Part shown: piece after piece, positions 1 to 64,000 of the stretch
How positions within the stretch are numbered: the stretch's first letter is position 1
Layout: each line of letters begins with the position of its first letter
DNA from: Clostridiales bacterium
GTDB lineage: Bacteria; Bacillota; Clostridia; Lachnospirales; Lachnospiraceae
Length of the DNA: 64,000 nt
Direction of reading: 5' to 3'
NCBI GenBank assembly: GCA_023663185.1
Contig: JAMPHY010000004.1
Location: forward strand, 124,001 to 188,000
Notes under the pieces: model-generated
The model's database searches: none
Seen by the model: the letters and a program-made list of their open reading frames with translations, nothing else
What the model was told of the DNA's origin: nothing
Program-made: the position numbers and the translations under genes

Positions 1-1
1 G

Positions 2-280
2 ATGATGTTGATTCGCTCTATGTCGCCAGATATCCTTGCTGTTGATGAATTAGGAAGCGCTAAAGACGTAGAGGCGATACATCAGGCGCTTCAATGCGGC
101 TGTAAAATGCTTGCCACGATACATGGTTTTTCCCTTGAAGAAGTAGAACGCAAAGAGTATATGAAGTCCGTTATTAAAGAGCAGCTTTTTGACAGGTACA
201 TGCTGCTTGGCAAGAAAAACGACAAGTGCGTCATAATTGGCATATATGATAGAGAGAGGAAACTATGCTCAGACTTGTAG
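2..280 (+). CDS. spoIIIAA: Stage III sporulation protein AA, 3' end only
   Basis: The first 92 readable codons are the C-terminal part of SpoIIIAA, the AAA+ type ATPase of the SpoIIIA-SpoIIQ channel, which acts on the mother-cell side of the engulfed forespore. The segment DILAVDELG looks like a Walker B strand, and LATIHG a few residues later fits the sensor region. The N-terminal half and Walker A lie upstream of the window, so the ATG at position 2 is an internal Met and not the start. The stop at 278-280 overlaps spoIIIAB by 16 bases, which points to translational coupling in the operon. Identity is secured by the seven spoIIIA genes that follow in canonical order. Confidence 0.9.
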   Translation: MMLIRSMSPDILAVDELGSAKDVEAIHQALQCGCKMLATIHGFSLEEVERKEYMKSVIKEQLFDRYMLLGKKNDKCVIIGIYDRERKLCSDL

Positions 281-783
281 GTATAATTATGCTTATGTTC
301 GGTTGTATAGGGCTTGGAGTCAATAAAGCCTCGGAAGAAAAACAGCGTATAGTCAGGTTGCGGGAAATCAGACGTATGATTGTGCGGATTCAGGGCGAGA
401 TGGCTTATGGCAAAAGGACTCTGCCGGAAATCTGTTTGATATTTTCTGAAAACAGCACAGAACCGTATAATGACGCTTTTTTAGGGATTTTTAAACAGTT
501 AGAGGCAAATGACGGGCGCGCATTGGAAGATATCTGGAAAGAAAGCCTTACGCATTGTATGAAAGATATGCCGCTTGAGATAGAGGAGAAGGACATACTT
601 ATCAATCTGACGGACCATATGGGTATCATGGACGAAGCATCGCAGGCGGCGGATATCGGACAATCTCTTGATATGATTACTGACCACATAGCGCAGGCGG
701 AAGCGGAATATAAGAATAAAGTCAAAGTTATTATGAGCGTAAGCATTATGGCAGGCTTGTTTCTGGCAATATGGCTGATATAG
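265..783 (+). CDS. spoIIIAB: Stage III sporulation protein AB
   Basis: A 172-residue protein of normal length for SpoIIIAB. It has an N-terminal membrane anchor (residues 1-18), a soluble helical middle and a C-terminal hydrophobic segment (about 152-172), which resembles the GspF-like arrangement assigned to this family. It is thought to form part of the inner-membrane platform of the SpoIIIA channel. The ATG at 265 is preceded by GAGAGG at about 253-258. It overlaps the end of spoIIIAA and is followed after 15 bases by spoIIIAC. Function comes from the family and operon position. Confidence 0.92.
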   Translation: MLRLVGIIMLMFGCIGLGVNKASEEKQRIVRLREIRRMIVRIQGEMAYGKRTLPEICLIFSENSTEPYNDAFLGIFKQLEANDGRALEDIWKESLTHCMKDMPLEIEEKDILINLTDHMGIMDEASQAADIGQSLDMITDHIAQAEAEYKNKVKVIMSVSIMAGLFLAIWLI

Positions 784-798
784 GAGAAAGGTTATAAA

Positions 799-996
799 AT
801 GGGCATTGGTCTTATTTTTAGGATTGCGGCAGTAGGCATATTGGTAACAATATTAAATCAGATATTGAAGCACAGCGGCAGGGAAGACCAAGCCTTTTTA
901 GTCAGTCTTGCCGGACTGATTCTGGTGCTTACATGGATTGTACCGTATATATATGATTTGTTTATGATGATTCAGGATTTATTTTCAATCGAATAG
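799..996 (+). CDS. spoIIIAC: Stage III sporulation protein AC
   Basis: A 65-residue, two-helix membrane protein of exactly the size expected for SpoIIIAC. One hydrophobic helix spans about residues 3-22 and a second about 35-58, with the short KHSGREDQ turn between them. SpoIIIAC and SpoIIIAD are small integral membrane parts of the SpoIIIA complex. A clear GGAGAAAGG sits upstream of the ATG. Its place between spoIIIAB and spoIIIAD confirms the call. Confidence 0.92.
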   Translation: MGIGLIFRIAAVGILVTILNQILKHSGREDQAFLVSLAGLILVLTWIVPYIYDLFMMIQDLFSIE

Positions 997-1022
997 TTAA
1001 TTGCAGGCAGGGAGAAGTCACT

Positions 1023-1409
1023 ATGGATATTATTAAAATCGTACTGATTGGTCTTATCGGCGTATTATTTGCCGTACCGTTAAAAAGCTATAAAGCAGAA
1101 TACAGCATTTATATCGGACTTGCCGTGTGCCTTATTATACTGACATATTCCGTAAATTACTTTACGAGTATATTAAACGGCATGGAAAGCCTGCATACTT
1201 ATCTGGGCGAAAATTTTAAGTATCTTTCAATCCTGTTTAAAGCGGTAGGGGCGGCGTATGTATGCGAATTTTGCTCGTCTATATGTAAGGACGCCGGATA
1301 TATCGGCATAGCGGGACAAGTAGAGACGGTGGGCAAGATGTATATTCTGTTAATCGGAATGCCGGTATTGTTTGCTTTAATGCAGAGCATACATGAACTG
1401 GCAGGGTAA
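1023..1409 (+). CDS. spoIIIAD: Stage III sporulation protein AD
   Basis: A 128-residue integral membrane protein with about four hydrophobic helices, the usual length for SpoIIIAD. The segment FCSSICKDAGY near the third helix is typical of the family. It belongs to the membrane platform of the sporulation feeding-tube channel. GGGAGAAG about 10 bases upstream supports the ATG at 1023. It is 26 bases after spoIIIAC, in the same operon. Confidence 0.92.
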   Translation: MDIIKIVLIGLIGVLFAVPLKSYKAEYSIYIGLAVCLIILTYSVNYFTSILNGMESLHTYLGENFKYLSILFKAVGAAYVCEFCSSICKDAGYIGIAGQVETVGKMYILLIGMPVLFALMQSIHELAG

Positions 1410-1496
1410 TAGATTGAAATCACATATGTTATGCAATATTTATGTAGGCATTGCATATGTTTTAGGGCGCAAATCCTCAGGCTAAGGAGCATTATT

Positions 1497-2633
1497 ATGA
1501 AAATAAGAAAGAAAACAGCAGCAGTTTTCACACTTACATTTATTATCCTAGTGCACCCTGTTGAGACATACGCATATTCAGGTGAAAACATATGGCAGGA
1601 GAATGATTTCGACTTGGCACAGGATACGTTCAAGTCCATGTTTCCCGAATACAGCTTCGATGGAAAACAGGTGTTATCTTTGATAGCACAAGGGAAAATT
1701 ATCTCCGCACTGTCAATGCTTGCCTCAGGGCTGTTGGATATGGTTAAGGCGCAGTTTGGCGAGATAAAAATGATTTTTGTAATGATTTTGCTGCTGGGGA
1801 TTACGGCGGCGCTGTTTTCTAATTTTGCAGACGTATTACAAAGCCATCAAGTGTCGGATATTGCATTTTACTTTATATACCTAATGCTGATTACAGTCTT
1901 GATAAAGGTGTTTGGAAATGCGGCAGCGATTGTAAAAGAAATGTTAAATCAACTTATAACTTTTATACAACTGTTTATTCCGGCGTATATCCTGACTATT
2001 GGAACCGCGTCGGGAGCGGCTTCGGCAGCGTCGTATTATCAGCTTTTTTTGATGGCAGTTTATATAATTAATAAATTATATCTGTTATTGATTATGCCGA
2101 TGGTGTACTGTTTCGTCCTGCTTAGCGTTATCAACGGCGTGTGGATGGAAGAAAAATTAAATCTTTTACTGGACCTTATACACAAAGTTATAGGAGGCTG
2201 TATTAAAATAACACTCGGTATAGTAACTGGTCTGGGAATGATGCAGTCTATGATATCGCCGATAATAGACGCATTGGAGACTTCGGCGCTGAAAAAAGCG
2301 GTTTCCGCTATTCCGGGTATAGGAAATCTCACAGAAGGGGTTTTTGAGATGGTGGCGGGTTCGGCTGTACTTATTAAAAACAGTATCGGAATATATATTA
2401 CACTTGTTATGCTATTTATATGCGCCATTCCCATTATTAAACTGCTGCTATTATCAGGAGTTCTCAAGGCAGGTTCTGCTTTAGTCGGAATTGTCAGCGA
2501 TAAGAGACTGACGAACTGCGCTAACCGCGTAGGCGACGGCAGCCTGATGCTGCTTAAGATTTCGTTGTCGTCAATCGCTCTGTTTATCATAAGTATAGCT
2601 ATAATGGCTTGCGCAACAAATCGGGGAATGTAA
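1497..2633 (+). CDS. spoIIIAE: Stage III sporulation protein AE
   Basis: A 378-residue polytopic membrane protein. A signal-like segment (about residues 7-25) precedes a soluble N-terminal region, then a series of hydrophobic helices covers roughly residues 85-375. SpoIIIAE is the largest membrane subunit of the SpoIIIA channel. The frame is open from 1431, but the ATG at 1497 has AAGGAG at the right distance (about 1484-1489) and gives the signal-like start MKIRKKT, so I prefer it. The stop overlaps the spoIIIAF start by one base in a TAATG junction. Confidence 0.92.
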   Translation: MKIRKKTAAVFTLTFIILVHPVETYAYSGENIWQENDFDLAQDTFKSMFPEYSFDGKQVLSLIAQGKIISALSMLASGLLDMVKAQFGEIKMIFVMILLLGITAALFSNFADVLQSHQVSDIAFYFIYLMLITVLIKVFGNAAAIVKEMLNQLITFIQLFIPAYILTIGTASGAASAASYYQLFLMAVYIINKLYLLLIMPMVYCFVLLSVINGVWMEEKLNLLLDLIHKVIGGCIKITLGIVTGLGMMQSMISPIIDALETSALKKAVSAIPGIGNLTEGVFEMVAGSAVLIKNSIGIYITLVMLFICAIPIIKLLLLSGVLKAGSALVGIVSDKRLTNCANRVGDGSLMLLKISLSSIALFIISIAIMACATNRGM

Positions 2634-3352
2634 TGAATACATTAGTGGAATTGATTAAGAAAATCGGTATCTTCATGATTGCGGCGCAGGCTGTGATTCA
2701 CTTTGCACCGGATATAAAGTATGCCAAATATATGAAACTCATAGTAGGGATAATGGTGCTGTTGCAGTTTTTGTCCCCTATATATGAAATAGTGAATGGA
2801 ATGGAGGCGGATTGGGGAAAGAGGTTGGCGGATATCGAGCAGGAACTTGGCATATATGGAGAAACAGCAGAGTTTGAAAGTACGTATTCCGCCACAGAAA
2901 CAGCCGCAAAAAGCATGGAAGAAGAAATTAAATCTAAATTAAACAGCGCGCAGGCGGCTGATTTTGGCGGAAAAACCTATACAGTTACCAATGTTAAGCT
3001 GGAACTTGTAAAAGACTATGAGAATGATGAAGGCGCAGTTCAATACAATATTAATAAGATACGAGTTATAGTATGGGAACGTACTAATGGAGGAAGCATT
3101 GATGCGGCAACGTCCAACGCAGGAGACGCAGCCAATACAGGAAATATAGGCAGCGTAGACAAAATACAGATTGATAAAGTTGAAAAGATAACGAGTGATA
3201 TATATGAGAATGATGAAGAATACAATAGCAATGAATACATGCAGATAAATGTTATGGAAGATGAAATAACGGATATCCTGCGCGAAAGGTTCTGCGGCGT
3301 GCTTGGTATGGAAGAAAGTTATATGGAGGTGATAGTCTACGGAGCAGATTAA
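2633..3352 (+). CDS. spoIIIAF: Stage III sporulation protein AF
   Basis: A 239-residue protein with two N-terminal membrane helices (about residues 9-25 and 33-52) and a long soluble C-terminal domain, the SpoIIIAF layout. The C-terminal region is longer and more Asn/Asp-rich than I would expect, with a segment around residues 140-200 that looks like a variable linker. The start at 2633 overlaps the spoIIIAE stop; an upstream in-frame ATG at 2609 would sit inside spoIIIAE and is less likely. It is part of the SpoIIIA membrane complex. Confidence 0.9.
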   Translation: MNTLVELIKKIGIFMIAAQAVIHFAPDIKYAKYMKLIVGIMVLLQFLSPIYEIVNGMEADWGKRLADIEQELGIYGETAEFESTYSATETAAKSMEEEIKSKLNSAQAADFGGKTYTVTNVKLELVKDYENDEGAVQYNINKIRVIVWERTNGGSIDAATSNAGDAANTGNIGSVDKIQIDKVEKITSDIYENDEEYNSNEYMQINVMEDEITDILRERFCGVLGMEESYMEVIVYGAD

Positions 3353-3386
3353 GAAACTTGCGAGTAAAATAACAGGCGGTACTAAA

Positions 3387-3992
3387 TTGCGCAAAGACCA
3401 GCTTTTGATTATGGTTTTATGCGGGATACTGTTGTGTATTATTGCGATACCAATAGGAGAAAAAGGTTCAGATTCCAATTTTTTTACCAAGAAGTCCAAT
3501 AAACAGGACAGTGACTATGATATAGTGGATAATAATCAGACGGTGCAGGGAAGTGCCGAAGTGCCTTCATCAGACTATGATTTATCTTATATATCTTATT
3601 GGGAAGAGAAGCTTAGGGCATCTTTATCACAAATCGACGGAGTTGGCGAAGTCGAAGTTTTAATTACCTTAAAGGAATCAGAAGAAAGAGTTACGGAGAA
3701 AGATATACCGCAAGAGACGAAAGAGACAATAGAGACGGATTCAGAGGGCGGCAGCCGCAGGGTTACTGAGAAGAATCTGAATGAGTCTACTATATATACG
3801 GTAAATGAAGAAGGTCAGAATGTGCCGTACATAAGTAAAGTTATACAGCCTGTAGTGGAAGGCGTAGTGGTTATCGCGCAGGGCGGCGGCTCAGATACCG
3901 TGAAACTTAATATTATTGAGACAATTAAGGTATTATTTGCTATTGACGCGAATAAGATAAGAGTAGTAAAGATGAAAACAAATACTAAATAA
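3387..3992 (+). CDS. spoIIIAG: Stage III sporulation protein AG
   Basis: About 201 residues: one N-terminal membrane helix (residues 7-24), then a soluble domain with the ring-building fold of SpoIIIAG (segment IDGVGEVEVLITL), which forms a large ring in the intermembrane space. The start is uncertain. The frame is open from 3336 but contains no ATG. The TTG at 3387 has only a weak AGGCGG in front, while a good GGAGGTGAT at about 3325-3333 points to a non-standard start slightly upstream, for instance ATT at 3348. The identity is firm from position and domain; only the first residues are in doubt. Confidence 0.88.
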   Translation: MRKDQLLIMVLCGILLCIIAIPIGEKGSDSNFFTKKSNKQDSDYDIVDNNQTVQGSAEVPSSDYDLSYISYWEEKLRASLSQIDGVGEVEVLITLKESEERVTEKDIPQETKETIETDSEGGSRRVTEKNLNESTIYTVNEEGQNVPYISKVIQPVVEGVVVIAQGGGSDTVKLNIIETIKVLFAIDANKIRVVKMKTNTK

Positions 3993-4005
3993 AGGGGAGA
4001 ATGCT

Positions 4006-4719
4006 TTGAAAAATATGATTAAGAAAAATCAGGTAATGATTACAGCGCTGGCAATTATGATTGCAGTTGCAGGATACCTGAATTTTGCAGGTACGAAGGT
4101 GACGGACGAAGAGATTTTGACGGTGAACGGCGGTATAGCTACGGACGACTTAGGTAATATGTCGTTGACAGATGATGAGATTGATTACAGTACATTATTT
4201 GACCTTTCGGAAGAAGACATAGAGCAGTCTTCCAGTGATATACTTAGTCTGGACAGCGACGTGGAAGTGAGCAGTTCAGGCGTGCTTGATGAAAGCGTAG
4301 CGGAAGGTATAGACAATGGCGAAGTGCCGGGAGAAGCAGTATTTACCGCTTCGTCTGGACTGACTACATTATATGGCGCCAAATTACAGAAGGAACAGAC
4401 TAGGGCGCAGATTAAGGAAACACTTCTAGGACTCATAAACAATGAGAATATCAGCGAAGATCAGAAGCAGGCAGCCGTAGACAGCATGATTGTAATGACG
4501 GATATTGCAGAAAAGGAGACGGCGGCGGAGATTTTGCTGGAAGCCAAAGGATTTACGGACTCTATTGTAAGTATCGACGGTGAAAGCGTGGACGTAGTAA
4601 TCAATATGCCGGAGCTTACAGAGGCACAGCGCGCGCAGATAGAAGATATTGTTACAAGAAAGACAGGATTAAGTGCGGAAGCTGTTGTAATCAGTACGGT
4701 AAATTCAACATCAAATTAG
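4006..4719 (+). CDS. spoIIIAH: Stage III sporulation protein AH
   Basis: A 237-residue protein with an N-terminal membrane helix (about residues 9-27), an acidic Ser-rich spacer (about 40-110) and a C-terminal YscJ/EscJ-like domain (about 120-235). SpoIIIAH is the mother-cell half of the zipper that binds SpoIIQ or its clostridial equivalent across the intermembrane space. The TTG start at 4006 has a strong GGGGAG six bases upstream; the nearby ATG at 4001 is out of frame. This is the last gene of the spoIIIA operon. Confidence 0.92.
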   Translation: MKNMIKKNQVMITALAIMIAVAGYLNFAGTKVTDEEILTVNGGIATDDLGNMSLTDDEIDYSTLFDLSEEDIEQSSSDILSLDSDVEVSSSGVLDESVAEGIDNGEVPGEAVFTASSGLTTLYGAKLQKEQTRAQIKETLLGLINNENISEDQKQAAVDSMIVMTDIAEKETAAEILLEAKGFTDSIVSIDGESVDVVINMPELTEAQRAQIEDIVTRKTGLSAEAVVISTVNSTSN

Positions 4720-4748
4720 GTGCAACTTTTAAACATTTATGATATAAT
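4720..4748 (+). promoter_or_regulatory. Candidate vegetative promoter for deoB
   Basis: A perfect TATAAT at 4743-4748 is preceded by TG one base upstream (extended -10). The matching -35 position, about 17 bases further up, has only a weak GTGCAA. The site lies between the sporulation operon and deoB, where a switch from sporulation control to housekeeping control is expected. Confidence 0.5.
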
Positions 4749-4809
4749 GAGCGTTAGCAATAAGCATAAAGGAAAAACAAGCAGCATTTGTGGAAGAGAG
4801 GGGCAAAAG

Positions 4810-5964
4810 ATGAAAAGAGTTTTTCTTATTGTATTAGATAGCTTTGGCATAGGTGAGATGGAAGATGCGGCACAGTACGGTGACAAAGGCACAAGTACAA
4901 TCAGGTCCGTGTCTTCCAGCTCCTATTTTAATATGCCGAATATGGCGAAGATGGGGCTTTTCAATATAGACGGAGTGGACTGTGGAGAGAAAACAGACGC
5001 CTTTAGCGCAAGAATCGCCCGTATGAAAGAGGCTTCAAAAGGCAAAGATACTACTATCGGACACTGGGAGATTGCGGGAGTATACTCCCCGAAGCCGCTT
5101 CCGACATATCCTAATGGCTTTCCACAGGAAGTCTTAGACGAATTTAGTAAAAAGACCGGCAGGGGAGTGCTCTGCAATAAGCCGTATTCGGGTACTGTTG
5201 TCATTCAGGAGTACGGAGACGCGCATATGGACAGCGGAGATTTAATCGTGTATACTTCCGCAGACAGCGTATTCCAGATTGCAGCGCATGAAGATATAGT
5301 TCCGATAGAGCAGCTCTATGAATATTGCCGTATAGCGCGCGATATTCTTCAAGGAGAGCATGGTGTTGGAAGGGTTATTGCGCGTCCGTTTATCGGTTCG
5401 CACGGCGGCCCTTATACCAGAACGCCACGCCGACATGATTTTTCGATTTTACCGCCCTCGGTTACTATGCTCGACCAACTCTCAAGCAGTGGCAAGGACG
5501 TGATAGCGGTAGGCAAGATTAAGGATATTTTCGCAGGTAAAGGAATAACCGAAGCTGTATATACAAGCGGGAATGAAGAGGGAATAGAGAGGACGCTCGA
5601 ATATCTGGATAAAGATTTTGAAGGCTTATGCTTTGTTAATCTGGTCGATTATGATATGCTTTACGGACATCGCAATGACATTGACGGTTATGCTAAGGCG
5701 CTTGCTTATTTTGATGATAAACTGCCGGAAATCTGCCATAAAATGCGTAAAGACGATATCTTGATGATTACGGCGGACCACGGCTGCGATCCCGGTTACA
5801 CAGTGTCTACGGATCATTCCAGAGAGCATACTCCGTTTATTATGTACGGAGCGGGGGTAGAGCCTGTTAATCTCGGCACTAGGGACACCTTTGCGGATAT
5901 CGGGGCTACGGTGCTTGATTATTTTAATATAAAACCGGAGTTTGCCGGCACATCGATGCTATAA
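4810..5964 (+). CDS. deoB: Phosphopentomutase
   Basis: A 384-residue cytoplasmic enzyme that interconverts ribose-1-phosphate or deoxyribose-1-phosphate with the 5-phosphates in nucleoside salvage. It starts with the alkaline-phosphatase-superfamily metal motif VLDSFGIGEMEDA (residues 6-18), and further metal-site segments ADHGCD and HTPFIMYG appear near the C-terminus. Length matches DeoB (about 390). The frame is open from 4720, but MKRVFLIVLDS at 4810 is the family start and has a GAGAGGGG ribosome site just upstream. It probably has its own promoter at 4720-4748. Confidence 0.95.
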   Translation: MKRVFLIVLDSFGIGEMEDAAQYGDKGTSTIRSVSSSSYFNMPNMAKMGLFNIDGVDCGEKTDAFSARIARMKEASKGKDTTIGHWEIAGVYSPKPLPTYPNGFPQEVLDEFSKKTGRGVLCNKPYSGTVVIQEYGDAHMDSGDLIVYTSADSVFQIAAHEDIVPIEQLYEYCRIARDILQGEHGVGRVIARPFIGSHGGPYTRTPRRHDFSILPPSVTMLDQLSSSGKDVIAVGKIKDIFAGKGITEAVYTSGNEEGIERTLEYLDKDFEGLCFVNLVDYDMLYGHRNDIDGYAKALAYFDDKLPEICHKMRKDDILMITADHGCDPGYTVSTDHSREHTPFIMYGAGVEPVNLGTRDTFADIGATVLDYFNIKPEFAGTSML

Positions 5965-6031
5965 ACGTAGATGATATAAAATAGGAATAGGACAACCTTA
6001 TGAGAATATAGTATTTGTGGAGGATAAGAAC

Positions 6032-7624
6032 GTGGGCAGATATGCGGACGAGATTAACAAAAGAAGGACATTTGCCATTATCTCGCACCCAGACGCAGGG
6101 AAGACGACATTGACAGAGAAGTTTCTTTTATATGGAGGAGCAATTAACCTTGCCGGAAGCGTTAAAGGCAAGGCGACAGCAAGACATGCGGTTTCAGACT
6201 GGATGGAAATCGAGAAGGAAAGAGGTATTTCGGTTACTTCTTCCGTGCTGCAGTTTCAGTATGGAGGATTTTGTATTAACATTTTGGATACGCCGGGGCA
6301 TCAGGATTTCTCAGAAGATACTTATAGAACTTTGATGGCGGCGGATTCAGCGGTGATGGTGATTGACGCTTCTAAGGGCGTTGAGGCGCAGACCAGAAAA
6401 TTATTTAAAGTATGTGTTATGCGCCATATACCTATTTTTACTTTTATAAATAAGATGGACAGGGACGCGAACGATACGTTTGAACTTTTGGACGAAATAG
6501 AGAAGGAGCTTGGAATTGCAACATGCCCTATGAACTGGCCGATTGGTTCGGGTAAAAGCTTTAAAGGCGTATATGATAGGGAAGATAAATGTGTAATCAC
6601 ATATTCCGATACGGAAAAAGGAACGAAAGAAGGACTCTCAAGGCGCATTCCGATTAGCGATGAGGGAGAACTGACAGACAATATCGGCGAGCAGTTTAAG
6701 TCGAAGCTTTTAGATGAGATAGATTTGTTAGACGGAGCCAGTGCGGAATATGATTTAGACAAGGTTCGCGCGGGAGAATTGACGCCGGTATTTTTCGGCT
6801 CGGCGCTTACAAACTTCGGCGTAGAGATTTTCCTGCAATATTTCCTGAAAATGACGACTACGCCGCTGCCGCGCAAGGCTGATACGGGACTGATTGATCC
6901 TGTGGAAAACGAGTTTTCCGCCTTTGTCTTTAAGATACAGGCGAATATGAATAAGGCGCACCGCGACAGAGTGGCGTTTATGCGTATATGCTCAGGCAGA
7001 TATGACGCCAATATGGAAGTGAAGCATATTCAGGGCGGCAAAGTTATGCGTCTTTCACAGCCGCAGCAGATTATGGCTGACGAACGCAAGATATTGAGCG
7101 AAGCTTATGCCGGAGATATTATCGGCGTGTTTGATCCGGGAATTTTCTCAATAGGCGATACTTTATGTACACCGAAGGAAAACTTCCGATATGAAGGAAT
7201 ACCTACGTTTGCGCCGGAGCATTTCGCCAGAGTGCGCCAGCTTGACACCATGAAAAGAAAGCAGTTTGTTAAAGGAATCACACAGATTGCACAGGAAGGC
7301 GCGATTCAGATTTTTCAGGAATTTAATACGGGAATGGAAGAGATTATCGTAGGCGTGGTCGGAGTCTTACAGTTTGACGTGCTGAAATATCGACTTGAGA
7401 ATGAATATAATGTAGAGATAAGGCTGGATAATCTTCCGTATGAGCATATCAGATGGATTGAGAATAAGGATATCGATTTGGACAAGCTGAGCGGAACTTC
7501 GGATATGAAGAAAATCAAGGACTTAAAGGGCAATCCGCTGCTGCTTTTCGTCAATCCGTGGAGCGTTAAAATGACACAGGAGCGGAACGAAGGACTGATA
7601 CTTTCTGAGTTTGGCAGAAACTAA
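6032..7624 (+). CDS. prfC: Peptide chain release factor 3
   Basis: About 530 residues, the length of RF3, a GTPase that recycles RF1/RF2 from the ribosome after termination. The G1 motif HPDAGKTT is at about residues 17-24, G3 DTPGHQDFSEDTYRT at about 87-101, and G4 NKMDRD follows near residue 141. The C-terminal half has the RF3-specific domain with FAPEHFARVR and GVVGVLQFDV. I chose the GTG at 6032 because GGAGG at 6019-6023 lies eight bases upstream; the GTG at 6017 would overlap that ribosome site. It sits between deoB and a transglutaminase-like gene with no functional link that I can see. Confidence 0.95.
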   Translation: MGRYADEINKRRTFAIISHPDAGKTTLTEKFLLYGGAINLAGSVKGKATARHAVSDWMEIEKERGISVTSSVLQFQYGGFCINILDTPGHQDFSEDTYRTLMAADSAVMVIDASKGVEAQTRKLFKVCVMRHIPIFTFINKMDRDANDTFELLDEIEKELGIATCPMNWPIGSGKSFKGVYDREDKCVITYSDTEKGTKEGLSRRIPISDEGELTDNIGEQFKSKLLDEIDLLDGASAEYDLDKVRAGELTPVFFGSALTNFGVEIFLQYFLKMTTTPLPRKADTGLIDPVENEFSAFVFKIQANMNKAHRDRVAFMRICSGRYDANMEVKHIQGGKVMRLSQPQQIMADERKILSEAYAGDIIGVFDPGIFSIGDTLCTPKENFRYEGIPTFAPEHFARVRQLDTMKRKQFVKGITQIAQEGAIQIFQEFNTGMEEIIVGVVGVLQFDVLKYRLENEYNVEIRLDNLPYEHIRWIENKDIDLDKLSGTSDMKKIKDLKGNPLLLFVNPWSVKMTQERNEGLILSEFGRN

Positions 7625-7663
7625 GGCGCACTAGCCCTAACTTGTGAAATTGTGTTTACAATC

Positions 7664-7677
7664 CAACCTGCAGGTTG
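7664..7677. promoter_or_regulatory. 14-bp perfect palindrome upstream of the transglutaminase-like gene
   Basis: CAACCTGCAGGTTG is a perfect palindrome 20 bases before the ATG at 7698 and 40 bases after prfC. Its size fits a dimeric regulator operator, but no T-run follows, so it is not a convincing terminator. Role unproven. Confidence 0.3.
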
Positions 7678-7697
7678 AGTAAGAATGGGGGACTATT

Positions 7698-8969
7698 ATG
7701 AGAAAGTCTTTTTTGTCACGGCTTAGCAGTTTAATATGCGTAATGGTGATTGGCGGCTGTTTAATTTATGCTGCGAATATGAACAAGGAAACCGGAGAAG
7801 TTGACGGCGGTTTTATAGCTTCCGGGTTCAAGGTTCAGGTCAGTGATGATGAAGGGATTCTCGTAGCTAGGGAAAACGTGGCAAAGATGGACGACGGTGA
7901 CAATGCTTTCGCTGGCAAAAAGCTTACGGAAGATAAGAAGTATGCCATTGAAGCAGGGCTTAAAGACGCTTATGCTTATAATAATCTGACTAATGAAGAG
8001 CAGACAGTGTATGTGGAGATTTTACATTCACTTTTGGAATTTGAAGAGGATACGGAGCTTTCGACGCTTAATAGCGATGTGGTGCCGCGTATTTTCCAGT
8101 GTGTTTTGAACGATAATCCCGAAATATTTTATGTAAATGGATACAGCTATACCACCTATACTTTAGCGGATATTCCCAAAAAGCTTACGTTTACGGCAAC
8201 CTATATCATGGATAGGGCGGCAGCGGAAGAAAAGCAGATATTGATAGATGGTTATGTAAACCAATGTTTAAGCGGAATACCGCAGGAAGCCGATGAATAT
8301 GAGACTGTTAAATATATCTATGAATATTTGATTGAGCATACAGAATATGATTCGGCCGCCGAGGACAGTCAGAATATCTGCTCTGTTTTCATTGACGGTA
8401 AATCCGTATGTCAGGGATATGCTAAGGCTACGCAGTATTTATTGCAAAGAGCCGGCATAAGCGCGACGCTGGTCTTAGGCAAAGTGTCGTCGGGAGAAGG
8501 ACATGCTTGGAATCTGGTAAAGATAGATGGAAACTGGTATTATGTCGATACGACATGGGGAGACGCTTCTTATAGGACTCAGAGCGGCGACGAAGCCTTC
8601 CCTAAGCAGCAGGTGCCGGTGATAAATTATGACTATCTGTGCGTCACAACGGAGCAGATAGATAAAACCCATACAATAGATAATGTCGTGGATATGCCTG
8701 CATGTACTTCGATGGAAGCGAATTATTATGTAAGGGAAGGGCTTTATTTTGCAGACGTTGACGAGGATAAACTTAGCAGAATTTTTGACGACGGATATAA
8801 TAAGGGAAGCGCTTATGTCACTTTAAAATGTGCGTCTTTAGAAATATATGATAGAATGTATGAGAAGCTTATCGACAATCAGGAAATTTTTAAGTATCTT
8901 GACTGTCCGGACGGCGTTGTATCATATACTGCAAGCGACGAACAATGCAGCATGAGCTTTTGGTTATAA
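7698..8969 (+). CDS. Secreted or membrane-anchored transglutaminase-like protein
   Basis: A 423-residue protein with an N-terminal signal or anchor (about residues 8-26) and a transglutaminase-core domain in the middle. The Cys-His-Asp triad is visible: Cys238 in SVCQGYAKA, His269 in GEGHAWN and Asp284 in YVDTTWGD. Such bacterial domains are usually cysteine proteases or cell-surface processing enzymes rather than cross-linkers. VIGGC at residues 17-21 resembles a weak lipobox, so it may be a lipoprotein. A GGGGGA ribosome site supports the ATG. Nothing in the neighbourhood names its substrate. Confidence 0.8.
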   Translation: MRKSFLSRLSSLICVMVIGGCLIYAANMNKETGEVDGGFIASGFKVQVSDDEGILVARENVAKMDDGDNAFAGKKLTEDKKYAIEAGLKDAYAYNNLTNEEQTVYVEILHSLLEFEEDTELSTLNSDVVPRIFQCVLNDNPEIFYVNGYSYTTYTLADIPKKLTFTATYIMDRAAAEEKQILIDGYVNQCLSGIPQEADEYETVKYIYEYLIEHTEYDSAAEDSQNICSVFIDGKSVCQGYAKATQYLLQRAGISATLVLGKVSSGEGHAWNLVKIDGNWYYVDTTWGDASYRTQSGDEAFPKQQVPVINYDYLCVTTEQIDKTHTIDNVVDMPACTSMEANYYVREGLYFADVDEDKLSRIFDDGYNKGSAYVTLKCASLEIYDRMYEKLIDNQEIFKYLDCPDGVVSYTASDEQCSMSFWL

Positions 8970-9070
8970 AAGTTTATATAATGCGGTACTAGGCAAAAAA
9001 CATAAATTTTGTTATACTTAGACAAAATCAAACGATTATGCGAAGTGGAAAACATGAATGGAGGGTGTAT

Positions 9071-9457
9071 ATGGAACAGGAAGCTAAAAAGAATACTTAT
9101 CTATCAGATGAAAATGAAAAGGTCGGCTCGGTCAAGATAGCGGACGACGTTGTAGCGATGATTGCGGCGTTGGCGGCGACAGAGGTAGAAGGCGTCGCTT
9201 CAATGGCAGGAAACGTTACGCATGAGCTTCTTAGCAGAGTTGGCGTCAAAAACGCTACAAAAGGCGCAAGAGTGGAAGTTTTGCAGAAGAAAGTAAAAGT
9301 GGATTTGGCGATTACAATAGAATACGGCTATAATATTCCAGCCACATGCCAGAGAGTACAGGCAAAGGTTAAGAATGCGGTTGAGAATATGACAGGTCTG
9401 GAAGTGACCGACGTAAATATCCGTATTGCAGGCGTAAGCGTATCTAAGGAAAAATAA
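9071..9457 (+). CDS. Asp23/Gls24 family envelope stress response protein
   Basis: A 128-residue Asp23/Gls24 family protein (segments VKIADDVVAMIAALAATEVEGV and VTDVNIRIAGV in shortened form are typical). In Clostridia this gene commonly precedes nusB, as here. Family members are abundant, associate with the membrane through a partner and are linked to envelope stress; the exact role is unknown. The ATG at 9071 follows GGAGGG at 9060-9065; a longer frame from 9038 lacks such a site. Confidence 0.9.
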   Translation: MEQEAKKNTYLSDENEKVGSVKIADDVVAMIAALAATEVEGVASMAGNVTHELLSRVGVKNATKGARVEVLQKKVKVDLAITIEYGYNIPATCQRVQAKVKNAVENMTGLEVTDVNIRIAGVSVSKEK

Positions 9458-9488
9458 CAGGTACAAATAACATTGAGCAGAGGTTCGC

Positions 9489-9884
9489 ATGAGCAGAAGA
9501 GAATTAAGGGAGCAGATATTTAAACTGCTGTTCCGTATAGAGTTTAATAATCTTGAAGATATGCCGGAGCAGGAGAAGTTTTTTTTCGATGATGAATGTA
9601 AGGCGGATACTGCGGACGCAGAGTATATTTCCGCCAAATATCATAAGATTGAAGAAAAATTGGAAACAATAGACAATATGCTGAATGAGCGGGCGCAGAA
9701 CTGGGTTACGTCAAGAATGGGTAAGGTGGATTTAACGATACTCAGGCTTGCCGTCTATGAAATCGCTTTCGATGATGAAGTGCCTACGGGCGTAGCAATC
9801 AATGAAGCGGTAGAACTGGCGAAAAAGTTCGGGCAGGATGCTTCTTCGAGCTTTGTCAACGGCGTTTTGGCGAAATTTGCATAA
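9489..9884 (+). CDS. nusB: Transcription antitermination protein NusB
   Basis: 131 residues, all-helical. It begins with the family motif SRRELREQIFKLLFRIEF and contains the conserved segment VDLTILRLAVYEI followed by VPTGVAINEAVELAKKF. NusB with NusE (S10) binds boxA RNA and supports antitermination, especially on rRNA operons. It sits in the usual Asp23-nusB-xseA order, with xseA starting 12 bases after its stop. Confidence 0.94.
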   Translation: MSRRELREQIFKLLFRIEFNNLEDMPEQEKFFFDDECKADTADAEYISAKYHKIEEKLETIDNMLNERAQNWVTSRMGKVDLTILRLAVYEIAFDDEVPTGVAINEAVELAKKFGQDASSSFVNGVLAKFA

Positions 9885-9896
9885 AAAGGTGTCGCA

Positions 9897-11108
9897 ATGC
9901 AGAATGTATATACGGTAAGTCAGGTCAATTCATATATCAGAAATATGTTCACTCAGGATTTTATGCTGCAGTCTATCTCAGTTCAGGGTGAAATAAGTAA
10001 TTGCAAATATCATACGTCGGGACATATCTATTTTACCTTAAAGGACGGAAAAGGAACAATATCATGTGTTATGTTTGCTTCCAATAGAAGCGGACTTTCC
10101 TTTAAAATGACAGAAGGACAGCAGATAGTCGTAAAAGGCACTATTGACGTCTATGAAAGGGACGGAAAATACCAGTTATACGCTAAGGAGATTAAACAGG
10201 CAGGCGCGGGAGCGTTGTATGAACGGTATGAGCGTCTTAAGGCGGAATTAGAGGAACGCGGCATGTTTGCTAAAGAGTACAAACAGCCCATACCCAGATA
10301 TATAAGCCGTCTTGGAGTCGTCACAGCGCAGACCGGAGCGGCAGTCCGCGATATTATTCAAATAGCGTCAAGACGTAACCCCTATGTGCAGATTATTCTG
10401 TATCCTGCTATTGTGCAGGGCGATATGGCGGTAAACAGCATTGTGAACGGCATACGCGCTATGGAACGCTATAACGTGGATACGATTATCGTCGGAAGGG
10501 GCGGCGGTTCCATTGAGGATTTGTGGGCGTTTAACGAAGAAGCTGTCGCACAGGCAATATTTGACTGTCCTATTCCTATTATCTCCGCAGTTGGACATGA
10601 GACTGATGTAACGATAGCGGATTTTGTAGCTGACCTTAGAGCTCCTACTCCGTCCGCAGCGGCGGAACTTGCCGTATATGATATAGAACAGCTTAACGAG
10701 CGTTTAAGCGAGTACGCCTATACCATGCAGCACTTGTGCAGGAATAATATAGCTGCATACCGTAGCAGGCTTAACAATTATCAAATGAGGATTAAATATT
10801 TAAGCCCGTTCAATCGTATCAGAGAAAAGCGCACATATATGTTGAATTTGGAAGAAAGCCTGCAAAACTGCATGGAGAACAGGCTTGCAGATAAGAAACA
10901 CAGGCTTGCGCTGTATATTGAGCAAATGAAAGGTTTATCGCCGCTTGATAAGTTAAATCAAGGATATTCCTATACGTCGGACTCTCAGGGAAGGACTGTT
11001 AATAGGGTAGAGCAGGTGTCAGTTGGCGGGCGGATTGATGTTTATGTTAAGGACGGGGTGTTTATAACGAAAGTTGTGGATAAACATAAAATAGCGCATG
11101 ATATTTAA
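9897..11108 (+). CDS. xseA: Exodeoxyribonuclease VII large subunit
   Basis: 403 residues. An N-terminal OB-fold (about 5-100, with GEISNCKYHTSGHIYFTLKD-like beta strands) is followed by the catalytic ExoVII_large domain, including VVTAQTGAAVRDI, IIVGRGGGSIEDLWAFNEE and SAVGHETDVTIADFVADLRAPTPSAAAE in pieces. It pairs with XseB to degrade single-stranded DNA. The ATG at 9897 has AAAAGGTG upstream and follows nusB closely, so the two are probably co-transcribed. Confidence 0.95.
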   Translation: MQNVYTVSQVNSYIRNMFTQDFMLQSISVQGEISNCKYHTSGHIYFTLKDGKGTISCVMFASNRSGLSFKMTEGQQIVVKGTIDVYERDGKYQLYAKEIKQAGAGALYERYERLKAELEERGMFAKEYKQPIPRYISRLGVVTAQTGAAVRDIIQIASRRNPYVQIILYPAIVQGDMAVNSIVNGIRAMERYNVDTIIVGRGGGSIEDLWAFNEEAVAQAIFDCPIPIISAVGHETDVTIADFVADLRAPTPSAAAELAVYDIEQLNERLSEYAYTMQHLCRNNIAAYRSRLNNYQMRIKYLSPFNRIREKRTYMLNLEESLQNCMENRLADKKHRLALYIEQMKGLSPLDKLNQGYSYTSDSQGRTVNRVEQVSVGGRIDVYVKDGVFITKVVDKHKIAHDI

Positions 11109-11132
11109 TAATCTTATCAAGAGGGATAATAC

Positions 11133-11375
11133 ATGAGTAAAACAAAAAAAGATAATGATGAAGCTTTAGACCTTTCTTTAGAAGAAGCATTTGAGCAGAT
11201 AGAGAATACAATAGAGAGCTTAGAAGACGAAAATATCACATTGGAAGACTCATTCCGCGAGTATCAAAAGGGAATGAAGCTGCTTAAATATTGTAATGAG
11301 AAAATCGACATGGTGGAAAAAAAGGTCTTAAAAATAAATGAAGATGGAGAATTAGATGAACTTGATGAACTTTGA
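11133..11375 (+). CDS. xseB: Exodeoxyribonuclease VII small subunit
   Basis: An 80-residue, highly charged helical protein with the XseB pattern LSLEEAFEQIENTIESLED followed by ITLEDSFREYQKGMKLLKYC. It forms the elongated small subunits that surround XseA. GAGGGATAATAC precedes the ATG. Its 3' end overlaps the start of ispA by up to 20 bases, so the two are translationally coupled. Confidence 0.94.
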   Translation: MSKTKKDNDEALDLSLEEAFEQIENTIESLEDENITLEDSFREYQKGMKLLKYCNEKIDMVEKKVLKINEDGELDELDEL

Positions 11376-12267
11376 GGAAGAATTAAAGGATAGAACCGCA
11401 CATATGGAAGAAGTGCTTAACGCTTTTCTACCTAAGGAAGCAGGGCTGCAAAAGACGGTTATCGAAGCGATGAATTATTCGGTGACGGCAGGCGGCAAGA
11501 GGCTGCGCCCAATGCTTATGGAAGAAACCTATAAGATGTTTGGCGGAAGTGGAGAGCTGATAGAACCGTTTATGGCGGCAATAGAGATGATTCATAATTA
11601 TTCGCTTGTGCATGACGACCTTCCGGCGATGGATAACGATGAATATAGGCGTGGAAGAAAAACTACCCATGTCGTGTATGGCGAGGGTATGGCGGTGCTT
11701 GCAGGCGACGCGCTGCTAAACTATGCCTTTGAAACGGCATGTCGGGCGTTTGATAGAGCAGGGACATATGAAGAATATCAAAGAACCGCGTCTGCGCTTA
11801 AAGTGTTGGCTAAGAAAGCAGGAATATATGGAATGATTGGCGGTCAGTGCGTCGATATCGAGTCGGAAGATAAGCAGACGGACTTAACGGAAGAACTTAT
11901 TCTTTTTATACATGAGCATAAGACCGCGGCGCTTATACAGAGCGCTATGATGATAGGCGCTATACTTGCCGGAGCTGACGATGAGCAGGTTAAGGCAGTT
12001 GAGAAATGCGCTTACAATATAGGTATCGCTTTTCAGATTCAGGACGATATTCTTGATGTGACGAGCAGTACGGAAGTCTTAGGTAAGCCTGTAGGAAGCG
12101 ATGAGAAAAATAATAAAATAACATATGTTACTATACATGGAATAGAGCAGTCGAAGGAAAAAACCGCGGAATTATCCGGCGAGGCAGTCCATATTCTTAC
12201 TTCCTTTCCGCAGAGAAATTTATTTCTGGAAGAGTTGGTTAAAGAGCTGATTTACCGTAAGAAATAG
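11356..12267 (+). CDS. ispA: Polyprenyl diphosphate synthase (farnesyl diphosphate synthase type)
   Basis: 303 residues, the size of short-chain trans-prenyltransferases. Both Asp-rich motifs are present: HDDLPAMDND (first, about residues 82-91) and QIQDDILD (second, about residue 226). It condenses isopentenyl and allylic diphosphates into C15 or C20 chains for the MEP pathway, whose first gene dxs follows directly. Start is ATG 11356 or ATG 11365; both lie inside xseB. The chain length of the product cannot be told from this reading. Confidence 0.93.
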   Translation: MNLMNFEEELKDRTAHMEEVLNAFLPKEAGLQKTVIEAMNYSVTAGGKRLRPMLMEETYKMFGGSGELIEPFMAAIEMIHNYSLVHDDLPAMDNDEYRRGRKTTHVVYGEGMAVLAGDALLNYAFETACRAFDRAGTYEEYQRTASALKVLAKKAGIYGMIGGQCVDIESEDKQTDLTEELILFIHEHKTAALIQSAMMIGAILAGADDEQVKAVEKCAYNIGIAFQIQDDILDVTSSTEVLGKPVGSDEKNNKITYVTIHGIEQSKEKTAELSGEAVHILTSFPQRNLFLEELVKELIYRKK

Positions 12268-12300
12268 ACGGTAATACTGTGAAAGAGTAGAGGAAATACT

Positions 12301-14178
12301 ATGTTCTTAGAGAAAATTGAGAAAACTAATGATATAAAGGAAATAGATGCAAAGGACTATGATGCGCTTGCAGAAGAAATCAGACAGTTTTTAATTCAGA
12401 CCATAAGCGTGACGGGCGGGCACTTAGGCTCTAATCTTGGAGCCGTAGAGCTGACTATGGCGCTGCATCTTTTCTTAAATCTGCCCGAAGATAAAATTAT
12501 ATGGGACGTAGGGCACCAGTCATATACCCATAAGATTTTGACAGGAAGAAGGGACGGCTTTGCCAATCTGCGCAAGTATGGCGGAATAAGCGGCTTCCCC
12601 AAACGTAAAGAGAGCGATTGCGACTGTTTTGATACTGGACACAGCTCCACTTCCATATCCGCGGGGCTTGGCATGGTAAGAGCGAGAGACCTTGAAGGCG
12701 GTAACAACACGATTGTTTCGGTAATCGGCGACGGCTCTCTTACAGGCGGAATGGCGTATGAGGCGCTTAATAATGCGTCCAGACTGGATACGAATTTCAT
12801 TATTGTTCTTAATGATAACAACATGTCGATTTCCGAAAACGTAGGCGGCATTTCTAAATATCTGAATAATATCAGAACCACGGATATGTATCTTGGCTTA
12901 AAGGAAGGCGTATATAATTCGCTGAATGGCAAATCCAAGCAGGCAAATAAGCTGGTATCGCAGATTCGCCGCGTCAAGAGCAGTTTTAAGCAACTGGTTG
13001 TGCCGGGAATGTTCTTTGAAGACATGGGAATTACCTATTTAGGTCCGGTAGACGGACATGATATTCATGCGATGGTGCGAATGTTCAAGGAAGCGCGAAA
13101 GATAAAGAAAGCTGTGCTTGTCCATGTTATTACGCAGAAGGGAAAAGGATATTCACCGGCGGAGAGACACCCCGCAAGATTTCATGGAGCGGAGCCTTTT
13201 GACATAGAGACCGGCATACCGAGCAATCCGCATTCAAAAGCAAGCTATACCGATGTTTTTTCCACGGTTATGTGTAAATTAGGGCAAAGAGATGAAAAAG
13301 TAGTCGCGATTACCGCGGCGATGCCGGACGGAACCGGTTTAAAACGTTTTAGAAATATGTATCCGGAGAGGTTTTTCGACGTGGGAATAGCAGAGGAACA
13401 TGCGGTTACTTTTGCAGCGGGACTTGCGGCGGGCGGACTTAAGCCCATCGTGGCGATATACTCTTCTTTCCTGCAAAGAGCTTACGACCAGATACTTCAT
13501 GACGTCTGCATACAAAATCTGCCGGTGGTATTCGCGATTGACAGGGCGGGACTTGTAGGAAGTGACGGCGAGACACATCAGGGTATCTTTGATTTGTCCT
13601 ACCTTTCCTCAATACCAAATATGCACATAATGGCGCCGAAGAATAAGTGGGAGCTTTCGGATATGATTAAATTTGCAGTCGAAAGTTCAATGCCGATGGC
13701 GATAAGATATCCGCGCGGGGAAGCCTATGACGGACTTGCGGATAACAGGACGAAAATGGAATACGGTAAGAGTGAAATCATCTATGAAGAAAAGGATATC
13801 GCGCTCTTCGCAGTCGGCAGCATGGTAAAAACGGCGGTTTCAGTGCGGGAAAAACTTAAAGAAATGGGATATTCCTGCTCGCTTATAAACGCCAGATTTA
13901 TTAAACCCATCGACGAGGAAGCAGTAGAGAAAGCATGTAAAGGACATAAATTAATCGTTACGATGGAAGAGAATGTCCTAAGTGGCGGGTTTGGTGAAAA
14001 AGTCAGGACATATGTGGACTCATTACATACCGAAGCGTCAGTGTTGTGTATCGCGCTTCCGGACGAATATGTGGAGCATGGAAATGTCGAACTGTTAAAG
14101 CAGGAAGTTGGCATTGATGCGGACACAGTGGTTAAAAAGATTACGATTGAGTATATCGAAATGACAGGTAAAAAATAA
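12301..14178 (+). CDS. dxs: 1-deoxy-D-xylulose-5-phosphate synthase
   Basis: 625 residues, full length. Thiamine diphosphate signature GDGSLTGGMAYEALNNA at about residues 146-162, transketolase-like central domain with DRAGLVGSDGETHQG, and C-terminal domain with MEENVLSGGFGE. It makes DXP from pyruvate and glyceraldehyde 3-phosphate, the entry step of the MEP isoprenoid pathway. It lies 33 bases after ispA and 5-17 bases before tlyA, in the arrangement common in Clostridia. AGAGGAA precedes the ATG. Confidence 0.96.
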   Translation: MFLEKIEKTNDIKEIDAKDYDALAEEIRQFLIQTISVTGGHLGSNLGAVELTMALHLFLNLPEDKIIWDVGHQSYTHKILTGRRDGFANLRKYGGISGFPKRKESDCDCFDTGHSSTSISAGLGMVRARDLEGGNNTIVSVIGDGSLTGGMAYEALNNASRLDTNFIIVLNDNNMSISENVGGISKYLNNIRTTDMYLGLKEGVYNSLNGKSKQANKLVSQIRRVKSSFKQLVVPGMFFEDMGITYLGPVDGHDIHAMVRMFKEARKIKKAVLVHVITQKGKGYSPAERHPARFHGAEPFDIETGIPSNPHSKASYTDVFSTVMCKLGQRDEKVVAITAAMPDGTGLKRFRNMYPERFFDVGIAEEHAVTFAAGLAAGGLKPIVAIYSSFLQRAYDQILHDVCIQNLPVVFAIDRAGLVGSDGETHQGIFDLSYLSSIPNMHIMAPKNKWELSDMIKFAVESSMPMAIRYPRGEAYDGLADNRTKMEYGKSEIIYEEKDIALFAVGSMVKTAVSVREKLKEMGYSCSLINARFIKPIDEEAVEKACKGHKLIVTMEENVLSGGFGEKVRTYVDSLHTEASVLCIALPDEYVEHGNVELLKQEVGIDADTVVKKITIEYIEMTGKK

Positions 14179-14195
14179 AAAGCGTGGCAATAAAT

Positions 14196-15233
14196 ATGAA
14201 AGAAAGACTGGATATACTGCTCATGAAGCAGGGCTTTGTCGAGTCGAGGGAGAAGGCAAAAGCCATAATAATGACAGGCAGCGTTTTTGTCAACGGACAG
14301 CGTGAAGATAAGGCTGGCGCGGCGTTTGATGAAAGCAAGATACATATCGAAGTAAGAGGGGAAACGCCGAAATATTGCAGCAGGGGCGGTCTTAAGCTGG
14401 AAAAAGCAATGAAAGAATTTCATATCAGCTTAAACGGCATGGTGTGTATGGATATCGGAGCCTCTACAGGCGGCTTTACGGACTGTATGCTGCAAAATGG
14501 AGCGTCTAAGGTCTATTCCGTAGACGTAGGACACGGACAGCTTGCGTGGAAACTGCGAAACGATGAGCGGGTTGTCTGCATGGAAAAGACGAATTTCCGC
14601 TATATGAAGCCCGAAGACATAGCCGATAAACTGGATTTCGCTTCCGTAGACGTTTCTTTTATTTCCCTAACGAAAATACTGGTTCCGGCGAGAAATCTTC
14701 TCAAAGAAAAGGGGAAAATTGTCTGCCTTATCAAGCCACAGTTTGAAGCAGGTAGGGAAAAGGTAGGTAAAAAAGGAGTCGTAAGAGAACCGGAAATTCA
14801 CGAAGAAGTCATTCGCAAGATTATCACCTATGCGGATATGATAGGATTTGAGGTTAAGCAGCTTACCTTTTCACCAATTAAGGGACCAGAAGGCAATATC
14901 GAATACCTTGTGTATCTTAAGAAACGAGAGCAGATAGAAAAGGATATACTAGCACTTACAGAGGCAGAAGCAGAGAAATTGCTGCAAAATGCACTTACAG
15001 AGACGGAAGCAGAGAAATTGCTGCAAAATGCACTTACAGAGACGGAAGCAGAGAAGTTGCTACAAAATGCGCTTACAGCAGCAGAAGCGAAGAAAGTGCC
15101 GCAAACTGAATTTACAGAGGCAGAAGCGGAAAAACTACCACAGAATATAATTATAGGTGCAGCTAACGCGGCTGAAAAAAATGCTATAAAGGTAGCAGAA
15201 ATCGTAGAAACAGCTCACCACAGTCTAAATTAA
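14196..15233 (+). CDS. tlyA: TlyA family rRNA methyltransferase with a repeat-extended C-terminus
   Basis: N-terminal S4 RNA-binding domain (KERLDILLMKQGFVESREKAKA) followed by an FtsJ-like methyltransferase domain with MDIGASTGGFTDCML as the SAM loop; the normal TlyA body ends around residue 250. TlyA enzymes 2'-O-methylate rRNA and in some bacteria act as haemolysins. Unusually, about 90 further residues follow. They begin with five 13-residue repeats of the type ALTETEAEKLLQN at 14952-15146. An alternative GTG start at 14184 would add four residues. The 30-bp arm of a long hairpin begins directly after the stop. Confidence 0.9.
   Translation: MKERLDILLMKQGFVESREKAKAIIMTGSVFVNGQREDKAGAAFDESKIHIEVRGETPKYCSRGGLKLEKAMKEFHISLNGMVCMDIGASTGGFTDCMLQNGASKVYSVDVGHGQLAWKLRNDERVVCMEKTNFRYMKPEDIADKLDFASVDVSFISLTKILVPARNLLKEKGKIVCLIKPQFEAGREKVGKKGVVREPEIHEEVIRKIITYADMIGFEVKQLTFSPIKGPEGNIEYLVYLKKREQIEKDILALTEAEAEKLLQNALTETEAEKLLQNALTETEAEKLLQNALTAAEAKKVPQTEFTEAEAEKLPQNIIIGAANAAEKNAIKVAEIVETAHHSLN
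14952..15146 (+). repeat. Five tandem 39-bp in-frame repeats in the tlyA 3' region
   Basis: Five consecutive 39-bp units start at 14952, 14991, 15030, 15069 and 15108. Each encodes a 13-residue Ala/Glu/Leu helix-forming unit of the type ALTETEAEKLLQN. Units 1-3 are almost identical and units 4-5 are diverged, which suggests recent expansion from the upstream side. Unit length is a multiple of three, so copy-number change would not shift the frame. Confidence 0.9.
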
Positions 15234-15381
15234 GGCATGGACTCATATGCTTCCTCTTGAGGCCCTTGGAAAACGCCGGTACTTAGTGAAAAAGGCGTGT
15301 AAGCGGCTTTTGAACTTAGTACCGCTGCGATTTTCCACGGAGCGAGAGCGTGCCTCAAGAGGAAGCATATGAGTCCATGCC
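15234..15381. repeat. Long hairpin repeat, copy 1 (perfect 30-bp arms)
   Basis: Perfect inverted arms at 15234-15263 and 15352-15381 enclose 88 bp. Inside is a second imperfect dyad built on CGGTACTTAG (15277-15286) and CTTAGTACCGCT (15315-15326). The inner core, read on the minus strand, matches the core of the element at 48367-48504, with shared GGCACGCT, AGCGGTACTAAG and CTAAGTACCG. The outer arms do not match between the two copies. It fills the gap between tlyA and nadK. A transcript would fold into a very long hairpin. Confidence 0.85.
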
Positions 15382-15437
15382 AGCCAACAACTGCGAAAAG
15401 AAAACAAAAATATCAAAGATGGAGTTTAGCTATAATT

Positions 15438-16283
15438 ATGAACAATTTTTTCCTAATTACAAACAGAGCAAAAGACCCCGACAGCATATATACCGCCAGA
15501 ATTACAGAATATCTGAAAGTCAGAGGCGCACAAGTATCCTGCGTGGTATTTGACAGAATGGCAGAACATACCCAAGTCCCTAAAGAAGCGGAATGCGTAG
15601 TTGTTCTGGGTGGAGACGGCACGCTGCTTAAGGCGGCAAGAGATATGATAGAGTATGAGATTTCGCTTATAGGGGTTAATCTCGGCACGCTCGGATATTT
15701 GGCGGAAGTAGAGATAGGAAATGTCGAAATGGCTCTGGATATGCTTCTGGAAGATAAATATACAAGAGAATACCGCATGATGTTGGACGGCAGGATATAT
15801 CATAAGGAAAAGAGTGAAGTGAATAATTTTGCCCTCAACGATATAGTTATTTCCAGATGTGGACCGCTGCAGATTCTTCAATTTGATATTTATGTAAACG
15901 GAAGATTTTTAAATTGGTATAGTGCAGACGGTATCATTGTGGCGACTCCCACGGGCTCGACAGGTTATAATATGTCTGCGGGCGGACCGATAGCGGAGCC
16001 GGGCGCAAATTTGATTCTGCTTACGCCCATCTGTCCGCATACGCTCAACACCAGAAGCATTATACTTTCACCAGAAGACGAAGTCACCATCGTAATTCCT
16101 AATGGAAAAGAGAACGCCGTGCAGACCGTGGAAGCAAGTTTCGACGGGACGCACAAAGTCACGCTGACAACAGGCGACAGAGTTGTCATAAAAAAAGCCT
16201 CGAAGACGACAGGGATATTAAAGCTTAATACCGAAAGCTTTCTGGAAATACTTCATAAGAAAATGAGCGGCAGTGATAAATAA
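15438..16283 (+). CDS. nadK: NAD kinase
   Basis: 281 residues from the ATG at 15438, beginning MNNFFLITNRAKDPDS as in other clostridial NadK proteins. The GGDGT motif (VVLGGDGTLLKAA, about residue 55) and ATPTGSTGYNMSAGGP (about residues 170-185) are the substrate-binding and catalytic signatures. It phosphorylates NAD to NADP. The frame extends upstream to 15369 but runs into the hairpin arm, so that extension is unlikely to be translated. The GGAG at 15421-15424 is rather far from the ATG (about 13 bases). In related genomes argR often follows; here recN comes next. Confidence 0.93.
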   Translation: MNNFFLITNRAKDPDSIYTARITEYLKVRGAQVSCVVFDRMAEHTQVPKEAECVVVLGGDGTLLKAARDMIEYEISLIGVNLGTLGYLAEVEIGNVEMALDMLLEDKYTREYRMMLDGRIYHKEKSEVNNFALNDIVISRCGPLQILQFDIYVNGRFLNWYSADGIIVATPTGSTGYNMSAGGPIAEPGANLILLTPICPHTLNTRSIILSPEDEVTIVIPNGKENAVQTVEASFDGTHKVTLTTGDRVVIKKASKTTGILKLNTESFLEILHKKMSGSDK

Positions 16284-16400
16284 CAATGATTAATGAAATC
16301 AATAAAAAAGCTGTAAATAAAGCGGTAAATTAGAACTATAAATAGAATCAATTAGAAATCAATAGATAAAACCGATAAATAAAAGGGGTTATAAAAATAT

Positions 16401-18083
16401 ATGTTAATAAGCTTACATGTGAAAAATCTTGCGCTGATTGACGAAACGGAAGTATATTTCGGCAGCGGGCTCAACATACTAACAGGAGAGACGGGTGCGG
16501 GCAAGTCAATTATCATCGGTTCGGTGAATCTTGCACTCGGCGCAAAAGCCGATAAAGAAATGATTCGCACCGGGGAAGATTATGCCTTAGTGGAGCTTGT
16601 ATTTCAGGCGGAGAAAGAAGAACAGATTCGCAGGATAAGGCAGATGGAGCTGCCGATAGAAGACGACGGCACGATAATAATGCAAAGAAGGATTATGCCC
16701 GGCAAGTCAGTCTGCAAGGTCGGAGGCGAGACAGTCAGTGTAAAACAGGTTAAAGAACTAGCGGAAATATTGATTGATATTCATGGACAACATGAACATC
16801 AGTCGCTTTTGCGTGCAGATAAGCAGATAGAGATTTTGGATAATTATTCCGGCGAAGCCTTATATCCGCTTAAAAAACAGTTAAAAGAATGTTATACGCA
16901 GTATAAGGACGTGTTAAATCAGCTATCTGAGAGCAATATGGACGAAGAAACCAGAAAACGCGAGATTTCGCTTGCCGAGTTTGAATCAAAGGAGATAGAA
17001 GAAGCGGAACTTACGGACGGTGAAGATGTTAAGCTTGAACAATCGTACCAGAAATTTGTGCATGCGCAGAAAATTAAAGAAGCAATGACGATGGCGTATC
17101 AGCTAAGCGGCAATGACGACGGCGGGGCGTCTGATGCGGTCGGTAGAGCTATAAGGGAGATAAGAAGCGTCGCTTCATACGACGAAGTTTTAGCAGATTT
17201 TGAAAGACAGCTTCTTGATATTGACAGCCTGCTTAATGATTATAACAGGGCGGCGGCGGAGTATTTGTCCGATTTGGATTTTGATGCGGAGCAGTTTGAC
17301 CGCATAGAGAAAAGGCTTGATTTAATCAATCATTTAAAGTCAAAATATGGCAATTCAATCGCAGAAATCGCCGCATATCAGGCGAAGCTTCAGGAAAAAC
17401 TGGAAAAGTATCAGGATTATGACGCATACAGACAGAAGCTTATAAATGAAGAACATAAGCTGAAAGATGAACTTCTTAAGTTGTGTGCGAAGATATCCGA
17501 CATTCGTAAGAAAAATGCCGCAGAACTGTCCAAGTCATTGAAAGAAGCTCTTATTGACTTAAATTTTGCCAACGTGGAATTTGAAATAGGCGTACAGCCC
17601 ATAGAAGATAAAATCGGCGCAGATGGTTATGATAAGATAGAATTTATGATATCGACCAATACCGGCGAAGATTTAAGACCGCTTTCGCAGGTGGCAAGCG
17701 GCGGCGAACTCTCAAGAATCATGCTTGCGCTCAAGACTGTATTAGCGGATAAGGACGATATCGACGCGCTTATTTTTGACGAAATCGATACTGGGATAAG
17801 CGGAAAGACCGCATGGAAGGTTTCTGAAAAAATGGGTATTCTTGCCGCGAAACACCAGATTATATGTATCACACATCTGCCACAGATTGCAGCGATGGCG
17901 GACACGCATTTCCAGATTGAGAAATCCGTGGAAGAAGAGCGCACTAAGACAAAGATACATAAACTTAATGAGAACGAAAGCGTGGAAGAGCTTGCCAGAA
18001 TGCTCGGAGGCGCCTCAATTACAGAAAATGTGTTGAATAATGCCAAAGAAATGAAAGATTTGGCAAGAAAAACAAAACAATAA
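16401..18083 (+). CDS. recN: DNA repair protein RecN
   Basis: 560 residues, SMC-like ATPase of double-strand-break repair. Walker A GETGAGKS is at about residues 30-37, a long coiled coil covers about 150-380, and the C-terminal ATPase half has VASGGELSRIMLALK (signature) and LIFDEIDTGISG (Walker B). The ATG follows AAAAGGGG. The 117 bases between nadK and recN are AT-rich with short repeats of AATAAA/AATCAAT type and contain no gene. A hairpin terminator follows at 18118-18144. Confidence 0.95.
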   Translation: MLISLHVKNLALIDETEVYFGSGLNILTGETGAGKSIIIGSVNLALGAKADKEMIRTGEDYALVELVFQAEKEEQIRRIRQMELPIEDDGTIIMQRRIMPGKSVCKVGGETVSVKQVKELAEILIDIHGQHEHQSLLRADKQIEILDNYSGEALYPLKKQLKECYTQYKDVLNQLSESNMDEETRKREISLAEFESKEIEEAELTDGEDVKLEQSYQKFVHAQKIKEAMTMAYQLSGNDDGGASDAVGRAIREIRSVASYDEVLADFERQLLDIDSLLNDYNRAAAEYLSDLDFDAEQFDRIEKRLDLINHLKSKYGNSIAEIAAYQAKLQEKLEKYQDYDAYRQKLINEEHKLKDELLKLCAKISDIRKKNAAELSKSLKEALIDLNFANVEFEIGVQPIEDKIGADGYDKIEFMISTNTGEDLRPLSQVASGGELSRIMLALKTVLADKDDIDALIFDEIDTGISGKTAWKVSEKMGILAAKHQIICITHLPQIAAMADTHFQIEKSVEEERTKTKIHKLNENESVEELARMLGGASITENVLNNAKEMKDLARKTKQ

Positions 18084-18117
18084 ATAATTAAAATTAAAGT
18101 TTTCTCACATACTAAAA

Positions 18118-18144
18118 AGGACATACTTATGTATGTTCTTTTTT
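18118..18144 (+). terminator. Rho-independent terminator after recN
   Basis: AGGACATAC (18118-18126) pairs with GTATGTTCT (18131-18139) around a TTAT loop, with one G-T wobble, and is followed by a T-run. It separates recN from spoIVB, in keeping with separate forespore control of spoIVB. Confidence 0.8.
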
Positions 18145-18170
18145 ATTATGGAAAGGAATGCGGTACAGAT

Positions 18171-19442
18171 ATGACTGATTATAAATTGAAAAACTATCGC
18201 AGATTTTTATATATACTATTCGTGACCGGATTATTGGCTCTGGCTGCGGCAGTGTACATGAATTATTGGAAAAAGGTGCCGTCCACGATTATGATTCGTG
18301 CCGGAGTTGAACAGGAGCTTGATTTTAAAGTTCCTGCTTCCGGTGAAATATATCAGCAGGAATCGGTAGAAAGCGTCTCGACGAGCGTAGAGAGCCTGCA
18401 TGTCAATTTCAGCAAGGGAGTGACGCTTAAAGCCAACCGAATAGATAACTATAAAATGAATTTGAAGCTGTTCGGAATACTTCCTTATAAAGATGTGGAT
18501 ATTCAGGTTATTCAGGATAAAACCCTGATACCGTCGGGCATTCCCATAGGCATATATGTAAAGACGCAGGGAGTTTTGGTCGTAGGCATAGGCGAGTTTA
18601 AAAATCCGGCGGGAGAGATAATCTCACCGGCAAAATATATTCTCCAGCCGGGCGACTATATTCTGGAAGTGAATGGAGAAAAAATAGAAAATAAGAAACA
18701 GTTTGTTTCAATTATAGAAAAATCGGCAGGAAATGAACTTATATTGACGCTTCTTAGAAACGAAGAGACTACGGAAGTGAAAATTTCACCGCAGAGCAAC
18801 CAGAACGACGAATGGAAGCTCGGTATCTGGGTAAGGGATAATGCGCAGGGTATCGGCACACTGACTTATGTAGATTACGATGATACATTCGGAGCGCTGG
18901 GGCATGGAATTAACGACGTGGATACTTCTACACTGATGCTGCTTGGCGAAGGAACCTTATATAAAACCGAAATCATAGGGATTACAAGAGGGGAGAACGG
19001 TTCGCCCGGAGAGCTGACCGGATATATAGAGTATAATAACAATAATATAATTGGTGAGATTACACAGAATACGGCGGAAGGAATTTTCGGGGTATGCAAG
19101 GACGAAGTCGTGCAGCAGACGGCGTATGAGGCGATTCCGATTGCCTTAAAGCAGGAAGTGCAGACAGGACCGGCACAGATTATATGTTCAGTCACCGGAG
19201 AACCCAAGCTTTATAATATTGAGATTACGGAGCTTCATCTGGAAAACGACAATGTTAATCGGGGAATGGTGCTAAAAATCACAGACAATGAGCTGCTTGC
19301 GCTTACAGGCGGTATTATTCAGGGCATGAGCGGCAGCCCCATCATACAGAACGGTAAGTTTGTAGGCGCGGTTACGCATGTTCTGGTAAACGACGCCGCC
19401 AGCGGCTACGGGATTTTTATTGAAAATATGCTGGTGCAGTAG
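18171..19442 (+). CDS. spoIVB: SpoIVB peptidase (stage IV sporulation protein B)
   Basis: 423 residues. An N-terminal membrane helix (about residues 9-30) is followed by a PDZ domain (about 115-205, around GDYILEVNGEKIE) and an S55 serine peptidase domain. Catalytic segments are visible: GHGINDVDT with His at about 244 and GMSGSPI with Ser at about 389. SpoIVB is secreted from the forespore and triggers pro-sigma-K processing. The frame runs up to 18129, but that start would lie inside the recN terminator; ATG 18171 has GAAAGGAA upstream. The gene is full length with a normal C-terminus, yet a second copy of its last 30 codons lies at 36360-36452. Confidence 0.95.
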   Translation: MTDYKLKNYRRFLYILFVTGLLALAAAVYMNYWKKVPSTIMIRAGVEQELDFKVPASGEIYQQESVESVSTSVESLHVNFSKGVTLKANRIDNYKMNLKLFGILPYKDVDIQVIQDKTLIPSGIPIGIYVKTQGVLVVGIGEFKNPAGEIISPAKYILQPGDYILEVNGEKIENKKQFVSIIEKSAGNELILTLLRNEETTEVKISPQSNQNDEWKLGIWVRDNAQGIGTLTYVDYDDTFGALGHGINDVDTSTLMLLGEGTLYKTEIIGITRGENGSPGELTGYIEYNNNNIIGEITQNTAEGIFGVCKDEVVQQTAYEAIPIALKQEVQTGPAQIICSVTGEPKLYNIEITELHLENDNVNRGMVLKITDNELLALTGGIIQGMSGSPIIQNGKFVGAVTHVLVNDAASGYGIFIENMLVQ

Positions 19443-19479
19443 GCAGGAGCTTTATCCTGCCTCAAGCTATGGCGGCAGA

Positions 19480-20301
19480 TTATATTTCCTCAATCGGCAG
19501 CACCAACTGCGAGCAATACCTGCCCGGATCAAACTCCAGCGATGTATAAGGCGCGACCAGAGCGATGCTCCGGACATATCCGGCAGGGGTAAGCCCGCGC
19601 TCTTTTACCTGCTCTCCAAGATAGAGGTAGGCGTCGTCCACCTTGTCATAATTCCCATAAAACAGCACCGAAAGGGCAGTACAGGCGGGAATGCGGACCG
19701 CATCCTCCGGCGCCTGTTTTGGCAGGACGGGAATACAGATATAAGAATCATAGGGCGCAGAAGAAATCCGACCTTCCAGATAGTCTGTGCGTTCATTTAT
19801 AATCGAAAGCGGCTCAGAAGAAAGGACATATCCCTTTTCCACGCATTCATGGAAAAATTCGTACATGGCAACGTACTTATCCTGTATGGAGCTTCCCTGG
19901 AAACGCTGCATACAGCAGACCGTTTTCGGAATTTTTATGATGGATACGGACTTATCCGGCACCGCATGGGAGCGCAGCCGCATTTCCTCAACCTGCTGCT
20001 GTAACAGGGAAAGTTTCTGCTCCAAAACAGCAAGGAGGTCGTGTGCCATTCCGCCGCTTGCATAATAGGCGCCAATTTCTTCCGTGCTGAATCCCATGTA
20101 CTGAAATTTCTGAATCTGTAAAATCCGTGTGATGTTATTATTGTCGTAATAGCGGTATCTGCTTTCCGGATTTGTCCGGGCAGGCACAAGCAGCCCCTTT
20201 TCCTCCAAGCGTATCAGGCTGGAACGGGAAATGCCGCAGGCATGGGCAGCCTGATTGATAGTAAAAAAGCTGTAGTCAGTTTCGTTAATTGGTTTATCCA
20301 T
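19480..20301 (-). CDS. MerR family regulator with effector-binding domain
   Basis: 273 residues. MerR-type winged HTH at about residues 11-80 (FTINQAAHACGISRSSLIRLEEKGL and YRYYDNNNITRILQIQ in part), a linking helix to about 115, then a GyrI/BmrR-like effector-binding domain. Such regulators sense small hydrophobic ligands and activate a nearby promoter. It is divergent from the giant surface-protein gene with 193 bases between them, so that gene is the obvious candidate target. AAGGAG lies upstream of the ATG on the minus strand. No efflux pump is next to it, which is unusual for a BmrR-like protein. Confidence 0.85.
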   Translation of the reverse strand: MDKPINETDYSFFTINQAAHACGISRSSLIRLEEKGLLVPARTNPESRYRYYDNNNITRILQIQKFQYMGFSTEEIGAYYASGGMAHDLLAVLEQKLSLLQQQVEEMRLRSHAVPDKSVSIIKIPKTVCCMQRFQGSSIQDKYVAMYEFFHECVEKGYVLSSEPLSIINERTDYLEGRISSAPYDSYICIPVLPKQAPEDAVRIPACTALSVLFYGNYDKVDDAYLYLGEQVKERGLTPAGYVRSIALVAPYTSLEFDPGRYCSQLVLPIEEI

Positions 20302-20357
20302 GATGTAAACTCCTTATAAAAATTTTGTGGAAAAATTAAAAAAATAGCAAAAAAATG

Positions 20358-20384
20358 AAAAACCACTTGAGATGTTCAGGGGTG
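20358..20384. promoter_or_regulatory. Inverted repeat in the MerR/giant-gene divergent region
   Basis: AACCAC at 20358-20363 pairs with GTGGTT at about 20379-20384, with a partial inner pairing. It lies between the two divergent starts. It could be an operator or an attenuator-like hairpin; no clear -35/-10 pair could be fixed with confidence in this interval. Confidence 0.3.
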
Positions 20385-20494
20385 GTTATGTTATTATAAC
20401 TCTGAATAGTATATCCTGCAAAATAAAATCTGTCAAGTACAGATAATGTCTGCGGGATATGGCTGAAAAAACGAGTTGACAGGAGACCACAAAA

Positions 20495-23400
20495 ATGGAT
20501 GAACAACGCGCATGGTTAAAATCAAGAAGGAAGAAAAGACTACGGATCACGGCGGTCATACTCAGCGTATGCCTGCTGGTGACGACATACCCCGATATAC
20601 TGACGACAATCTCGGCGCTGGCGGCGGACATTCGCAGCGTAGAGGGGACGGTGACGGTCACGGGCTTTGCCAAGCTTGACGAAGAGACCGCCATGCAGGA
20701 GGTGGAGACCGGGACGGACATTTCCGAGCTGGACCTGCCGGACACCTTAAAGGCTTATGCGGAAGCGGCGGACCGGGAGGACGAGAAGCCTGCGGAGGAT
20801 GAAGAGAAACCGGAGGAGGAGAATCCCGGCGCGGACGATGAAGAGAAGCCAGAGGAGGAGAATTCCGGTGCAGACGACGGCACAGGGGAAGAAAATCCCG
20901 GTGCAGACGACGGCACAGGGGAAGAAAATCCCGGCGCGGACGACGGCACAGGTGAGGAAGAACCCGGCGCGGACGACGGCACAGGTGAGGAAGAACCCGG
21001 CGCGGACGATGTTTCGCCCCTCACTATCGAGAGCGGCTCTTTTACGCTGCCACAATACCAGTCGGAAAACCCGACGGGCAGCATTGCGGTGCAGACCTTA
21101 TCAACAGAGACCATAGAAATCAAGAACGTTACATGGCAGGCGTCCCCCGCCTACGACAGCGAGACGGAAGGGGTTTATGTCTTCACGCCCATCTTACCGG
21201 AAGAAGAACTGCGGGAAAAAGGCATACTGCTCTCAGATGATATCAAGCTGCCCGAAATCACCGTGGAAGTATATTCTGCATTTGTGGGCGATCAGGAGCT
21301 GACGCCGGAGCAGTACGCGCACATGATGGCGGGCATACAGGATAATCCCGTACTGCTGACGGAGGAGGACATTTTGGCGCAGGACCCTTCCCTTGCACCG
21401 GCGGGCGGCAAAAGAAGGGCAGCGGCGCGGGCAGCCGCAGTAATCCATCCGGGCACCTATGTGACGACAAAGGATAATGAGAACAATGCCGGCACGGGAG
21501 TGGCGGACGACGATATTGACCAGTATATACGGCAAACGGACAGTCGCATGCCGATCGAAGCCAATATTTTTATCCCGAAAGGAGAGCTGCCCACCCAGAG
21601 CTGCTATATCGCCGTGCGTACCTATGATGTGGACTGGCAGGGAGACGACCGGTTTCCTAATATTGCTGAGTATGACAAGCTGTTTGTCAATGGAGAGCGT
21701 GTAGGCACGCTGACGGGGCTTGACGAACTATGGAATACCTCTTATTACAAGGTGCCGCTATCCTGCCTGAAGGAAGGAAAGAACACCATAAGGATAGAAG
21801 TCTGGGACTGTACGGACAAAAGCAAATTTTGGGATGAGAACCCACCGCTTGTGAAGAATGAAAATTGGATGATAAGCATCGACTGGATGCAGCTTGTCTG
21901 CGACGGCGGCTCGCGTGTTGGAATAGAGGAATTTTTCATAAGCCTGACCTCCGCGGCGGCGGAAGGCAAACAGGTGGCAATTCAGGCGGAGACGGTGATT
22001 AAGAGCACGAACGCGGGTGCGAAATATGATACGGAATATTCCATCACGGACAGCAAAGGCTATATCGTGGGCAGCTATCAGGAAGCGAACGTTTCAGGCG
22101 GCACACATACGTTTACCATCACCATGCCGAAGAATTCCAAGAACGGCACATATACGGTACAGGGGCTGTTAAAAAGCCAGAGTGACGGCGGCATTCTGGC
22201 AGCGGACTCTATGGATTTTATATTTAAAGATGGAGTGGTGCAGCTTGGTCCGAAGATCACTCACATACTCTCCCCGGACACATTGACGAATCAAAACGTC
22301 ACGATTACGCCGAAGGTGGCGGATGCAGCGGGCTATACGAATATCAGCATTTCCCTGGCAAGTCAGACAGCGACGAAAAACGGTACCTACAATTTTACCG
22401 TGAATTATAAGGATAATGGCGTCACTAAATCCATACCATATACGGTGACGGTGGATAATATCGACAAGGTGGCGCCGGTCATTACCTACGAACCGATCAC
22501 GATCAGGGAAGGACAGTCTTTAGAAGAGGTGGAGGAACTGTTTGCGGCGGCGCTCTCGGTCACAGATGACAGGAAGCTTGCCGAGGAACCGTTTCAATAT
22601 ACCGTTCCCGCGGACATAAGCGCTGCGCCGGGCACAAAGAGCATTACCGTGACGGCGACTGATTTTGCCGGCAATACAGCAACGAAAAGCTGTACCATCA
22701 CGATACTGCCTGACCCGATCAAGCTGACGATGGGAGAGCCAAAAGCAGTTGCGGGCAGTAAGGACAGCTATACCTTAAACGCGGTCTTAGAGAACACCGG
22801 CGGCGGCACGATCACGGAAACCGGCTTCGTGTGGGGCGTTATAGAAAATCCGACGTTAGACGTAAACAACGGCAGCGCGAAAACGGCAAGCGTGGTTAAG
22901 ACAAAAGGCGGCAAACTCTCCGCAAACGCCGCAGGAATAGTCTATGGCGTGGGATATTATGCGCGTGCTTACGCCAAAGTGACTGCGGATGGAAAAACAA
23001 GCGTTGCCTACAGTGACAGCAAGAGGTTCGGCAGCGGCATACCCGCCTACGGCACATTCTCCGTAAGCGGCGTTTCCGGCAGTACCTTTACCATCACACG
23101 CACGGGCGGCACGGACGGGAAACAGACCGTCTACTACCGTACCGTCAACGGCTCCGCCATCGGCGGCACCCATTTTACCCATGCGGCAGGTTCCCTTACC
23201 TTCGCAGACGGCGAGACCAGCAAGACGGTGACAGTGACGGAGAAAGGCGTGACCACAGCCTATGGCGGCAGGACGACGACCAGCTACGCCAATGCGGACA
23301 GGACGTATTCCTTAGAGATCTACCGGGTGGAAGGCGGCGGAGGGATTGACCAAAGTAGTCGATACCAGACACGGACGATGTCGAAGAGCAGCAGCTATAC

Positions 23401-26400
23401 GATCGACAGGACGATCTATACCACGGAGAAATCAAAGATAGAAGTCTCGGCGACATCGGGAGGGCACGTGAAGCGGATCGCGGATACGACCGGCAAGCAG
23501 GGCGGAACACAGACAAACATAAGTTTCCTGACCAACCGTTATAAAGAGAAAAACTATAATACCAGCGCCAATTTTTCGGATTATTATACAGGCGCCAACC
23601 AGAAAACCTACCTGAACGCCACGGCGGACGGCTGGTATTACCGCTATGTGCTGCTGGCGTATGAGGATATGGACGGTTATGAGTACGCCTATTTCGGGAC
23701 AAAGGCGTTAAAGGATACACATTATGACCTTGATGGCGGGGAAAAAGGAGCATTGATTTCCGGGATAGCCGGACAGCTCTGGATGTGTAATTTCCAACTA
23801 GAGAAAAAGGGTGCCGCAGGAACCTACAATTTCCCGGACACCCGGACCGGCGGCGAGGAAGGTTCCGGCATGCCCTACAACAGTTCCGGCACGCCATCTA
23901 ACTATAATAACAAGACCTATGTCAAGCTGGGGCTTAACGATACCTGTTATCTTTATTTCGGGGCTACCGGAAGAGATACTGATATCTGGTACATAGACGG
24001 TCTGACCGGCTATGCCCTCGTGTATGATGAGAAAGAGCCGACCTGCATTGGCGTCGCGCCGATGGCGGGCGGTGCCTATCTGCCGGGCGACCCGATCACC
24101 GTGGCGCTTGTCTTTGACGAGATCGTGGACAAGACGAACAGCAGTCTGACCAATGTGGCAGTCAATACAAATGTAGGGACGCTTACCTATGCGGGCGGCG
24201 CGGATACGAATGTCCTGTATTTTACGGGAACGGTGTCTTCTACGGCAAGCTTAAGCGGCAGCAGCGCCCTCAAAGTGACCGGTATCACGAACAGCGGCAA
24301 TATCAAGGATATGTGCAATCTGACGGGTACGGCTTCCACTTTTACCAGCCGCAATACGAATATCGAAGTGGACGCGACCAAGCCGGCAGTGACGATTACG
24401 GCGAAGACAAGCGGTTCCCTGCCTCGTCATCAGGCACAGGTTACGGCGACAGGGGCGGCGTCTATCCAGTATGTGTGGACACAGGACACCACTATGCCCG
24501 CTTATGGCTGGCAGGATGTGAAAAGCGGCACGACGCTGACAGGAAACTGCGGCGCGGCGGGAAAGACAGAAACGTGGTATTTGCACGTGAAAGCGACCGC
24601 ATCGTCGGGCGCGTCCACCCATGAATATAAGGTGTTTACCTTTAAGCAGCCGGCGATCACAGGGGTATCCGTGCGCGCGGAAAGCTCTGCAAACTCTGCG
24701 GATGTGTCTGATGTATGGAAGACCTCTTCTAAATATATCGTGGTGCAGTATGACGGTGCGCAGACAAACGGCACGACGCTTACCTTTGACGGACCGCAGA
24801 CTTCTACGCAGGGCATTACGACCGCGTCCGGCACGAAATATCTGCAGGTCACGAAGAACGGCACTTATACGGTCACGCTGACGGACAGCTACGGCAATGT
24901 GATCTCCAAGTCTGTGAAGGTGGAAAAAATAGATACGACCGCGCCCACGGCAACAATCACCGAGGCGCGCAGTACGGAGGCGGGGGCTGCGTCGCCCGTC
25001 TACCATGAACTTACCATGACGGCGCAGGCGGCGGATTTAGCAGGCGCATCGGAGCCGGCTTCCGGCGTGAAGACGGTGCAGTATGCTTTCTCCACGCTTG
25101 CAAATTCATCTTCCGTGGCAGGCAGCGCATGGACGACGCTGACGGATACGGATAAACTCGCGGACGGCAGGTACAAACTGACCTATACCGCGACGCAAAC
25201 GACGCAGACGAAAATATATCTCCATATCAAAGTGACGGACAATGCGGGCAACGCGACCACAGCACGCTCCGCCGACTACACGGTCATTAAAGAGCCTGAG
25301 GCGAGCGCGAAACCACAGATTACGCTGACGCAGACAAGCCCTTCTGCGTCCGGACAGACGAACGGCGACGCGACGCTTACATGGAAGCTGACAAACGGCG
25401 GCGCGGGTAACTGCACGGTCAATGCAGGCGGCGCGAACCTGACCGACAAAGGAACAGGCGACAGCGGCACGATAACCGTATCGAAGAACGGCGTCTATAT
25501 GGTGAGCGTTTACGATGAAAACGGCGATTCCGCGCAGGCAGCCCTCGTGGTAAACTGTATCGACAAAGAAGCGCCCACGCTTTCCGCGCTGACGGTCACG
25601 CAGTCAGGCTATGCGAAGACAAAGAGCGTAAGCGTGAGCGGTATCACCGATAACCTGACGACACTGTATGATGAAAAAGGCGTGACAGGCAAAGGCGGCA
25701 GCGGCGTTGCGAAAATAGAGTATCAGCGCGAGGGCGGCAGCACATGGACGACTGTAAATGCAAGCGGCGATACCGCAAGCTTTACCGTGAACAAGCAGGG
25801 AACCTATAAGGTCAGACTTACCGACCAAGTGGGCAATGAGAGCAAAGAATATACCATAAAAGTAGAAGGGATCGACAATACCGCACCGATATTGACCGCT
25901 CAAGTCAATGCAACGCCCAAGACAAGCGGCTGGTATACCGACAGCACGGTACCCGTAACCCTTACATACGAGGACAAAGCGGGAGCGGAAGAATCTGCCA
26001 GCGGCGTGAAGTCCGTGCAGTACGCCTTTACAATGGATAAAAACACCACTCCGGCAAACCTCACAAGCCTCGGCTCCACGGCGGTGTCAAGCGGCAGCGC
26101 GGTCTGCAGCCTGACCAGCAACGGTACTTATTACCTCTACTGCAAGGTGACTGATCAGGCAGGCAATGTGACGGCGGGCTGGATGAAAGCGGACGGCAGC
26201 ATAGGAAGTGAAAGCAGTGCTGCTGTACCCATCAAGAAAGATTCCAATAAGGGAAGCGGGACGATCAGCGGACCGGCGGAAAGCCAGCCGGCATCGTCCG
26301 GGCTTAATATGAGCATTACCGTATATTACGGTCCCTCCGGCGGTGAGCTGACCGCCACAGGTCAGACCGATTCCATCGGGACGCTTGCTGCCCATGCCGG

Positions 26401-29400
26401 ACCTAGCACAAAGAGCGAGACGGTTTCCTATACCACGAAGACCATCGGCACAAACTATATCTATCTCAGCCCTATATCATGGGGGAGCCGATATTACTGG
26501 AGTTATTATGTGCGCAAGGTGAGCTTCGACAGTCAGGGCGGCAGCGCGGTGGCGGACCAGCTTGTGTGGACGAAACAGGCAAGCACGTCCACAAGCACGT
26601 CGGTGGACTGTAAGCTGACAAAGCCTAATAACCCCACCCGCACGGGCTATACATTCGGCGGCTGGTACACCGACGCGGCGTGTACGAATGAATTTGACTT
26701 TGAAAAACAGACACAGATACGCACCGACACGACGCTCTATGCGAAGTGGACGGCGATTACCTATGAGGTAGATTATGTGCTGAAAGTGCCGCAGCCGTTC
26801 ACAACCACAGTTACCTACAGCGAGGCGGATTATGAAGCGCCTACTGATAAAACAACCTACATCTACGGGGACGAAATGGAACTGCCCGTACCGACGCTGC
26901 CGACAGATGTGTCAGGCTTTGTGTTTGACGGCTGGTATACGACAGCCGACTACAGCGGGGCGCGGTATACTTCGGTGCCAAAGACCGCAGCGAGTGATAT
27001 CACGTATTATGGACGGTTTCGGGATGTGGAGGCGCCGATTTCGTATAAGCTTGACGTGTGGAATAATGGTAAACCTTGTTATAACACAGTGGATGGTGTT
27101 AGATGGTATAATGCAAACACAACAAGGTGCGCACTTCAATTTCGCGAGAACAAAGGGATTGAGAAATACATTGTCTTGTGGGATGGGAATGTTGTAGAAT
27201 TACCAGAGGAAGAAGGAATATTGCATACCACAAGTATGGCTATAGGTAATAAGTGGCTACAAGGTATTTATTTTGCACGAAATTTATGGGAAGGCTATGA
27301 GATCCAGACGGGGACACATACCTATACGGTGCAGGCATGGGACGCAGAGGGTAACATGGGTGAGTTCACCACTACGTTACACTACGACCCCGACGCGCCC
27401 ACAATCGGCGACATTACCTACACGGTAACCCCGGTTATACGGTATAGGACGAAAGATACATATACCGATAGTAGTATAAGTAGTAGCAAGTTTGTAGACA
27501 ATTATGAAACTGACAGCACAGAGGTAAGGATGTTTGGCAAAAGACCGACAATCCGCATTCCTGTCAGTGACGCGACCAGCGGGTTGTGGAAGCTTACTTA
27601 TACAATGACGAGACTCAACTCTAAGGGTCAGGGGCTAACAACTGAGACGAAGGAAATTGATTTGACCGGGCAGGGCAGCGAGGGAATCGTGGAGATTGAG
27701 ATGGAGAAGGACTGGCACGGCACAATCACGGATATCATACTCTACGATAAGGCAGGCAACCAGTCAGCAGTCACGGCCATCGGCGAGATCATGGTAGATA
27801 CCACGGCGCCGACGATTAGTAATATTAAGCTGTTAGGTAAGGAACCGGAAGACAGATGGTATTCGGAAAGTGAGTTTGAAACGAATCCATATTTTGACTA
27901 TAAGCTTGGGGATAATTTTTCTTTTGCGTCCTACCGTATGCTGAAAAATGGAAAGGAAATTAGAAATGGTTCCATATGGGCTGCTAGCTTAGGACTCCAT
28001 ATAGCAATAGGTAAGGATGGAAAAGTAGGGGAGGAATATCTGGGTGAAAACACGTTTACATGGGAAGCGACAGATCCACTCGGAAACGTCACGACGAAAA
28101 GCGTGACCATTAAAATCCGCAAAGACGACGGAACCGTTCAGGAGCAGACTCCGCAGGCAGTCTGCGACTACCCGGCGGACGCTATCTCGCACCTTGTTGC
28201 AAATGCGGAGTATGGGATTACCATTAACGGCAACTCCTACCCCGTAACTACGGACGAACAGGGCAGGATTCCTTTTGAAACGACGTTTGGCAGTATTACG
28301 TCTCTCTGCGGCACGACCATACAGATTGTCAAGAAAGGGATAACAGTAGACGGAACGCCATACACAACTGACTCGGAGGCGCAGAGCCTTACCATTAACG
28401 CGCGCCCGGACGCAAACGCGGTGAACAGCGCGACAGTTGTTGCGGAGCTGTTGAAAGAGGCGGGCGATGCGAAGATAACCTTGACGATGAGCGGCAGTTC
28501 GGACGATACAAATCGGACATGGGAATATCAGACGCCGGGCAGTACGGCATGGACGACCGCGCCGACTGATGATAGCGGCAATGTCACCATCACCAACCTT
28601 CCCGCAGGAAATATCACCCTGCGCGTCAAGGCACAGGCGAACAGCTCCGATACGGTGAACGACGGCTTTCCGCATGGCGTGACAGGCACACAGACGGTCA
28701 GTGAGGGCGCCGGTACGATTACGGTACAGTATAATCTGAATGACAATGATAGTACGGTTAAAGCACAGGGGAAACCCGAAGATACGTCGTTATTAACCTA
28801 CCAGAGCACACTGACCGCGCCGACCGCGCCTACAAGGACAGGCTATAAGTTCATGGGCTGGTATGTATCTGAAGACGACTATGTACCCGGCGGCAGCACC
28901 GAGCAGGCGTGGCGTTTTGCGGGTACGGCGAATGCGCAGATCGTCGGGGAGATACTCGGTGACGACCGCGATAAATATGAGGACCATTGTAAGATGGAAG
29001 AAGGCGTTTATGTCGTCACCCTCTACGCAGGCTGGCGTGAGGCTGTCGCGCCGGAACTGACTGCCACCCTTACCGATAACAGTAACGGCGCAGGCAACAG
29101 CAACGACGGCGCAGGCGGCAGCGGCGCAGGCGCAGGCAGCAGCAGCGGCGGCACAGGCAACAGCAGCGGCGGCGCAGGCAGTAGCAGCGGCACGACGATT
29201 ACCGATGATGGCTGGCATAACAGCCTTGCGATAGACCTTAATTTCTCTGATAACGTAGGCGTGACGAAACTGTATGTGAAAAAGGACAGCGCCGCTTATG
29301 TGGAACTTAGCGGAGACGGTATCGGAGATGGGGCAAGCGCAGGAACGACATACAAATTGACTTATCCTGCTATGAAGGAAGGCGCTAGTATAGAAGAAGG

Positions 29401-32400
29401 CGTACATACCTACACCTTTATGGCGAAGGACGCCGTAGGAAATGATAAAACAGTGTCGGTAACGACGAAACTGGATACGACTAAGCCGGTATTTGGCGAA
29501 GCCTCTTTTGAAAATGGCTATAAGAACCTCTGGAACTGGATAATCCGCAAAGAGAGCCTTACGATTACCATTCCGATAACGGAAAAAGGCAGCGGTATCG
29601 GCGGTGCGGGTGCAATCGGCAGCGTGGAATATGAGCTGGTCGAGGACACAGACGGCGCGAGTGGCAGCGAATGGAAGACCGCTACAGTCTCCGGCAGTAC
29701 GACGAAAGGCTACGCGGCGAAGATTACTATCCCTGCGGACTTTAAGGGGCAGGTTGTAGTCAAAGCGACAGACAATGCGGGCAATGAGTCCGACGAAATG
29801 CACATCGGCTCGAATGCGGACGGCGACCTGCGCGGCGTAATCGTGGAAAAAGGCGCGCCGCAGATTAGCGTCAAGGCTGACCGAAACGTAAGCGACGCGA
29901 CATCGACCGTAACAGCGACGGACGCGGCGGCAGGCGCAGCAAACGGCGTTACATTAGATAACGACAGTTATTATAATTCCGCGCCCAGACTTTTTGTGAC
30001 AGTGACGGATACATGGGAGACGAAGAGCGGGGAAAGTGCGCTCACGGCTGGGCTTGCGTCAATCGAGTGGACGATTGATGGCAGCGGCGAACACAATCCA
30101 ATGAATCCAGTGCAGGCGAACTACCTCGGCACAGGCAGCTCCAGCACAGGCACAGGCAGCTCCGGCACAGGCACAGGCAGCTCCGACACAGGCACAGGCA
30201 GCTCCGACACAGGCGCAGGCAGCTCCGGCAAAGGCACAGACAGCTCCGGCACAGGCGCAGGCAGCTCCAGCACAGGCACAGGCAGCTCTGGCACAGGCGC
30301 AGACAGCTACCAGCCGCTTACCACGCACAGCTTTACCATCGCAGGACTCGAAGGACAGACAGGCGAGGTTAAAGTGACCGTTACCGCTACAGATAACGCG
30401 GGCAACGTGACAAAAAAGACCATAACGCTCCATATCAAAGACAAGATGGCGATACCGTCGCCCGTCATTGATTACGTAAATGAGAAATTGACCGGATTAG
30501 AGGTAGGTGCAGACTATATCATCAGCAGCGGGGCAGCGGATGACGCGCAGGGCGGCACGGCGGACACGGCGGACGCGAATGGCAGCATTGCCATAAAAGA
30601 GGAGTGGTTTGGCTCCGACGTAAAAGTCCGCAGGAAGACAACGGACGAAAATACCATACTGGACAGCGACGAAGTGCAGATTACGCTCAATGCGCGCCCG
30701 GACGCACCCGTTATCACGAAGACCGATGAGACCATCAAGAATAAGGGCGACGGTATGCTGCACCATCTTACCACGGCGATGGAATACCGCAGCAGCACGG
30801 ACGGCGGCAAGACATGGACGGAGTGGACGGCGGTTGCTGATAATAAAATAACAACCGTTACTAACATTGGCGGAGATGGCAAAAGCATGACAAGACTGCC
30901 CGCTTGCGAGATGGAAGTGCGCTTAAGGGCGGTGGCGAATACGACGGACAGCAACGACGGTGCGCCCTACGGACAGTACACTCCTGCGCAGATCGAGGAA
31001 GGGAAGCCACTGACCGTTACCTTTGACACGAACGGCGGCAGCAGCATAGAATCTGTTACGGGACTTGCATGGAATGATACCGTAAAACGCCCGAACGATC
31101 CGGTAAAAGACGGCTACGCCGTTGAAGGCTGGTATCGTGAGAACGCCTTAAGCACCAAATGGAATTTTGCGCAGGCAGACGCAGGAAACACAGCGGGAAC
31201 AGGAACCGCGGCGGATCTGCTCAACGATAAAAACGGCGTGGACGTGACCGCAGACGCGCCCGGCATTACCCTCTATGCGAAATGGGTGGACGACGAGGCT
31301 CCGTCCCTTGACGCGACGCTTGTCGCAGGGGATAGCAGGGCAGCGGTGGACGAAGACGGCTGGTATCAAAATCCCGCCATCGTACTGACCTATTCCGATA
31401 ACGAGGAAGTGACAAAGCTTTTTGTAAAAATAGACGGAGAGACAGACCGCGAAGCAGCCTATAAAGAGATTACGGACTATACTACTGCGGCGGAAAACGG
31501 CACGGACGCCGCAGGCAATAAGCGATTCCAGTATACTTATACGGAGCTTTCGGAAGGACAGCACACTTATACCTTCAAGGCGCAGGATGCGGCAGGCAAG
31601 GAGACAGAGACGACACTTACGGCAAAGCGCGACAGCACGGCGCTGGAGTTTGGCAATGCGTCCTATGAAGAGGGACATAAGAGCCTCTGGGACTGGATTA
31701 TCCGCAAAGAAAGCCTTATCATCACGATACCCATCACCGAGAACGGTAGCGGCGTGGAGAGCGTGGAATATACGCTGACTCCCGCCGGCGACACGGCAGG
31801 CGGCAACGGCAGTACAGAAGGCGGTACGGGCGGCGATACAGATAGTGGTACGGGCGGCAGTACAGAAGACGGTACGGGCGGCAGTACAGAAGACGGTACG
31901 GGCGGCAGTACAGATGATACAGGGAATAGCCTGAATATCATCACGGGAACCGCGAAGATAAGCGGCAGCCAGAGCGCAGGTTACACGGCGACCATCAGCA
32001 TTGAACCCGATTTCAAGGGTACAGTGAAGATCACAGGCAGCGATAAAGCCGGAAATGCGGCGGCTGAAAAGACCATCGGCACAGACGGCAGCGGTGCAGG
32101 CGGCGTAATCGTCGAGAACAACGCGCCGCAGATCACCATACTGGCGGACCGATATCCTTCGGAAAACGATGCGACACAGGCAGACGGCACACAGCTTCGC
32201 GACGAGAGGTACAACGGCGCGCCGGGGCTTGTGGTAACAGTCGCGGACGACGGCGCGGGGGACGGCAGTGTGACCACATCGGGCATTGCTTCCGGCATCG
32301 CAAAAGTGTCCTGGGAGGTCGCAGGCACAAGTGAAAAGGGCGAGAGGACCGGCACAGGTGAAGACGGGGCGGGAACGTCCTATAACGCCCAGATGGTGAG

Positions 32401-35400
32401 GGAGGACACCTTCACAATCCCGGCAACGGCGCTGCAGGCGGCGGAGAACCAGGGGAAGACTCGGATCACCGTGACCGTGACCGCTGCAGACCAGGCGGGC
32501 AACACCGCCGTAAAGATGGTGAACATCGACTTAAAGAGCAAAGAGAATACCCCGAATGCGAAGATCGGCTATGTGGCGGAGACGATCACAGGCTTAAAAG
32601 CAAATACGGCATATGTCATAAACGAAACGGGCGTCCTAAGCAGCGCAGGAGGCGCGGCGGAGATCACGGAAAGCTGGTTCGGTACGCAGGACAATACCAT
32701 CGTACTGTCCGGTGACGGGGAACGGACGATGGACAGCCTGCCGCAGAAACTGGATATCCCGGCGCGCCCGGCTGCGCCTTCTGTAACAGCGGGGAATGCA
32801 AGCTACCCCGGCGCAGCGGACGGAACGATTACAGTGACCGATACGGTCAATGGAGCGGCTTATGAGTTTTCGGCGGACGGCGGCGATACATGGAAAGTCG
32901 TGAGCGGCGCGCAGATAACAGGGCTGGCGGCTGGCACATACCAGATACGGCAGAAAGCGCTCGAAGAGAAGAATTTCAAGAGCCTTCCCGCAGAAGTGAG
33001 CGTGGAGGAGACGCCTGCCAAACCTTACGATATGCCGGCGGCAGAGATCGACTATGAAAAAGAACTGCTGACAGGCATTGCGGCGGGCGCGGTATATGAA
33101 ATCTCCTACGACGTCCCGGAGAATGACGGAAACGACAGTGAGGGCGGCGAAGGAGACGGCGGCGGTGAAGAGAACGGCGGAGACGACAGCGGAGACGGCG
33201 GTGAAGAGAACGGCGGAGATGATGATGAGGCTGATTATGAAGGAATCACCGAGACCTTTACTGCGGCGGAGGGCGGCACGCTCCCTGTGAAAGATGAGTG
33301 GCTTAAACAGAAGCTCCACATCATCAGGATGGGCAACAGCAGGGAATGGTGCGCCAGCGACACGCAGCAGCTCGATATTCCGGCAAGGCCCGCCGCGCCG
33401 GAGAACCTTACGGGTATAAGCATCACAAGGGAAAACGCGAACCCGGATAAACTGGCGCAGATAAAAGGTCTGACGGCTGGCACGACCTACGAAGTCTCCA
33501 CAGACGGCGGCAAGACTTGGCTGGCAGAGAAAAAGACGGCGGACGCAAGCGGCACAATCAGCGGGCTTGACGCGCCGCAGAGCTACACCGTGCGCGTCGC
33601 CGCAAGCAATGCGAAGAAAAACTTTGCCGGATATCCCAGCGAAACAGCCGTGGAGGTGGATAACTTTACCCTCGCCGTGACCTTTATGGAGGAGGATGAG
33701 ACGGCGGACGGCACAACAGATACAGACCGCTATAAAGTATATCAGACGGCGGACGTCTACTATGGGCGGCTGCTCGATACGGTCCCGGCTGTGCCGACAA
33801 AGAAGGCGGCGGACGGAAGCCTGCTGGTAGGCGAGTGGTGTAAAGATAAAGAAGGGAATACGCCCGTAGATTTTTACACGGAAAAAATAACAGAGGATAC
33901 GACCGTGTATGCGGCGGGCTATGCCGCAGGATATACCGTGACGCTTGCGGGCGGCACGGGCTACAGCCTGACCGCGCAGCGCGGCAGCGTAAGCCCGGTA
34001 AAGAGCGGCGGTAGCTTTACCTTTGTCTTTAAGCTGAGCGAAGGGTATGAGAAGACGGAAAACTTTGCCGTCAAAGTAAACGGCGTGGTGGTAACGCTTT
34101 CTGCGGACGGAACCTATACCATTGAAAACATTACGGCGGCTAAGACTGTGACCGTGGAGGGCGTGAAGAAGACAGCCGCCCCGACACCGCCGGGACCCGA
34201 TGAACCGGACAACCCGGATAACCCGGACAAGCCCGATAAGCCGGGCGGCGGCAGCGGCGATGAACCGGGCGGTAACAGCGGCGATGATTCGGGCGGTGAC
34301 GATGACACGCCGGGCGATAACCCCGGAAATAACCCGCCCACCGACAACATACCGCCTACGGACACCACATCGCCTACGGACACCACACCGCCTACGGACA
34401 ACACACCACCCGCCGATGATACATCGCCTGCGGACGAACGGGAACCGGGCGATGGCGGCAGGAAGCAGAATGATGGCGATGATAAAACGCTAGACGACGG
34501 CGGCGACAGGAAACTGGGCGATGACGACGATAAAACGCTGGACGACGGCAGCGGTAAGACACCGGATGGTGAAAATGATAAAGAGCCGGGCGTGACAGAA
34601 ACGGTCGTGCCTGCCATCATCGAGGACGGAAAGATCGTCATTCCGAGCGGCACACCGGGCGGATCATCAGAGGACGGCACAGGCGGACAGACGGAAGGCA
34701 TAGGCGGACAGACGGACGGCACAGACGGACAGACGGAAGGCACGGCGGGAGACTATGCCATTATGACGGATGCTGCAAACGGCGTTACGACGGCGCGAAC
34801 CATCTTCCAGATCCATGACGAAAACGGCAATCCCGCAGGCACAGTCATAGTAACTGTTGTCTGCAAAGAGCAGAAGTGGACGGCAGGCGTGAAGGACGTC
34901 ATCGCCGTGGCGAACGCAGTATTGACAAAAGAACAGATGCAGCTTGTACAGAGCGGCGAGACCATCGAGATCCGCATTGACGTGAAGGATATTTCGGGGA
35001 GCGTGCCGCAGGCAGACAAAGAGACTATCGAGAACTGCATCGAAGCGTACAAAGACGAGATTCCCGGTCTGGTACTCGGTATGTACATAGACATTTCGAT
35101 GTACATCAGGATCGGTGACGGCGACTGGAATGCCATCACAAAGGCGGGCGAACCGGTAGACGTCGTGGTTGGCATACCGGAAGAATTGCAGGCGGACGGC
35201 AGGGCGTACTACATCATCCGCGCCCATGAAGGAGCGTATACCCTTATGGAAGATGCGGACGCTGCGCAAGAGACCATCACCATCAGTACCGATCTGTTTT
35301 CCAGCTACGCGATCGCTTACCAGCAGACCGATGGAGCGGATACAGACGGTAATGGAAAGTGCAGACTTTGTCACATCTGTCCGACATTCCTCGGTATATG

Positions 35401-35503
35401 CTGCTTTATCTGGCTAGCAGTCATTATTGTAACGATTTTGATAATCTGGCTTGTCATTCGCCGGAGGCGCAAGGAGCAGGAAGAACCGGAACAACAGGCG
35501 TAA
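20495..35503 (+). CDS. Giant (5002-residue) multi-domain cell-surface protein
   Basis: A basic N-terminus and hydrophobic signal (about residues 16-44, ending ALAA) lead to an acidic repeat (about 127-170), a beta-sandwich region (about 322-469), several Ig-like modules, a Calx-beta-like domain (about 849-946), many more Ig-like repeats, and Listeria-Bacteroides (Flg_new/InlB B-type) repeats with the GWY...LYAKW pattern near residues 2010-2090, 2130-2180, 2745-2850 and 3506-3600. Pro/Asp/Thr-rich spacers (about 4565-4755) precede a final domain and a C-terminal membrane helix (about 4964-4989) with a basic tail. No LPXTG is seen; CRLCHIC sits before the helix. No enzyme domain was recognised. 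An adhesin or matrix protein is the likely role. ACAGGAGACC supports the ATG. GC-rich codon use differs from neighbouring genes. Confidence 0.85.
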   Translation: MDEQRAWLKSRRKKRLRITAVILSVCLLVTTYPDILTTISALAADIRSVEGTVTVTGFAKLDEETAMQEVETGTDISELDLPDTLKAYAEAADREDEKPAEDEEKPEEENPGADDEEKPEEENSGADDGTGEENPGADDGTGEENPGADDGTGEEEPGADDGTGEEEPGADDVSPLTIESGSFTLPQYQSENPTGSIAVQTLSTETIEIKNVTWQASPAYDSETEGVYVFTPILPEEELREKGILLSDDIKLPEITVEVYSAFVGDQELTPEQYAHMMAGIQDNPVLLTEEDILAQDPSLAPAGGKRRAAARAAAVIHPGTYVTTKDNENNAGTGVADDDIDQYIRQTDSRMPIEANIFIPKGELPTQSCYIAVRTYDVDWQGDDRFPNIAEYDKLFVNGERVGTLTGLDELWNTSYYKVPLSCLKEGKNTIRIEVWDCTDKSKFWDENPPLVKNENWMISIDWMQLVCDGGSRVGIEEFFISLTSAAAEGKQVAIQAETVIKSTNAGAKYDTEYSITDSKGYIVGSYQEANVSGGTHTFTITMPKNSKNGTYTVQGLLKSQSDGGILAADSMDFIFKDGVVQLGPKITHILSPDTLTNQNVTITPKVADAAGYTNISISLASQTATKNGTYNFTVNYKDNGVTKSIPYTVTVDNIDKVAPVITYEPITIREGQSLEEVEELFAAALSVTDDRKLAEEPFQYTVPADISAAPGTKSITVTATDFAGNTATKSCTITILPDPIKLTMGEPKAVAGSKDSYTLNAVLENTGGGTITETGFVWGVIENPTLDVNNGSAKTASVVKTKGGKLSANAAGIVYGVGYYARAYAKVTADGKTSVAYSDSKRFGSGIPAYGTFSVSGVSGSTFTITRTGGTDGKQTVYYRTVNGSAIGGTHFTHAAGSLTFADGETSKTVTVTEKGVTTAYGGRTTTSYANADRTYSLEIYRVEGGGGIDQSSRYQTRTMSKSSSYTIDRTIYTTEKSKIEVSATSGGHVKRIADTTGKQGGTQTNISFLTNRYKEKNYNTSANFSDYYTGANQKTYLNATADGWYYRYVLLAYEDMDGYEYAYFGTKALKDTHYDLDGGEKGALISGIAGQLWMCNFQLEKKGAAGTYNFPDTRTGGEEGSGMPYNSSGTPSNYNNKTYVKLGLNDTCYLYFGATGRDTDIWYIDGLTGYALVYDEKEPTCIGVAPMAGGAYLPGDPITVALVFDEIVDKTNSSLTNVAVNTNVGTLTYAGGADTNVLYFTGTVSSTASLSGSSALKVTGITNSGNIKDMCNLTGTASTFTSRNTNIEVDATKPAVTITAKTSGSLPRHQAQVTATGAASIQYVWTQDTTMPAYGWQDVKSGTTLTGNCGAAGKTETWYLHVKATASSGASTHEYKVFTFKQPAITGVSVRAESSANSADVSDVWKTSSKYIVVQYDGAQTNGTTLTFDGPQTSTQGITTASGTKYLQVTKNGTYTVTLTDSYGNVISKSVKVEKIDTTAPTATITEARSTEAGAASPVYHELTMTAQAADLAGASEPASGVKTVQYAFSTLANSSSVAGSAWTTLTDTDKLADGRYKLTYTATQTTQTKIYLHIKVTDNAGNATTARSADYTVIKEPEASAKPQITLTQTSPSASGQTNGDATLTWKLTNGGAGNCTVNAGGANLTDKGTGDSGTITVSKNGVYMVSVYDENGDSAQAALVVNCIDKEAPTLSALTVTQSGYAKTKSVSVSGITDNLTTLYDEKGVTGKGGSGVAKIEYQREGGSTWTTVNASGDTASFTVNKQGTYKVRLTDQVGNESKEYTIKVEGIDNTAPILTAQVNATPKTSGWYTDSTVPVTLTYEDKAGAEESASGVKSVQYAFTMDKNTTPANLTSLGSTAVSSGSAVCSLTSNGTYYLYCKVTDQAGNVTAGWMKADGSIGSESSAAVPIKKDSNKGSGTISGPAESQPASSGLNMSITVYYGPSGGELTATGQTDSIGTLAAHAGPSTKSETVSYTTKTIGTNYIYLSPISWGSRYYWSYYVRKVSFDSQGGSAVADQLVWTKQASTSTSTSVDCKLTKPNNPTRTGYTFGGWYTDAACTNEFDFEKQTQIRTDTTLYAKWTAITYEVDYVLKVPQPFTTTVTYSEADYEAPTDKTTYIYGDEMELPVPTLPTDVSGFVFDGWYTTADYSGARYTSVPKTAASDITYYGRFRDVEAPISYKLDVWNNGKPCYNTVDGVRWYNANTTRCALQFRENKGIEKYIVLWDGNVVELPEEEGILHTTSMAIGNKWLQGIYFARNLWEGYEIQTGTHTYTVQAWDAEGNMGEFTTTLHYDPDAPTIGDITYTVTPVIRYRTKDTYTDSSISSSKFVDNYETDSTEVRMFGKRPTIRIPVSDATSGLWKLTYTMTRLNSKGQGLTTETKEIDLTGQGSEGIVEIEMEKDWHGTITDIILYDKAGNQSAVTAIGEIMVDTTAPTISNIKLLGKEPEDRWYSESEFETNPYFDYKLGDNFSFASYRMLKNGKEIRNGSIWAASLGLHIAIGKDGKVGEEYLGENTFTWEATDPLGNVTTKSVTIKIRKDDGTVQEQTPQAVCDYPADAISHLVANAEYGITINGNSYPVTTDEQGRIPFETTFGSITSLCGTTIQIVKKGITVDGTPYTTDSEAQSLTINARPDANAVNSATVVAELLKEAGDAKITLTMSGSSDDTNRTWEYQTPGSTAWTTAPTDDSGNVTITNLPAGNITLRVKAQANSSDTVNDGFPHGVTGTQTVSEGAGTITVQYNLNDNDSTVKAQGKPEDTSLLTYQSTLTAPTAPTRTGYKFMGWYVSEDDYVPGGSTEQAWRFAGTANAQIVGEILGDDRDKYEDHCKMEEGVYVVTLYAGWREAVAPELTATLTDNSNGAGNSNDGAGGSGAGAGSSSGGTGNSSGGAGSSSGTTITDDGWHNSLAIDLNFSDNVGVTKLYVKKDSAAYVELSGDGIGDGASAGTTYKLTYPAMKEGASIEEGVHTYTFMAKDAVGNDKTVSVTTKLDTTKPVFGEASFENGYKNLWNWIIRKESLTITIPITEKGSGIGGAGAIGSVEYELVEDTDGASGSEWKTATVSGSTTKGYAAKITIPADFKGQVVVKATDNAGNESDEMHIGSNADGDLRGVIVEKGAPQISVKADRNVSDATSTVTATDAAAGAANGVTLDNDSYYNSAPRLFVTVTDTWETKSGESALTAGLASIEWTIDGSGEHNPMNPVQANYLGTGSSSTGTGSSGTGTGSSDTGTGSSDTGAGSSGKGTDSSGTGAGSSSTGTGSSGTGADSYQPLTTHSFTIAGLEGQTGEVKVTVTATDNAGNVTKKTITLHIKDKMAIPSPVIDYVNEKLTGLEVGADYIISSGAADDAQGGTADTADANGSIAIKEEWFGSDVKVRRKTTDENTILDSDEVQITLNARPDAPVITKTDETIKNKGDGMLHHLTTAMEYRSSTDGGKTWTEWTAVADNKITTVTNIGGDGKSMTRLPACEMEVRLRAVANTTDSNDGAPYGQYTPAQIEEGKPLTVTFDTNGGSSIESVTGLAWNDTVKRPNDPVKDGYAVEGWYRENALSTKWNFAQADAGNTAGTGTAADLLNDKNGVDVTADAPGITLYAKWVDDEAPSLDATLVAGDSRAAVDEDGWYQNPAIVLTYSDNEEVTKLFVKIDGETDREAAYKEITDYTTAAENGTDAAGNKRFQYTYTELSEGQHTYTFKAQDAAGKETETTLTAKRDSTALEFGNASYEEGHKSLWDWIIRKESLIITIPITENGSGVESVEYTLTPAGDTAGGNGSTEGGTGGDTDSGTGGSTEDGTGGSTEDGTGGSTDDTGNSLNIITGTAKISGSQSAGYTATISIEPDFKGTVKITGSDKAGNAAAEKTIGTDGSGAGGVIVENNAPQITILADRYPSENDATQADGTQLRDERYNGAPGLVVTVADDGAGDGSVTTSGIASGIAKVSWEVAGTSEKGERTGTGEDGAGTSYNAQMVREDTFTIPATALQAAENQGKTRITVTVTAADQAGNTAVKMVNIDLKSKENTPNAKIGYVAETITGLKANTAYVINETGVLSSAGGAAEITESWFGTQDNTIVLSGDGERTMDSLPQKLDIPARPAAPSVTAGNASYPGAADGTITVTDTVNGAAYEFSADGGDTWKVVSGAQITGLAAGTYQIRQKALEEKNFKSLPAEVSVEETPAKPYDMPAAEIDYEKELLTGIAAGAVYEISYDVPENDGNDSEGGEGDGGGEENGGDDSGDGGEENGGDDDEADYEGITETFTAAEGGTLPVKDEWLKQKLHIIRMGNSREWCASDTQQLDIPARPAAPENLTGISITRENANPDKLAQIKGLTAGTTYEVSTDGGKTWLAEKKTADASGTISGLDAPQSYTVRVAASNAKKNFAGYPSETAVEVDNFTLAVTFMEEDETADGTTDTDRYKVYQTADVYYGRLLDTVPAVPTKKAADGSLLVGEWCKDKEGNTPVDFYTEKITEDTTVYAAGYAAGYTVTLAGGTGYSLTAQRGSVSPVKSGGSFTFVFKLSEGYEKTENFAVKVNGVVVTLSADGTYTIENITAAKTVTVEGVKKTAAPTPPGPDEPDNPDNPDKPDKPGGGSGDEPGGNSGDDSGGDDDTPGDNPGNNPPTDNIPPTDTTSPTDTTPPTDNTPPADDTSPADEREPGDGGRKQNDGDDKTLDDGGDRKLGDDDDKTLDDGSGKTPDGENDKEPGVTETVVPAIIEDGKIVIPSGTPGGSSEDGTGGQTEGIGGQTDGTDGQTEGTAGDYAIMTDAANGVTTARTIFQIHDENGNPAGTVIVTVVCKEQKWTAGVKDVIAVANAVLTKEQMQLVQSGETIEIRIDVKDISGSVPQADKETIENCIEAYKDEIPGLVLGMYIDISMYIRIGDGDWNAITKAGEPVDVVVGIPEELQADGRAYYIIRAHEGAYTLMEDADAAQETITISTDLFSSYAIAYQQTDGADTDGNGKCRLCHICPTFLGICCFIWLAVIIVTILIIWLVIRRRRKEQEEPEQQA
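20873..21004 (+). repeat. 33-bp tandem repeats, four units (acidic, in-frame)
   Basis: Four units start at 20873, 20906, 20939 and 20972, each encoding an 11-residue DDGTGEENPGA-type unit. They occur in adjacent near-identical pairs. Degenerate related units lie just upstream. They form an acidic flexible stalk just after the signal peptide of the giant protein. Confidence 0.9.
27050..28070 (+). other. AT-rich patches inside the giant gene
   Basis: Within an otherwise GC-rich gene, roughly 27055-27300, 27425-27700 and 27825-28070 use many A/T-ending codons while the frame stays open. The short stretches between them return to the GC-rich style. This points to domain cassettes of different origin. 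Confidence 0.6.
30128..30295 (+). repeat. 21-bp tandem repeats, eight units (Gly/Ser/Thr, in-frame)
   Basis: Eight 21-bp units from 30128 encode seven-residue GTGSSxT-type blocks. They lie inside an Ig-like module of the giant protein and look like a flexible linker. Unit length divisible by three keeps the frame if copies are gained or lost. Confidence 0.9.
31808..31903 (+). repeat. 24-bp tandem repeats, four units (in-frame)
   Basis: Four 24-bp units start at 31808, 31832, 31856 and 31880 and encode GSTEDGTG-type blocks; a partial unit follows. Units 3 and 4 are identical. Another linker within the giant protein. Confidence 0.88.
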
Positions 35504-35525
35504 CTAAAATGAAAGTACATTTTTG

Positions 35526-35559
35526 CATGGGCTGTCTGCGCAGACAGCCCATGTTTTTT
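35526..35559 (+). terminator. Strong rho-independent terminator of the giant gene
   Basis: A perfect 14-bp stem, CATGGGCTGTCTGC with its complement (35526-35553), has almost no loop and is followed by a T-run to 35559. It lies 22 bases after the stop codon. Confidence 0.93.
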
Positions 35560-35667
35560 ATAATCTGCAATGTTCAGAGTTTAACGGGAATTGCAGTGAA
35601 GCACATCGGACGGAGAGGTAGAAATTTTTTGGAAGTACAAAGATGAAATGAAAATGACAGTAATGAG

Positions 35668-36078
35668 GTGGCAATTACTTGGGATATGGAAAGAGGGGAC
35701 ATAGGAAAATACGGTGTTGCTTATGGAACAGAGCATGATGTGAATATATGTTCTGATACATATTCCTACCATTTGCTTCACAGTGTTGGAGATGTAATAA
35801 TTGTTGTATTACACAATCATCCATCAACGAAAACTTTTTCTTTAACAGATATATATTCATTGATGAAATATCGAGCTATTCAATATATGGTAGTTGTATC
35901 TAATCAAGGAATTATACATTATCTCAAAAAAGAAAAGAATTATGATGAAAATAAGGCTGGAATACTGTATAATGAGTGTAACAAGAGAAGTAGAGAAAGT
36001 AAAAATGTTGAGGAAATGTATGAAGCTGTATTAGGTTTTCTGAGAAGATGCCATGAGGTTGGATTATATTATAAATAA
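35668..36078 (+). CDS. Small protein with a JAMM-like metal motif
   Basis: About 136 residues from a GTG at 35668; the frame opens at 35647 and the true start is unclear (ATG 35686 is another option). The segment LHNHPSTKTFSLTD resembles the JAMM/RadC metalloprotease motif H-x-H...S-x-x-D, but the spacing between the second His and the Ser is six residues rather than seven. It may be a toxin-like C-terminal domain that has lost its N-terminal part, or a free-standing JAB-fold protein. It is AT-rich and follows the giant gene's terminator. A 65-residue ORF follows after 11 bases, so the two are probably one unit. I cannot name a substrate. Confidence 0.4.
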   Translation: MAITWDMERGDIGKYGVAYGTEHDVNICSDTYSYHLLHSVGDVIIVVLHNHPSTKTFSLTDIYSLMKYRAIQYMVVVSNQGIIHYLKKEKNYDENKAGILYNECNKRSRESKNVEEMYEAVLGFLRRCHEVGLYYK

Positions 36079-36089
36079 GGAGGTGCAGT

Positions 36090-36287
36090 ATGAGTAAAAT
36101 AGATGATAAAGAATGTATTACAATGGACGATCTTGCAATTCCGCCCTATTTTACTGGTTCACTTGATACAAGCAAGTATGTGACGGATTGGGATGCAATC
36201 AATGAAAGTATAGAGAAGAATCGTGCGATTATTGCTTCTCTGGGTGGAGAGTTTGCCGAACTTGTAAGACCAAAGCAGAAAGTATGA
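36090..36287 (+). CDS. Hypothetical 65-residue protein
   Basis: A short acidic protein with no recognised domain, starting MSKIDDKECITMDDL. AAGGAGGTG immediately upstream of the ATG is a strong ribosome site, which supports real translation. It is 11 bases after the JAMM-motif ORF, so it could be a partner or immunity-type protein, but this is only suggested by position. The 48-bp repeat copy A begins 15 bases after its stop. Confidence 0.5.
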   Translation: MSKIDDKECITMDDLAIPPYFTGSLDTSKYVTDWDAINESIEKNRAIIASLGGEFAELVRPKQKV

Positions 36288-36302
36288 TGAAACAAGATTG
36301 TG

Positions 36303-36350
36303 AATAAGGTACAAAAGAGGAGCTTTTGACAGATATATTGAAGGCTTCTT
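36303..36350. repeat. 48-bp direct repeat, copy A
   Basis: Matches 37366-37413 at 44 of 48 positions, same orientation. It contains a GAGC...GCTTC dyad followed by T-rich sequence, so it may also act as a terminator. It lies directly before the spoIVB tail remnant. Confidence 0.85.
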
Positions 36351-36359
36351 TTGAAGTGA

Positions 36360-36452
36360 AAGCTGGCGGACGCAGTCACCCATGTGCTGGTAAACGATTA
36401 CACAAAGGGGTATGGGATTTTTATTGAGGAGATGTTTTTACAAATGAATTGA
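36360..36452 (+). pseudogene. spoIVB: Detached spoIVB 3' tail (remnant)
   Basis: Thirty codons and a stop encode a near-copy of the SpoIVB C-terminus: AVTHVLVND followed by GYGIFIEEM, with 18 of 25 compared residues identical to the intact gene at 19368-19442. Two exact DNA blocks are shared, CTGGTAAACGA and GGGATTTTTATTGA. There is no start codon, ribosome site or catalytic domain in front. It looks like the original end of spoIVB left behind, or the end of a second lost copy. It lies about 17 kb from the intact gene, inside the island. Confidence 0.85.
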
Positions 36453-36508
36453 AATGAGTGACCGAAAAATGTATAATATTATTGAAGGACAGGAGGGTGT
36501 AATTACCA

Positions 36509-37336
36509 ATGAATGATATTTATGGTTCTTCCGATGAACGACAGGCAGCGCTGCATGAACAGGATTTACAGAGACTGCGTGGTTTCCGGCTTATGGACGA
36601 TGATTTTTTATCTGCTTTCTTTAGGGATAATATAGAGGATACGGAGTTTATTTTACGCATCATACTGAATAAACCAACTTTGCAAGTGAAAAGTGTCCAT
36701 GCACAGCATGAGCTTAAAAATTTGAATGGTCGTTCGGTAAGGTTAGATGTCCATGCCGTAGAAGATAATGGGACAGAAATAGACATTGAAGTACAGCGGG
36801 ATGACCGAGGCGCTGGATTTAAGAGAGCAAGGCATAATAGTAGCCTTTTAGATGCCTCAATCTTAAAACCGGGACAGAAACCGGAGGAATTGCCGGAAAC
36901 ATATGTTATTTTTATTACAGAAAGTGATGTAATCGGGCTTGATGAGCCGATATATCCAATAGAGAGGTATATTTTTGTACAAGGAAAGTACATTCCGGTG
37001 GACGATGGAGCGCATACTATATATGTAAATGGAGCAAAACAGGGGAATGAAACAGAGCTGGAGAAACTCATGCATGACTTTTCCTGTATTAAGGCGGAAG
37101 ATATGTATTATTCGCAACTTGCGAAGAAAATGCGGTATTTGAAGGAAGATGAGAAAGGAGTGGAAGCTATGTGCCGTGTAATGGAAGAAATGAGAGACGA
37201 GACCGAGTTGGCTACAAGAATTGAAAATGCACTTGAGATGATTAGTGACGGACAGCTTTCTCTTGAGAAGATTGCGCAATACGCAGGTCTGCCTTTGGAT
37301 AAGGTCAGGGAGCTTGCTGAGAATAAGAGTGCATAA
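36509..37336 (+). CDS. Rpn family / PD-(D/E)XK nuclease family putative transposase
   Basis: 275 residues. The N-terminal two thirds match the PD-(D/E)XK (PDDEXK_2/Rpn) pattern: FRLMDDDFLSAFF, then VRLDVHAVEDNGTEIDIEVQ with the D...ExQ catalytic signature near residues 77-96, and YVIFITESDVIG. Rpn proteins are DNA nucleases first called transposases and linked to recombination and defence. The C-terminal 55 residues are a separate helical segment. GACAGGAGGGTG supports the ATG. An internal in-frame ATG at 37169 has AAAGGAG eight bases upstream, which could yield the C-terminal segment alone. It is flanked by the 48-bp direct repeats. Confidence 0.85.
   Translation: MNDIYGSSDERQAALHEQDLQRLRGFRLMDDDFLSAFFRDNIEDTEFILRIILNKPTLQVKSVHAQHELKNLNGRSVRLDVHAVEDNGTEIDIEVQRDDRGAGFKRARHNSSLLDASILKPGQKPEELPETYVIFITESDVIGLDEPIYPIERYIFVQGKYIPVDDGAHTIYVNGAKQGNETELEKLMHDFSCIKAEDMYYSQLAKKMRYLKEDEKGVEAMCRVMEEMRDETELATRIENALEMISDGQLSLEKIAQYAGLPLDKVRELAENKSA
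37154..37171 (+). promoter_or_regulatory. Strong internal ribosome binding site and in-frame ATG in the Rpn gene
   Basis: AAAGGAG at 37154-37160 is spaced eight bases from an ATG at 37169 that is in frame with the gene. Translation from it would give a 55-residue C-terminal protein. E. coli Rpn genes have been reported to encode such internal small proteins that restrain the nuclease; the same here is inference. Confidence 0.4.
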
Positions 37337-37365
37337 CCAGAGAGCATTGTTAAACAAACCACATA

Positions 37366-37413
37366 AATAAGATACAAAAGAGAAGCTTTTGACAGAGATG
37401 TTGAAGGCTTCTT
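37366..37413. repeat. 48-bp direct repeat, copy B
   Basis: Second copy of the sequence at 36303-36350, 30 bases after the Rpn gene stop. AGAAGC and GCTTCT at its centre form a dyad, followed by TATTATTT. The pair brackets about 1.0 kb containing the spoIVB tail and the Rpn gene. Confidence 0.85.
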
Positions 37414-37445
37414 ATTATTTGGATTAGTGATAAATATTCTGTTTT

Positions 37446-37486
37446 GGGCTACCGCTTCACGATTTCAATCGTTAAAGCGATAGCCC
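37446..37486. repeat. Inverted repeat between two convergent Rpn-type genes
   Basis: GGGCTA (37446-37451) and TAGCCC (37481-37486) frame an inner near-perfect stem with ACGAT/ATCGT around a TTCA loop. It lies between the plus-strand Rpn gene and the minus-strand gene ending at 37494 and may end both transcripts, although neither side has a strong T-run. Confidence 0.5.
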
Positions 37487-37493
37487 CTTAAGT

Positions 37494-38459
37494 TTAATTA
37501 ATTCCTGCCAGTTGAAGCTGCTTCTGTAAACGCTGGATTTCTGTCATCAACTTGGCGTTTTCTGTTTCTTGCTTGCTTATCTTCGCCTCATATTCCGCTT
37601 CGTATTCCGCTCTAAGTTTTGCCTCAAGTTTTTCCTGCCATTCCCTGAACTCATCACTAGGCAGCCTAATCAACCGTTCTGTCACATTATCGACCTCCCT
37701 TTGCAATTCACTTTGTTCCACGAATAGCCTTTTCGCTGCATGCCGTAACAATCTTGTATAGTCGCGGCATTGTAACTGTGTAAGATTGCCTGCTGATACT
37801 TCTTCCTCTAAAATTAATATAACCTCCCTCAAGTGCTCTGTCAATTCTTTTTTGGTAAATTTCTTGCGGTTTTTTTGTATACGGAAACGAAGTATTGTGT
37901 AAGGCAGGAACAAAGTCAAATGCTTATCCCTGATTTCTTCCAAAGAATAACTCTGGATTTTGACAGTCGGAATCTGATAGATATGCTCGCTGTTATCCTG
38001 AAACAATATGCGGCACTTAAGATGGTCGGGAATCCTGCTGTTTTTATCGGGATAAATCACCACTGAATGAGGAAACTTAAGCGTTATTTCTCCGGCATCA
38101 CCATCTATGTTTTTCGTATAGGTGATTGCAAAATGCACGTCATAGGCAAACATACGGATTACCATTTCGTGATCGTTCTCCATCTGGCATTCCAAATGAT
38201 AATAATCTGTACCGTCTACCAGAAGCGCGATATCCATAAAGGTAGAACATGGCGGTTCTTCCGCGCTTTCCCAAAAGGTAGAAGTCTCTGTTTTTAACAG
38301 CACAATAGAAGTTCCCTTCGGGTAATCTTTTCCGTAAACCTCTTTAAATAGCGGAAATAACTGCTCTGGCATAGTATCAACAATGGCCTTTAAAATCTCA
38401 TCCCACAGTTTACGGCCATCATAAGCTGTGTTCTCTTTCTTAAGTGTTTTTTCTGACAT
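37494..38459 (-). CDS. PD-(D/E)XK/Rpn-like protein with C-terminal coiled coil
   Basis: 321 residues. The N-terminal region has FMDIALLVDG followed by YYHLECQMEND, which fits the D...ExQ core of restriction-like nuclease folds, and later HSVVIYPDKNSRIPD and LTLFLPYTILRFRI as in Rpn-related proteins of Clostridia. The last 60 residues form a charged coiled coil (EAKLRAEYEAEYEAKISKQ and onward). The ATG at 38459 has GAAAGGA upstream on the minus strand; an in-frame Met at 38486 lacks one. It is the second of three related genes in the island, on the opposite strand. Confidence 0.75.
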   Translation of the reverse strand: MSEKTLKKENTAYDGRKLWDEILKAIVDTMPEQLFPLFKEVYGKDYPKGTSIVLLKTETSTFWESAEEPPCSTFMDIALLVDGTDYYHLECQMENDHEMVIRMFAYDVHFAITYTKNIDGDAGEITLKFPHSVVIYPDKNSRIPDHLKCRILFQDNSEHIYQIPTVKIQSYSLEEIRDKHLTLFLPYTILRFRIQKNRKKFTKKELTEHLREVILILEEEVSAGNLTQLQCRDYTRLLRHAAKRLFVEQSELQREVDNVTERLIRLPSDEFREWQEKLEAKLRAEYEAEYEAKISKQETENAKLMTEIQRLQKQLQLAGIN

Positions 38460-38672
38460 AAAATTCCTTTCTTTTTTCTGTTGCAATGGTTAAAAGCATT
38501 GCAAATGCTAACAAGTTACTTTAAGTTACCATAAAACTGTGAAATGTGGCGAAACGCCGGAATGTCATGACTGCCATGAAAGCAGCCACAAATGTTTTTC
38601 ACTTAAATTTAATATATCAGCTATAAGAGATTTTGTAAATAGTTTTTTAAGATAATTTTTCACGATGATTTT

Positions 38673-40601
38673 TCACGGAACCTCAAACGCCACGTCCAGC
38701 ACAAAATAACCGTTTTGGACACGATACTCCATATAGCCGTTTCTGCGCTCGGCGGCTTGCATGATATTGGAAAGACCATAGCCGTGCCCTTCTTCTTCCT
38801 TTATCGAAACAGGCAGACCGTTTGACACAGTCAGTTGCCCGTCAAAGCGGTTACTTACACGCAGTAAAAATAAATTCTGTTGAATACTCGCCTGTACTAT
38901 AATTTCTCTTTCTTTTTCAGGCATTGTTAAGGAGCCTTCCACGGCGTTTTCTAAAGCATTATTTAAGATTAAACATAGCTCCGTGGCGGGAAGTTCACAT
39001 TCTCCGATGCCAATATTGCAGATTAATTCAATATGCTGCGCGCTGCATTTTGCCGCATAATTTTGCAGTACCGCATTCATATATGGATTATTGCTGAAAA
39101 TTTTCACGTTCTGTTCCCTATGGTATTTAGTGACGCCGTCCAAGTATTTCTTTGCCTCTGCGGGCTTATTATCATCAAGCAGCGCAGCTAAGGTATTTAG
39201 GTGTCCGGATATGTCATGGCGTAAGGCGCGGAGCGCATTTTCATGGGAAAGCCTTGCTTCATAAAAATCCTTCTGCGATATAAGCTGTTTATCAAGCTGC
39301 CTTGCACGTTCTGTCTGCAAGGCTAAATCTGTACGCAGCCCTGCAATATGCCTTATAATCTGGTACAGGGCAAGGATTGATGAGAGTACGAATAATATCA
39401 CGGCACACCAGTAGAAAAACAGAGTAATGGCAGGATAACTCATTTCCCTGAAAACATTGGCAATCTGAGCGGCATAGTATCCTTGTCCGCATATAGATAT
39501 AAGATACAGGCTGGCAATCAGGCAGAGCGTGATACCAAGTCCGTATAATAACAGGATAAAGATACGGTTCTTTTGCCGCAAGGCTTCCCGAATGGCGAAA
39601 ACAAACAGCGCGGCAAGCGGGAAAAACAACGCCGCTCTTTTTTCCAAAAAAGGACTGTAAAAAGAAAGAGAGCTAAACAGATTCCCAATAGGAGAAATTA
39701 GTGAAACCAAAGTCGAGACTGCGAGAATACAGCCGAATATACGGCGGTCTTTACGGTTCTTCATCTGTAAAAGCAGCCAGATAAGAGGGAGCATAACTTC
39801 GATTACGGGGATAAATACGGCAAGCGGACTGTCCATAGCGTAGGCTATGGGAGAGATAAAGCTAAACTGTCGCAAATGGGAAAGCATCTGAATCAAGGAC
39901 GCCAGAATAAGCAACAGAGACGGATAATCATGGATTCCCTGAAAAAATGCAAAAATCCAGATACCGAAAAGTAAAATTGCGAGTATGCCGAATCCGGCGG
40001 CAGGCATCAGTTCCCTGCTTATGCCGGTTATCAGGGAGTCAGCTTCCGCCGCTGCTGAGGACAGACTGATGGCGGGCATGAAACCATACGCCGAATCTGT
40101 ATGCGCGGTGGCAATCGTGAGTTTTTTGCCAGCAAAATGCGCAGGCAGAGAGCAGCGTACCCATTCTCCCGGCAAGGAAGGCGTAGCGGTATAATTGTCC
40201 GGAAAAGTTATTCTGTCAATACGCATATCGTCTGTTGGGCAGTTGGTGTAGAGCAGCTCATCGTTTATAAATACTGCGCAGGGACGCAAAATATCTAACA
40301 TTAGAAAGGTAAATCCTGCATTTTCCTGATTTATAGTCAGGGTGCGCGAGAGATAAAAAACCTTATTTGTTTCCAGATTTATAATGTCCTCTGAGATAAG
40401 CTCTTTACGGCTGCCATCTTCTATCGTATAAATATCCCAGCCGTTAGAATCGGCAATTAACGGCGTAAGGTAAAGCGCTTCCGTTTTTGTCCGAGTAAAA
40501 GAAGTAAGCAGTCCCATAATCCAGACGGTGAGCAGGACGAACATAAGAAGCAGCGCACATTTTGATATATAATGTTTCTTTAAAATAATGTTTTTCTTCA
40601 T
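38673..40601 (-). CDS. Membrane sensor histidine kinase with GHKL ATPase domain, orphan
   Basis: 642 residues. A first membrane helix (about 14-34) precedes an extracellular beta-rich domain (about 40-190), then seven or eight membrane helices (about 195-405), a coiled coil, and a cytoplasmic kinase. The phospho-acceptor box ALRHDISGHL is near residue 458, the N-box LNNALENAVEGS near 550 and the G-box GHGYGLSN near 606. The layout resembles 7TMR-type receptors joined to an AgrC/DcuS-like GHKL kinase. No response regulator is adjacent, so its partner is unknown. A GGGG ribosome site is upstream of the ATG. Confidence 0.88.
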   Translation of the reverse strand: MKKNIILKKHYISKCALLLMFVLLTVWIMGLLTSFTRTKTEALYLTPLIADSNGWDIYTIEDGSRKELISEDIINLETNKVFYLSRTLTINQENAGFTFLMLDILRPCAVFINDELLYTNCPTDDMRIDRITFPDNYTATPSLPGEWVRCSLPAHFAGKKLTIATAHTDSAYGFMPAISLSSAAAEADSLITGISRELMPAAGFGILAILLFGIWIFAFFQGIHDYPSLLLILASLIQMLSHLRQFSFISPIAYAMDSPLAVFIPVIEVMLPLIWLLLQMKNRKDRRIFGCILAVSTLVSLISPIGNLFSSLSFYSPFLEKRAALFFPLAALFVFAIREALRQKNRIFILLLYGLGITLCLIASLYLISICGQGYYAAQIANVFREMSYPAITLFFYWCAVILFVLSSILALYQIIRHIAGLRTDLALQTERARQLDKQLISQKDFYEARLSHENALRALRHDISGHLNTLAALLDDNKPAEAKKYLDGVTKYHREQNVKIFSNNPYMNAVLQNYAAKCSAQHIELICNIGIGECELPATELCLILNNALENAVEGSLTMPEKEREIIVQASIQQNLFLLRVSNRFDGQLTVSNGLPVSIKEEEGHGYGLSNIMQAAERRNGYMEYRVQNGYFVLDVAFEVP

Positions 40602-40982
40602 AGATAATCCCCTTTTTCATATTGCAATATGAAGCATAAAAATTGTGTCCATTGTTCAGTCTGCTGAGACTGAGTTTATTATAGCATAGATATGCAAGAA
40701 TACTTTAATAAAATTATCTGAATGTATGAAATAAATATAAAAGGGGTATTGTATTTAGAATAAAAGTATGTTATTCTACGTTTAGCATATATTTTCTATA
40801 TACAAAACAGCATTAACGCTGCTTTGTGTTCTAAACGAATTCTTTTGCTGTAACGGCAATATAACTGGCGGCTGGCATATCGAGACGATATCAGCCACAG
40901 ATTCGGAAAATCCATGCTTACAACCAAACATAACAAAAAGCAGGGGTTTTCGAGACACTCCTGCGGAACACAGGAGGTAAAA
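40602..40982. other. Intergenic divergent region, no gene seen
   Basis: 381 bases between the kinase (minus) and an Rpn-type gene (plus). It is AT-rich in the half next to the kinase, with a small CAGTCT/AGACTG hairpin near 40660-40675 and a CAGC/GCTG hairpin near 40808-40822. Promoters in both directions are expected but none stands out. Confidence 0.5.
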
Positions 40983-41936
40983 TTGAACAAAGACATTGGC
41001 TGGAAGGGATACCTTGCGGATAACGATAGGTATGCCGACATTATTAACGGAGTCTGCTGCAAAGGACGGCAGATGGTAACAGGGGACGACCTGAAAGAAT
41101 TGGACACGCAGACCGGATTTCTACAAAAACTAAACCGAGGCATAAAGATACGCGATACCCTAAGAAAAGCAGCGTTTGGAGTGAACTTTGCGATTATAGG
41201 AATTGAAAATCAAGAGAACCTCGATTATTCCATGCCGCTAAGGAGTATGTCGTATGATACAGGCGAGTATGAGAAGCAGGCTGCAAAGATACGCAGGAAG
41301 AACAGAAAAAAGTTAAAAGACCTTAGAGGAAGCGAATACTTATACGGCTTCGGAAAGAAAGACCGCCTGAACCCTGTAATAACGCTTATTATTTATTCCG
41401 GGGAAGAGGAATGGAACGAACCTGAGTCATTGCATGAAATGATAGATTTTACGGACATACCGGAAAATATGATAAATATGGTTCAGGACTATAAGGTAAA
41501 TCTAATTGAAATCAGGAAACTAACGGACACAAGCATATTTAAAACAGATGTGAGGCAAGTGTTTGATTTCATACGGTGTTCAAAAGATAAGGCTGCGCTT
41601 AAGAACCTTGTGGAAGGTGACGAGGCGTATAAAAGCATGGAAGAAGACGCTTACGAGGTAGTGGCGCAGTATACCAATGCGACAGAGCTGATAGAAGCGA
41701 AAGAAGACTATTATGGAAAGGACGGTAAAGTGGATATGTGCAAAGCGCTTAAAGAACTTATTGAGGACGGCAGGGCAGAAGGCAGAGAAGAGGGTTTACG
41801 TGCGCTCGTATTCTCGCTGAGCCTACTGTTGCCGAGCATTGATGCGGTGCATCAGGCAATTATAAGGAACGAAGATTATAAGAATGTGTCAAAAGAACAA
41901 GTAATGAAATATTATAAGTTGAAAACCACATTTTAG
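40983..41936 (+). CDS. Rpn family PD-(D/E)XK nuclease / putative transposase
   Basis: 317 residues from a TTG at 40983, chosen because AGGAGG at 40972-40977 is ideally placed; the ATG at 40914 would add 23 residues with no ribosome site. Features of the Rpn/YhgA-like family include KGYLADNDRYADIINGV near the N-terminus, FGVNFAIIGIENQENLDYSMPLR (about residues 65-87), LNPVITLIIYSGEEEW (about 130-145) and VDMCKALKELIEDGRAEGREEG near the C-terminus. The acidic catalytic residues are less plain than in the gene at 36509. It is the third family member in the island and the last gene before spo0A. Confidence 0.8.
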   Translation: MNKDIGWKGYLADNDRYADIINGVCCKGRQMVTGDDLKELDTQTGFLQKLNRGIKIRDTLRKAAFGVNFAIIGIENQENLDYSMPLRSMSYDTGEYEKQAAKIRRKNRKKLKDLRGSEYLYGFGKKDRLNPVITLIIYSGEEEWNEPESLHEMIDFTDIPENMINMVQDYKVNLIEIRKLTDTSIFKTDVRQVFDFIRCSKDKAALKNLVEGDEAYKSMEEDAYEVVAQYTNATELIEAKEDYYGKDGKVDMCKALKELIEDGRAEGREEGLRALVFSLSLLLPSIDAVHQAIIRNEDYKNVSKEQVMKYYKLKTTF

Positions 41937-42136
41937 AATTGAATATATTAAAGAATAATGCAGGAAACTGAATAATAGTTGTACGATAGGCAGGAGAGAA
42001 ATCCCCGCGATGACTGAATATTCCAAAAATCCCCATAGTTGTTTATAATAATGGTAGCACGAAAATAGAAATTATTGGACAATATGTAATTTCTAAATCG
42101 TAATGCCGGAAAATTGTAATAAAATGGAGGTTTTCT

Positions 42137-42664
42137 ATGGAACAATTAAACTTAACTGTTACAAGAGACAATGAAAAAGTGCAGCAGATTCTTGATAACC
42201 TAATGAGTACAGATAAAGCGTTTCAGATTATGATAACGGTGCCGTCTAAAATACAAGAAGCCGCAGCCGTGGAAATAAAGGCTTCGGAAAATGTAAACGT
42301 CGTACATGATTTAGAGAGGGACGTCACTAATATGATACATGAAATCGGCGTGCCGGCACATATTAAAGGCTATCAATATCTGCGCGAGGCAATCATGATG
42401 TCCGTCGAGGACGTGGAAATGCTTGGTTCAATTACGAAAATTCTATATCCGACTATAGCGGCTAAATATCAGACGACGCCGAGCAGGGTGGAGCGCGCGA
42501 TACGGCATGCAATCGAGGTGGCGTGGTCGAGAGGGAGAATGGAGACGTTGGACGCATTGTTCGGTTATACCATTAATACCGGCAAAGGAAAACCCACAAA
42601 TTCTGAGTTTATCGCGCTCATTGCCGATAAAATCCGTCTGCAGTATCGTAATTATCATAATTAA
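42137..42664 (+). CDS. spo0A: Spo0A-type sporulation regulator lacking most of its receiver domain
   Basis: 175 residues instead of about 270. Residues 66-175 are a complete Spo0A effector domain, including [18 protein letters not shown] and the recognition helix [18 protein letters not shown], ending in [14 protein letters not shown]. Residues 1-34 ([13 protein letters not shown] and onward) fit strand 1, helix 1 and strand 2 of the receiver, but the usual acidic pair is changed to Arg-Asp, and everything from the phospho-acceptor strand to the end of the receiver is absent. The frame is uninterrupted, and a good ATGGAGGTTTTCT ribosome site precedes the ATG. Upstream DNA holds no receiver fragment. 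Truncated or partly deleted receivers are known in Bacillus to give active Spo0A, so constitutive activity is possible. Confidence 0.9.
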
Positions 42665-42708
42665 TCTAAAATTATCCTTTTATTAACGGAAAATATGATG
42701 TATAATAA

Positions 42709-42738
42709 CAGAAGCGGCTATATAGGAAGCCGCTTCTG
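42709..42738 (+). terminator. Hairpin after spo0A
   Basis: CAGAAGCGGC (42709-42718) pairs perfectly with GCCGCTTCTG (42729-42738) across a 10-base loop. The following bases are not a clear T-run, so it may be a weak terminator or a leader element of glgA, which starts 69 bases later. Confidence 0.6.
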
Positions 42739-42806
42739 TAGAAATAGCGTCGCGGAAGCTGTTTCATGGAAAGTGATTCTATTAAAGAATATTGGAGGGT
42801 TATTTC

Positions 42807-44252
42807 ATGAAGAAGATTCTATTTGTTGCGTCAGAAGGAGTTCCGTTTATTAAAACAGGGGGCTTGGCAGATGTTGTGGGTTCTCTGCCTAAATGTATTG
42901 ATAAAGAGTATTTTGATGTAAGAGTAATTCTTCCCAAATACACCTGTATGTCTCAGAAGATGAAAGATATGCTGCAATACAAGACACATTTTTATATGGA
43001 TTTCCATTGGAAAAACGAGTATGTCGGCATTCTCGAAGCTGAGGTTGACGGCGTTAAATATTATTTTATTGATAATGAGTCATTTTTCAACGGATTCAAG
43101 CCATATAGCGACAATGCTTTATTTGAAATAGAAAAATATGCTTATTTCTGTAAGGCAGCGTTGTCAATCTTGCCGGTAATTGATTTCAGACCTGACCTTA
43201 TCCATTGCCATGACTGGCAGACGGGACTTATTCCGGTTTATCTTAAGGAAAGATTTCAGGGCGGTGAATTTTACCGCGGCATAAAGACGGTTATGACAAT
43301 CCATAATCTGAAATTTCAAGGCAAGTGGAGCGTTAAGGAAGTCAGGGAGATTACAGGACTTCCGCAGTATTTCTTCTCACCCGATAAACTGGAAGCTTAT
43401 AAGGATGCCAATCTTTTAAAAGGCGGGCTGGTTTATGCGGACGCTATTACTACGGTAAGCGATACTTATGCGGAAGAAATCAAGACGGCGTTCTACGGCG
43501 AAGGACTAAACGGTCTATTATGTGCAAGGGCGCATGATTTACGCGGTATTGTCAACGGTATTGATTACGAGGAGTTTAATCCGGAGACGGATAAAAATAT
43601 TGCGTTTGCATATAATGCAGCGAATTTCCGCAAGGAGAAAATTAAGAATAAGCGTGCGCTGCAGGCTGAGCTCGGACTTAATCAGGACGACAAGACGATG
43701 ATGATAGGCATTGTTTCCAGACTGACCGGACAGAAGGGCTTTGATTTAATAGCATATGTTATGGACGAATTATGTCAGGATAATGTGCAGATTGTCGTGC
43801 TGGGAACCGGCGAGGAGCAGTATGAGAATATGTTCAGGCATTTTGACTGGAAATATCATGGAAAGGTGTCGGCAAACATTTACTACTCCGATGCGTTATC
43901 GCATAAAATATATGCAGCAAGCGATGCGTTCTTAATGCCTTCGTTATTTGAGCCCTGCGGCTTAAGTCAGCTTATGTCGCTTAGATACGGCACGATACCG
44001 ATTGTACGCGAGACGGGCGGACTTAAGGATACGGTAGAGCCTTATAATGAATATGAAAGCACGGGTACGGGCTTTAGCTTCACTAATTATAATGCTCATG
44101 AAATGTTATCCTCCATACGTTATGCTGAGCGCATTTATTATGATAAGAAAAGGGAATGGAACAAGATGGTGGACAGAGCAATGTCGGCAGATTTTTCATG
44201 GCAGGTGTCCGCTAAGAAATATCAGGAAATGTATGATTGGCTGATTGGCTGA
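42807..44252 (+). CDS. glgA: Glycogen synthase (ADP-glucose type)
   Basis: 481 residues, GT5 family. The ADP-glucose-binding motif KTGGLADVVG is at about residues 15-24, and FEPCGLSQL with RETGGLKDTV marks the C-terminal nucleotide-binding half. It extends alpha-1,4-glucan chains in the cytoplasm. GGAGGG at 42795-42800 supports the ATG at 42807; the in-frame ATG at 42792 does not have one. The gene is followed 28 bases later by a flippase-like gene. No other glycogen genes are next to it. Confidence 0.95.
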   Translation: MKKILFVASEGVPFIKTGGLADVVGSLPKCIDKEYFDVRVILPKYTCMSQKMKDMLQYKTHFYMDFHWKNEYVGILEAEVDGVKYYFIDNESFFNGFKPYSDNALFEIEKYAYFCKAALSILPVIDFRPDLIHCHDWQTGLIPVYLKERFQGGEFYRGIKTVMTIHNLKFQGKWSVKEVREITGLPQYFFSPDKLEAYKDANLLKGGLVYADAITTVSDTYAEEIKTAFYGEGLNGLLCARAHDLRGIVNGIDYEEFNPETDKNIAFAYNAANFRKEKIKNKRALQAELGLNQDDKTMMIGIVSRLTGQKGFDLIAYVMDELCQDNVQIVVLGTGEEQYENMFRHFDWKYHGKVSANIYYSDALSHKIYAASDAFLMPSLFEPCGLSQLMSLRYGTIPIVRETGGLKDTVEPYNEYESTGTGFSFTNYNAHEMLSSIRYAERIYYDKKREWNKMVDRAMSADFSWQVSAKKYQEMYDWLIG

Positions 44253-44280
44253 TACATTTTCAAAGAAGATGGAGAAAGAT

Positions 44281-45912
44281 ATGGCACAACAGAAGAAGGA
44301 CAGCTTTGTGCTTCAAGCAGGTATTCTGGCGGCGGCAGGCATAATTGTAAGAATCATAGGTCTGTTATACCGCAGTCCGCTGACCAGCATTATCGGTTTG
44401 GAAGGAAACGGTTATTACACCAATGCCATCAATATCTACACTATAATTTTATTGATTTCATCGTATAGTATACCCTCTGCCATTTCAAAAGTCATTGCGC
44501 AGCGATTGGCTTATAAGGAATATCGAAATGCCCAGAGGGTATTTCAGTGTGCCTTGATTTATGTAGTAGTAGTGGGGGGAGTTTTTTCTATTTTTACGTT
44601 CTTGGGCGCGTCGTTTCTAGTTAAAGTGGACGGGGCGGTTCCGGTGCTGCGTGTTTTTGCGCCGACGATTTTCTTCTCAGGCTTACTCGGCGTGTTCCGT
44701 GGATATTTTCAGGCGCACGGCTCAATGCTCCATACTTCACTTTCACAGATTTTAGAGCAGATTTTAAATGCGGTCGTCAGTATTCTTGCCGCATATCTGT
44801 TAATCGGTACGGTTTCTGGTGAAAGCGAGACTACTCAGGCGATATACGGAGCTTCGGGAAGCGCAATCGGTACGGGCGCGGGAGTTCTTATCGCACTTTT
44901 ATTCATGTTCGGCATGTACAGACTGAATGGCAGCATTATCAAAAAGAGAATAAAGCGCGACCATACGCCGATACTTGAAAGTTATAGCGAGATTTTTAAG
45001 GTTATAATAACAACTGTTACTCCATTTATTTTAAGCACATTTATCTATAACTGTTCTACGGTAGTGAATATGTATATTTATCAGGGTATCATGATAGATA
45101 TGATGGGCGTGGATAAGCCGACGACCGCGATTAGCTACGGGATTTTTTCTACGCAGGCGATTACCATTATAAATATCCCCATAGCGATTGCATCCGCAAT
45201 GTCTTCTGCGTCGATACCGGGGATTTCAGCGACTTATGCGACGCATAAAGAGAATGAGACAAGGGATAAGGTAAGACAGGCAATTCATATGACTATGCTG
45301 ATTGCCATTCCCGCCGCAGTCGGTTTATTCGTACTTTCAAGACCGATTGTGCAGTTTATATATCCGCAAAAAGAAGCGCTTGACACCGCAGGGGCACTGG
45401 TGCGCGTGCTTGCAATAACTGTTGTTTTATACGGACTTTCCACCCTTACCAACGCCGTACTGCAAGGAATCGGCAAAGTCAATATCCCAGTAATTCATTC
45501 AGCGGTATCTTTAGCCGTGCAGGTAGTCATTCTGGTTTTGATGCTTTTATATACAGACCTTGACCTGTATGCGCTGGCAGGTGCCAATATCGCCTATTCA
45601 CTGATGATGTGCGTCCTCAATCAATTTTCCGTCATGAAATATCTAAGCTACAAGCAGGACGTTAAAAAGACCTATTTAAAACCCATTCTTGCCTCAATCA
45701 TCATGGGAGCAGTAGCATATGGGGTTTATCAGGGTATGTTCTTTTTAATTAAAGAAAACAGGATTTCTGTTGTCGTATCCATCGCTTTAGCAGCAGCAGT
45801 CTATTTCATTCTAATTATCAAACTCGGCGTAGTTAATGAGGAAGAGCTAAAGAGCTTCCCCAAAGGCGCCTTTTTAGTCCATCTCGCTAAAAAAATCCAT
45901 TTAATAAAGTAA
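44281..45912 (+). CDS. Polysaccharide/lipid II flippase of the MOP superfamily (SpoVB-like)
   Basis: 543 residues with about 14 membrane helices along the whole length, the MOP (MATE/RfbX/MurJ) layout. It begins with VLQAGILAAAGIIVRIIGLLYR, whose pattern is typical of the SpoVB/YtgP branch. Such proteins move undecaprenyl-linked sugars or lipid II across the membrane, and the SpoVB branch acts in cortex formation. The ATG at 44281 has ATGGAGAAAGAT directly upstream; a TTG at 44245 is in frame but overlaps glgA. Vegetative MurJ-like function cannot be excluded. Confidence 0.85.
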   Translation: MAQQKKDSFVLQAGILAAAGIIVRIIGLLYRSPLTSIIGLEGNGYYTNAINIYTIILLISSYSIPSAISKVIAQRLAYKEYRNAQRVFQCALIYVVVVGGVFSIFTFLGASFLVKVDGAVPVLRVFAPTIFFSGLLGVFRGYFQAHGSMLHTSLSQILEQILNAVVSILAAYLLIGTVSGESETTQAIYGASGSAIGTGAGVLIALLFMFGMYRLNGSIIKKRIKRDHTPILESYSEIFKVIITTVTPFILSTFIYNCSTVVNMYIYQGIMIDMMGVDKPTTAISYGIFSTQAITIINIPIAIASAMSSASIPGISATYATHKENETRDKVRQAIHMTMLIAIPAAVGLFVLSRPIVQFIYPQKEALDTAGALVRVLAITVVLYGLSTLTNAVLQGIGKVNIPVIHSAVSLAVQVVILVLMLLYTDLDLYALAGANIAYSLMMCVLNQFSVMKYLSYKQDVKKTYLKPILASIIMGAVAYGVYQGMFFLIKENRISVVVSIALAAAVYFILIIKLGVVNEEELKSFPKGAFLVHLAKKIHLIK

Positions 45913-45917
45913 AAATG

Positions 45918-45952
45918 GTAACAGTTTAGTCCACAGACGAATGGACTGTTAC
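45918..45952 (+). terminator. Hairpin terminator after the flippase gene
   Basis: GTAACAGTTTAGTCCA (45918 onward) pairs with TGGACTGTTAC (45942-45952), with a three-base bulge. A short A/T stretch follows. Six bases downstream of the stop codon. Confidence 0.6.
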
Positions 45953-46072
45953 TAAAAATTTGCTTTATGTACCTATATAGTCGTTCATCAACCATGAATA
46001 AATACCTTCTAAATACGGCATAATAAGATTGACAATTTTTTAAATGTCGCAAATTCAATCAGGAGGTATACT

Positions 46073-46258
46073 ATGGCTAACTTATCAGAACTTGAATTAC
46101 AGAATCTTCGTCACCTTATGGGCGGATATGACGTGACACACTGCAAAATGAAGGAATATGCGGAATGCGCAACCGATACGCAGATTAAGCAGTTCTTTGA
46201 AAAAGGCGCAAAATCCGCGATGCAGAACAAAGAACAGTTAATGCAGTTTTTAGGTTAA
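46073..46258 (+). CDS. Small helical protein, probable coat-associated
   Basis: 61 residues, predicted helical, with the segments LSELELQNLRHLMGG and CKMKEYAECATDTQIKQFF. It resembles the N-terminal half of small CotF-type proteins of Clostridia and has that partner next door. AGGAGGTATACT is a strong ribosome site. Upstream, CATAATAA at about 46018-46025 with an AT-rich -35 region could be a sporulation sigma promoter, but this is weak. Function is inferred only. Confidence 0.55.
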   Translation: MANLSELELQNLRHLMGGYDVTHCKMKEYAECATDTQIKQFFEKGAKSAMQNKEQLMQFLG

Positions 46259-46289
46259 ATCTTAAGAAAGTGAATGGAGGTTATGTAAT

Positions 46290-46550
46290 ATGCAGATGCA
46301 GGAAAAAACAATGGTAGCAGACACACTTACGGGAATCAACGGCGAACTCGTGCGTTTCGGCGAAATGATACCGCAGACGGAAAATAAAGAGTTAAAGCAG
46401 ACTTTGAAGCAGTTTAGAAACGCCTGTGAGCAGTCGCAGGAGGAACTCTATCAGCTCGCAAGGGAGAAGTCCTATTATGTGCCTGCGGCAAAGGCTACAC
46501 AGGCGGAAATCGACCATGTGAAGTCCTTATTTACCGAAAAAACTCTTTAA
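46290..46550 (+). CDS. CotF family spore coat protein
   Basis: 86 residues, helical, with MVADTLTGINGELVRFGEMI and the C-terminal signature SYYVPAAKATQAEIDHVKSLF, both in the style of Coat F proteins (ferritin-like fold). CotF is an outer spore coat component. GGAGGTTATGTAAT precedes the ATG. It is 31 bases after the small helical gene and probably co-transcribed. Its 3' end overlaps by four bases the convergent gene rqcH. Confidence 0.7.
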   Translation: MQMQEKTMVADTLTGINGELVRFGEMIPQTENKELKQTLKQFRNACEQSQEELYQLAREKSYYVPAAKATQAEIDHVKSLFTEKTL

Positions 46551-48343
46551 TCATCAAGCTGCGTTAAGTGGGATATGTCGGAGTCGATTGCCATAGAAAA
46601 GTTGGTATAGTATACGACAAATCCCGGCTTGGCGCCGTTTGGCTTTTTCACATTCTTTTTTTGCAGATAATCAATTTCTACTTTCTCCTGTTCCCTTCCT
46701 TTTGAATAATATGCCGCCAATTTCGCCGCTTCTTCAAACGTGCGGTCGGGCAGCTCTTTGCCTTCCGCCTTTACGATGACATGAGAGCCCGGAATCTTTT
46801 TGGCATGAAACCACCAGTCATTGCCGGTCGCTAATTTAAAGGTAAGCTCGTCGTTCTGGTAATTATTTTTACCTACGTAGATATGAAAGCCGTCTGAGCT
46901 TATATAGTGGAACGGACGGCTGGTGATTTTAACCTTTTTCCCGCCGCCTTTTCTGTGTATATACCCGCTTTCAATCAACTCTTCCTTGATTTGCACCAAA
47001 TCTTCCTCGTGCATGGCAATATCAAGAGCCGCCGAGATAGATTCAAGATGTTCAATCTCTTCTTTGACTTCTATAGTCAATTTAGAAAGTGCTTCATGTG
47101 TGCGCTTCAATTTGCCGTATTTATCAAAGTATTTCTTGGCATTTTCCGTAGCGGTCAAGGTATCGTCTAACGGAATCGTTATCATTTCATTTGTATAGTA
47201 GTTAAGCGCTTCCATAGACTTAGCGCCGGGGACGACATTATAGCCGTAGGTATTAAGAAGCTCTCCGTAAATACGGTATTTATCGCGTTTCTCGGTATCT
47301 TTTATCTGCTTTAGCTGTAAATCGTACTTCTTTACATTGCGCTCTAACGCCGTCTGTACGATTTTGCGCAGGTCTGTGGATTTCTGGCGGATTCTCGTAA
47401 TAATATTTTTTTCTTCATAATAGCGCTCTAAGGCTTCGCTTATCGTATTAAAATGCCGAACTTCCTTATCGGCATAGAGAGTCAGCGGGATTGCGGCAAA
47501 TTCAAGTGGAGAGTTGTTTTCATATATAATATTCGGCTCAAATGCGCCGTCGCTTATTTTATTTAATAGCGAGATTAGGTTTACATAAATTTTGTCAAGT
47601 GAAGCTTCGTCCAGTGCGTTTACGGGAATATCGCCATCTATGCCCGCCCTATAGCATATTTCCTGTGCGACGATTGGCGAGAGTCCGGTATAAGCGCAGT
47701 AGAGTGCCTTATGCACAGGCATTGGCATGGTTGAAAGTTTGTCTATGAACAGCCGTTTTGCCGATGTGCCGTTTTCACGACTGGAAAGATGGTCGGAATC
47801 TAAAGCGCTGTCTTGTAAAAGCTCAAGCGGATTGAGCTTGTCCTGTGTTTTGGGAATAAAATATTCCCTGCCGGGCAGGACTTCCCTTACAGAGCTTACC
47901 ATGCCGGAAATATGTTTGATACTGTCAATTATAATGTTCTGCTCGTTACAGAAGATTATATTGCTGTGCTTCCCCATGATTTCGATAATCAGCGTTTTCT
48001 CACAGACATCGCCCATTTCGTTAAGATGTTCTAAGCGGATTCTCACGCAGCGCTCAAGCTCAGGCTGGGTGATATCGAGAATCCTTGCATTTTGCAAATG
48101 TTTTCTTAACAGCATACAGAAGCCCGGCGCAGTCATGGGCGCCTGCTTATTTTTATCGGTCAGATAGATAAGCGGCAGCGAAGCGTCGGCGGAGAGCAAA
48201 AGCCTATACTGCGCGCCGCCTGCTTTAACCGTTATAAGAAGCTCGTCGCTCTCCGGCTGGGAGATTTTATAGATACGCCCACCTGTGAGGGTATCATTTA
48301 ATTCTTTAGTTATATTTGCAATGGTGATTCCATCGAATGCCAT
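46547..48343 (-). CDS. rqcH: NFACT family protein RqcH / fibronectin-binding protein A homolog
   Basis: 598 residues, full length. NFACT-N domain (about 1-270, starting MAFDGITIANITKEL), helix-hairpin-helix middle, a long coiled coil (about 300-440) and a C-terminal NFACT-R domain with WWFHAKKIPGSHVIVKA. RqcH binds stalled 50S subunits and adds C-terminal Ala tails to mark nascent chains; the family was earlier described as fibronectin-binding. The start at 48343 has GAAAGGC upstream on the minus strand; the longer frame from 48373 runs into a hairpin repeat. It is transcribed against its neighbours. Confidence 0.93.
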   Translation of the reverse strand: MAFDGITIANITKELNDTLTGGRIYKISQPESDELLITVKAGGAQYRLLLSADASLPLIYLTDKNKQAPMTAPGFCMLLRKHLQNARILDITQPELERCVRIRLEHLNEMGDVCEKTLIIEIMGKHSNIIFCNEQNIIIDSIKHISGMVSSVREVLPGREYFIPKTQDKLNPLELLQDSALDSDHLSSRENGTSAKRLFIDKLSTMPMPVHKALYCAYTGLSPIVAQEICYRAGIDGDIPVNALDEASLDKIYVNLISLLNKISDGAFEPNIIYENNSPLEFAAIPLTLYADKEVRHFNTISEALERYYEEKNIITRIRQKSTDLRKIVQTALERNVKKYDLQLKQIKDTEKRDKYRIYGELLNTYGYNVVPGAKSMEALNYYTNEMITIPLDDTLTATENAKKYFDKYGKLKRTHEALSKLTIEVKEEIEHLESISAALDIAMHEEDLVQIKEELIESGYIHRKGGGKKVKITSRPFHYISSDGFHIYVGKNNYQNDELTFKLATGNDWWFHAKKIPGSHVIVKAEGKELPDRTFEEAAKLAAYYSKGREQEKVEIDYLQKKNVKKPNGAKPGFVVYYTNFSMAIDSDISHLTQLDD

Positions 48344-48366
48344 GATTTTTGCCTTTCTATAATTAG

Positions 48367-48504
48367 TATACAATAATAGACAGTATCAACGTAGGGCACG
48401 CTTGCGCTGCGTTGTCGCTCGTAGCGGTACTAAGCTCGAAAATACCTCGCTAAGTACCGACGGCGACATAGCACCCTACTTATGATACTGTCTATTATTG
48501 TATA
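48367..48504. repeat. Long hairpin repeat, copy 2
   Basis: Arms of 22 bp match perfectly (48367-48388 with 48483-48504) and extend with mismatches to GTAGGG. The inner part holds AGCGGTACTAAG at 48423-48434 and CTAAGTACCG at 48450-48459 as a second dyad. This core resembles copy 1 at 15234-15381, read in reverse there, while the outer arms are unrelated. It occupies the gap between rqcH and yicC, which are divergent. Confidence 0.85.
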
Positions 48505-48602
48505 ACCAGATTATGAAAATGGCAAGCTTGACTAGAGCGGAGTATTATTTTATAATGTTATAGACTGGGTGCAAAAGAACGATATGAGGAAGAGGACAGC
48601 TT

Positions 48603-49481
48603 ATGATAAAGAGTATGACGGGCTTTGGCAGGTATGAAATCGCCGAAGCGGAACGTAAAATTACAGTAGAGATTAAATCTGTCAATCACAGATATCTGGA
48701 CGTATCTATTAAGATGCCTAAGAAGCTGAATTTTTTTGAAGCGGCAATCAGGAATGAACTGAAGAATTATATACAGCGGGGCAAGGTGGATATTTTTATC
48801 ACCTATGAAGATTTTACCGAGTCCAATATATGTGTAAAGTATAATAAGGAAGTGGCTGCCGAGTACATGAAGTACTTGGAGCAGATGCAGAAGGACTTCG
48901 AGCTGGATAACGACATAAGGGTATCCACGCTGTCAAGATATCCCGAAGTATTCAGCATGGAAGAGCAGACTATTGATGAAGAAGAGCTTTGGCTGCTGCT
49001 TGATAAGGCGCTAAAAGGCGCGCTGGAAGGCTTCGTAACGTCCAGAATCAAAGAAGGTGAAAATCTGAGGGACGATTTGATTGCCAAACTTGACGGAATG
49101 CTTGAACATGTAAGTTTTATTGAAAAGCGTTCACCAGAAATCATCACGGAGTACAGGCAGAAGCTTGAAGATAAGGTTAAGGAGCTTTTGTCAGATGCGC
49201 AGATAGACGAAAGCCGACTTCTTATGGAAGTGACTATTTATGCAGATAAGGTCTGCGTGGACGAGGAGCTTGTGCGCTTAAGAAGCCATATTGAAATGAC
49301 GAGGGATAATCTGGTGCAGGGCGGAAGCATTGGGCGTAAACTGGATTTCATAGCTCAGGAAATGAACCGGGAAGCTAATACGATTCTTTCTAAGACTAAT
49401 AATCTGGAAATATCCAATCATGCAATCGACCTAAAGACCGAAATAGAAAAAGTCCGCGAACAGATTCAGAACATTGAATAA
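48603..49481 (+). CDS. YicC/YloC family endoribonuclease
   Basis: 292 residues with the family N-terminus MIKSMTGFGR and the segment VEIKSVNHRYLDVSIKMP, and a C-terminal DUF1732 region with GGSIGRKLDFIAQEMNREANT. YicC proteins are endoribonucleases in E. coli and B. subtilis. It opens the conserved cluster that continues with remA and rpoZ. GAGGAAGAGGAC precedes the ATG. Confidence 0.93.
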   Translation: MIKSMTGFGRYEIAEAERKITVEIKSVNHRYLDVSIKMPKKLNFFEAAIRNELKNYIQRGKVDIFITYEDFTESNICVKYNKEVAAEYMKYLEQMQKDFELDNDIRVSTLSRYPEVFSMEEQTIDEEELWLLLDKALKGALEGFVTSRIKEGENLRDDLIAKLDGMLEHVSFIEKRSPEIITEYRQKLEDKVKELLSDAQIDESRLLMEVTIYADKVCVDEELVRLRSHIEMTRDNLVQGGSIGRKLDFIAQEMNREANTILSKTNNLEISNHAIDLKTEIEKVREQIQNIE

Positions 49482-49499
49482 GAAGGGCAGGAATAGCTG

Positions 49500-49766
49500 T
49501 TGGGAAGATTAATTCATATCGGTTTTGGCAATGTTGTAAATACGGGGAAAATCATAGCAATAGTCAGTCCCGATTCCGCGCCGATAAAGCGGCTTGTGCA
49601 GAAGGCTAAAGAAACAGGCTCAGCGATTGACGCAACACAGGGGCGAAAGACGAAGGCAGTATTGATTATGGAAAATAACCAGATTGTGTTATCCGCGCTG
49701 CTTCCGGATACAATCGCGGGCAGGGCGCGGACAGATAGCGCGCAGGCGGATACAGATACGGAATAA
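49500..49766 (+). CDS. remA: RemA-like regulator (DUF370)
   Basis: 88 residues starting at a TTG, with HIGFGNVVNTGKIIAIVSPDSAPIKR in the typical place. RemA binds DNA and activates biofilm-matrix and osmoprotection genes in Bacillus. The last dozen residues (RTDSAQADTDTE) form a short charged tail beyond the usual end. In related genomes gmk normally follows; here the next gene is rpoZ after 84 bases. Confidence 0.9.
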   Translation: MGRLIHIGFGNVVNTGKIIAIVSPDSAPIKRLVQKAKETGSAIDATQGRKTKAVLIMENNQIVLSALLPDTIAGRARTDSAQADTDTE

Positions 49767-49850
49767 AAGCGTTATTATTTTGGTAATTTTCAATTAATGA
49801 TAAAATAAAATTTTGGTGCGAAGCTAAGGGCTTACGCGAAAGGAGAAAAA

Positions 49851-50267
49851 ATGTTACATCCATCATATGCAGATTTAATGAAGGTAGTAAACAAAGATGT
49901 TGAAGAAGGCAACGAACCTGTGGTAAGCAGCCGTTATTCTATAGTAATGGCGACTTCTAAGAGGGCGAGACAGATTATTTCCGGCGACGATGTGCTGGTA
50001 AGTAATTATGACGGCAGGAAACCGTTATCTGCGGCAATTGAAGAGCTGAATCAGGGCAAAATAAGGATTTTAGGAGATGATGAAATCGACGATTTCAGCG
50101 ATTTGGATGAGTTGGAAGATTTGGAAGAGGATACCGAAGAGCAGGACTCTTTGGCGGATTTTGCTTCGGATAAAAATCCTGATGCTTTGACAGATTCTGC
50201 TTCGGACGAAAATCCTGACGCAGCGGCGGAAACTGTTGTAGAAGCAGTCGATAACAAAGAAGAATAA
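49851..50267 (+). CDS. rpoZ: RNA polymerase omega subunit with long acidic tail
   Basis: 138 residues. The omega core is in the first 75 residues: MLHPSYADLMKVVN, then SRYSIVMATSKRARQI and KPLSAAIEELNQGKI. It stabilises the beta-prime subunit. The remaining 60 residues are an Asp/Glu-rich tail with two related blocks (SLADFASDKNPDA and LTDSASDENPDA), longer than the usual subunit. AAAGGAGAAAAA is a strong ribosome site. It is followed 10 bases later by rimO. Confidence 0.92.
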   Translation: MLHPSYADLMKVVNKDVEEGNEPVVSSRYSIVMATSKRARQIISGDDVLVSNYDGRKPLSAAIEELNQGKIRILGDDEIDDFSDLDELEDLEEDTEEQDSLADFASDKNPDALTDSASDENPDAAAETVVEAVDNKEE

Positions 50268-50277
50268 AGTTAAGCAA

Positions 50278-51630
50278 ATGGGCGATAAAATATTTTTTAT
50301 TTCTTTGGGTTGTGATAAAAATCTGGTAGATTCGGAAATGATGCTCGGACTTTTATCCGAAAAAGGCTACGAGTTTACCGATGATGAGACAGAATCTGAC
50401 ATAGTTGTCATAAATACCTGCTGTTTTATTAATGACGCGAAGCAGGAGAGTATAGATACTATACTTGAGATGGCGGAGCTTAGAAAAAGCGGTAAGGTTA
50501 AAGCACTTGTTGTAACGGGCTGTCTCGCTCAGCGGTATAAAGAGGAGATACAGAAGGAAATTCCCGAAGTAGACGCTATTATCGGCACTACGGCGATTGA
50601 TGAAATTACAGGTGTTATTGAAAGACTGCTTGTGGAAGACGCTTCTTGCAGACTGAATAAATATAACAGTCTTGACAAGGAGCCGTTTACAGATATCAAG
50701 CGTATAGTAACTACGGGTGGATATTTTGCCTACCTTAAGATAGCCGAAGGCTGCGACAAACACTGTACATATTGCATTATTCCGAAGGTGCGCGGAAAGT
50801 ACAGAAGCATTCCGATGGAAAGCCTTGTAAAAGAAGCTGAGACTCTTGCAGACGGCGGCGTTAAGGAGCTTATTCTGGTAGCGCAGGAGACGACTACATA
50901 CGGAGTCGATTTGTATGGAAAAAAGATGTTATCCGAACTCCTTCGCAGACTGTGCAGGATTGAAGGGATACAATGGATTCGTCTTTTGTACTGCTATCCG
51001 GAGGAGATTGACGACGAGCTGATTAGCACTATCGAGACCGAGCCGAAAATTTGTCATTATTTGGATATTCCCATACAGCATGGCTGTGATAATATTTTAA
51101 AGAGAATGGGACGTAGGACTAACAGGCAGGAGATAGAAGAAATAATTAAGAAGCTACGAAGCCGTATACCCGATATCTGTATCAGAACTACGCTTATTAC
51201 GGGATTTCCCGGAGAAACCGAGGAAGAACATAAAGAGCTTATGGCGTTTGTAGAGAATCTGAAGTTCGACCGTCTGGGCGTATTCACTTATTCGCAGGAA
51301 GAAGACACTCCGGCAGCGGATATGCCGAATCAGATTGCTGAAGAAGTTAAGGAAGAACGTCAAGCACAGCTTATGGAGTTGCAGCAGGAAATTGCTTTTA
51401 ATGCGGCAGAGTCCATGACAGGAGTCTGTGTGGACGCCATGATAGAGGGAAAAGTGGCGGAAGATGACGTCTATGTGGCGAGGACATATAAGGACGCGCC
51501 AAACGTAGACGGACTTGTGTTTATTAATACGCAAAGGGAATTTATGAGCGGAGATTTTGTGAAGGTCAGGATTACCGGAGCTTATGAATATGATTTGATT
51601 GGAGAGTTAGAAGATGAATCTGCCAAATAA
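50278..51630 (+). CDS. rimO: Ribosomal protein S12 methylthiotransferase RimO
   Basis: 450 residues. N-terminal MTTase domain (SLGCDKNLVDSEMM, with further Cys in NTCCFI and VVTGCLAQRY), radical SAM CxxxCxxC at residues 159-166 (GCDKHCTYCIIPKVRG), and a C-terminal TRAM domain. It adds a methylthio group to the conserved Asp of ribosomal protein S12. The stop overlaps the start of pgsA by 17 bases. The start has no strong ribosome site, so translation may be coupled to rpoZ. Confidence 0.95.
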   Translation: MGDKIFFISLGCDKNLVDSEMMLGLLSEKGYEFTDDETESDIVVINTCCFINDAKQESIDTILEMAELRKSGKVKALVVTGCLAQRYKEEIQKEIPEVDAIIGTTAIDEITGVIERLLVEDASCRLNKYNSLDKEPFTDIKRIVTTGGYFAYLKIAEGCDKHCTYCIIPKVRGKYRSIPMESLVKEAETLADGGVKELILVAQETTTYGVDLYGKKMLSELLRRLCRIEGIQWIRLLYCYPEEIDDELISTIETEPKICHYLDIPIQHGCDNILKRMGRRTNRQEIEEIIKKLRSRIPDICIRTTLITGFPGETEEEHKELMAFVENLKFDRLGVFTYSQEEDTPAADMPNQIAEEVKEERQAQLMELQQEIAFNAAESMTGVCVDAMIEGKVAEDDVYVARTYKDAPNVDGLVFINTQREFMSGDFVKVRITGAYEYDLIGELEDESAK

Positions 51631-52147
51631 ATTGACAATGTTTCGAGTGATTTTAATTCCGTTTTTTGTATTGTTTATGTTGGTTGACATAACTACAGTT
51701 GATAAATGGATTGCGCTGGCAATTTTTATTATTGCGAGCCTGACAGACCTGTTGGACGGCAAGATTGCCAGAAAATACAATCTGGTTACTAATTTTGGAA
51801 AGTTTATGGACCCTTTAGCAGATAAATTGCTTGTCTGCGCGGCGCTTATATGTCTGGTGGAGATGTCGGTGCTGCCTGCATGGATAGTTATCATCATTAT
51901 TTCAAGAGAATTTATAATCAGCGGTTTCAGGCTGATTGCTTCCGATAACGGAGTAGTAATTGCTGCAAGCTATTTTGGAAAATTCAAAACTACGTTTCAA
52001 ATGATTATGATTTGCCTGATGATTGCAGACATAGAAGCGTTGCAGATTTTAACCGATATCGTTATGTGGGTGGCGCTTGCGCTTACGGTTATCTCATTAA
52101 TTGATTATCTGGTTAAAAATAAAGATGTTATGAAGGAAACCCAATAA
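51614..52147 (+). CDS. pgsA: CDP-diacylglycerol-glycerol-3-phosphate 3-phosphatidyltransferase
   Basis: 177 residues with about five membrane helices. The CDP-alcohol phosphotransferase signature D-G-x2-A-R-x8-G-x3-D-x3-D is present as DLLDGKIARKYNLVTNFG followed by KFMDPLADK (residues about 38-64). It makes phosphatidylglycerol phosphate in the membrane. It starts within the 3' end of rimO and precedes cinA, the usual order. Confidence 0.94.
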   Translation: MNLPNKLTMFRVILIPFFVLFMLVDITTVDKWIALAIFIIASLTDLLDGKIARKYNLVTNFGKFMDPLADKLLVCAALICLVEMSVLPAWIVIIIISREFIISGFRLIASDNGVVIAASYFGKFKTTFQMIMICLMIADIEALQILTDIVMWVALALTVISLIDYLVKNKDVMKETQ

Positions 52148-52184
52148 TAAGGCACCGTGTTTTTATGGAAAGGAATAAGACATA

Positions 52185-53453
52185 ATGATAGTGGAAATTA
52201 TTTCGGTAGGAACCGAAATTTTACTTGGCAACATTGTAAATACTAATGCGGCTTATCTTGCGGAGAAATGCGCGGGACTCGGATTGTCGTGTTATTATCA
52301 GGACGTGGTGGGCGATAACGAGGAACGCCTGCTGGGAGTGATTCAGACGGCGCTCTCAAGAGCCGATATAATTCTTTTATCGGGCGGGCTTGGTCCTACA
52401 CAGGACGATTTGACTAAGGAGACGGCGGCTAAGGCGCTGGGGAAAAATCTTTATCTGCATGAACCAAGTAAAGAAGCCATTACAGAATTTTTCCAAAGTA
52501 GAGGCATTGAGATAACGGAGAATAATTGGAAGCAGGCGATGGTGCCGGAGGGCTGTATAGTAATTGATAACCCGAACGGTACGGCGCCGGGAATCATCAT
52601 GAATGAAAACGGTAAACGTGTTATTCTGATGCCGGGACCGCCAAATGAGCTGATACCTATGTTTGATAATTCCATCATACCGTATTTAAGCGCATTAGAG
52701 CCGGGGATTATATATTCACAGACCGTTAAAATCTGTGGTGTAGGCGAGAGTAAAGCGGAGTCGATGGTAGAAGATTTGATAAATGAGCAGAGCAACCCGA
52801 CGATTGCAACATATGCAAAGACCGGCGAGGTGCATCTGAGAGTAACCGCAAGGGCGGAGGACGAAAAAGAAGCCAAAAAGCTGGTGAAGCCGATAGTTAA
52901 GGAGCTTAAGGGACGTTTCGGCAACAGCATTTATACGACGCAGGAAGATATTACTTTGGAAAAAGCGGTGGTTGATTTGTTGGTGGCAAATAACCTTACA
53001 ATTACCACGGTGGAATCCTGTACGGGAGGAATGCTTGCGGCAAGGCTGATTAATGTGCCGGGAGTTTCTGAAGTGTTTAAGACCGGATATATCACATATT
53101 CCAATAAGTCTAAGCGCAAGGTGCTGGGAATTAAGAAGTCCTTGCTTGAGAATTATGGAGCGGTCAGCTATGAAACCGCAAGGGAGATGGCAAAGAAGGC
53201 GGCTATTTTCACTAAGACTGACGTAGCGGTAAGTATAACGGGGATTGCAGGTCCTGATGGCGCCACCGATGAAAAGCCGATAGGACTAGTATATATTGCA
53301 TGTAACGTTTGTGGACGCATAGAAGTGAAAGAGTGCCATTTCAGCGGCAATCGTATGAAAATCCGTGAGAATACTGTTTCGGCGGCGTTATCGATGTTAC
53401 GCGAGTCGATTTTAGCATACTATAGCGAAGTGACTTTCGGAGAGCAAAAATAG
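52185..53453 (+). CDS. cinA: CinA family protein (nicotinamide-nucleotide amidase)
   Basis: 422 residues: an N-terminal MoaB-like domain with GTEILLGNIVNTNA and LSGGLGPTQDDLTKE, and a C-terminal PncC-like amidase domain with TVESCTGGMLAARL and SITGIAGPDG. Family members deamidate NMN and hydrolyse ADP-ribose. In many Firmicutes cinA lies just upstream of recA; here recA is 4.9 kb further on, after a repeat-rich membrane protein and an ABC cassette. GGAAAGGAATAAGACATA precedes the ATG. Confidence 0.94.
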   Translation: MIVEIISVGTEILLGNIVNTNAAYLAEKCAGLGLSCYYQDVVGDNEERLLGVIQTALSRADIILLSGGLGPTQDDLTKETAAKALGKNLYLHEPSKEAITEFFQSRGIEITENNWKQAMVPEGCIVIDNPNGTAPGIIMNENGKRVILMPGPPNELIPMFDNSIIPYLSALEPGIIYSQTVKICGVGESKAESMVEDLINEQSNPTIATYAKTGEVHLRVTARAEDEKEAKKLVKPIVKELKGRFGNSIYTTQEDITLEKAVVDLLVANNLTITTVESCTGGMLAARLINVPGVSEVFKTGYITYSNKSKRKVLGIKKSLLENYGAVSYETAREMAKKAAIFTKTDVAVSITGIAGPDGATDEKPIGLVYIACNVCGRIEVKECHFSGNRMKIRENTVSAALSMLRESILAYYSEVTFGEQK

Positions 53454-53527
53454 TATTGCGGATTGTGTTGAATAACTGTTGAATAAGAATGAGAAAAACG
53501 GACTAAGGAAGGAGCATAGTTATTAGA

Positions 53528-55399
53528 ATGGAAGAACAAAACAAAGATATTATACCGGAAGGACAGACTCAGAATGAAACGCCGCAGGAAGACCAACCCG
53601 TAGTTGAAAATTCGATTTACACTACGCCGGACGTCTATCAGTCACAGACGTCGCAGGACGTTTATAAAGCCTCTGCCACGGAAGAGGACTATCAAAGTAT
53701 GCTTGGGGTATTTTCCGGCGGACAGTTAGGAAACGCCGCAGAAGAACAAACCGCGCCGCAGGCTGATAATGTAGTGTATGATAATAACCAGTACCAGTAC
53801 GGGAATAATACATACGGAAATAATGCTGATGGAGTGAACCAGTACCAGTATGGAAGTAATCAGTACGGAAGTAATCAGTACGGGAATAATCAGTATGTAA
53901 ACAGTGCTGACGGAACAAATCAATATCAATACGGAAATAATCAGGCTGGAAGCAATACTGACGAAGCAAATCAATATCAATACGGAAATAATCAGGCTGG
54001 AAGCAATACTGACGAAGCAAATCAATATCAATACGGAAATAATCAATATGTAAACAATGCTGATGGAACAAATCAGTACCAATACGGAAGTAGCCAGTAC
54101 GGGAATAATCAGTATGTAAACAGTGCTGATGGAACAAATCAATATCAGTATGGAAGTAATCAATATGTGAATAATCAGGCTGGAAATAATGCTGATGGAA
54201 CAAATCAGTACCAATGCGGAAGTAGCCAGTACGGAAATAATCAATATGTAAATAATGCTGAGGGAGCAAATCAATATCAGTATGGAAGTAATCAGTATGT
54301 AAACAATCAAGCTGGAAACCAATACCAGTACGGAAACAATCAGACTGGAAACCAATACCTGTATGGAAATACTCAAACTGGAAACCAGTACCAGTATGGA
54401 AACAATCAAACTGGAAATCCATACCAATACGGTAATCAATATGGCTATAACCCCAACGGTTATAATCCGTACAGCCCATATGCGACGCCGCCGAAAAAGA
54501 AAAGTAACGGCGTGATTATCGGTGTTGTAATTGCGGGCGTGTTTATCTTTTTGATTGCACTTTTGGCAATAGTCTATAATGCCTTTAAATCAATTTATGA
54601 TACGGCATCAACTACTGCTGACGATTATAGCCTGACCTCTGGTTTTATAGGCGGTGGCGCTGATGATGACAGAAGCAGTACGAGTGGCAGAGACAGCCGC
54701 GATGATGACGATAATGACTATAAAGATGATGATTACGATAGCGACTATGATGATGATGAATATTATGAATTTCATGACGACCTAAAGAATAATCTCTCGT
54801 ATTCTATTGAATGGGATTATTTTGAGTATGAGCTTGATGATGAAGATGTATCAATTTATGTGGATTATCCGGTTATCGTCGGGGACGACGTACCGAACCT
54901 TGATAAGCTGAACGCCCGTATCGAAAGAGAGGCAACGAGTTTTCAGGATTATTATGAAGATATGTATTCAAAGTATATGGACGAGGACGGCAATTCTTAT
55001 TTCTATGTAAATGCTACCGGTTATGTGACATATATGAGCGAGAGTGTTTTGAGTATTGCTTTTCAGGAAGAGACTCAATCCAACTACTTTGGAGCTGTAT
55101 ATGTCTACTGTATCAATATTGATATGAATAGCGGTGTAATTATGGAGAATACAGATATTCTTGAAGTAGACGACGATTTTTCCGTGGATTTTAGAAAAAG
55201 AAGCGAGAAGCAGAACGGCGTTAGCGACTCATTGGACAGCATGAGCGACCAAGAAATTACGAAGCTGCTTAAATCAGAAGATAATCTTATTATCTTCTAC
55301 ACGCCGCAGGGTATGGAAATCGGCGTAAATTACGGAGACGGCTACGGCTGGATAACAGTTACATACCATGATTATAAGAAGTATTTGAAGGTGTTCTAA
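53528..55399 (+). CDS. Membrane protein with long Asn/Gln/Tyr repeat region and DUF3298-like domain
   Basis: 623 residues. A short acidic/polar N-terminus is followed by about 230 residues (84-315) of repeats built from NQYQYGNN, NQYVNNADGT and NQAGSNTDEA units, then one membrane helix (about 327-355), an Asp-rich linker (about 377-416) and a C-terminal extracellular domain (about 418-623) resembling DUF3298/RsiV-type folds. The composition of the repeat is prion-like. With no signal peptide before the repeat, the repeat is likely cytoplasmic and the folded domain external. Its role is unknown. It has its own nested terminator at 55448-55530. Confidence 0.75.
   Translation: MEEQNKDIIPEGQTQNETPQEDQPVVENSIYTTPDVYQSQTSQDVYKASATEEDYQSMLGVFSGGQLGNAAEEQTAPQADNVVYDNNQYQYGNNTYGNNADGVNQYQYGSNQYGSNQYGNNQYVNSADGTNQYQYGNNQAGSNTDEANQYQYGNNQAGSNTDEANQYQYGNNQYVNNADGTNQYQYGSSQYGNNQYVNSADGTNQYQYGSNQYVNNQAGNNADGTNQYQCGSSQYGNNQYVNNAEGANQYQYGSNQYVNNQAGNQYQYGNNQTGNQYLYGNTQTGNQYQYGNNQTGNPYQYGNQYGYNPNGYNPYSPYATPPKKKSNGVIIGVVIAGVFIFLIALLAIVYNAFKSIYDTASTTADDYSLTSGFIGGGADDDRSSTSGRDSRDDDDNDYKDDDYDSDYDDDEYYEFHDDLKNNLSYSIEWDYFEYELDDEDVSIYVDYPVIVGDDVPNLDKLNARIEREATSFQDYYEDMYSKYMDEDGNSYFYVNATGYVTYMSESVLSIAFQEETQSNYFGAVYVYCINIDMNSGVIMENTDILEVDDDFSVDFRKRSEKQNGVSDSLDSMSDQEITKLLKSEDNLIIFYTPQGMEIGVNYGDGYGWITVTYHDYKKYLKVF
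53777..54470 (+). repeat. Asn/Gln/Tyr-coding degenerate tandem repeats
   Basis: About 700 bp of imperfect repeats with short units (commonly 12, 15 or 30 bp) and longer composite units. Two adjacent 51-bp copies that begin near 53926 and 53977 are almost identical. All units keep the frame. The opposite strand is open too, which is a by-product of the composition. Confidence 0.88.
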
Positions 55400-55447
55400 A
55401 GTGCGGAAAATATAACAGACAGCTACAAAACTTTATTAGAATAGTCA

Positions 55448-55530
55448 GAGTTTAGGTAAAATAAGCAGAAACAGGACGACTTACCGCTTTTCAGGCATGG
55501 AGTCCTGTTTTTTTAATTTTGCCTAAACTC
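55448..55530. terminator. Nested bidirectional terminator
   Basis: An outer dyad GAGTTTAGG...CCTAAACTC (55448-55462 with 55516-55530) encloses an inner stem AACAGGAC/GTCCTGTT (55470-55477 with 55502-55509) followed by a T-run. It lies between the convergent repeat-protein gene and the ABC permease gene and could stop both. Confidence 0.8.
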
Positions 55531-55542
55531 GCAGCGTAACTA

Positions 55543-56334
55543 TTACGCTATATCCTTCCCCTCATACCTAACAAACGCCGCCGTAATTCCTGCCACTGTG
55601 ATAATAAGCCCTACAGCAAGATATTTCATTTCGATACTGCCGTCAGTGATAATCTTCGCGCTGTCGGTATATCCGAATGGCGTAATATATTTAAGAAATG
55701 CCGCGTTTTCGCTTAAGTTTGAGATAATATTCATAAAATAGAATGCAGCGGCAAGACCGAGTCCAAGTCCTGCCGGCGAGCCGTTGCTGCCGATAAAGGC
55801 GGATATGCCGAAGCAGACAGCCGCAGTTTCAAGCTGCATGATGAAATATACCGCAAACATCATTGCCATTGGCTTTATCTCAGGGGATTCGCCAATAATA
55901 ACTGTGGATATAGCGGTAATACATATCGAGGCGGCATTTAAAATAAGAATTTGTACAAATACCGAAATAAGTTTCTGGCAGACGATATTTACATGGCTTA
56001 TGGGGTGAGTTAGAAGAAACTCTGCGGTATGCTCCTTTTCTTCTTTTGCCAGCGCCATGATGCTTATAAGTGCCGCAAAAAACGCTCCGCCAAGCCCTAA
56101 GACATTGCCGCATTCCACGCCGAAAAAGCCCGTAAATTCACCGAAATTAATCTTATCCATGCCAAACGCCGCCGAGAAACCGCCCATATTGGAAAAAGCG
56201 ACGCCGATTTCGCCCATCTGTCCTGACATTTCAGGGTAGATAATGATACATATGCCAAGCATAAAGGCGATAACGCCTGTCCATATGGCAAGTGAAATTC
56301 TGTTCTGTTTTATTTCATGTTTAAGAATTGTCAT
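55543..56334 (-). CDS. ABC-2 type transporter permease
   Basis: 263 residues with about six membrane helices, beginning MTILKHEIKQNRISLAIWTG as in other ABC-2 permeases. It forms the membrane part of an exporter with the ATPase encoded directly upstream; the two genes overlap by 14 bases. The substrate cannot be read from the sequence; TetR control suggests a toxic or antimicrobial compound. Confidence 0.9.
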   Translation of the reverse strand: MTILKHEIKQNRISLAIWTGVIAFMLGICIIIYPEMSGQMGEIGVAFSNMGGFSAAFGMDKINFGEFTGFFGVECGNVLGLGGAFFAALISIMALAKEEKEHTAEFLLTHPISHVNIVCQKLISVFVQILILNAASICITAISTVIIGESPEIKPMAMMFAVYFIMQLETAAVCFGISAFIGSNGSPAGLGLGLAAAFYFMNIISNLSENAAFLKYITPFGYTDSAKIITDGSIEMKYLAVGLIITVAGITAAFVRYEGKDIA

Positions 56335-57205
56335 CGTTTTTCTCCTTATAATAGTGCATAATGATTTCTTCCAAATCCGGCTCGCTGATAGTTACATCGG
56401 TTAAAGGCGTCAGTGCCAGCGCATTCATTAAAGTCTTAGGTTCGCCGCTGTATATGAAGCTTACGGTATCGCTGTCGATTTTGACATTGCGGATATTGTT
56501 TAAGTTAGGCGGCGTTGATACTCCCGAAATCGTAACATTTTTGGCGTTAGTGTGCGTCAGGTTTTCAATCCGCTCGCAAAGCAGCAGTTTTCCGGCTCTG
56601 ATAATGGCGGCGTGCCTGCAGTATTTCTGTATTTCTGAGAGGATATGCGAGGATAAGAAAATCGTCGCACCTTGCGCATTTATCTCAGTTAATATTGCAA
56701 AAAATTCCCGCTGTATAATGGGGTCAAGTCCGCTTGTCGGCTCATCGAGAATGCAGAGCTTCGGCTCATGCTGCAATGCGCAGACGATAGAGACTTTTTT
56801 GCGGTTGCCAAGTGAAAGCTCGGATATTTTTTTATTTGTATCAAGCTCCAATCTGTCGCAGAGGGCGGCGGCTTTAGCCGCACAGTCGCGTTTTCTTAAT
56901 TCGGCTGAATACTTTATTATGTCGCGGACTTTCATATTGGCATAAAAATTTGCTTCCGAGGGCATGTATCCTATATCGGCAAGCTGTTCTTTGTGGTTCT
57001 TGCGGATATCTTTTCCGAATATGCTGGCGCTGCCGTCAGTCGGCGCAATAAGTCCAAGCAGGGTACGGATAGTTGTGCTTTTGCCGGCGCCGTTAGGTCC
57101 GATAAAGCCGAAGAAATCGCATTCTTGAATGTTTAAGCTTAAGTCCGTAACGCCCCTTGATTTGCCGTAAAATTTAGTAAGGTGGTTTATTTCAACAGCG
57201 TTCAT
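56321..57205 (-). CDS. ABC transporter ATP-binding protein
   Basis: 294 residues. Walker A GPNGAGKST near residues 37-45, ABC signature LSLGNRKKV near 134-142, Walker B LCILDEPTSGLDP near 151-163, and the switch His in ISLSSHIL-like FLSSHILSE. The C-terminal 80 residues form a small regulatory-type domain. It powers the exporter with the overlapping permease gene and is preceded by the tetR gene on the same strand, with 77 bases between. Confidence 0.93.
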   Translation of the reverse strand: MNAVEINHLTKFYGKSRGVTDLSLNIQECDFFGFIGPNGAGKSTTIRTLLGLIAPTDGSASIFGKDIRKNHKEQLADIGYMPSEANFYANMKVRDIIKYSAELRKRDCAAKAAALCDRLELDTNKKISELSLGNRKKVSIVCALQHEPKLCILDEPTSGLDPIIQREFFAILTEINAQGATIFLSSHILSEIQKYCRHAAIIRAGKLLLCERIENLTHTNAKNVTISGVSTPPNLNNIRNVKIDSDTVSFIYSGEPKTLMNALALTPLTDVTISEPDLEEIIMHYYKEKNDDNS

Positions 57206-57282
57206 TAATAATTTACTCCTTTCTCAGCCGTGTAGCGACCCAATCTGTCTAAGCCTATCTACATGTTCACTAATAACTTTGT

Positions 57283-57909
57283 TCATTTCTCAGCCTGCGG
57301 ATTTATCAGATAGATTTTTTTCCAGAACTTCAACATTTCTTCAAAATCCTGTTCCAGTCTCCCGGCGTCAAGCTCGCTGCCGCGCTGGTATATCTCCCAC
57401 AGATAGCCTTCCGAGGCAAGATACATTTCCTTATACATATACCCTAAATCAAGTCCCGGCACAAAGGCGGCGGTATCGACTTTGGCAAGGGCGTCATATG
57501 CTTTTATATGGAAATAGTTCTGGTAGCTTTCCTGTATCTCGCGGTTGACTTCGGCGTCTTTTTCATAAAACGCCTTGATGACAAACGCCGTCATATCGGG
57601 CTGGTTTTTCATCAGATAAATTTTTGCCCGCATTCCGCGCTCCATCATTTCAAAAAGGTCGTCCGGCTCGTAACAGCCGTACTTTGTAAGATATTCCATA
57701 GTAATCTTACAAGCCCTGTCCCATAGAAAAAGATACAGTTCCTTTTTATTGTGAAAATAGTGGAACAACAGCGACTTGCTTATGCCTGCGCAGGAGGCTA
57801 TTTCGTTCATCGGACTCTTTTTATAGGAATTTTGCGAAAATACTCTGTATCCTGCGTTTATAATTTTCTGCTGTTTCTCTTTCGGCAGAGAATAGAATTT
57901 TTCGTTCAT
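57283..57909 (-). CDS. TetR/AcrR family transcriptional regulator
   Basis: 208 residues. N-terminal HTH (KIINAGYRVFSQNSYKKSPMNEIASCAGISKSLLFHYF in pieces, about residues 14-52) followed by an all-helical ligand domain. It is the first gene of a minus-strand cluster with the ABC exporter, so it probably represses that cassette. AAGGAGAAGTA just upstream of the ATG on the minus strand is a good ribosome site. Confidence 0.9.
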   Translation of the reverse strand: MNEKFYSLPKEKQQKIINAGYRVFSQNSYKKSPMNEIASCAGISKSLLFHYFHNKKELYLFLWDRACKITMEYLTKYGCYEPDDLFEMMERGMRAKIYLMKNQPDMTAFVIKAFYEKDAEVNREIQESYQNYFHIKAYDALAKVDTAAFVPGLDLGYMYKEMYLASEGYLWEIYQRGSELDAGRLEQDFEEMLKFWKKIYLINPQAEK

Positions 57910-57989
57910 TACTTCTCCTTTGTCGGTTAATTTATTCTATTATAAATCCGTTGACCGTTTTTGAGAAGGGGGTTGCGGGCTGAATTGTT

Positions 57990-58163
57990 ATGAGAGATTT
58001 TCAGATTTTCGGGAAAGTAAAAATTGTTATTGCTTTTTTGCTCGCACCTGTGATAGGATATATGGGAGTAATAATATCGGAGCCGGTCGTGTGGGTGGTG
58101 ATGGTGCTGCCTCTGCTTGTGAATATGCTTAAGAACCCCATTTTCAAGCAGACACGCGAGTAG
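57990..58163 (+). CDS. Possible 57-residue membrane protein
   Basis: An open frame starting MRDFQIFGKVKIVIAF has two hydrophobic stretches (about residues 11-29 and 33-46) and a basic tail ending KQTRE. The only ribosome-site-like sequence, GAAGGGGG, is about 17 bases upstream, which is too far for a good start. It lies in the 469-base gap between tetR and recA. It may be real or chance. Confidence 0.3.
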   Translation: MRDFQIFGKVKIVIAFLLAPVIGYMGVIISEPVVWVVMVLPLLVNMLKNPIFKQTRE

Positions 58164-58180
58164 GTTTACATAACTCATTC

Positions 58181-58219
58181 TGCTTTGCATATCCGGCGTT
58201 TCGCCAAAAATTCAAAGCA
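58181..58219. repeat. Nested hairpin upstream of recA
   Basis: TGCTTTG (58181-58187) and CAAAGCA (58213-58219) enclose an inner GGCG-TTT-CGCC stem-loop. No T-run follows. It lies downstream of the small ORF and about 80 bases before the recA promoter. Confidence 0.5.
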
Positions 58220-58302
58220 AAAGTTAAAATTATATGGGAAAGGAGGTATAAAGGGTTGTTTATTGGACTTTAAAAGATGTAAAATAAATAAAAAAGTAAA
58301 TG

Positions 58303-58356
58303 TTGACAAAATCGAACATTTGTTTTATTCTATATAATAAGCAAGAACAAATGTTC
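58303..58356 (+). promoter_or_regulatory. recA promoter with two LexA-type SOS boxes
   Basis: TTGACA at 58303-58308 and TATTCT at 58326-58331 are 17 bases apart. CGAACATTTGTTTT at 58313-58326 fits the Gram-positive SOS box with a good left half and lies between -35 and -10. A second, perfectly symmetric GAACAAATGTTC lies at 58345-58356, close to the expected transcript start. Both fit LexA repression of recA. Confidence 0.85.
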
Positions 58357-58378
58357 TACCACAAAAGGAGATTGAACG

Positions 58379-59464
58379 ATGGAAAAAGAAGAAAAATTAA
58401 AAGCATTGGACGCGGCAATAGGGCAGATAGAGAGACAGTTTGGTAAGGGCGCAATTATGAAGTTGGGCGATCCTTCGGTACAGATGAATGTCGAGACGAT
58501 TCCCACAGGCTCGTTAAGTCTGGATATTGCGCTGGGTTTGGGCGGAATCCCGAAGGGAAGAATTGTAGAGATATACGGTCCTGAATCCAGTGGTAAGACT
58601 ACTGTAACCCTGCATATGATTGCGGAAGTACAGAAGAGAGGCGGAATAGCGGGCTTCATTGACGCAGAGCATGCGCTGGATCCTGTATATGCCAAGAACA
58701 TAGGCGTTGACGTAGATAACTTATATATTTCGCAGCCGGATAACGGAGAACAGGCATTGGAAATCACAGAGACGATGGTGCGCTCAGGCGCAATAGACAT
58801 AGTAGTTGTAGACTCCGTAGCCGCACTTGTACCGAAGGCGGAAATAGACGGAGATATGGGAGATGCGCATGTAGGTCTTCAGGCAAGGCTGATGTCGCAG
58901 GCGCTTCGTAAGCTGACGGGCGTAATAAGTAAGTCCAACTGCACCGTGGTATTTATCAACCAGCTTCGTGAAAAAGTCGGTATTATGTTCGGCAATCCTG
59001 AAACTACTACAGGCGGACGCGCGCTTAAGTTCTATTCGTCCGTCAGACTGGACGTAAGAAGAATCGAGTCCATCAAGCAGGGCGGAGAAGTAATAGGCAA
59101 CAGGACGAGGGTAAAAGTAGTTAAGAATAAAATAGCGCCGCCGTTTAAGGAAGCGGAGTTTGATATTATGTTCGGCGAGGGTATTTCCACGATAGGAGAT
59201 ATTCTGGATTTAGCTGCCGATAACGGAATTATTAATAAGAGTGGCGCATGGTACGCTTACGAAGGTAATAAAATCGGACAGGGCAGGGAGAATGCGAAGC
59301 AGTATCTTAAAGATAATCCCGCAGTCTGCAGTGAAGTGGAGCAAAAGGTAAGGGAATTATTCAACCTTGATGTTGCTATTAAGGATAATAATGATAAAGC
59401 GTCAAGCGAAAAGGCGCCTAAAGAGAAGCCGTCTAAAGAAAAGGCAGCGGAAGAAAACATCTAA
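58379..59464 (+). CDS. recA: Recombinase RecA
   Basis: 361 residues. Walker [10 protein letters not shown] near residues 65-73, Walker [13 protein letters not shown] near 138-149, and the DNA-binding loops with [14 protein letters not shown]-like [14 protein letters not shown] and [13 protein letters not shown]. It forms the filament for homologous recombination and SOS induction. The C-terminal 25 residues are a Lys/Glu tail. AAAAGGAGATTGAACG precedes the ATG. SOS boxes upstream indicate LexA control. recX follows. Confidence 0.97.
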
Positions 59465-59525
59465 AGAAAAGATGGCAGAATAAAGCATGACAGAATAAAA
59501 TATTTAACGGAGAAATTCTCAAAAT

Positions 59526-60143
59526 ATGACAGTAACGGATATAACGCCTATTACAAAATCAAGATATAAGGTTGTTTTAGACGAAGGACCTGCTTTTGTA
59601 TTATATAAGGGTGAATTAAGCCGCCTTCATATACGGAAGGACGAGGAAATTACACAAGACGCTTATACAAGTATATTTAATGAAATTCTGCCTAAGCGGG
59701 CTAAATTAAGAAGCATGAATCTGCTTCAATCCAAAAATTATACCCGCAAACAGCTTGAGGATAAGCTTAAGCAGGGCGGATATCCGGAAGATATCGTTGC
59801 AGAAGCGCTTGCCTATGTGGAATCCTACGGCTATATCGATGATGAAAGATATGTGAGGGATTTTATTGAATATAATATGAGCAGCAAAAGCAGAATGAGG
59901 ATAGAAAACGACCTTATGCGTAAGGGGATAGGCAAGGAGTTGATTGCTAAAATATTTGCCAAGTTAAAAGAAGACGGAGAAGAGATTGATGAAATTGGCA
60001 TGATACATAAGCTTCTTATTAAAAAAAATTATCATGTGGATTCGGCTACTATTGAAGAAAAACGTAAGATGTACGCCTTTTTGCTGCGCAGGGGATTTCG
60101 TTCCGATGTAATCGGCAGAGCACTTCTGCTTGACATAACATAA
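59526..60143 (+). CDS. recX: Regulatory protein RecX
   Basis: 205 residues with the three-helix repeats typical of RecX, such as LLQSKNYTRKQLEDKLKQGGYPEDIVAEALAYVESYGYIDDERY in pieces. It caps or modulates RecA filaments. It is 61 bases after recA and probably in the same transcript. AACGGAGAAATTCTCAAAAT precedes the ATG. Confidence 0.9.
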   Translation: MTVTDITPITKSRYKVVLDEGPAFVLYKGELSRLHIRKDEEITQDAYTSIFNEILPKRAKLRSMNLLQSKNYTRKQLEDKLKQGGYPEDIVAEALAYVESYGYIDDERYVRDFIEYNMSSKSRMRIENDLMRKGIGKELIAKIFAKLKEDGEEIDEIGMIHKLLIKKNYHVDSATIEEKRKMYAFLLRRGFRSDVIGRALLLDIT

Positions 60144-60154
60144 TTTTAGTTGTA

Positions 60155-60192
60155 GAATTAGTATGTTGTATTTTTGATTACTAATTCCACAG
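60155..60192 (+). promoter_or_regulatory. Hairpin in the rny leader
   Basis: A 9-bp perfect stem, GAATTAGTA with TACTAATTC, spans a T-rich loop in the 98-base recX-rny gap. It may end the recA-recX transcript or regulate rny; RNase Y is known to control its own mRNA in some species, but that link here is inference. Confidence 0.35.
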
Positions 60193-60241
60193 GAATTATT
60201 GATATGTACAATGAAAACTAAATAAGGAGGTGCTCCTGTAA

Positions 60242-61795
60242 ATGCAATGGGTATGGATAGTAGCAGCAATAGTCATTACGCTGGTTGTATCGATTCCGGT
60301 TACTGCAGTTATAGCGACTAACTATCATAAGAAGATAGTTGAAGCTAAATTGGGGAATGCGGACGAGAAAGCAAGAAAGATTATTGATGAAGCTCTTAAA
60401 ACCGCCGAGACCAAGAAGCATGAAGCGCTGCTTGAGGCAAAAGAAGAGACAATCCGCTCTAAGAGTGAATTGGACAAGGAAATCAAGGAACGTCGTGCAG
60501 AAGCTCAAAGATATGAGCGCAGGGTTCAGCAGAAGGAAGAGAACATTGATAAAAAAGCTGATGCTATTGAGAGAAAGGAAGCGAGTTTGATTGCAAAAGA
60601 GGAATCTCTTGCAAAGCAGCGCGAAGAAATCTCAAAACTTAATGAGCAAAGATTACAGGAACTGGAACGAATCTCAGGTCTTACCTCCGAACAAGCAAAA
60701 GATTATTTATTGAAAATTGTTGAAGATGAAGTAAAACATGAAACTGCTGTAATGATTAAAGAAATGGAGAGCAGGGCGAAGGAAGAGGCAGATAAGAAGG
60801 CAAAGGAATATGTAGTGACGGCGATTCAGAAATGCGCCGCAGACCATGTTTCCGAGACGACGATATCTGTTGTTCAGCTCCCCAATGACGAAATGAAGGG
60901 AAGGATTATCGGTAGAGAGGGGCGTAACATTAGAACCCTCGAAACCATGACCGGCGTTGATTTGATTATTGACGATACTCCCGAAGCCGTTATTTTATCA
61001 GGTTTTGATCCTATTCGTCGTGAAGTCGCAAGAATTGCGCTTGAGAAGTTGATTGTAGACGGACGTATTCACCCGGCTAGAATCGAGGAAATGGTAGAAA
61101 AGGCGCAAAAAGAAGTTGAAGTAATGATAAAAGAAGAAGGTGAAGCCGCAACACTGGAAGTAGGCGTGCATGGCATTCACCCGGAACTTATCAGATTACT
61201 TGGAAAGATGAAGTTCAGAACCAGCTATGGTCAGAACGCATTAAAACATTCAATTGAGGTGGCACAGCTATCAGGTCTGCTTGCTGCAGAGCTTGGTTTA
61301 GATGTGAGAATGGCGAAACGTGCCGGTCTGCTGCATGATATAGGTAAAGCGGTGGATCATGAAATGGAAGGTTCACATATTCAGTTGGGCGTTGACCTTT
61401 GTAGAAAATATAAAGAGTCACCGATTGTTATTAATGCAGTAGAGTCTCACCACGGTGACGTTGAACCTCAGACTTTGATTGCATGTCTGGTACAGGCAGC
61501 GGATACTATTTCTGCGGCAAGACCGGGCGCAAGAAGGGAAACCTTAGAAACATATACAAGCAGGCTTAAACAATTAGAAGATATTACAAACAATTTCAAA
61601 GGCGTTGATAAATCTTTTGCTATTCAGGCTGGTAGAGAGATTCGTGTTATGGTAGTTCCGGAACAGATTACAGATTCCGATATGGTATTGCTTGCCAGAG
61701 ATATTTCCAAGCAGATTGAAGCTGAACTGGAATATCCCGGTCAGATTAAGGTAAATGTAATCCGTGAGAGCCGAGTTATCGACTACGCTAAATAG
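60242..61795 (+). CDS. rny: Ribonuclease Y
   Basis: 517 residues. N-terminal membrane helix (about 4-26), long coiled coil (about 30-190), KH domain with [12 protein letters not shown] near residue 221, and HD domain with [15 protein letters not shown] near residue 361. It is the main endoribonuclease that starts mRNA decay in Firmicutes, tethered to the membrane. AGGAGGTG at 60227-60233 supports the ATG. A terminator follows at 61802-61834. Confidence 0.96.
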
Positions 61796-61801
61796 TATTT
61801 A

Positions 61802-61834
61802 AAACTCTGTGGAGAAATCTGCAGAGTTTTTTAA
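61802..61834 (+). terminator. Rho-independent terminator of rny
   Basis: AAACTCTG (61802-61809) pairs with CAGAGTTT (61822-61829) and runs into TTTT. Seven bases after the stop. Confidence 0.88.
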
Positions 61835-61937
61835 TGCTTTTTTTTCTTTTTACTTGTCTTTGCAATTATTATGTAGTAGAATAGTTGGCAGTGTATGATT
61901 GTATACAATTATGCAGTACGACATGGAGGAGATAATT

Positions 61938-63218
61938 ATGAAACCTTATAAGGAAATGAGCAAAGAAGAGCTTATATCATTGAAAAATGAACTTGAGAAG
62001 GAATTTGAAAAGGCTAAGAGCAAAGGGCTTAAGCTGGATATGTCCAGAGGAAAGCAGTCTACGGCGCAGCTTGATATGACAATGGGGATTGTAGATGTTT
62101 TTGACACAGACTCTAATCTTAAGACGGAAGATGGAGTAGATTGTAGGAATTATGGACTTATGGACGGCATTCCGGAAGCAAAGAAGCTGCTTGGAGATAT
62201 GATGGAAGTTCCTGCGCAGAATGTAGTTGTATTTGGAAATTCAAGCTTGAGTATTATGTACGATACAATATCACATGCTATGACGCATGGTATTATGGGC
62301 AGTACGCCGTGGAGTAAGCTGGATAAGCTGAAATTTTTATGTCCGGCTCCGGGATATGACAGGCATTTTAAGATTACGGAGTATTTCGGCATTGAGATGA
62401 TTACTATACCTATGACTGCGGAAGGTCCGGATATGGATTTAGTAGAAAAATATGTAAATGAAGACGAGACTGTTAAGGGAATTTGGTGTGTGCCTAAATA
62501 TTCCAATCCGAGCGGCGTTTCATATTCAGATGAAACGGTAAAAAGATTTGCCGCTTTGAAGCCTGCAGCAAAGGATTTTAGGATAATCTGGGATAACGCA
62601 TATGCGGTTCACCATCTGTATCCGGATAAACAGGATAAAATCCTTGAGATTTTAAGCGAGTGTGAAAAAGCTGGAAATCCTGATATGGTGTTTGAGTTCT
62701 GCTCCACCTCAAAGGTAAGTTTTGCAGGCGGCGGAATTGCAGGACTGGCAGCGTCAGAGGCAAATCTTAAGTATGTAAGGGAGTCCATGACGGTGCGTAC
62801 CATAGGCTATGATAAGGTTAATCAGCTTCGCCATGTAAAATATTTTAAGGATATAGACGGACTGATGGCTCATATGCAGAAACACGCCGATATAATCAGA
62901 CCTAAATTCGAGGCGGTATTGAGCGTTTTGGACAAAGAGCTTAATGGTCTTGAAATAGGCGAATGGACTAAGCCCATCGGCGGATATTTTATTTCGTTTG
63001 ACGCGCTTGAAGGCTGTGCGAAAGCAATAGTGGCAAAATGTAAAGAGGCGGGCGTGACGCTTACCGGGGCGGGTGCTACCTATCCTTATGGAAAAGATCC
63101 GAAAGACAGCAATATCCGTATCGCGCCTACTTTCCCTACGCCAGAGGAGATGGCGGCGGCTACAGATTTGTTCGTGCTTTGCGTTAAGCTGGTGAGTGTG
63201 GAGAAGTTGTTAGGGTAA
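61938..63218 (+). CDS. Aspartate aminotransferase, class Ic (PLP-dependent)
   Basis: 426 residues of the aminotransferase family with LKLDMSRGKQSTAQLDM near the N-terminus, the signature of the Asp_aminotransf (class Ic) branch. The PLP-binding Lys is at about residue 259 in CSTSKVSFAGG, and WDNAYAVHHLY holds the cofactor-contacting Asp and Tyr. It exchanges amino groups between aspartate and 2-oxoglutarate. GGAGGA at 61925-61930 supports ATG 61938; a frame from 61899 lacks one. The NUDIX gene follows after nine bases. Confidence 0.92.
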   Translation: MKPYKEMSKEELISLKNELEKEFEKAKSKGLKLDMSRGKQSTAQLDMTMGIVDVFDTDSNLKTEDGVDCRNYGLMDGIPEAKKLLGDMMEVPAQNVVVFGNSSLSIMYDTISHAMTHGIMGSTPWSKLDKLKFLCPAPGYDRHFKITEYFGIEMITIPMTAEGPDMDLVEKYVNEDETVKGIWCVPKYSNPSGVSYSDETVKRFAALKPAAKDFRIIWDNAYAVHHLYPDKQDKILEILSECEKAGNPDMVFEFCSTSKVSFAGGGIAGLAASEANLKYVRESMTVRTIGYDKVNQLRHVKYFKDIDGLMAHMQKHADIIRPKFEAVLSVLDKELNGLEIGEWTKPIGGYFISFDALEGCAKAIVAKCKEAGVTLTGAGATYPYGKDPKDSNIRIAPTFPTPEEMAAATDLFVLCVKLVSVEKLLG

Positions 63219-63227
63219 GGGGAGGAT

Positions 63228-63767
63228 ATGGAGATGGAGAAATTTGAACGTCTGGGCAGGACGCTTGTACATAAGGGCGCAATTATAGACTACTATCAGG
63301 ACACGATTAAAGTGCCTAACGGTAATGTCGTAAAATGGGACTTTATCGCGCATAAGGGTGCGGCGGCAGTCGTAGCGGTAAATGACGAGGGCAAGCTTCT
63401 TATGGTAAGGCAGTATCGAAACGCGCTTGACAGAGAGACGCTTGAAATACCGGCAGGCGGGCTTAACAGTGTCGATGAGCCGACTGATGTAGCGGCTGCA
63501 AGGGAACTGGAAGAAGAGACCGGTTATAAAGCGGGCAGACTCAAACTGCTTATTACGATTCGCACTACCGTTGCCTTTTGTAATGAAAAAATAGACGTAT
63601 ATGTTGCCACGGATTTAAAGCCAAGCGTACAAAATCTGGACGAAGACGAGTTTATAGGAATAGAGACATATTCGATTGACGAGCTTGCACAGATGGTCTA
63701 TGAAGGCAAGATTGAAGACGGCAAGACGATAGCGTCATTGATGGCGTATAAAAATAAATATTGCTGA
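63228..63767 (+). CDS. NUDIX hydrolase, ADP-ribose pyrophosphatase type
   Basis: 179 residues. The Nudix box is seen as AGGLNSVDEPTDVAAARELE followed by EETGY (about residues 73-98), with the NudF-type segment VRQYRNALDRETLEIPAG in front. It hydrolyses ADP-ribose and related compounds. Start is ATG 63228 with GGGGAGG upstream; ATG 63234 is also possible. In Clostridia this gene commonly precedes spoIIM, as seems to be the case here. Confidence 0.92.
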   Translation: MEMEKFERLGRTLVHKGAIIDYYQDTIKVPNGNVVKWDFIAHKGAAAVVAVNDEGKLLMVRQYRNALDRETLEIPAGGLNSVDEPTDVAAARELEEETGYKAGRLKLLITIRTTVAFCNEKIDVYVATDLKPSVQNLDEDEFIGIETYSIDELAQMVYEGKIEDGKTIASLMAYKNKYC

Positions 63768-63794
63768 TGCTAGGATTGATACCGTGGTTATGAA

Positions 63795-63827
63795 GGGTGC
63801 ATTTCTGTAAGGAAGTGCGCCTTTTTT
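63795..63827 (+). terminator. Rho-independent terminator after the NUDIX gene
   Basis: GGGTGC...GTGCGCC forms a stem with wobble pairs and a short loop and is followed by six T residues (63822-63827). Confidence 0.8.
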
Positions 63828-63917
63828 GCGTATATGCCGGAAAACCTTAACATATATTGTATATTAGGAAAACACAACTATTTAACATATACTGAACAGT
63901 TACAGGAAGGCGTATAC

Positions 63918-64000
63918 ATGATATCGGGACAACAGGGGAAAAGCAGCTACTATCTGCTGTATTTATTTATGATAGGGCTGTTTTTGGGAATTTTATTTGT
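63918..64000 (+). CDS. spoIIM: Probable stage II sporulation protein M, 5' end only
   Basis: The last 27 codons start MISGQQGKSSYYLLYLF and run into a hydrophobic helix that continues off the window. AGGAAGG at 63904-63910 is a good ribosome site. The position after the NUDIX gene and the early membrane helix fit SpoIIM, a membrane protein of the engulfment complex, but too little sequence is present to be sure. Confidence 0.5.
   Translation, partial: MISGQQGKSSYYLLYLFMIGLFLGILF

Follow-up and report, generated by a model that had tools for sequence, protein, structure and literature searches.

The Spo0A protein encoded in the window, by which we mean the whole stretch of 64,000 nucleotides of Lachnospiraceae DNA analysed here, retains its DNA-binding domain and has lost the phosphorylatable receiver, and the same short form runs through a branch composed of the window's genus and its Acetatifactor and Kineothrix relatives. 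Phosphorylation of Spo0A is regarded as the gate through which endospore formation is entered; in known Spo0A the receiver keeps the DNA-binding domain in check and, once phosphorylated, dimerises. We posit, with a probability of roughly 0.55, that Spo0A in this receiver-less branch would be independent of phosphorylation and controlled mainly by its own transcription via half of an ancestral 0A operator. An earlier note, made from the DNA alone, had proposed that sporulation control here, if this was the sole Spo0A, was rewired away from the phosphorelay; a shift from phosphorylation of the conserved Asp is still the best reading, and the promoter has changed too. Genomes, contigs and loci are named where needed by our own labels (G, C and L).

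A Spo0A by descent that is not a response regulator

The short gene, referred to as S1, has the following features.

42137..42664, + strand: spo0A-S1, encoding a 175-aa receiver-less Spo0A (ORF reading, Pfam, TIGR02875 and alignment)
42126..42130, + strand: ribosome-binding site GGAGG (direct sequence reading)
42137..42247, + strand: 37-codon receiver remnant, beta1-alpha1-beta2 by alignment (hhalign to receivers; conservation in 110 sequences)
42323..42634, + strand: Spo0A_C DNA-binding domain (Pfam; comparison with 1FC3)

The open reading frame of S1 (42137-42664, forward strand) is clean and encodes 175 aa from an ATG start, and this start and the upstream GGAGG agree with the proper start and ribosome site of the earlier note. 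Pfam places Spo0A_C at residues 63–166 with 157.1 bits (cut-off 25) and detects no receiver domain in S1, and an 18-residue stretch of the recognition helix is identical to that of the solved domain 1FC3, in agreement with the view that the DNA-binding domain is intact. In an alignment with a full-length relative of 265 aa, residues 1–35 of S1 correspond to the start of the receiver and residue 58 onward to the DNA-binding domain, for a net loss of 90 residues that includes the Asp, Ser/Thr and Lys positions. The absence of a phosphorylatable receiver was thus correctly read from the DNA, as was the presence of a large deletion, although its size by alignment to this relative is 90 residues and not the approximately 95 first proposed.

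A response regulator has a receiver with a phospho-acceptor Asp, which S1 lacks given its 90 missing residues; as an ortholog by descent, it has both the Spo0A_C domain and a score of 205.7 bits against the NCBIfam Spo0A equivalog model TIGR02875, just above the cut-off of 200. Judged by domain content and alignment, S1 is a Spo0A by descent and not a response regulator. In routine annotation it would probably pass as an ordinary Spo0A, with no comment.

The conserved receiver remnant

To judge from profile comparison, the N-terminal remnant of S1 is derived from a receiver. When 111 distinct short N-termini are compared as a profile with that of 30 full-length receivers in hhalign, the match has 95% probability and a score of 42.4, the highest score among 60 column shuffles being 20.6, and it spans 31 ungapped columns, Met to Met. 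The remnant aligns as beta1-alpha1-beta2, which accords with the earlier description of a receiver cut to its first strand–helix–strand. Its most conserved part among 110 sequences is its end, F-[QRK]-I-[ML]-I-T-V-P, and the invariant positions are F29, I31, I33, T34, V35 and P36. In 36 sequences, 25 from same-genus genomes and the 11 nearest scan matches, which are near the genus by resemblance only, the remnant has a non-synonymous proportion of 0.14, the linker one of 0.46 and the DNA-binding domain one of 0.02, and 55 further relatives give 0.10, 0.47 and 0.04, where the linker figures come from same-length pairs only and synonymous sites are saturated near 0.75. Because these proportions are low in the remnant and high in the linker, we conclude that the remnant is kept by purifying selection and that the linker is drifting. 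In an AlphaFold model of S1 (50-row alignment), most of the DNA-binding domain has a confidence of 84–95, and the remnant blocks are modelled with a confidence of 51–66 as a single helix with no strands, which suggests that the remnant is unlike a folded receiver.

Given such strong conservation, most of all in this final motif, the remnant does something, as would be expected in a split system in which a receiver supplied in trans binds the remnant and restores phospho-control, or in which the remnant docks a kinase or another partner. We consider this arrangement improbable, as the deletion removed most of the receiver core and a search of the host genome with a full-length query found no Spo0A-grade receiver in trans among the matches listed, the top ones being 42% identical in a 373-aa frame and 34% identical in a 127-aa frame. 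A receiver in trans is accordingly rejected as a candidate, with the 42% match as the best of those listed.

A second Spo0A_C protein in the host genome

The host genome (3.83 Mb, 54 contigs, 94.8% complete) contains just two Spo0A_C matches, S1 and a second gene, referred to as S2.

Contig C1, about 113505-113882: S2, a 125-aa Spo0A that is almost purely a DNA-binding domain (Spo0A_C match)

No full-length Spo0A was found in this 94.8% complete genome beyond S1 and S2, and a full-length spo0A elsewhere in it is rejected, the searches having returned only these two genes and, among the matches listed, receivers of at most 42% identity. The possibility, raised in the earlier note, that S1 is the sole Spo0A therefore holds in so far as no full-length copy was found and fails with respect to S2, a second copy with the DNA-binding domain only. 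The recognition stretch of S2 differs from that of S1, reading TTDQKIERAIRNAIEVSWERG in many S2 proteins, and this alteration could fit a changed DNA site. Extra Spo0A_C matches in frames of approximately 110–150 aa also occur beside full-length Spo0A in many of 64 family genomes, and one locus (L225, G388:C22) has two tandem long-frame Spo0A genes with VNHD and AADQ at the usual ADDN place.

Gene neighborhood and the possibility of phage origin

The neighborhood of S1 in the window contains the following features.

16401..18083, + strand: recN (tblastn hit of the Kineothrix protein, whose gene passes the recN model)
18129..19442, + strand: spoIVB, 437 aa (tblastn; the Kineothrix gene passes the SpoIVB model)
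20495-35503: 5002-aa repeat-rich ORF between spoIVB and spo0A
36353..36434, + strand: second, incomplete 3' end of spoIVB, 71% to the intact gene
38673-40601: GHKL-domain kinase (Pfam)
40914-41936: Transposase_31 gene (Pfam)
42807..44252, + strand: glgA-like gene (named by eye), the conserved downstream neighbor of the short spo0A

The distance from spoIVB to spo0A in the window is approximately 22.7 kb, and the order recN, spoIVB, spo0A, which is the canonical gene order, is kept across the insertion. The stretch from spoIVB to the spo0A promoter (19443-42006, approximately 22.6 kb) also holds a MerR-like gene, identified by eye. In Kineothrix the order is argR-like, recN, spoIVB, short spo0A and glgA-like (argR and glgA by eye). 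Across short-form loci with enough DNA, spoIVB precedes the short spo0A in no more than 25 of 97, and in 98 of 101 the glgA-like gene is found at most 900 nt after it.

Gut phages carry Spo0A homologs that consist of the DNA-binding domain only, according to the accessible portion of PMC10294663, and 14 phage records match the window protein, as they might if a phage-type truncated Spo0A had been acquired and had replaced the native gene. Such an acquisition is highly improbable given that S1 stands behind spoIVB in Kineothrix and in the 25 of 97 loci above, and that the short state forms one clade on the SpoIVA tree described below, apart from genome G332; with the receiver remnant of S1 in register and its N-terminus without relatives in viral contigs, we reject a phage origin of S1. 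S2 has one relative in viral contigs, at 41%.

Distribution and ancestry of the short form

A longer Spo0A frame was found in none of 37 genomes of the window's genus. Thirty-five of these 37 genomes carry S1 in open frames of 175–208 aa and 35 carry S2 in frames of 126–169 aa; the two genomes lacking S1, of 86% and 68% completeness, yielded only S2. One same-genus MAG with the short form is labelled Butyrivibrio. A chance frameshift or an assembly deletion is excluded by the presence of the short gene, and of no longer one, in 35 of the 37, and the earlier judgement that the gene is not a random frameshift is upheld by these relatives.

A scan of genome contigs with the N-terminal alignment recovered at least 257 relatives. 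Of the 80 loci kept, 79 are readable, with open frames of 174–251 aa, and the other, L043, was dropped with no frame found. Records with the short form include Kineothrix alysoides KNHs209, the MAG Candidatus Acetatifactor stercoripullorum and the strains 526-35 and D16-50. No Spo0A frame exceeds 222 aa in any of the eight genomes behind scan loci (8/8), of which one is an already-counted same-genus genome and one is Kineothrix alysoides. Outside the window's genus and g30, the main copy is at least 263 aa in 58 of 64 family genomes, the six exceptions being G076, G130, G189, G293, G320 and G332. The loci in all of these counts are related by descent, and the counts are not independent.

On a tree of SpoIVA from 61 genomes, built by a quick method with no bootstrap and leaving out G293, the SpoIVA of which has a stop, two changes are enough to account for the short state, each of them required by starred branches (shuffled mean 18.1), and the main short clade comprises 21 rows with an SH-aLRT of 95. 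As read from this tree, the short form has one origin in the branch composed of the window's genus and its Acetatifactor and Kineothrix relatives. The loss of the receiver is, on this phylogenetic evidence, a branch-wide inherited state and not a strain-specific one.

The single-contig genome G332 (L201, G332:C1) has a different Spo0A truncation, in which more of the receiver is kept, the remainder is absent and a Tyr occupies the aligned phospho-acceptor position. An 0A box is still found upstream of this short gene, and the genome also encodes a distant 264-aa Spo0A-like paralog with 26% identity. Given that this truncation is separate and that the tree neighbors of G332, G380 and G385, have full-length Spo0A, the phospho-acceptor has been lost at least twice.

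The spo0A promoter

The promoter of S1 in the window is as follows.

42007..42049, + strand: conserved promoter composed of GCGATG, 31 nt and a -10-like TATAAT (promoter comparison)

The exact 0A box TGTCGAA is absent within 300 nt of S1 in the window. Within 300 nt upstream of the start, it is found in 21 of the 28 family members with a full-length gene (shuffled mean 1.2, maximum 4), in one of nine genomes of other families and in eight of 110 short genes, which is near chance (shuffled mean 4.4, maximum 8). By this count, the receiver-less branch has mostly lost the 0A box from its spo0A promoter. GCGATG located 37–38 nt before TATAAT is exact in 68 of 110 short genes, one of 28 full-length genes and none of the shuffles; with a GCGAYR-type element 36–39 nt before the -10 and at most one mismatch allowed, the counts are 106 of 111 short genes (shuffled mean 3.0, maximum 9) and 11 of 28 full-length genes (shuffled mean 1.2, maximum 5). 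Ten distinct full-length promoters have a distal 0A-type box 45–50 nt before the -10, and five of them have CGA near the inner position (0.6 expected) in a half-site window chosen after the sequences were seen; one example of such an inverted pair is TGTCGAA-TCC-TGCGATA. We interpret the GCGAYR element as probably what is left of an ancestral 0A pair, namely its inverted inner half, the outer half having been lost.

A GCGAYR-type element is present at like spacing in 21 of the 26 S2 promoters read and in 19 of 19 in the genus, which has 35 S2 genes (shuffled mean 0.13); this count uses a loosened -10, the stricter first pattern having given 6 of 14, and leaves out L365, in which the GCGATG element is followed by TAAGAT. 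Searched genome-wide in 11 genomes, GCGATG-N31/32-TATAAT has 18 matches, seven at S1 and 11 elsewhere, with eight for the reversed control, and this short pattern is therefore not private to spo0A. The fuller pattern GCGAYRNNTNRNNRTT-N21/22-TATNNT has exactly two matches in the host genome, the promoters of S1 and S2. Across 15 receiver-less genomes there are 28 matches to it (14 at S1, 11 at S2 and three elsewhere, with none in G438), and the controls gave one match in five full-length genomes and five for the reversed pattern over all 20 genomes; only its scarcity elsewhere is informative, as the pattern was built from spo0A promoters. Relatives of the promoter element were sought in viral contigs and none were found. 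In Kineothrix, two near-identical GCGATGGATTACACTTTAC...TATAAT sites (L345 and L346, C2:1870462 and 1870900) lie approximately 440 nt apart with no clear downstream gene, and these are possibly small RNAs.

Genomes G020 and G441, in which no S2 was detected, still have the promoter element at S1, and it is therefore unlikely that S2 is the sole binder; S1 or another factor is possible. The persistence of the element where S2 is not found would also be expected if a dedicated regulator unrelated to Spo0A bound it, as would its frequent extension past the half-site (CTTAC.GTT) and its only loose likeness to an 0A box. We put such a regulator, although a real possibility, at less than even odds, because the element occupies the position of the inner half of the inverted 0A-like pair seen in several full-length relatives and because the fuller pattern occurs almost only at spo0A genes. 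Among basal loci, L118 and L222 are without the GCGAYR element, L221 has only a one-mismatch version and L203 has it, and the promoter change may therefore postdate the loss of the receiver.

A proposed transcriptional control of Spo0A

Our preferred reading, a phosphorylation-independent Spo0A controlled mainly by its own transcription, would proceed as follows. The common ancestor of the window's genus and its Acetatifactor and Kineothrix relatives lost the phosphorylatable receiver. Without the restraint imposed by the receiver, S1 would act at a level set by the amount made, and transcription would be the main point of decision, with the conserved remnant perhaps contributing. The likeliest binders of the promoter element would be the Spo0A-type proteins S1 and/or S2, in which case they would form a small self-referring circuit. 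We are more cautious about a stronger version, which is tentative and on balance doubtful: that the unphosphorylatable Spo0A starts sporulation in a private S1–S2 circuit acting on the surviving half of an 0A operator almost only at its own two genes, dimerisation having been lost and the operator having correspondingly contracted from an inverted pair into a half-site.

Sporulation genes and their 0A sites

SpoIVA, a spore-coat protein, scores over the cut-off in 51 of 54 short-kind genomes, two of which have only S2 detected, and in six of six full-length genomes; one of the short-kind copies, that of G293, has a stop. Two of the three misses are 67–68% complete, and the third, G020 (2.5 Mb), is listed as 97% complete. 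SpoIIAB is over the cut-off in all 41 genomes searched, 35 of which are short-kind (in nine, pieces of one frame were joined). SpoIIE is matched in 39 of 41 genomes, the misses being G436 and G441, with only the full-length genome G239 over the cut-off. SpoIIE matches from the main short clade start at profile position 407–430 of 764 and thus cover the C-terminal part only, in ORFs of approximately 370–470 aa (L145-L170) compared with 468–766 aa in the six full-length genomes.

Sites resembling TGTCGAA with at most one mismatch occur before spoIIAA at the frequency expected by chance (15 versus 15.1 expected in 24 short genomes, three versus 4.3 in six full-length genomes), and exact 0A boxes before spoIIAA are likewise at chance in both kinds of genome, as is exact TGTCGAA before spoIIE. 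The variant TGTC[GA]AA is found before spoIIE in four of six full-length genomes (shuffled mean 0.7, maximum 3) and, without enrichment, in six of 23 short genomes (shuffled mean 2.1, maximum 6), and 0A control of spoIIE, too, may be gone from the short branch. It is therefore less likely that S1 drives sporulation via ordinary 0A boxes, or else the sites have changed too.

Since TGTC[GA]AA before spoIIE is enriched only in full-length genomes, this result weakens our preferred reading and strengthens an alternative in which sporulation has stopped or is waning and the short Spo0A is kept for stationary-phase, carbohydrate and surface genes. The shortened SpoIIE of the main short clade points in the same direction, as does SpoMAG, which, in the accessible part of PMC12536801, assigned 24 MAGs of Lachnospirales, Acetatifactor being one of the genera, to the non-sporulating class. 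The same part of that article cites the Kineothrix description for sporulation in certain strains, which argues against a relic, and the accessible text of the literature searched contained no direct sporulation phenotype for Kineothrix. In the part seen of the survey PMC11170972, human-gut Lachnospiraceae have a fairly complete sporulation gene set, some without spo0A. Given that SpoIVA is over the cut-off in nearly all short-kind genomes (51 of 54), that SpoIIAB is so in all those searched and that both the window and Kineothrix encode SpoIVB, we regard a relic or a new job as unlikely, although far from negligible.

Comparison with other Spo0A systems

S1 shares its recognition-helix stretch with canonical Spo0A (TIGR02875; 1FC3, 1LQ1) and passes the curated score, and it differs in having no phosphorylatable receiver and, in the window, no exact 0A box in its promoter. 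In receiver-deleted or sad67-type Bacillus subtilis Spo0A, made in the laboratory, loss of the receiver frees the DNA-binding domain; in contrast to the receiver-deleted laboratory form, S1 is natural, old and coupled to a promoter change. The phage-borne truncated spo0A of PMC10294663 likewise has a DNA-binding domain and no receiver, and in the accessible portion of that paper it is proposed not to need normal host signals; S1, in contrast, belongs to the host, retains a conserved receiver remnant and is branch-wide. Control by orphan kinases in Clostridia also departs from the Bacillus phosphorelay, but Spo0A is still phosphorylated there, as stated in the part seen of PMC11210211, whereas S1 is without the conserved Asp. 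In the accessible text of the literature searched, we found no description of a lineage-wide receiver-less host spo0A, and only the phage paper (PMC10294663) has such a form.

Implications

Loss of the receiver or of the phospho-acceptor arose at least twice in the family, and a spo0A gene recognised by current scoring models is no guide to how gut bacteria control their sporulation. A branch that has sporulation genes and no phospho-acceptor makes other ways of working the gate testable in cultured strains. If our preferred reading is true, these bacteria would provide a natural example of spore control without the usual phosphate signal.
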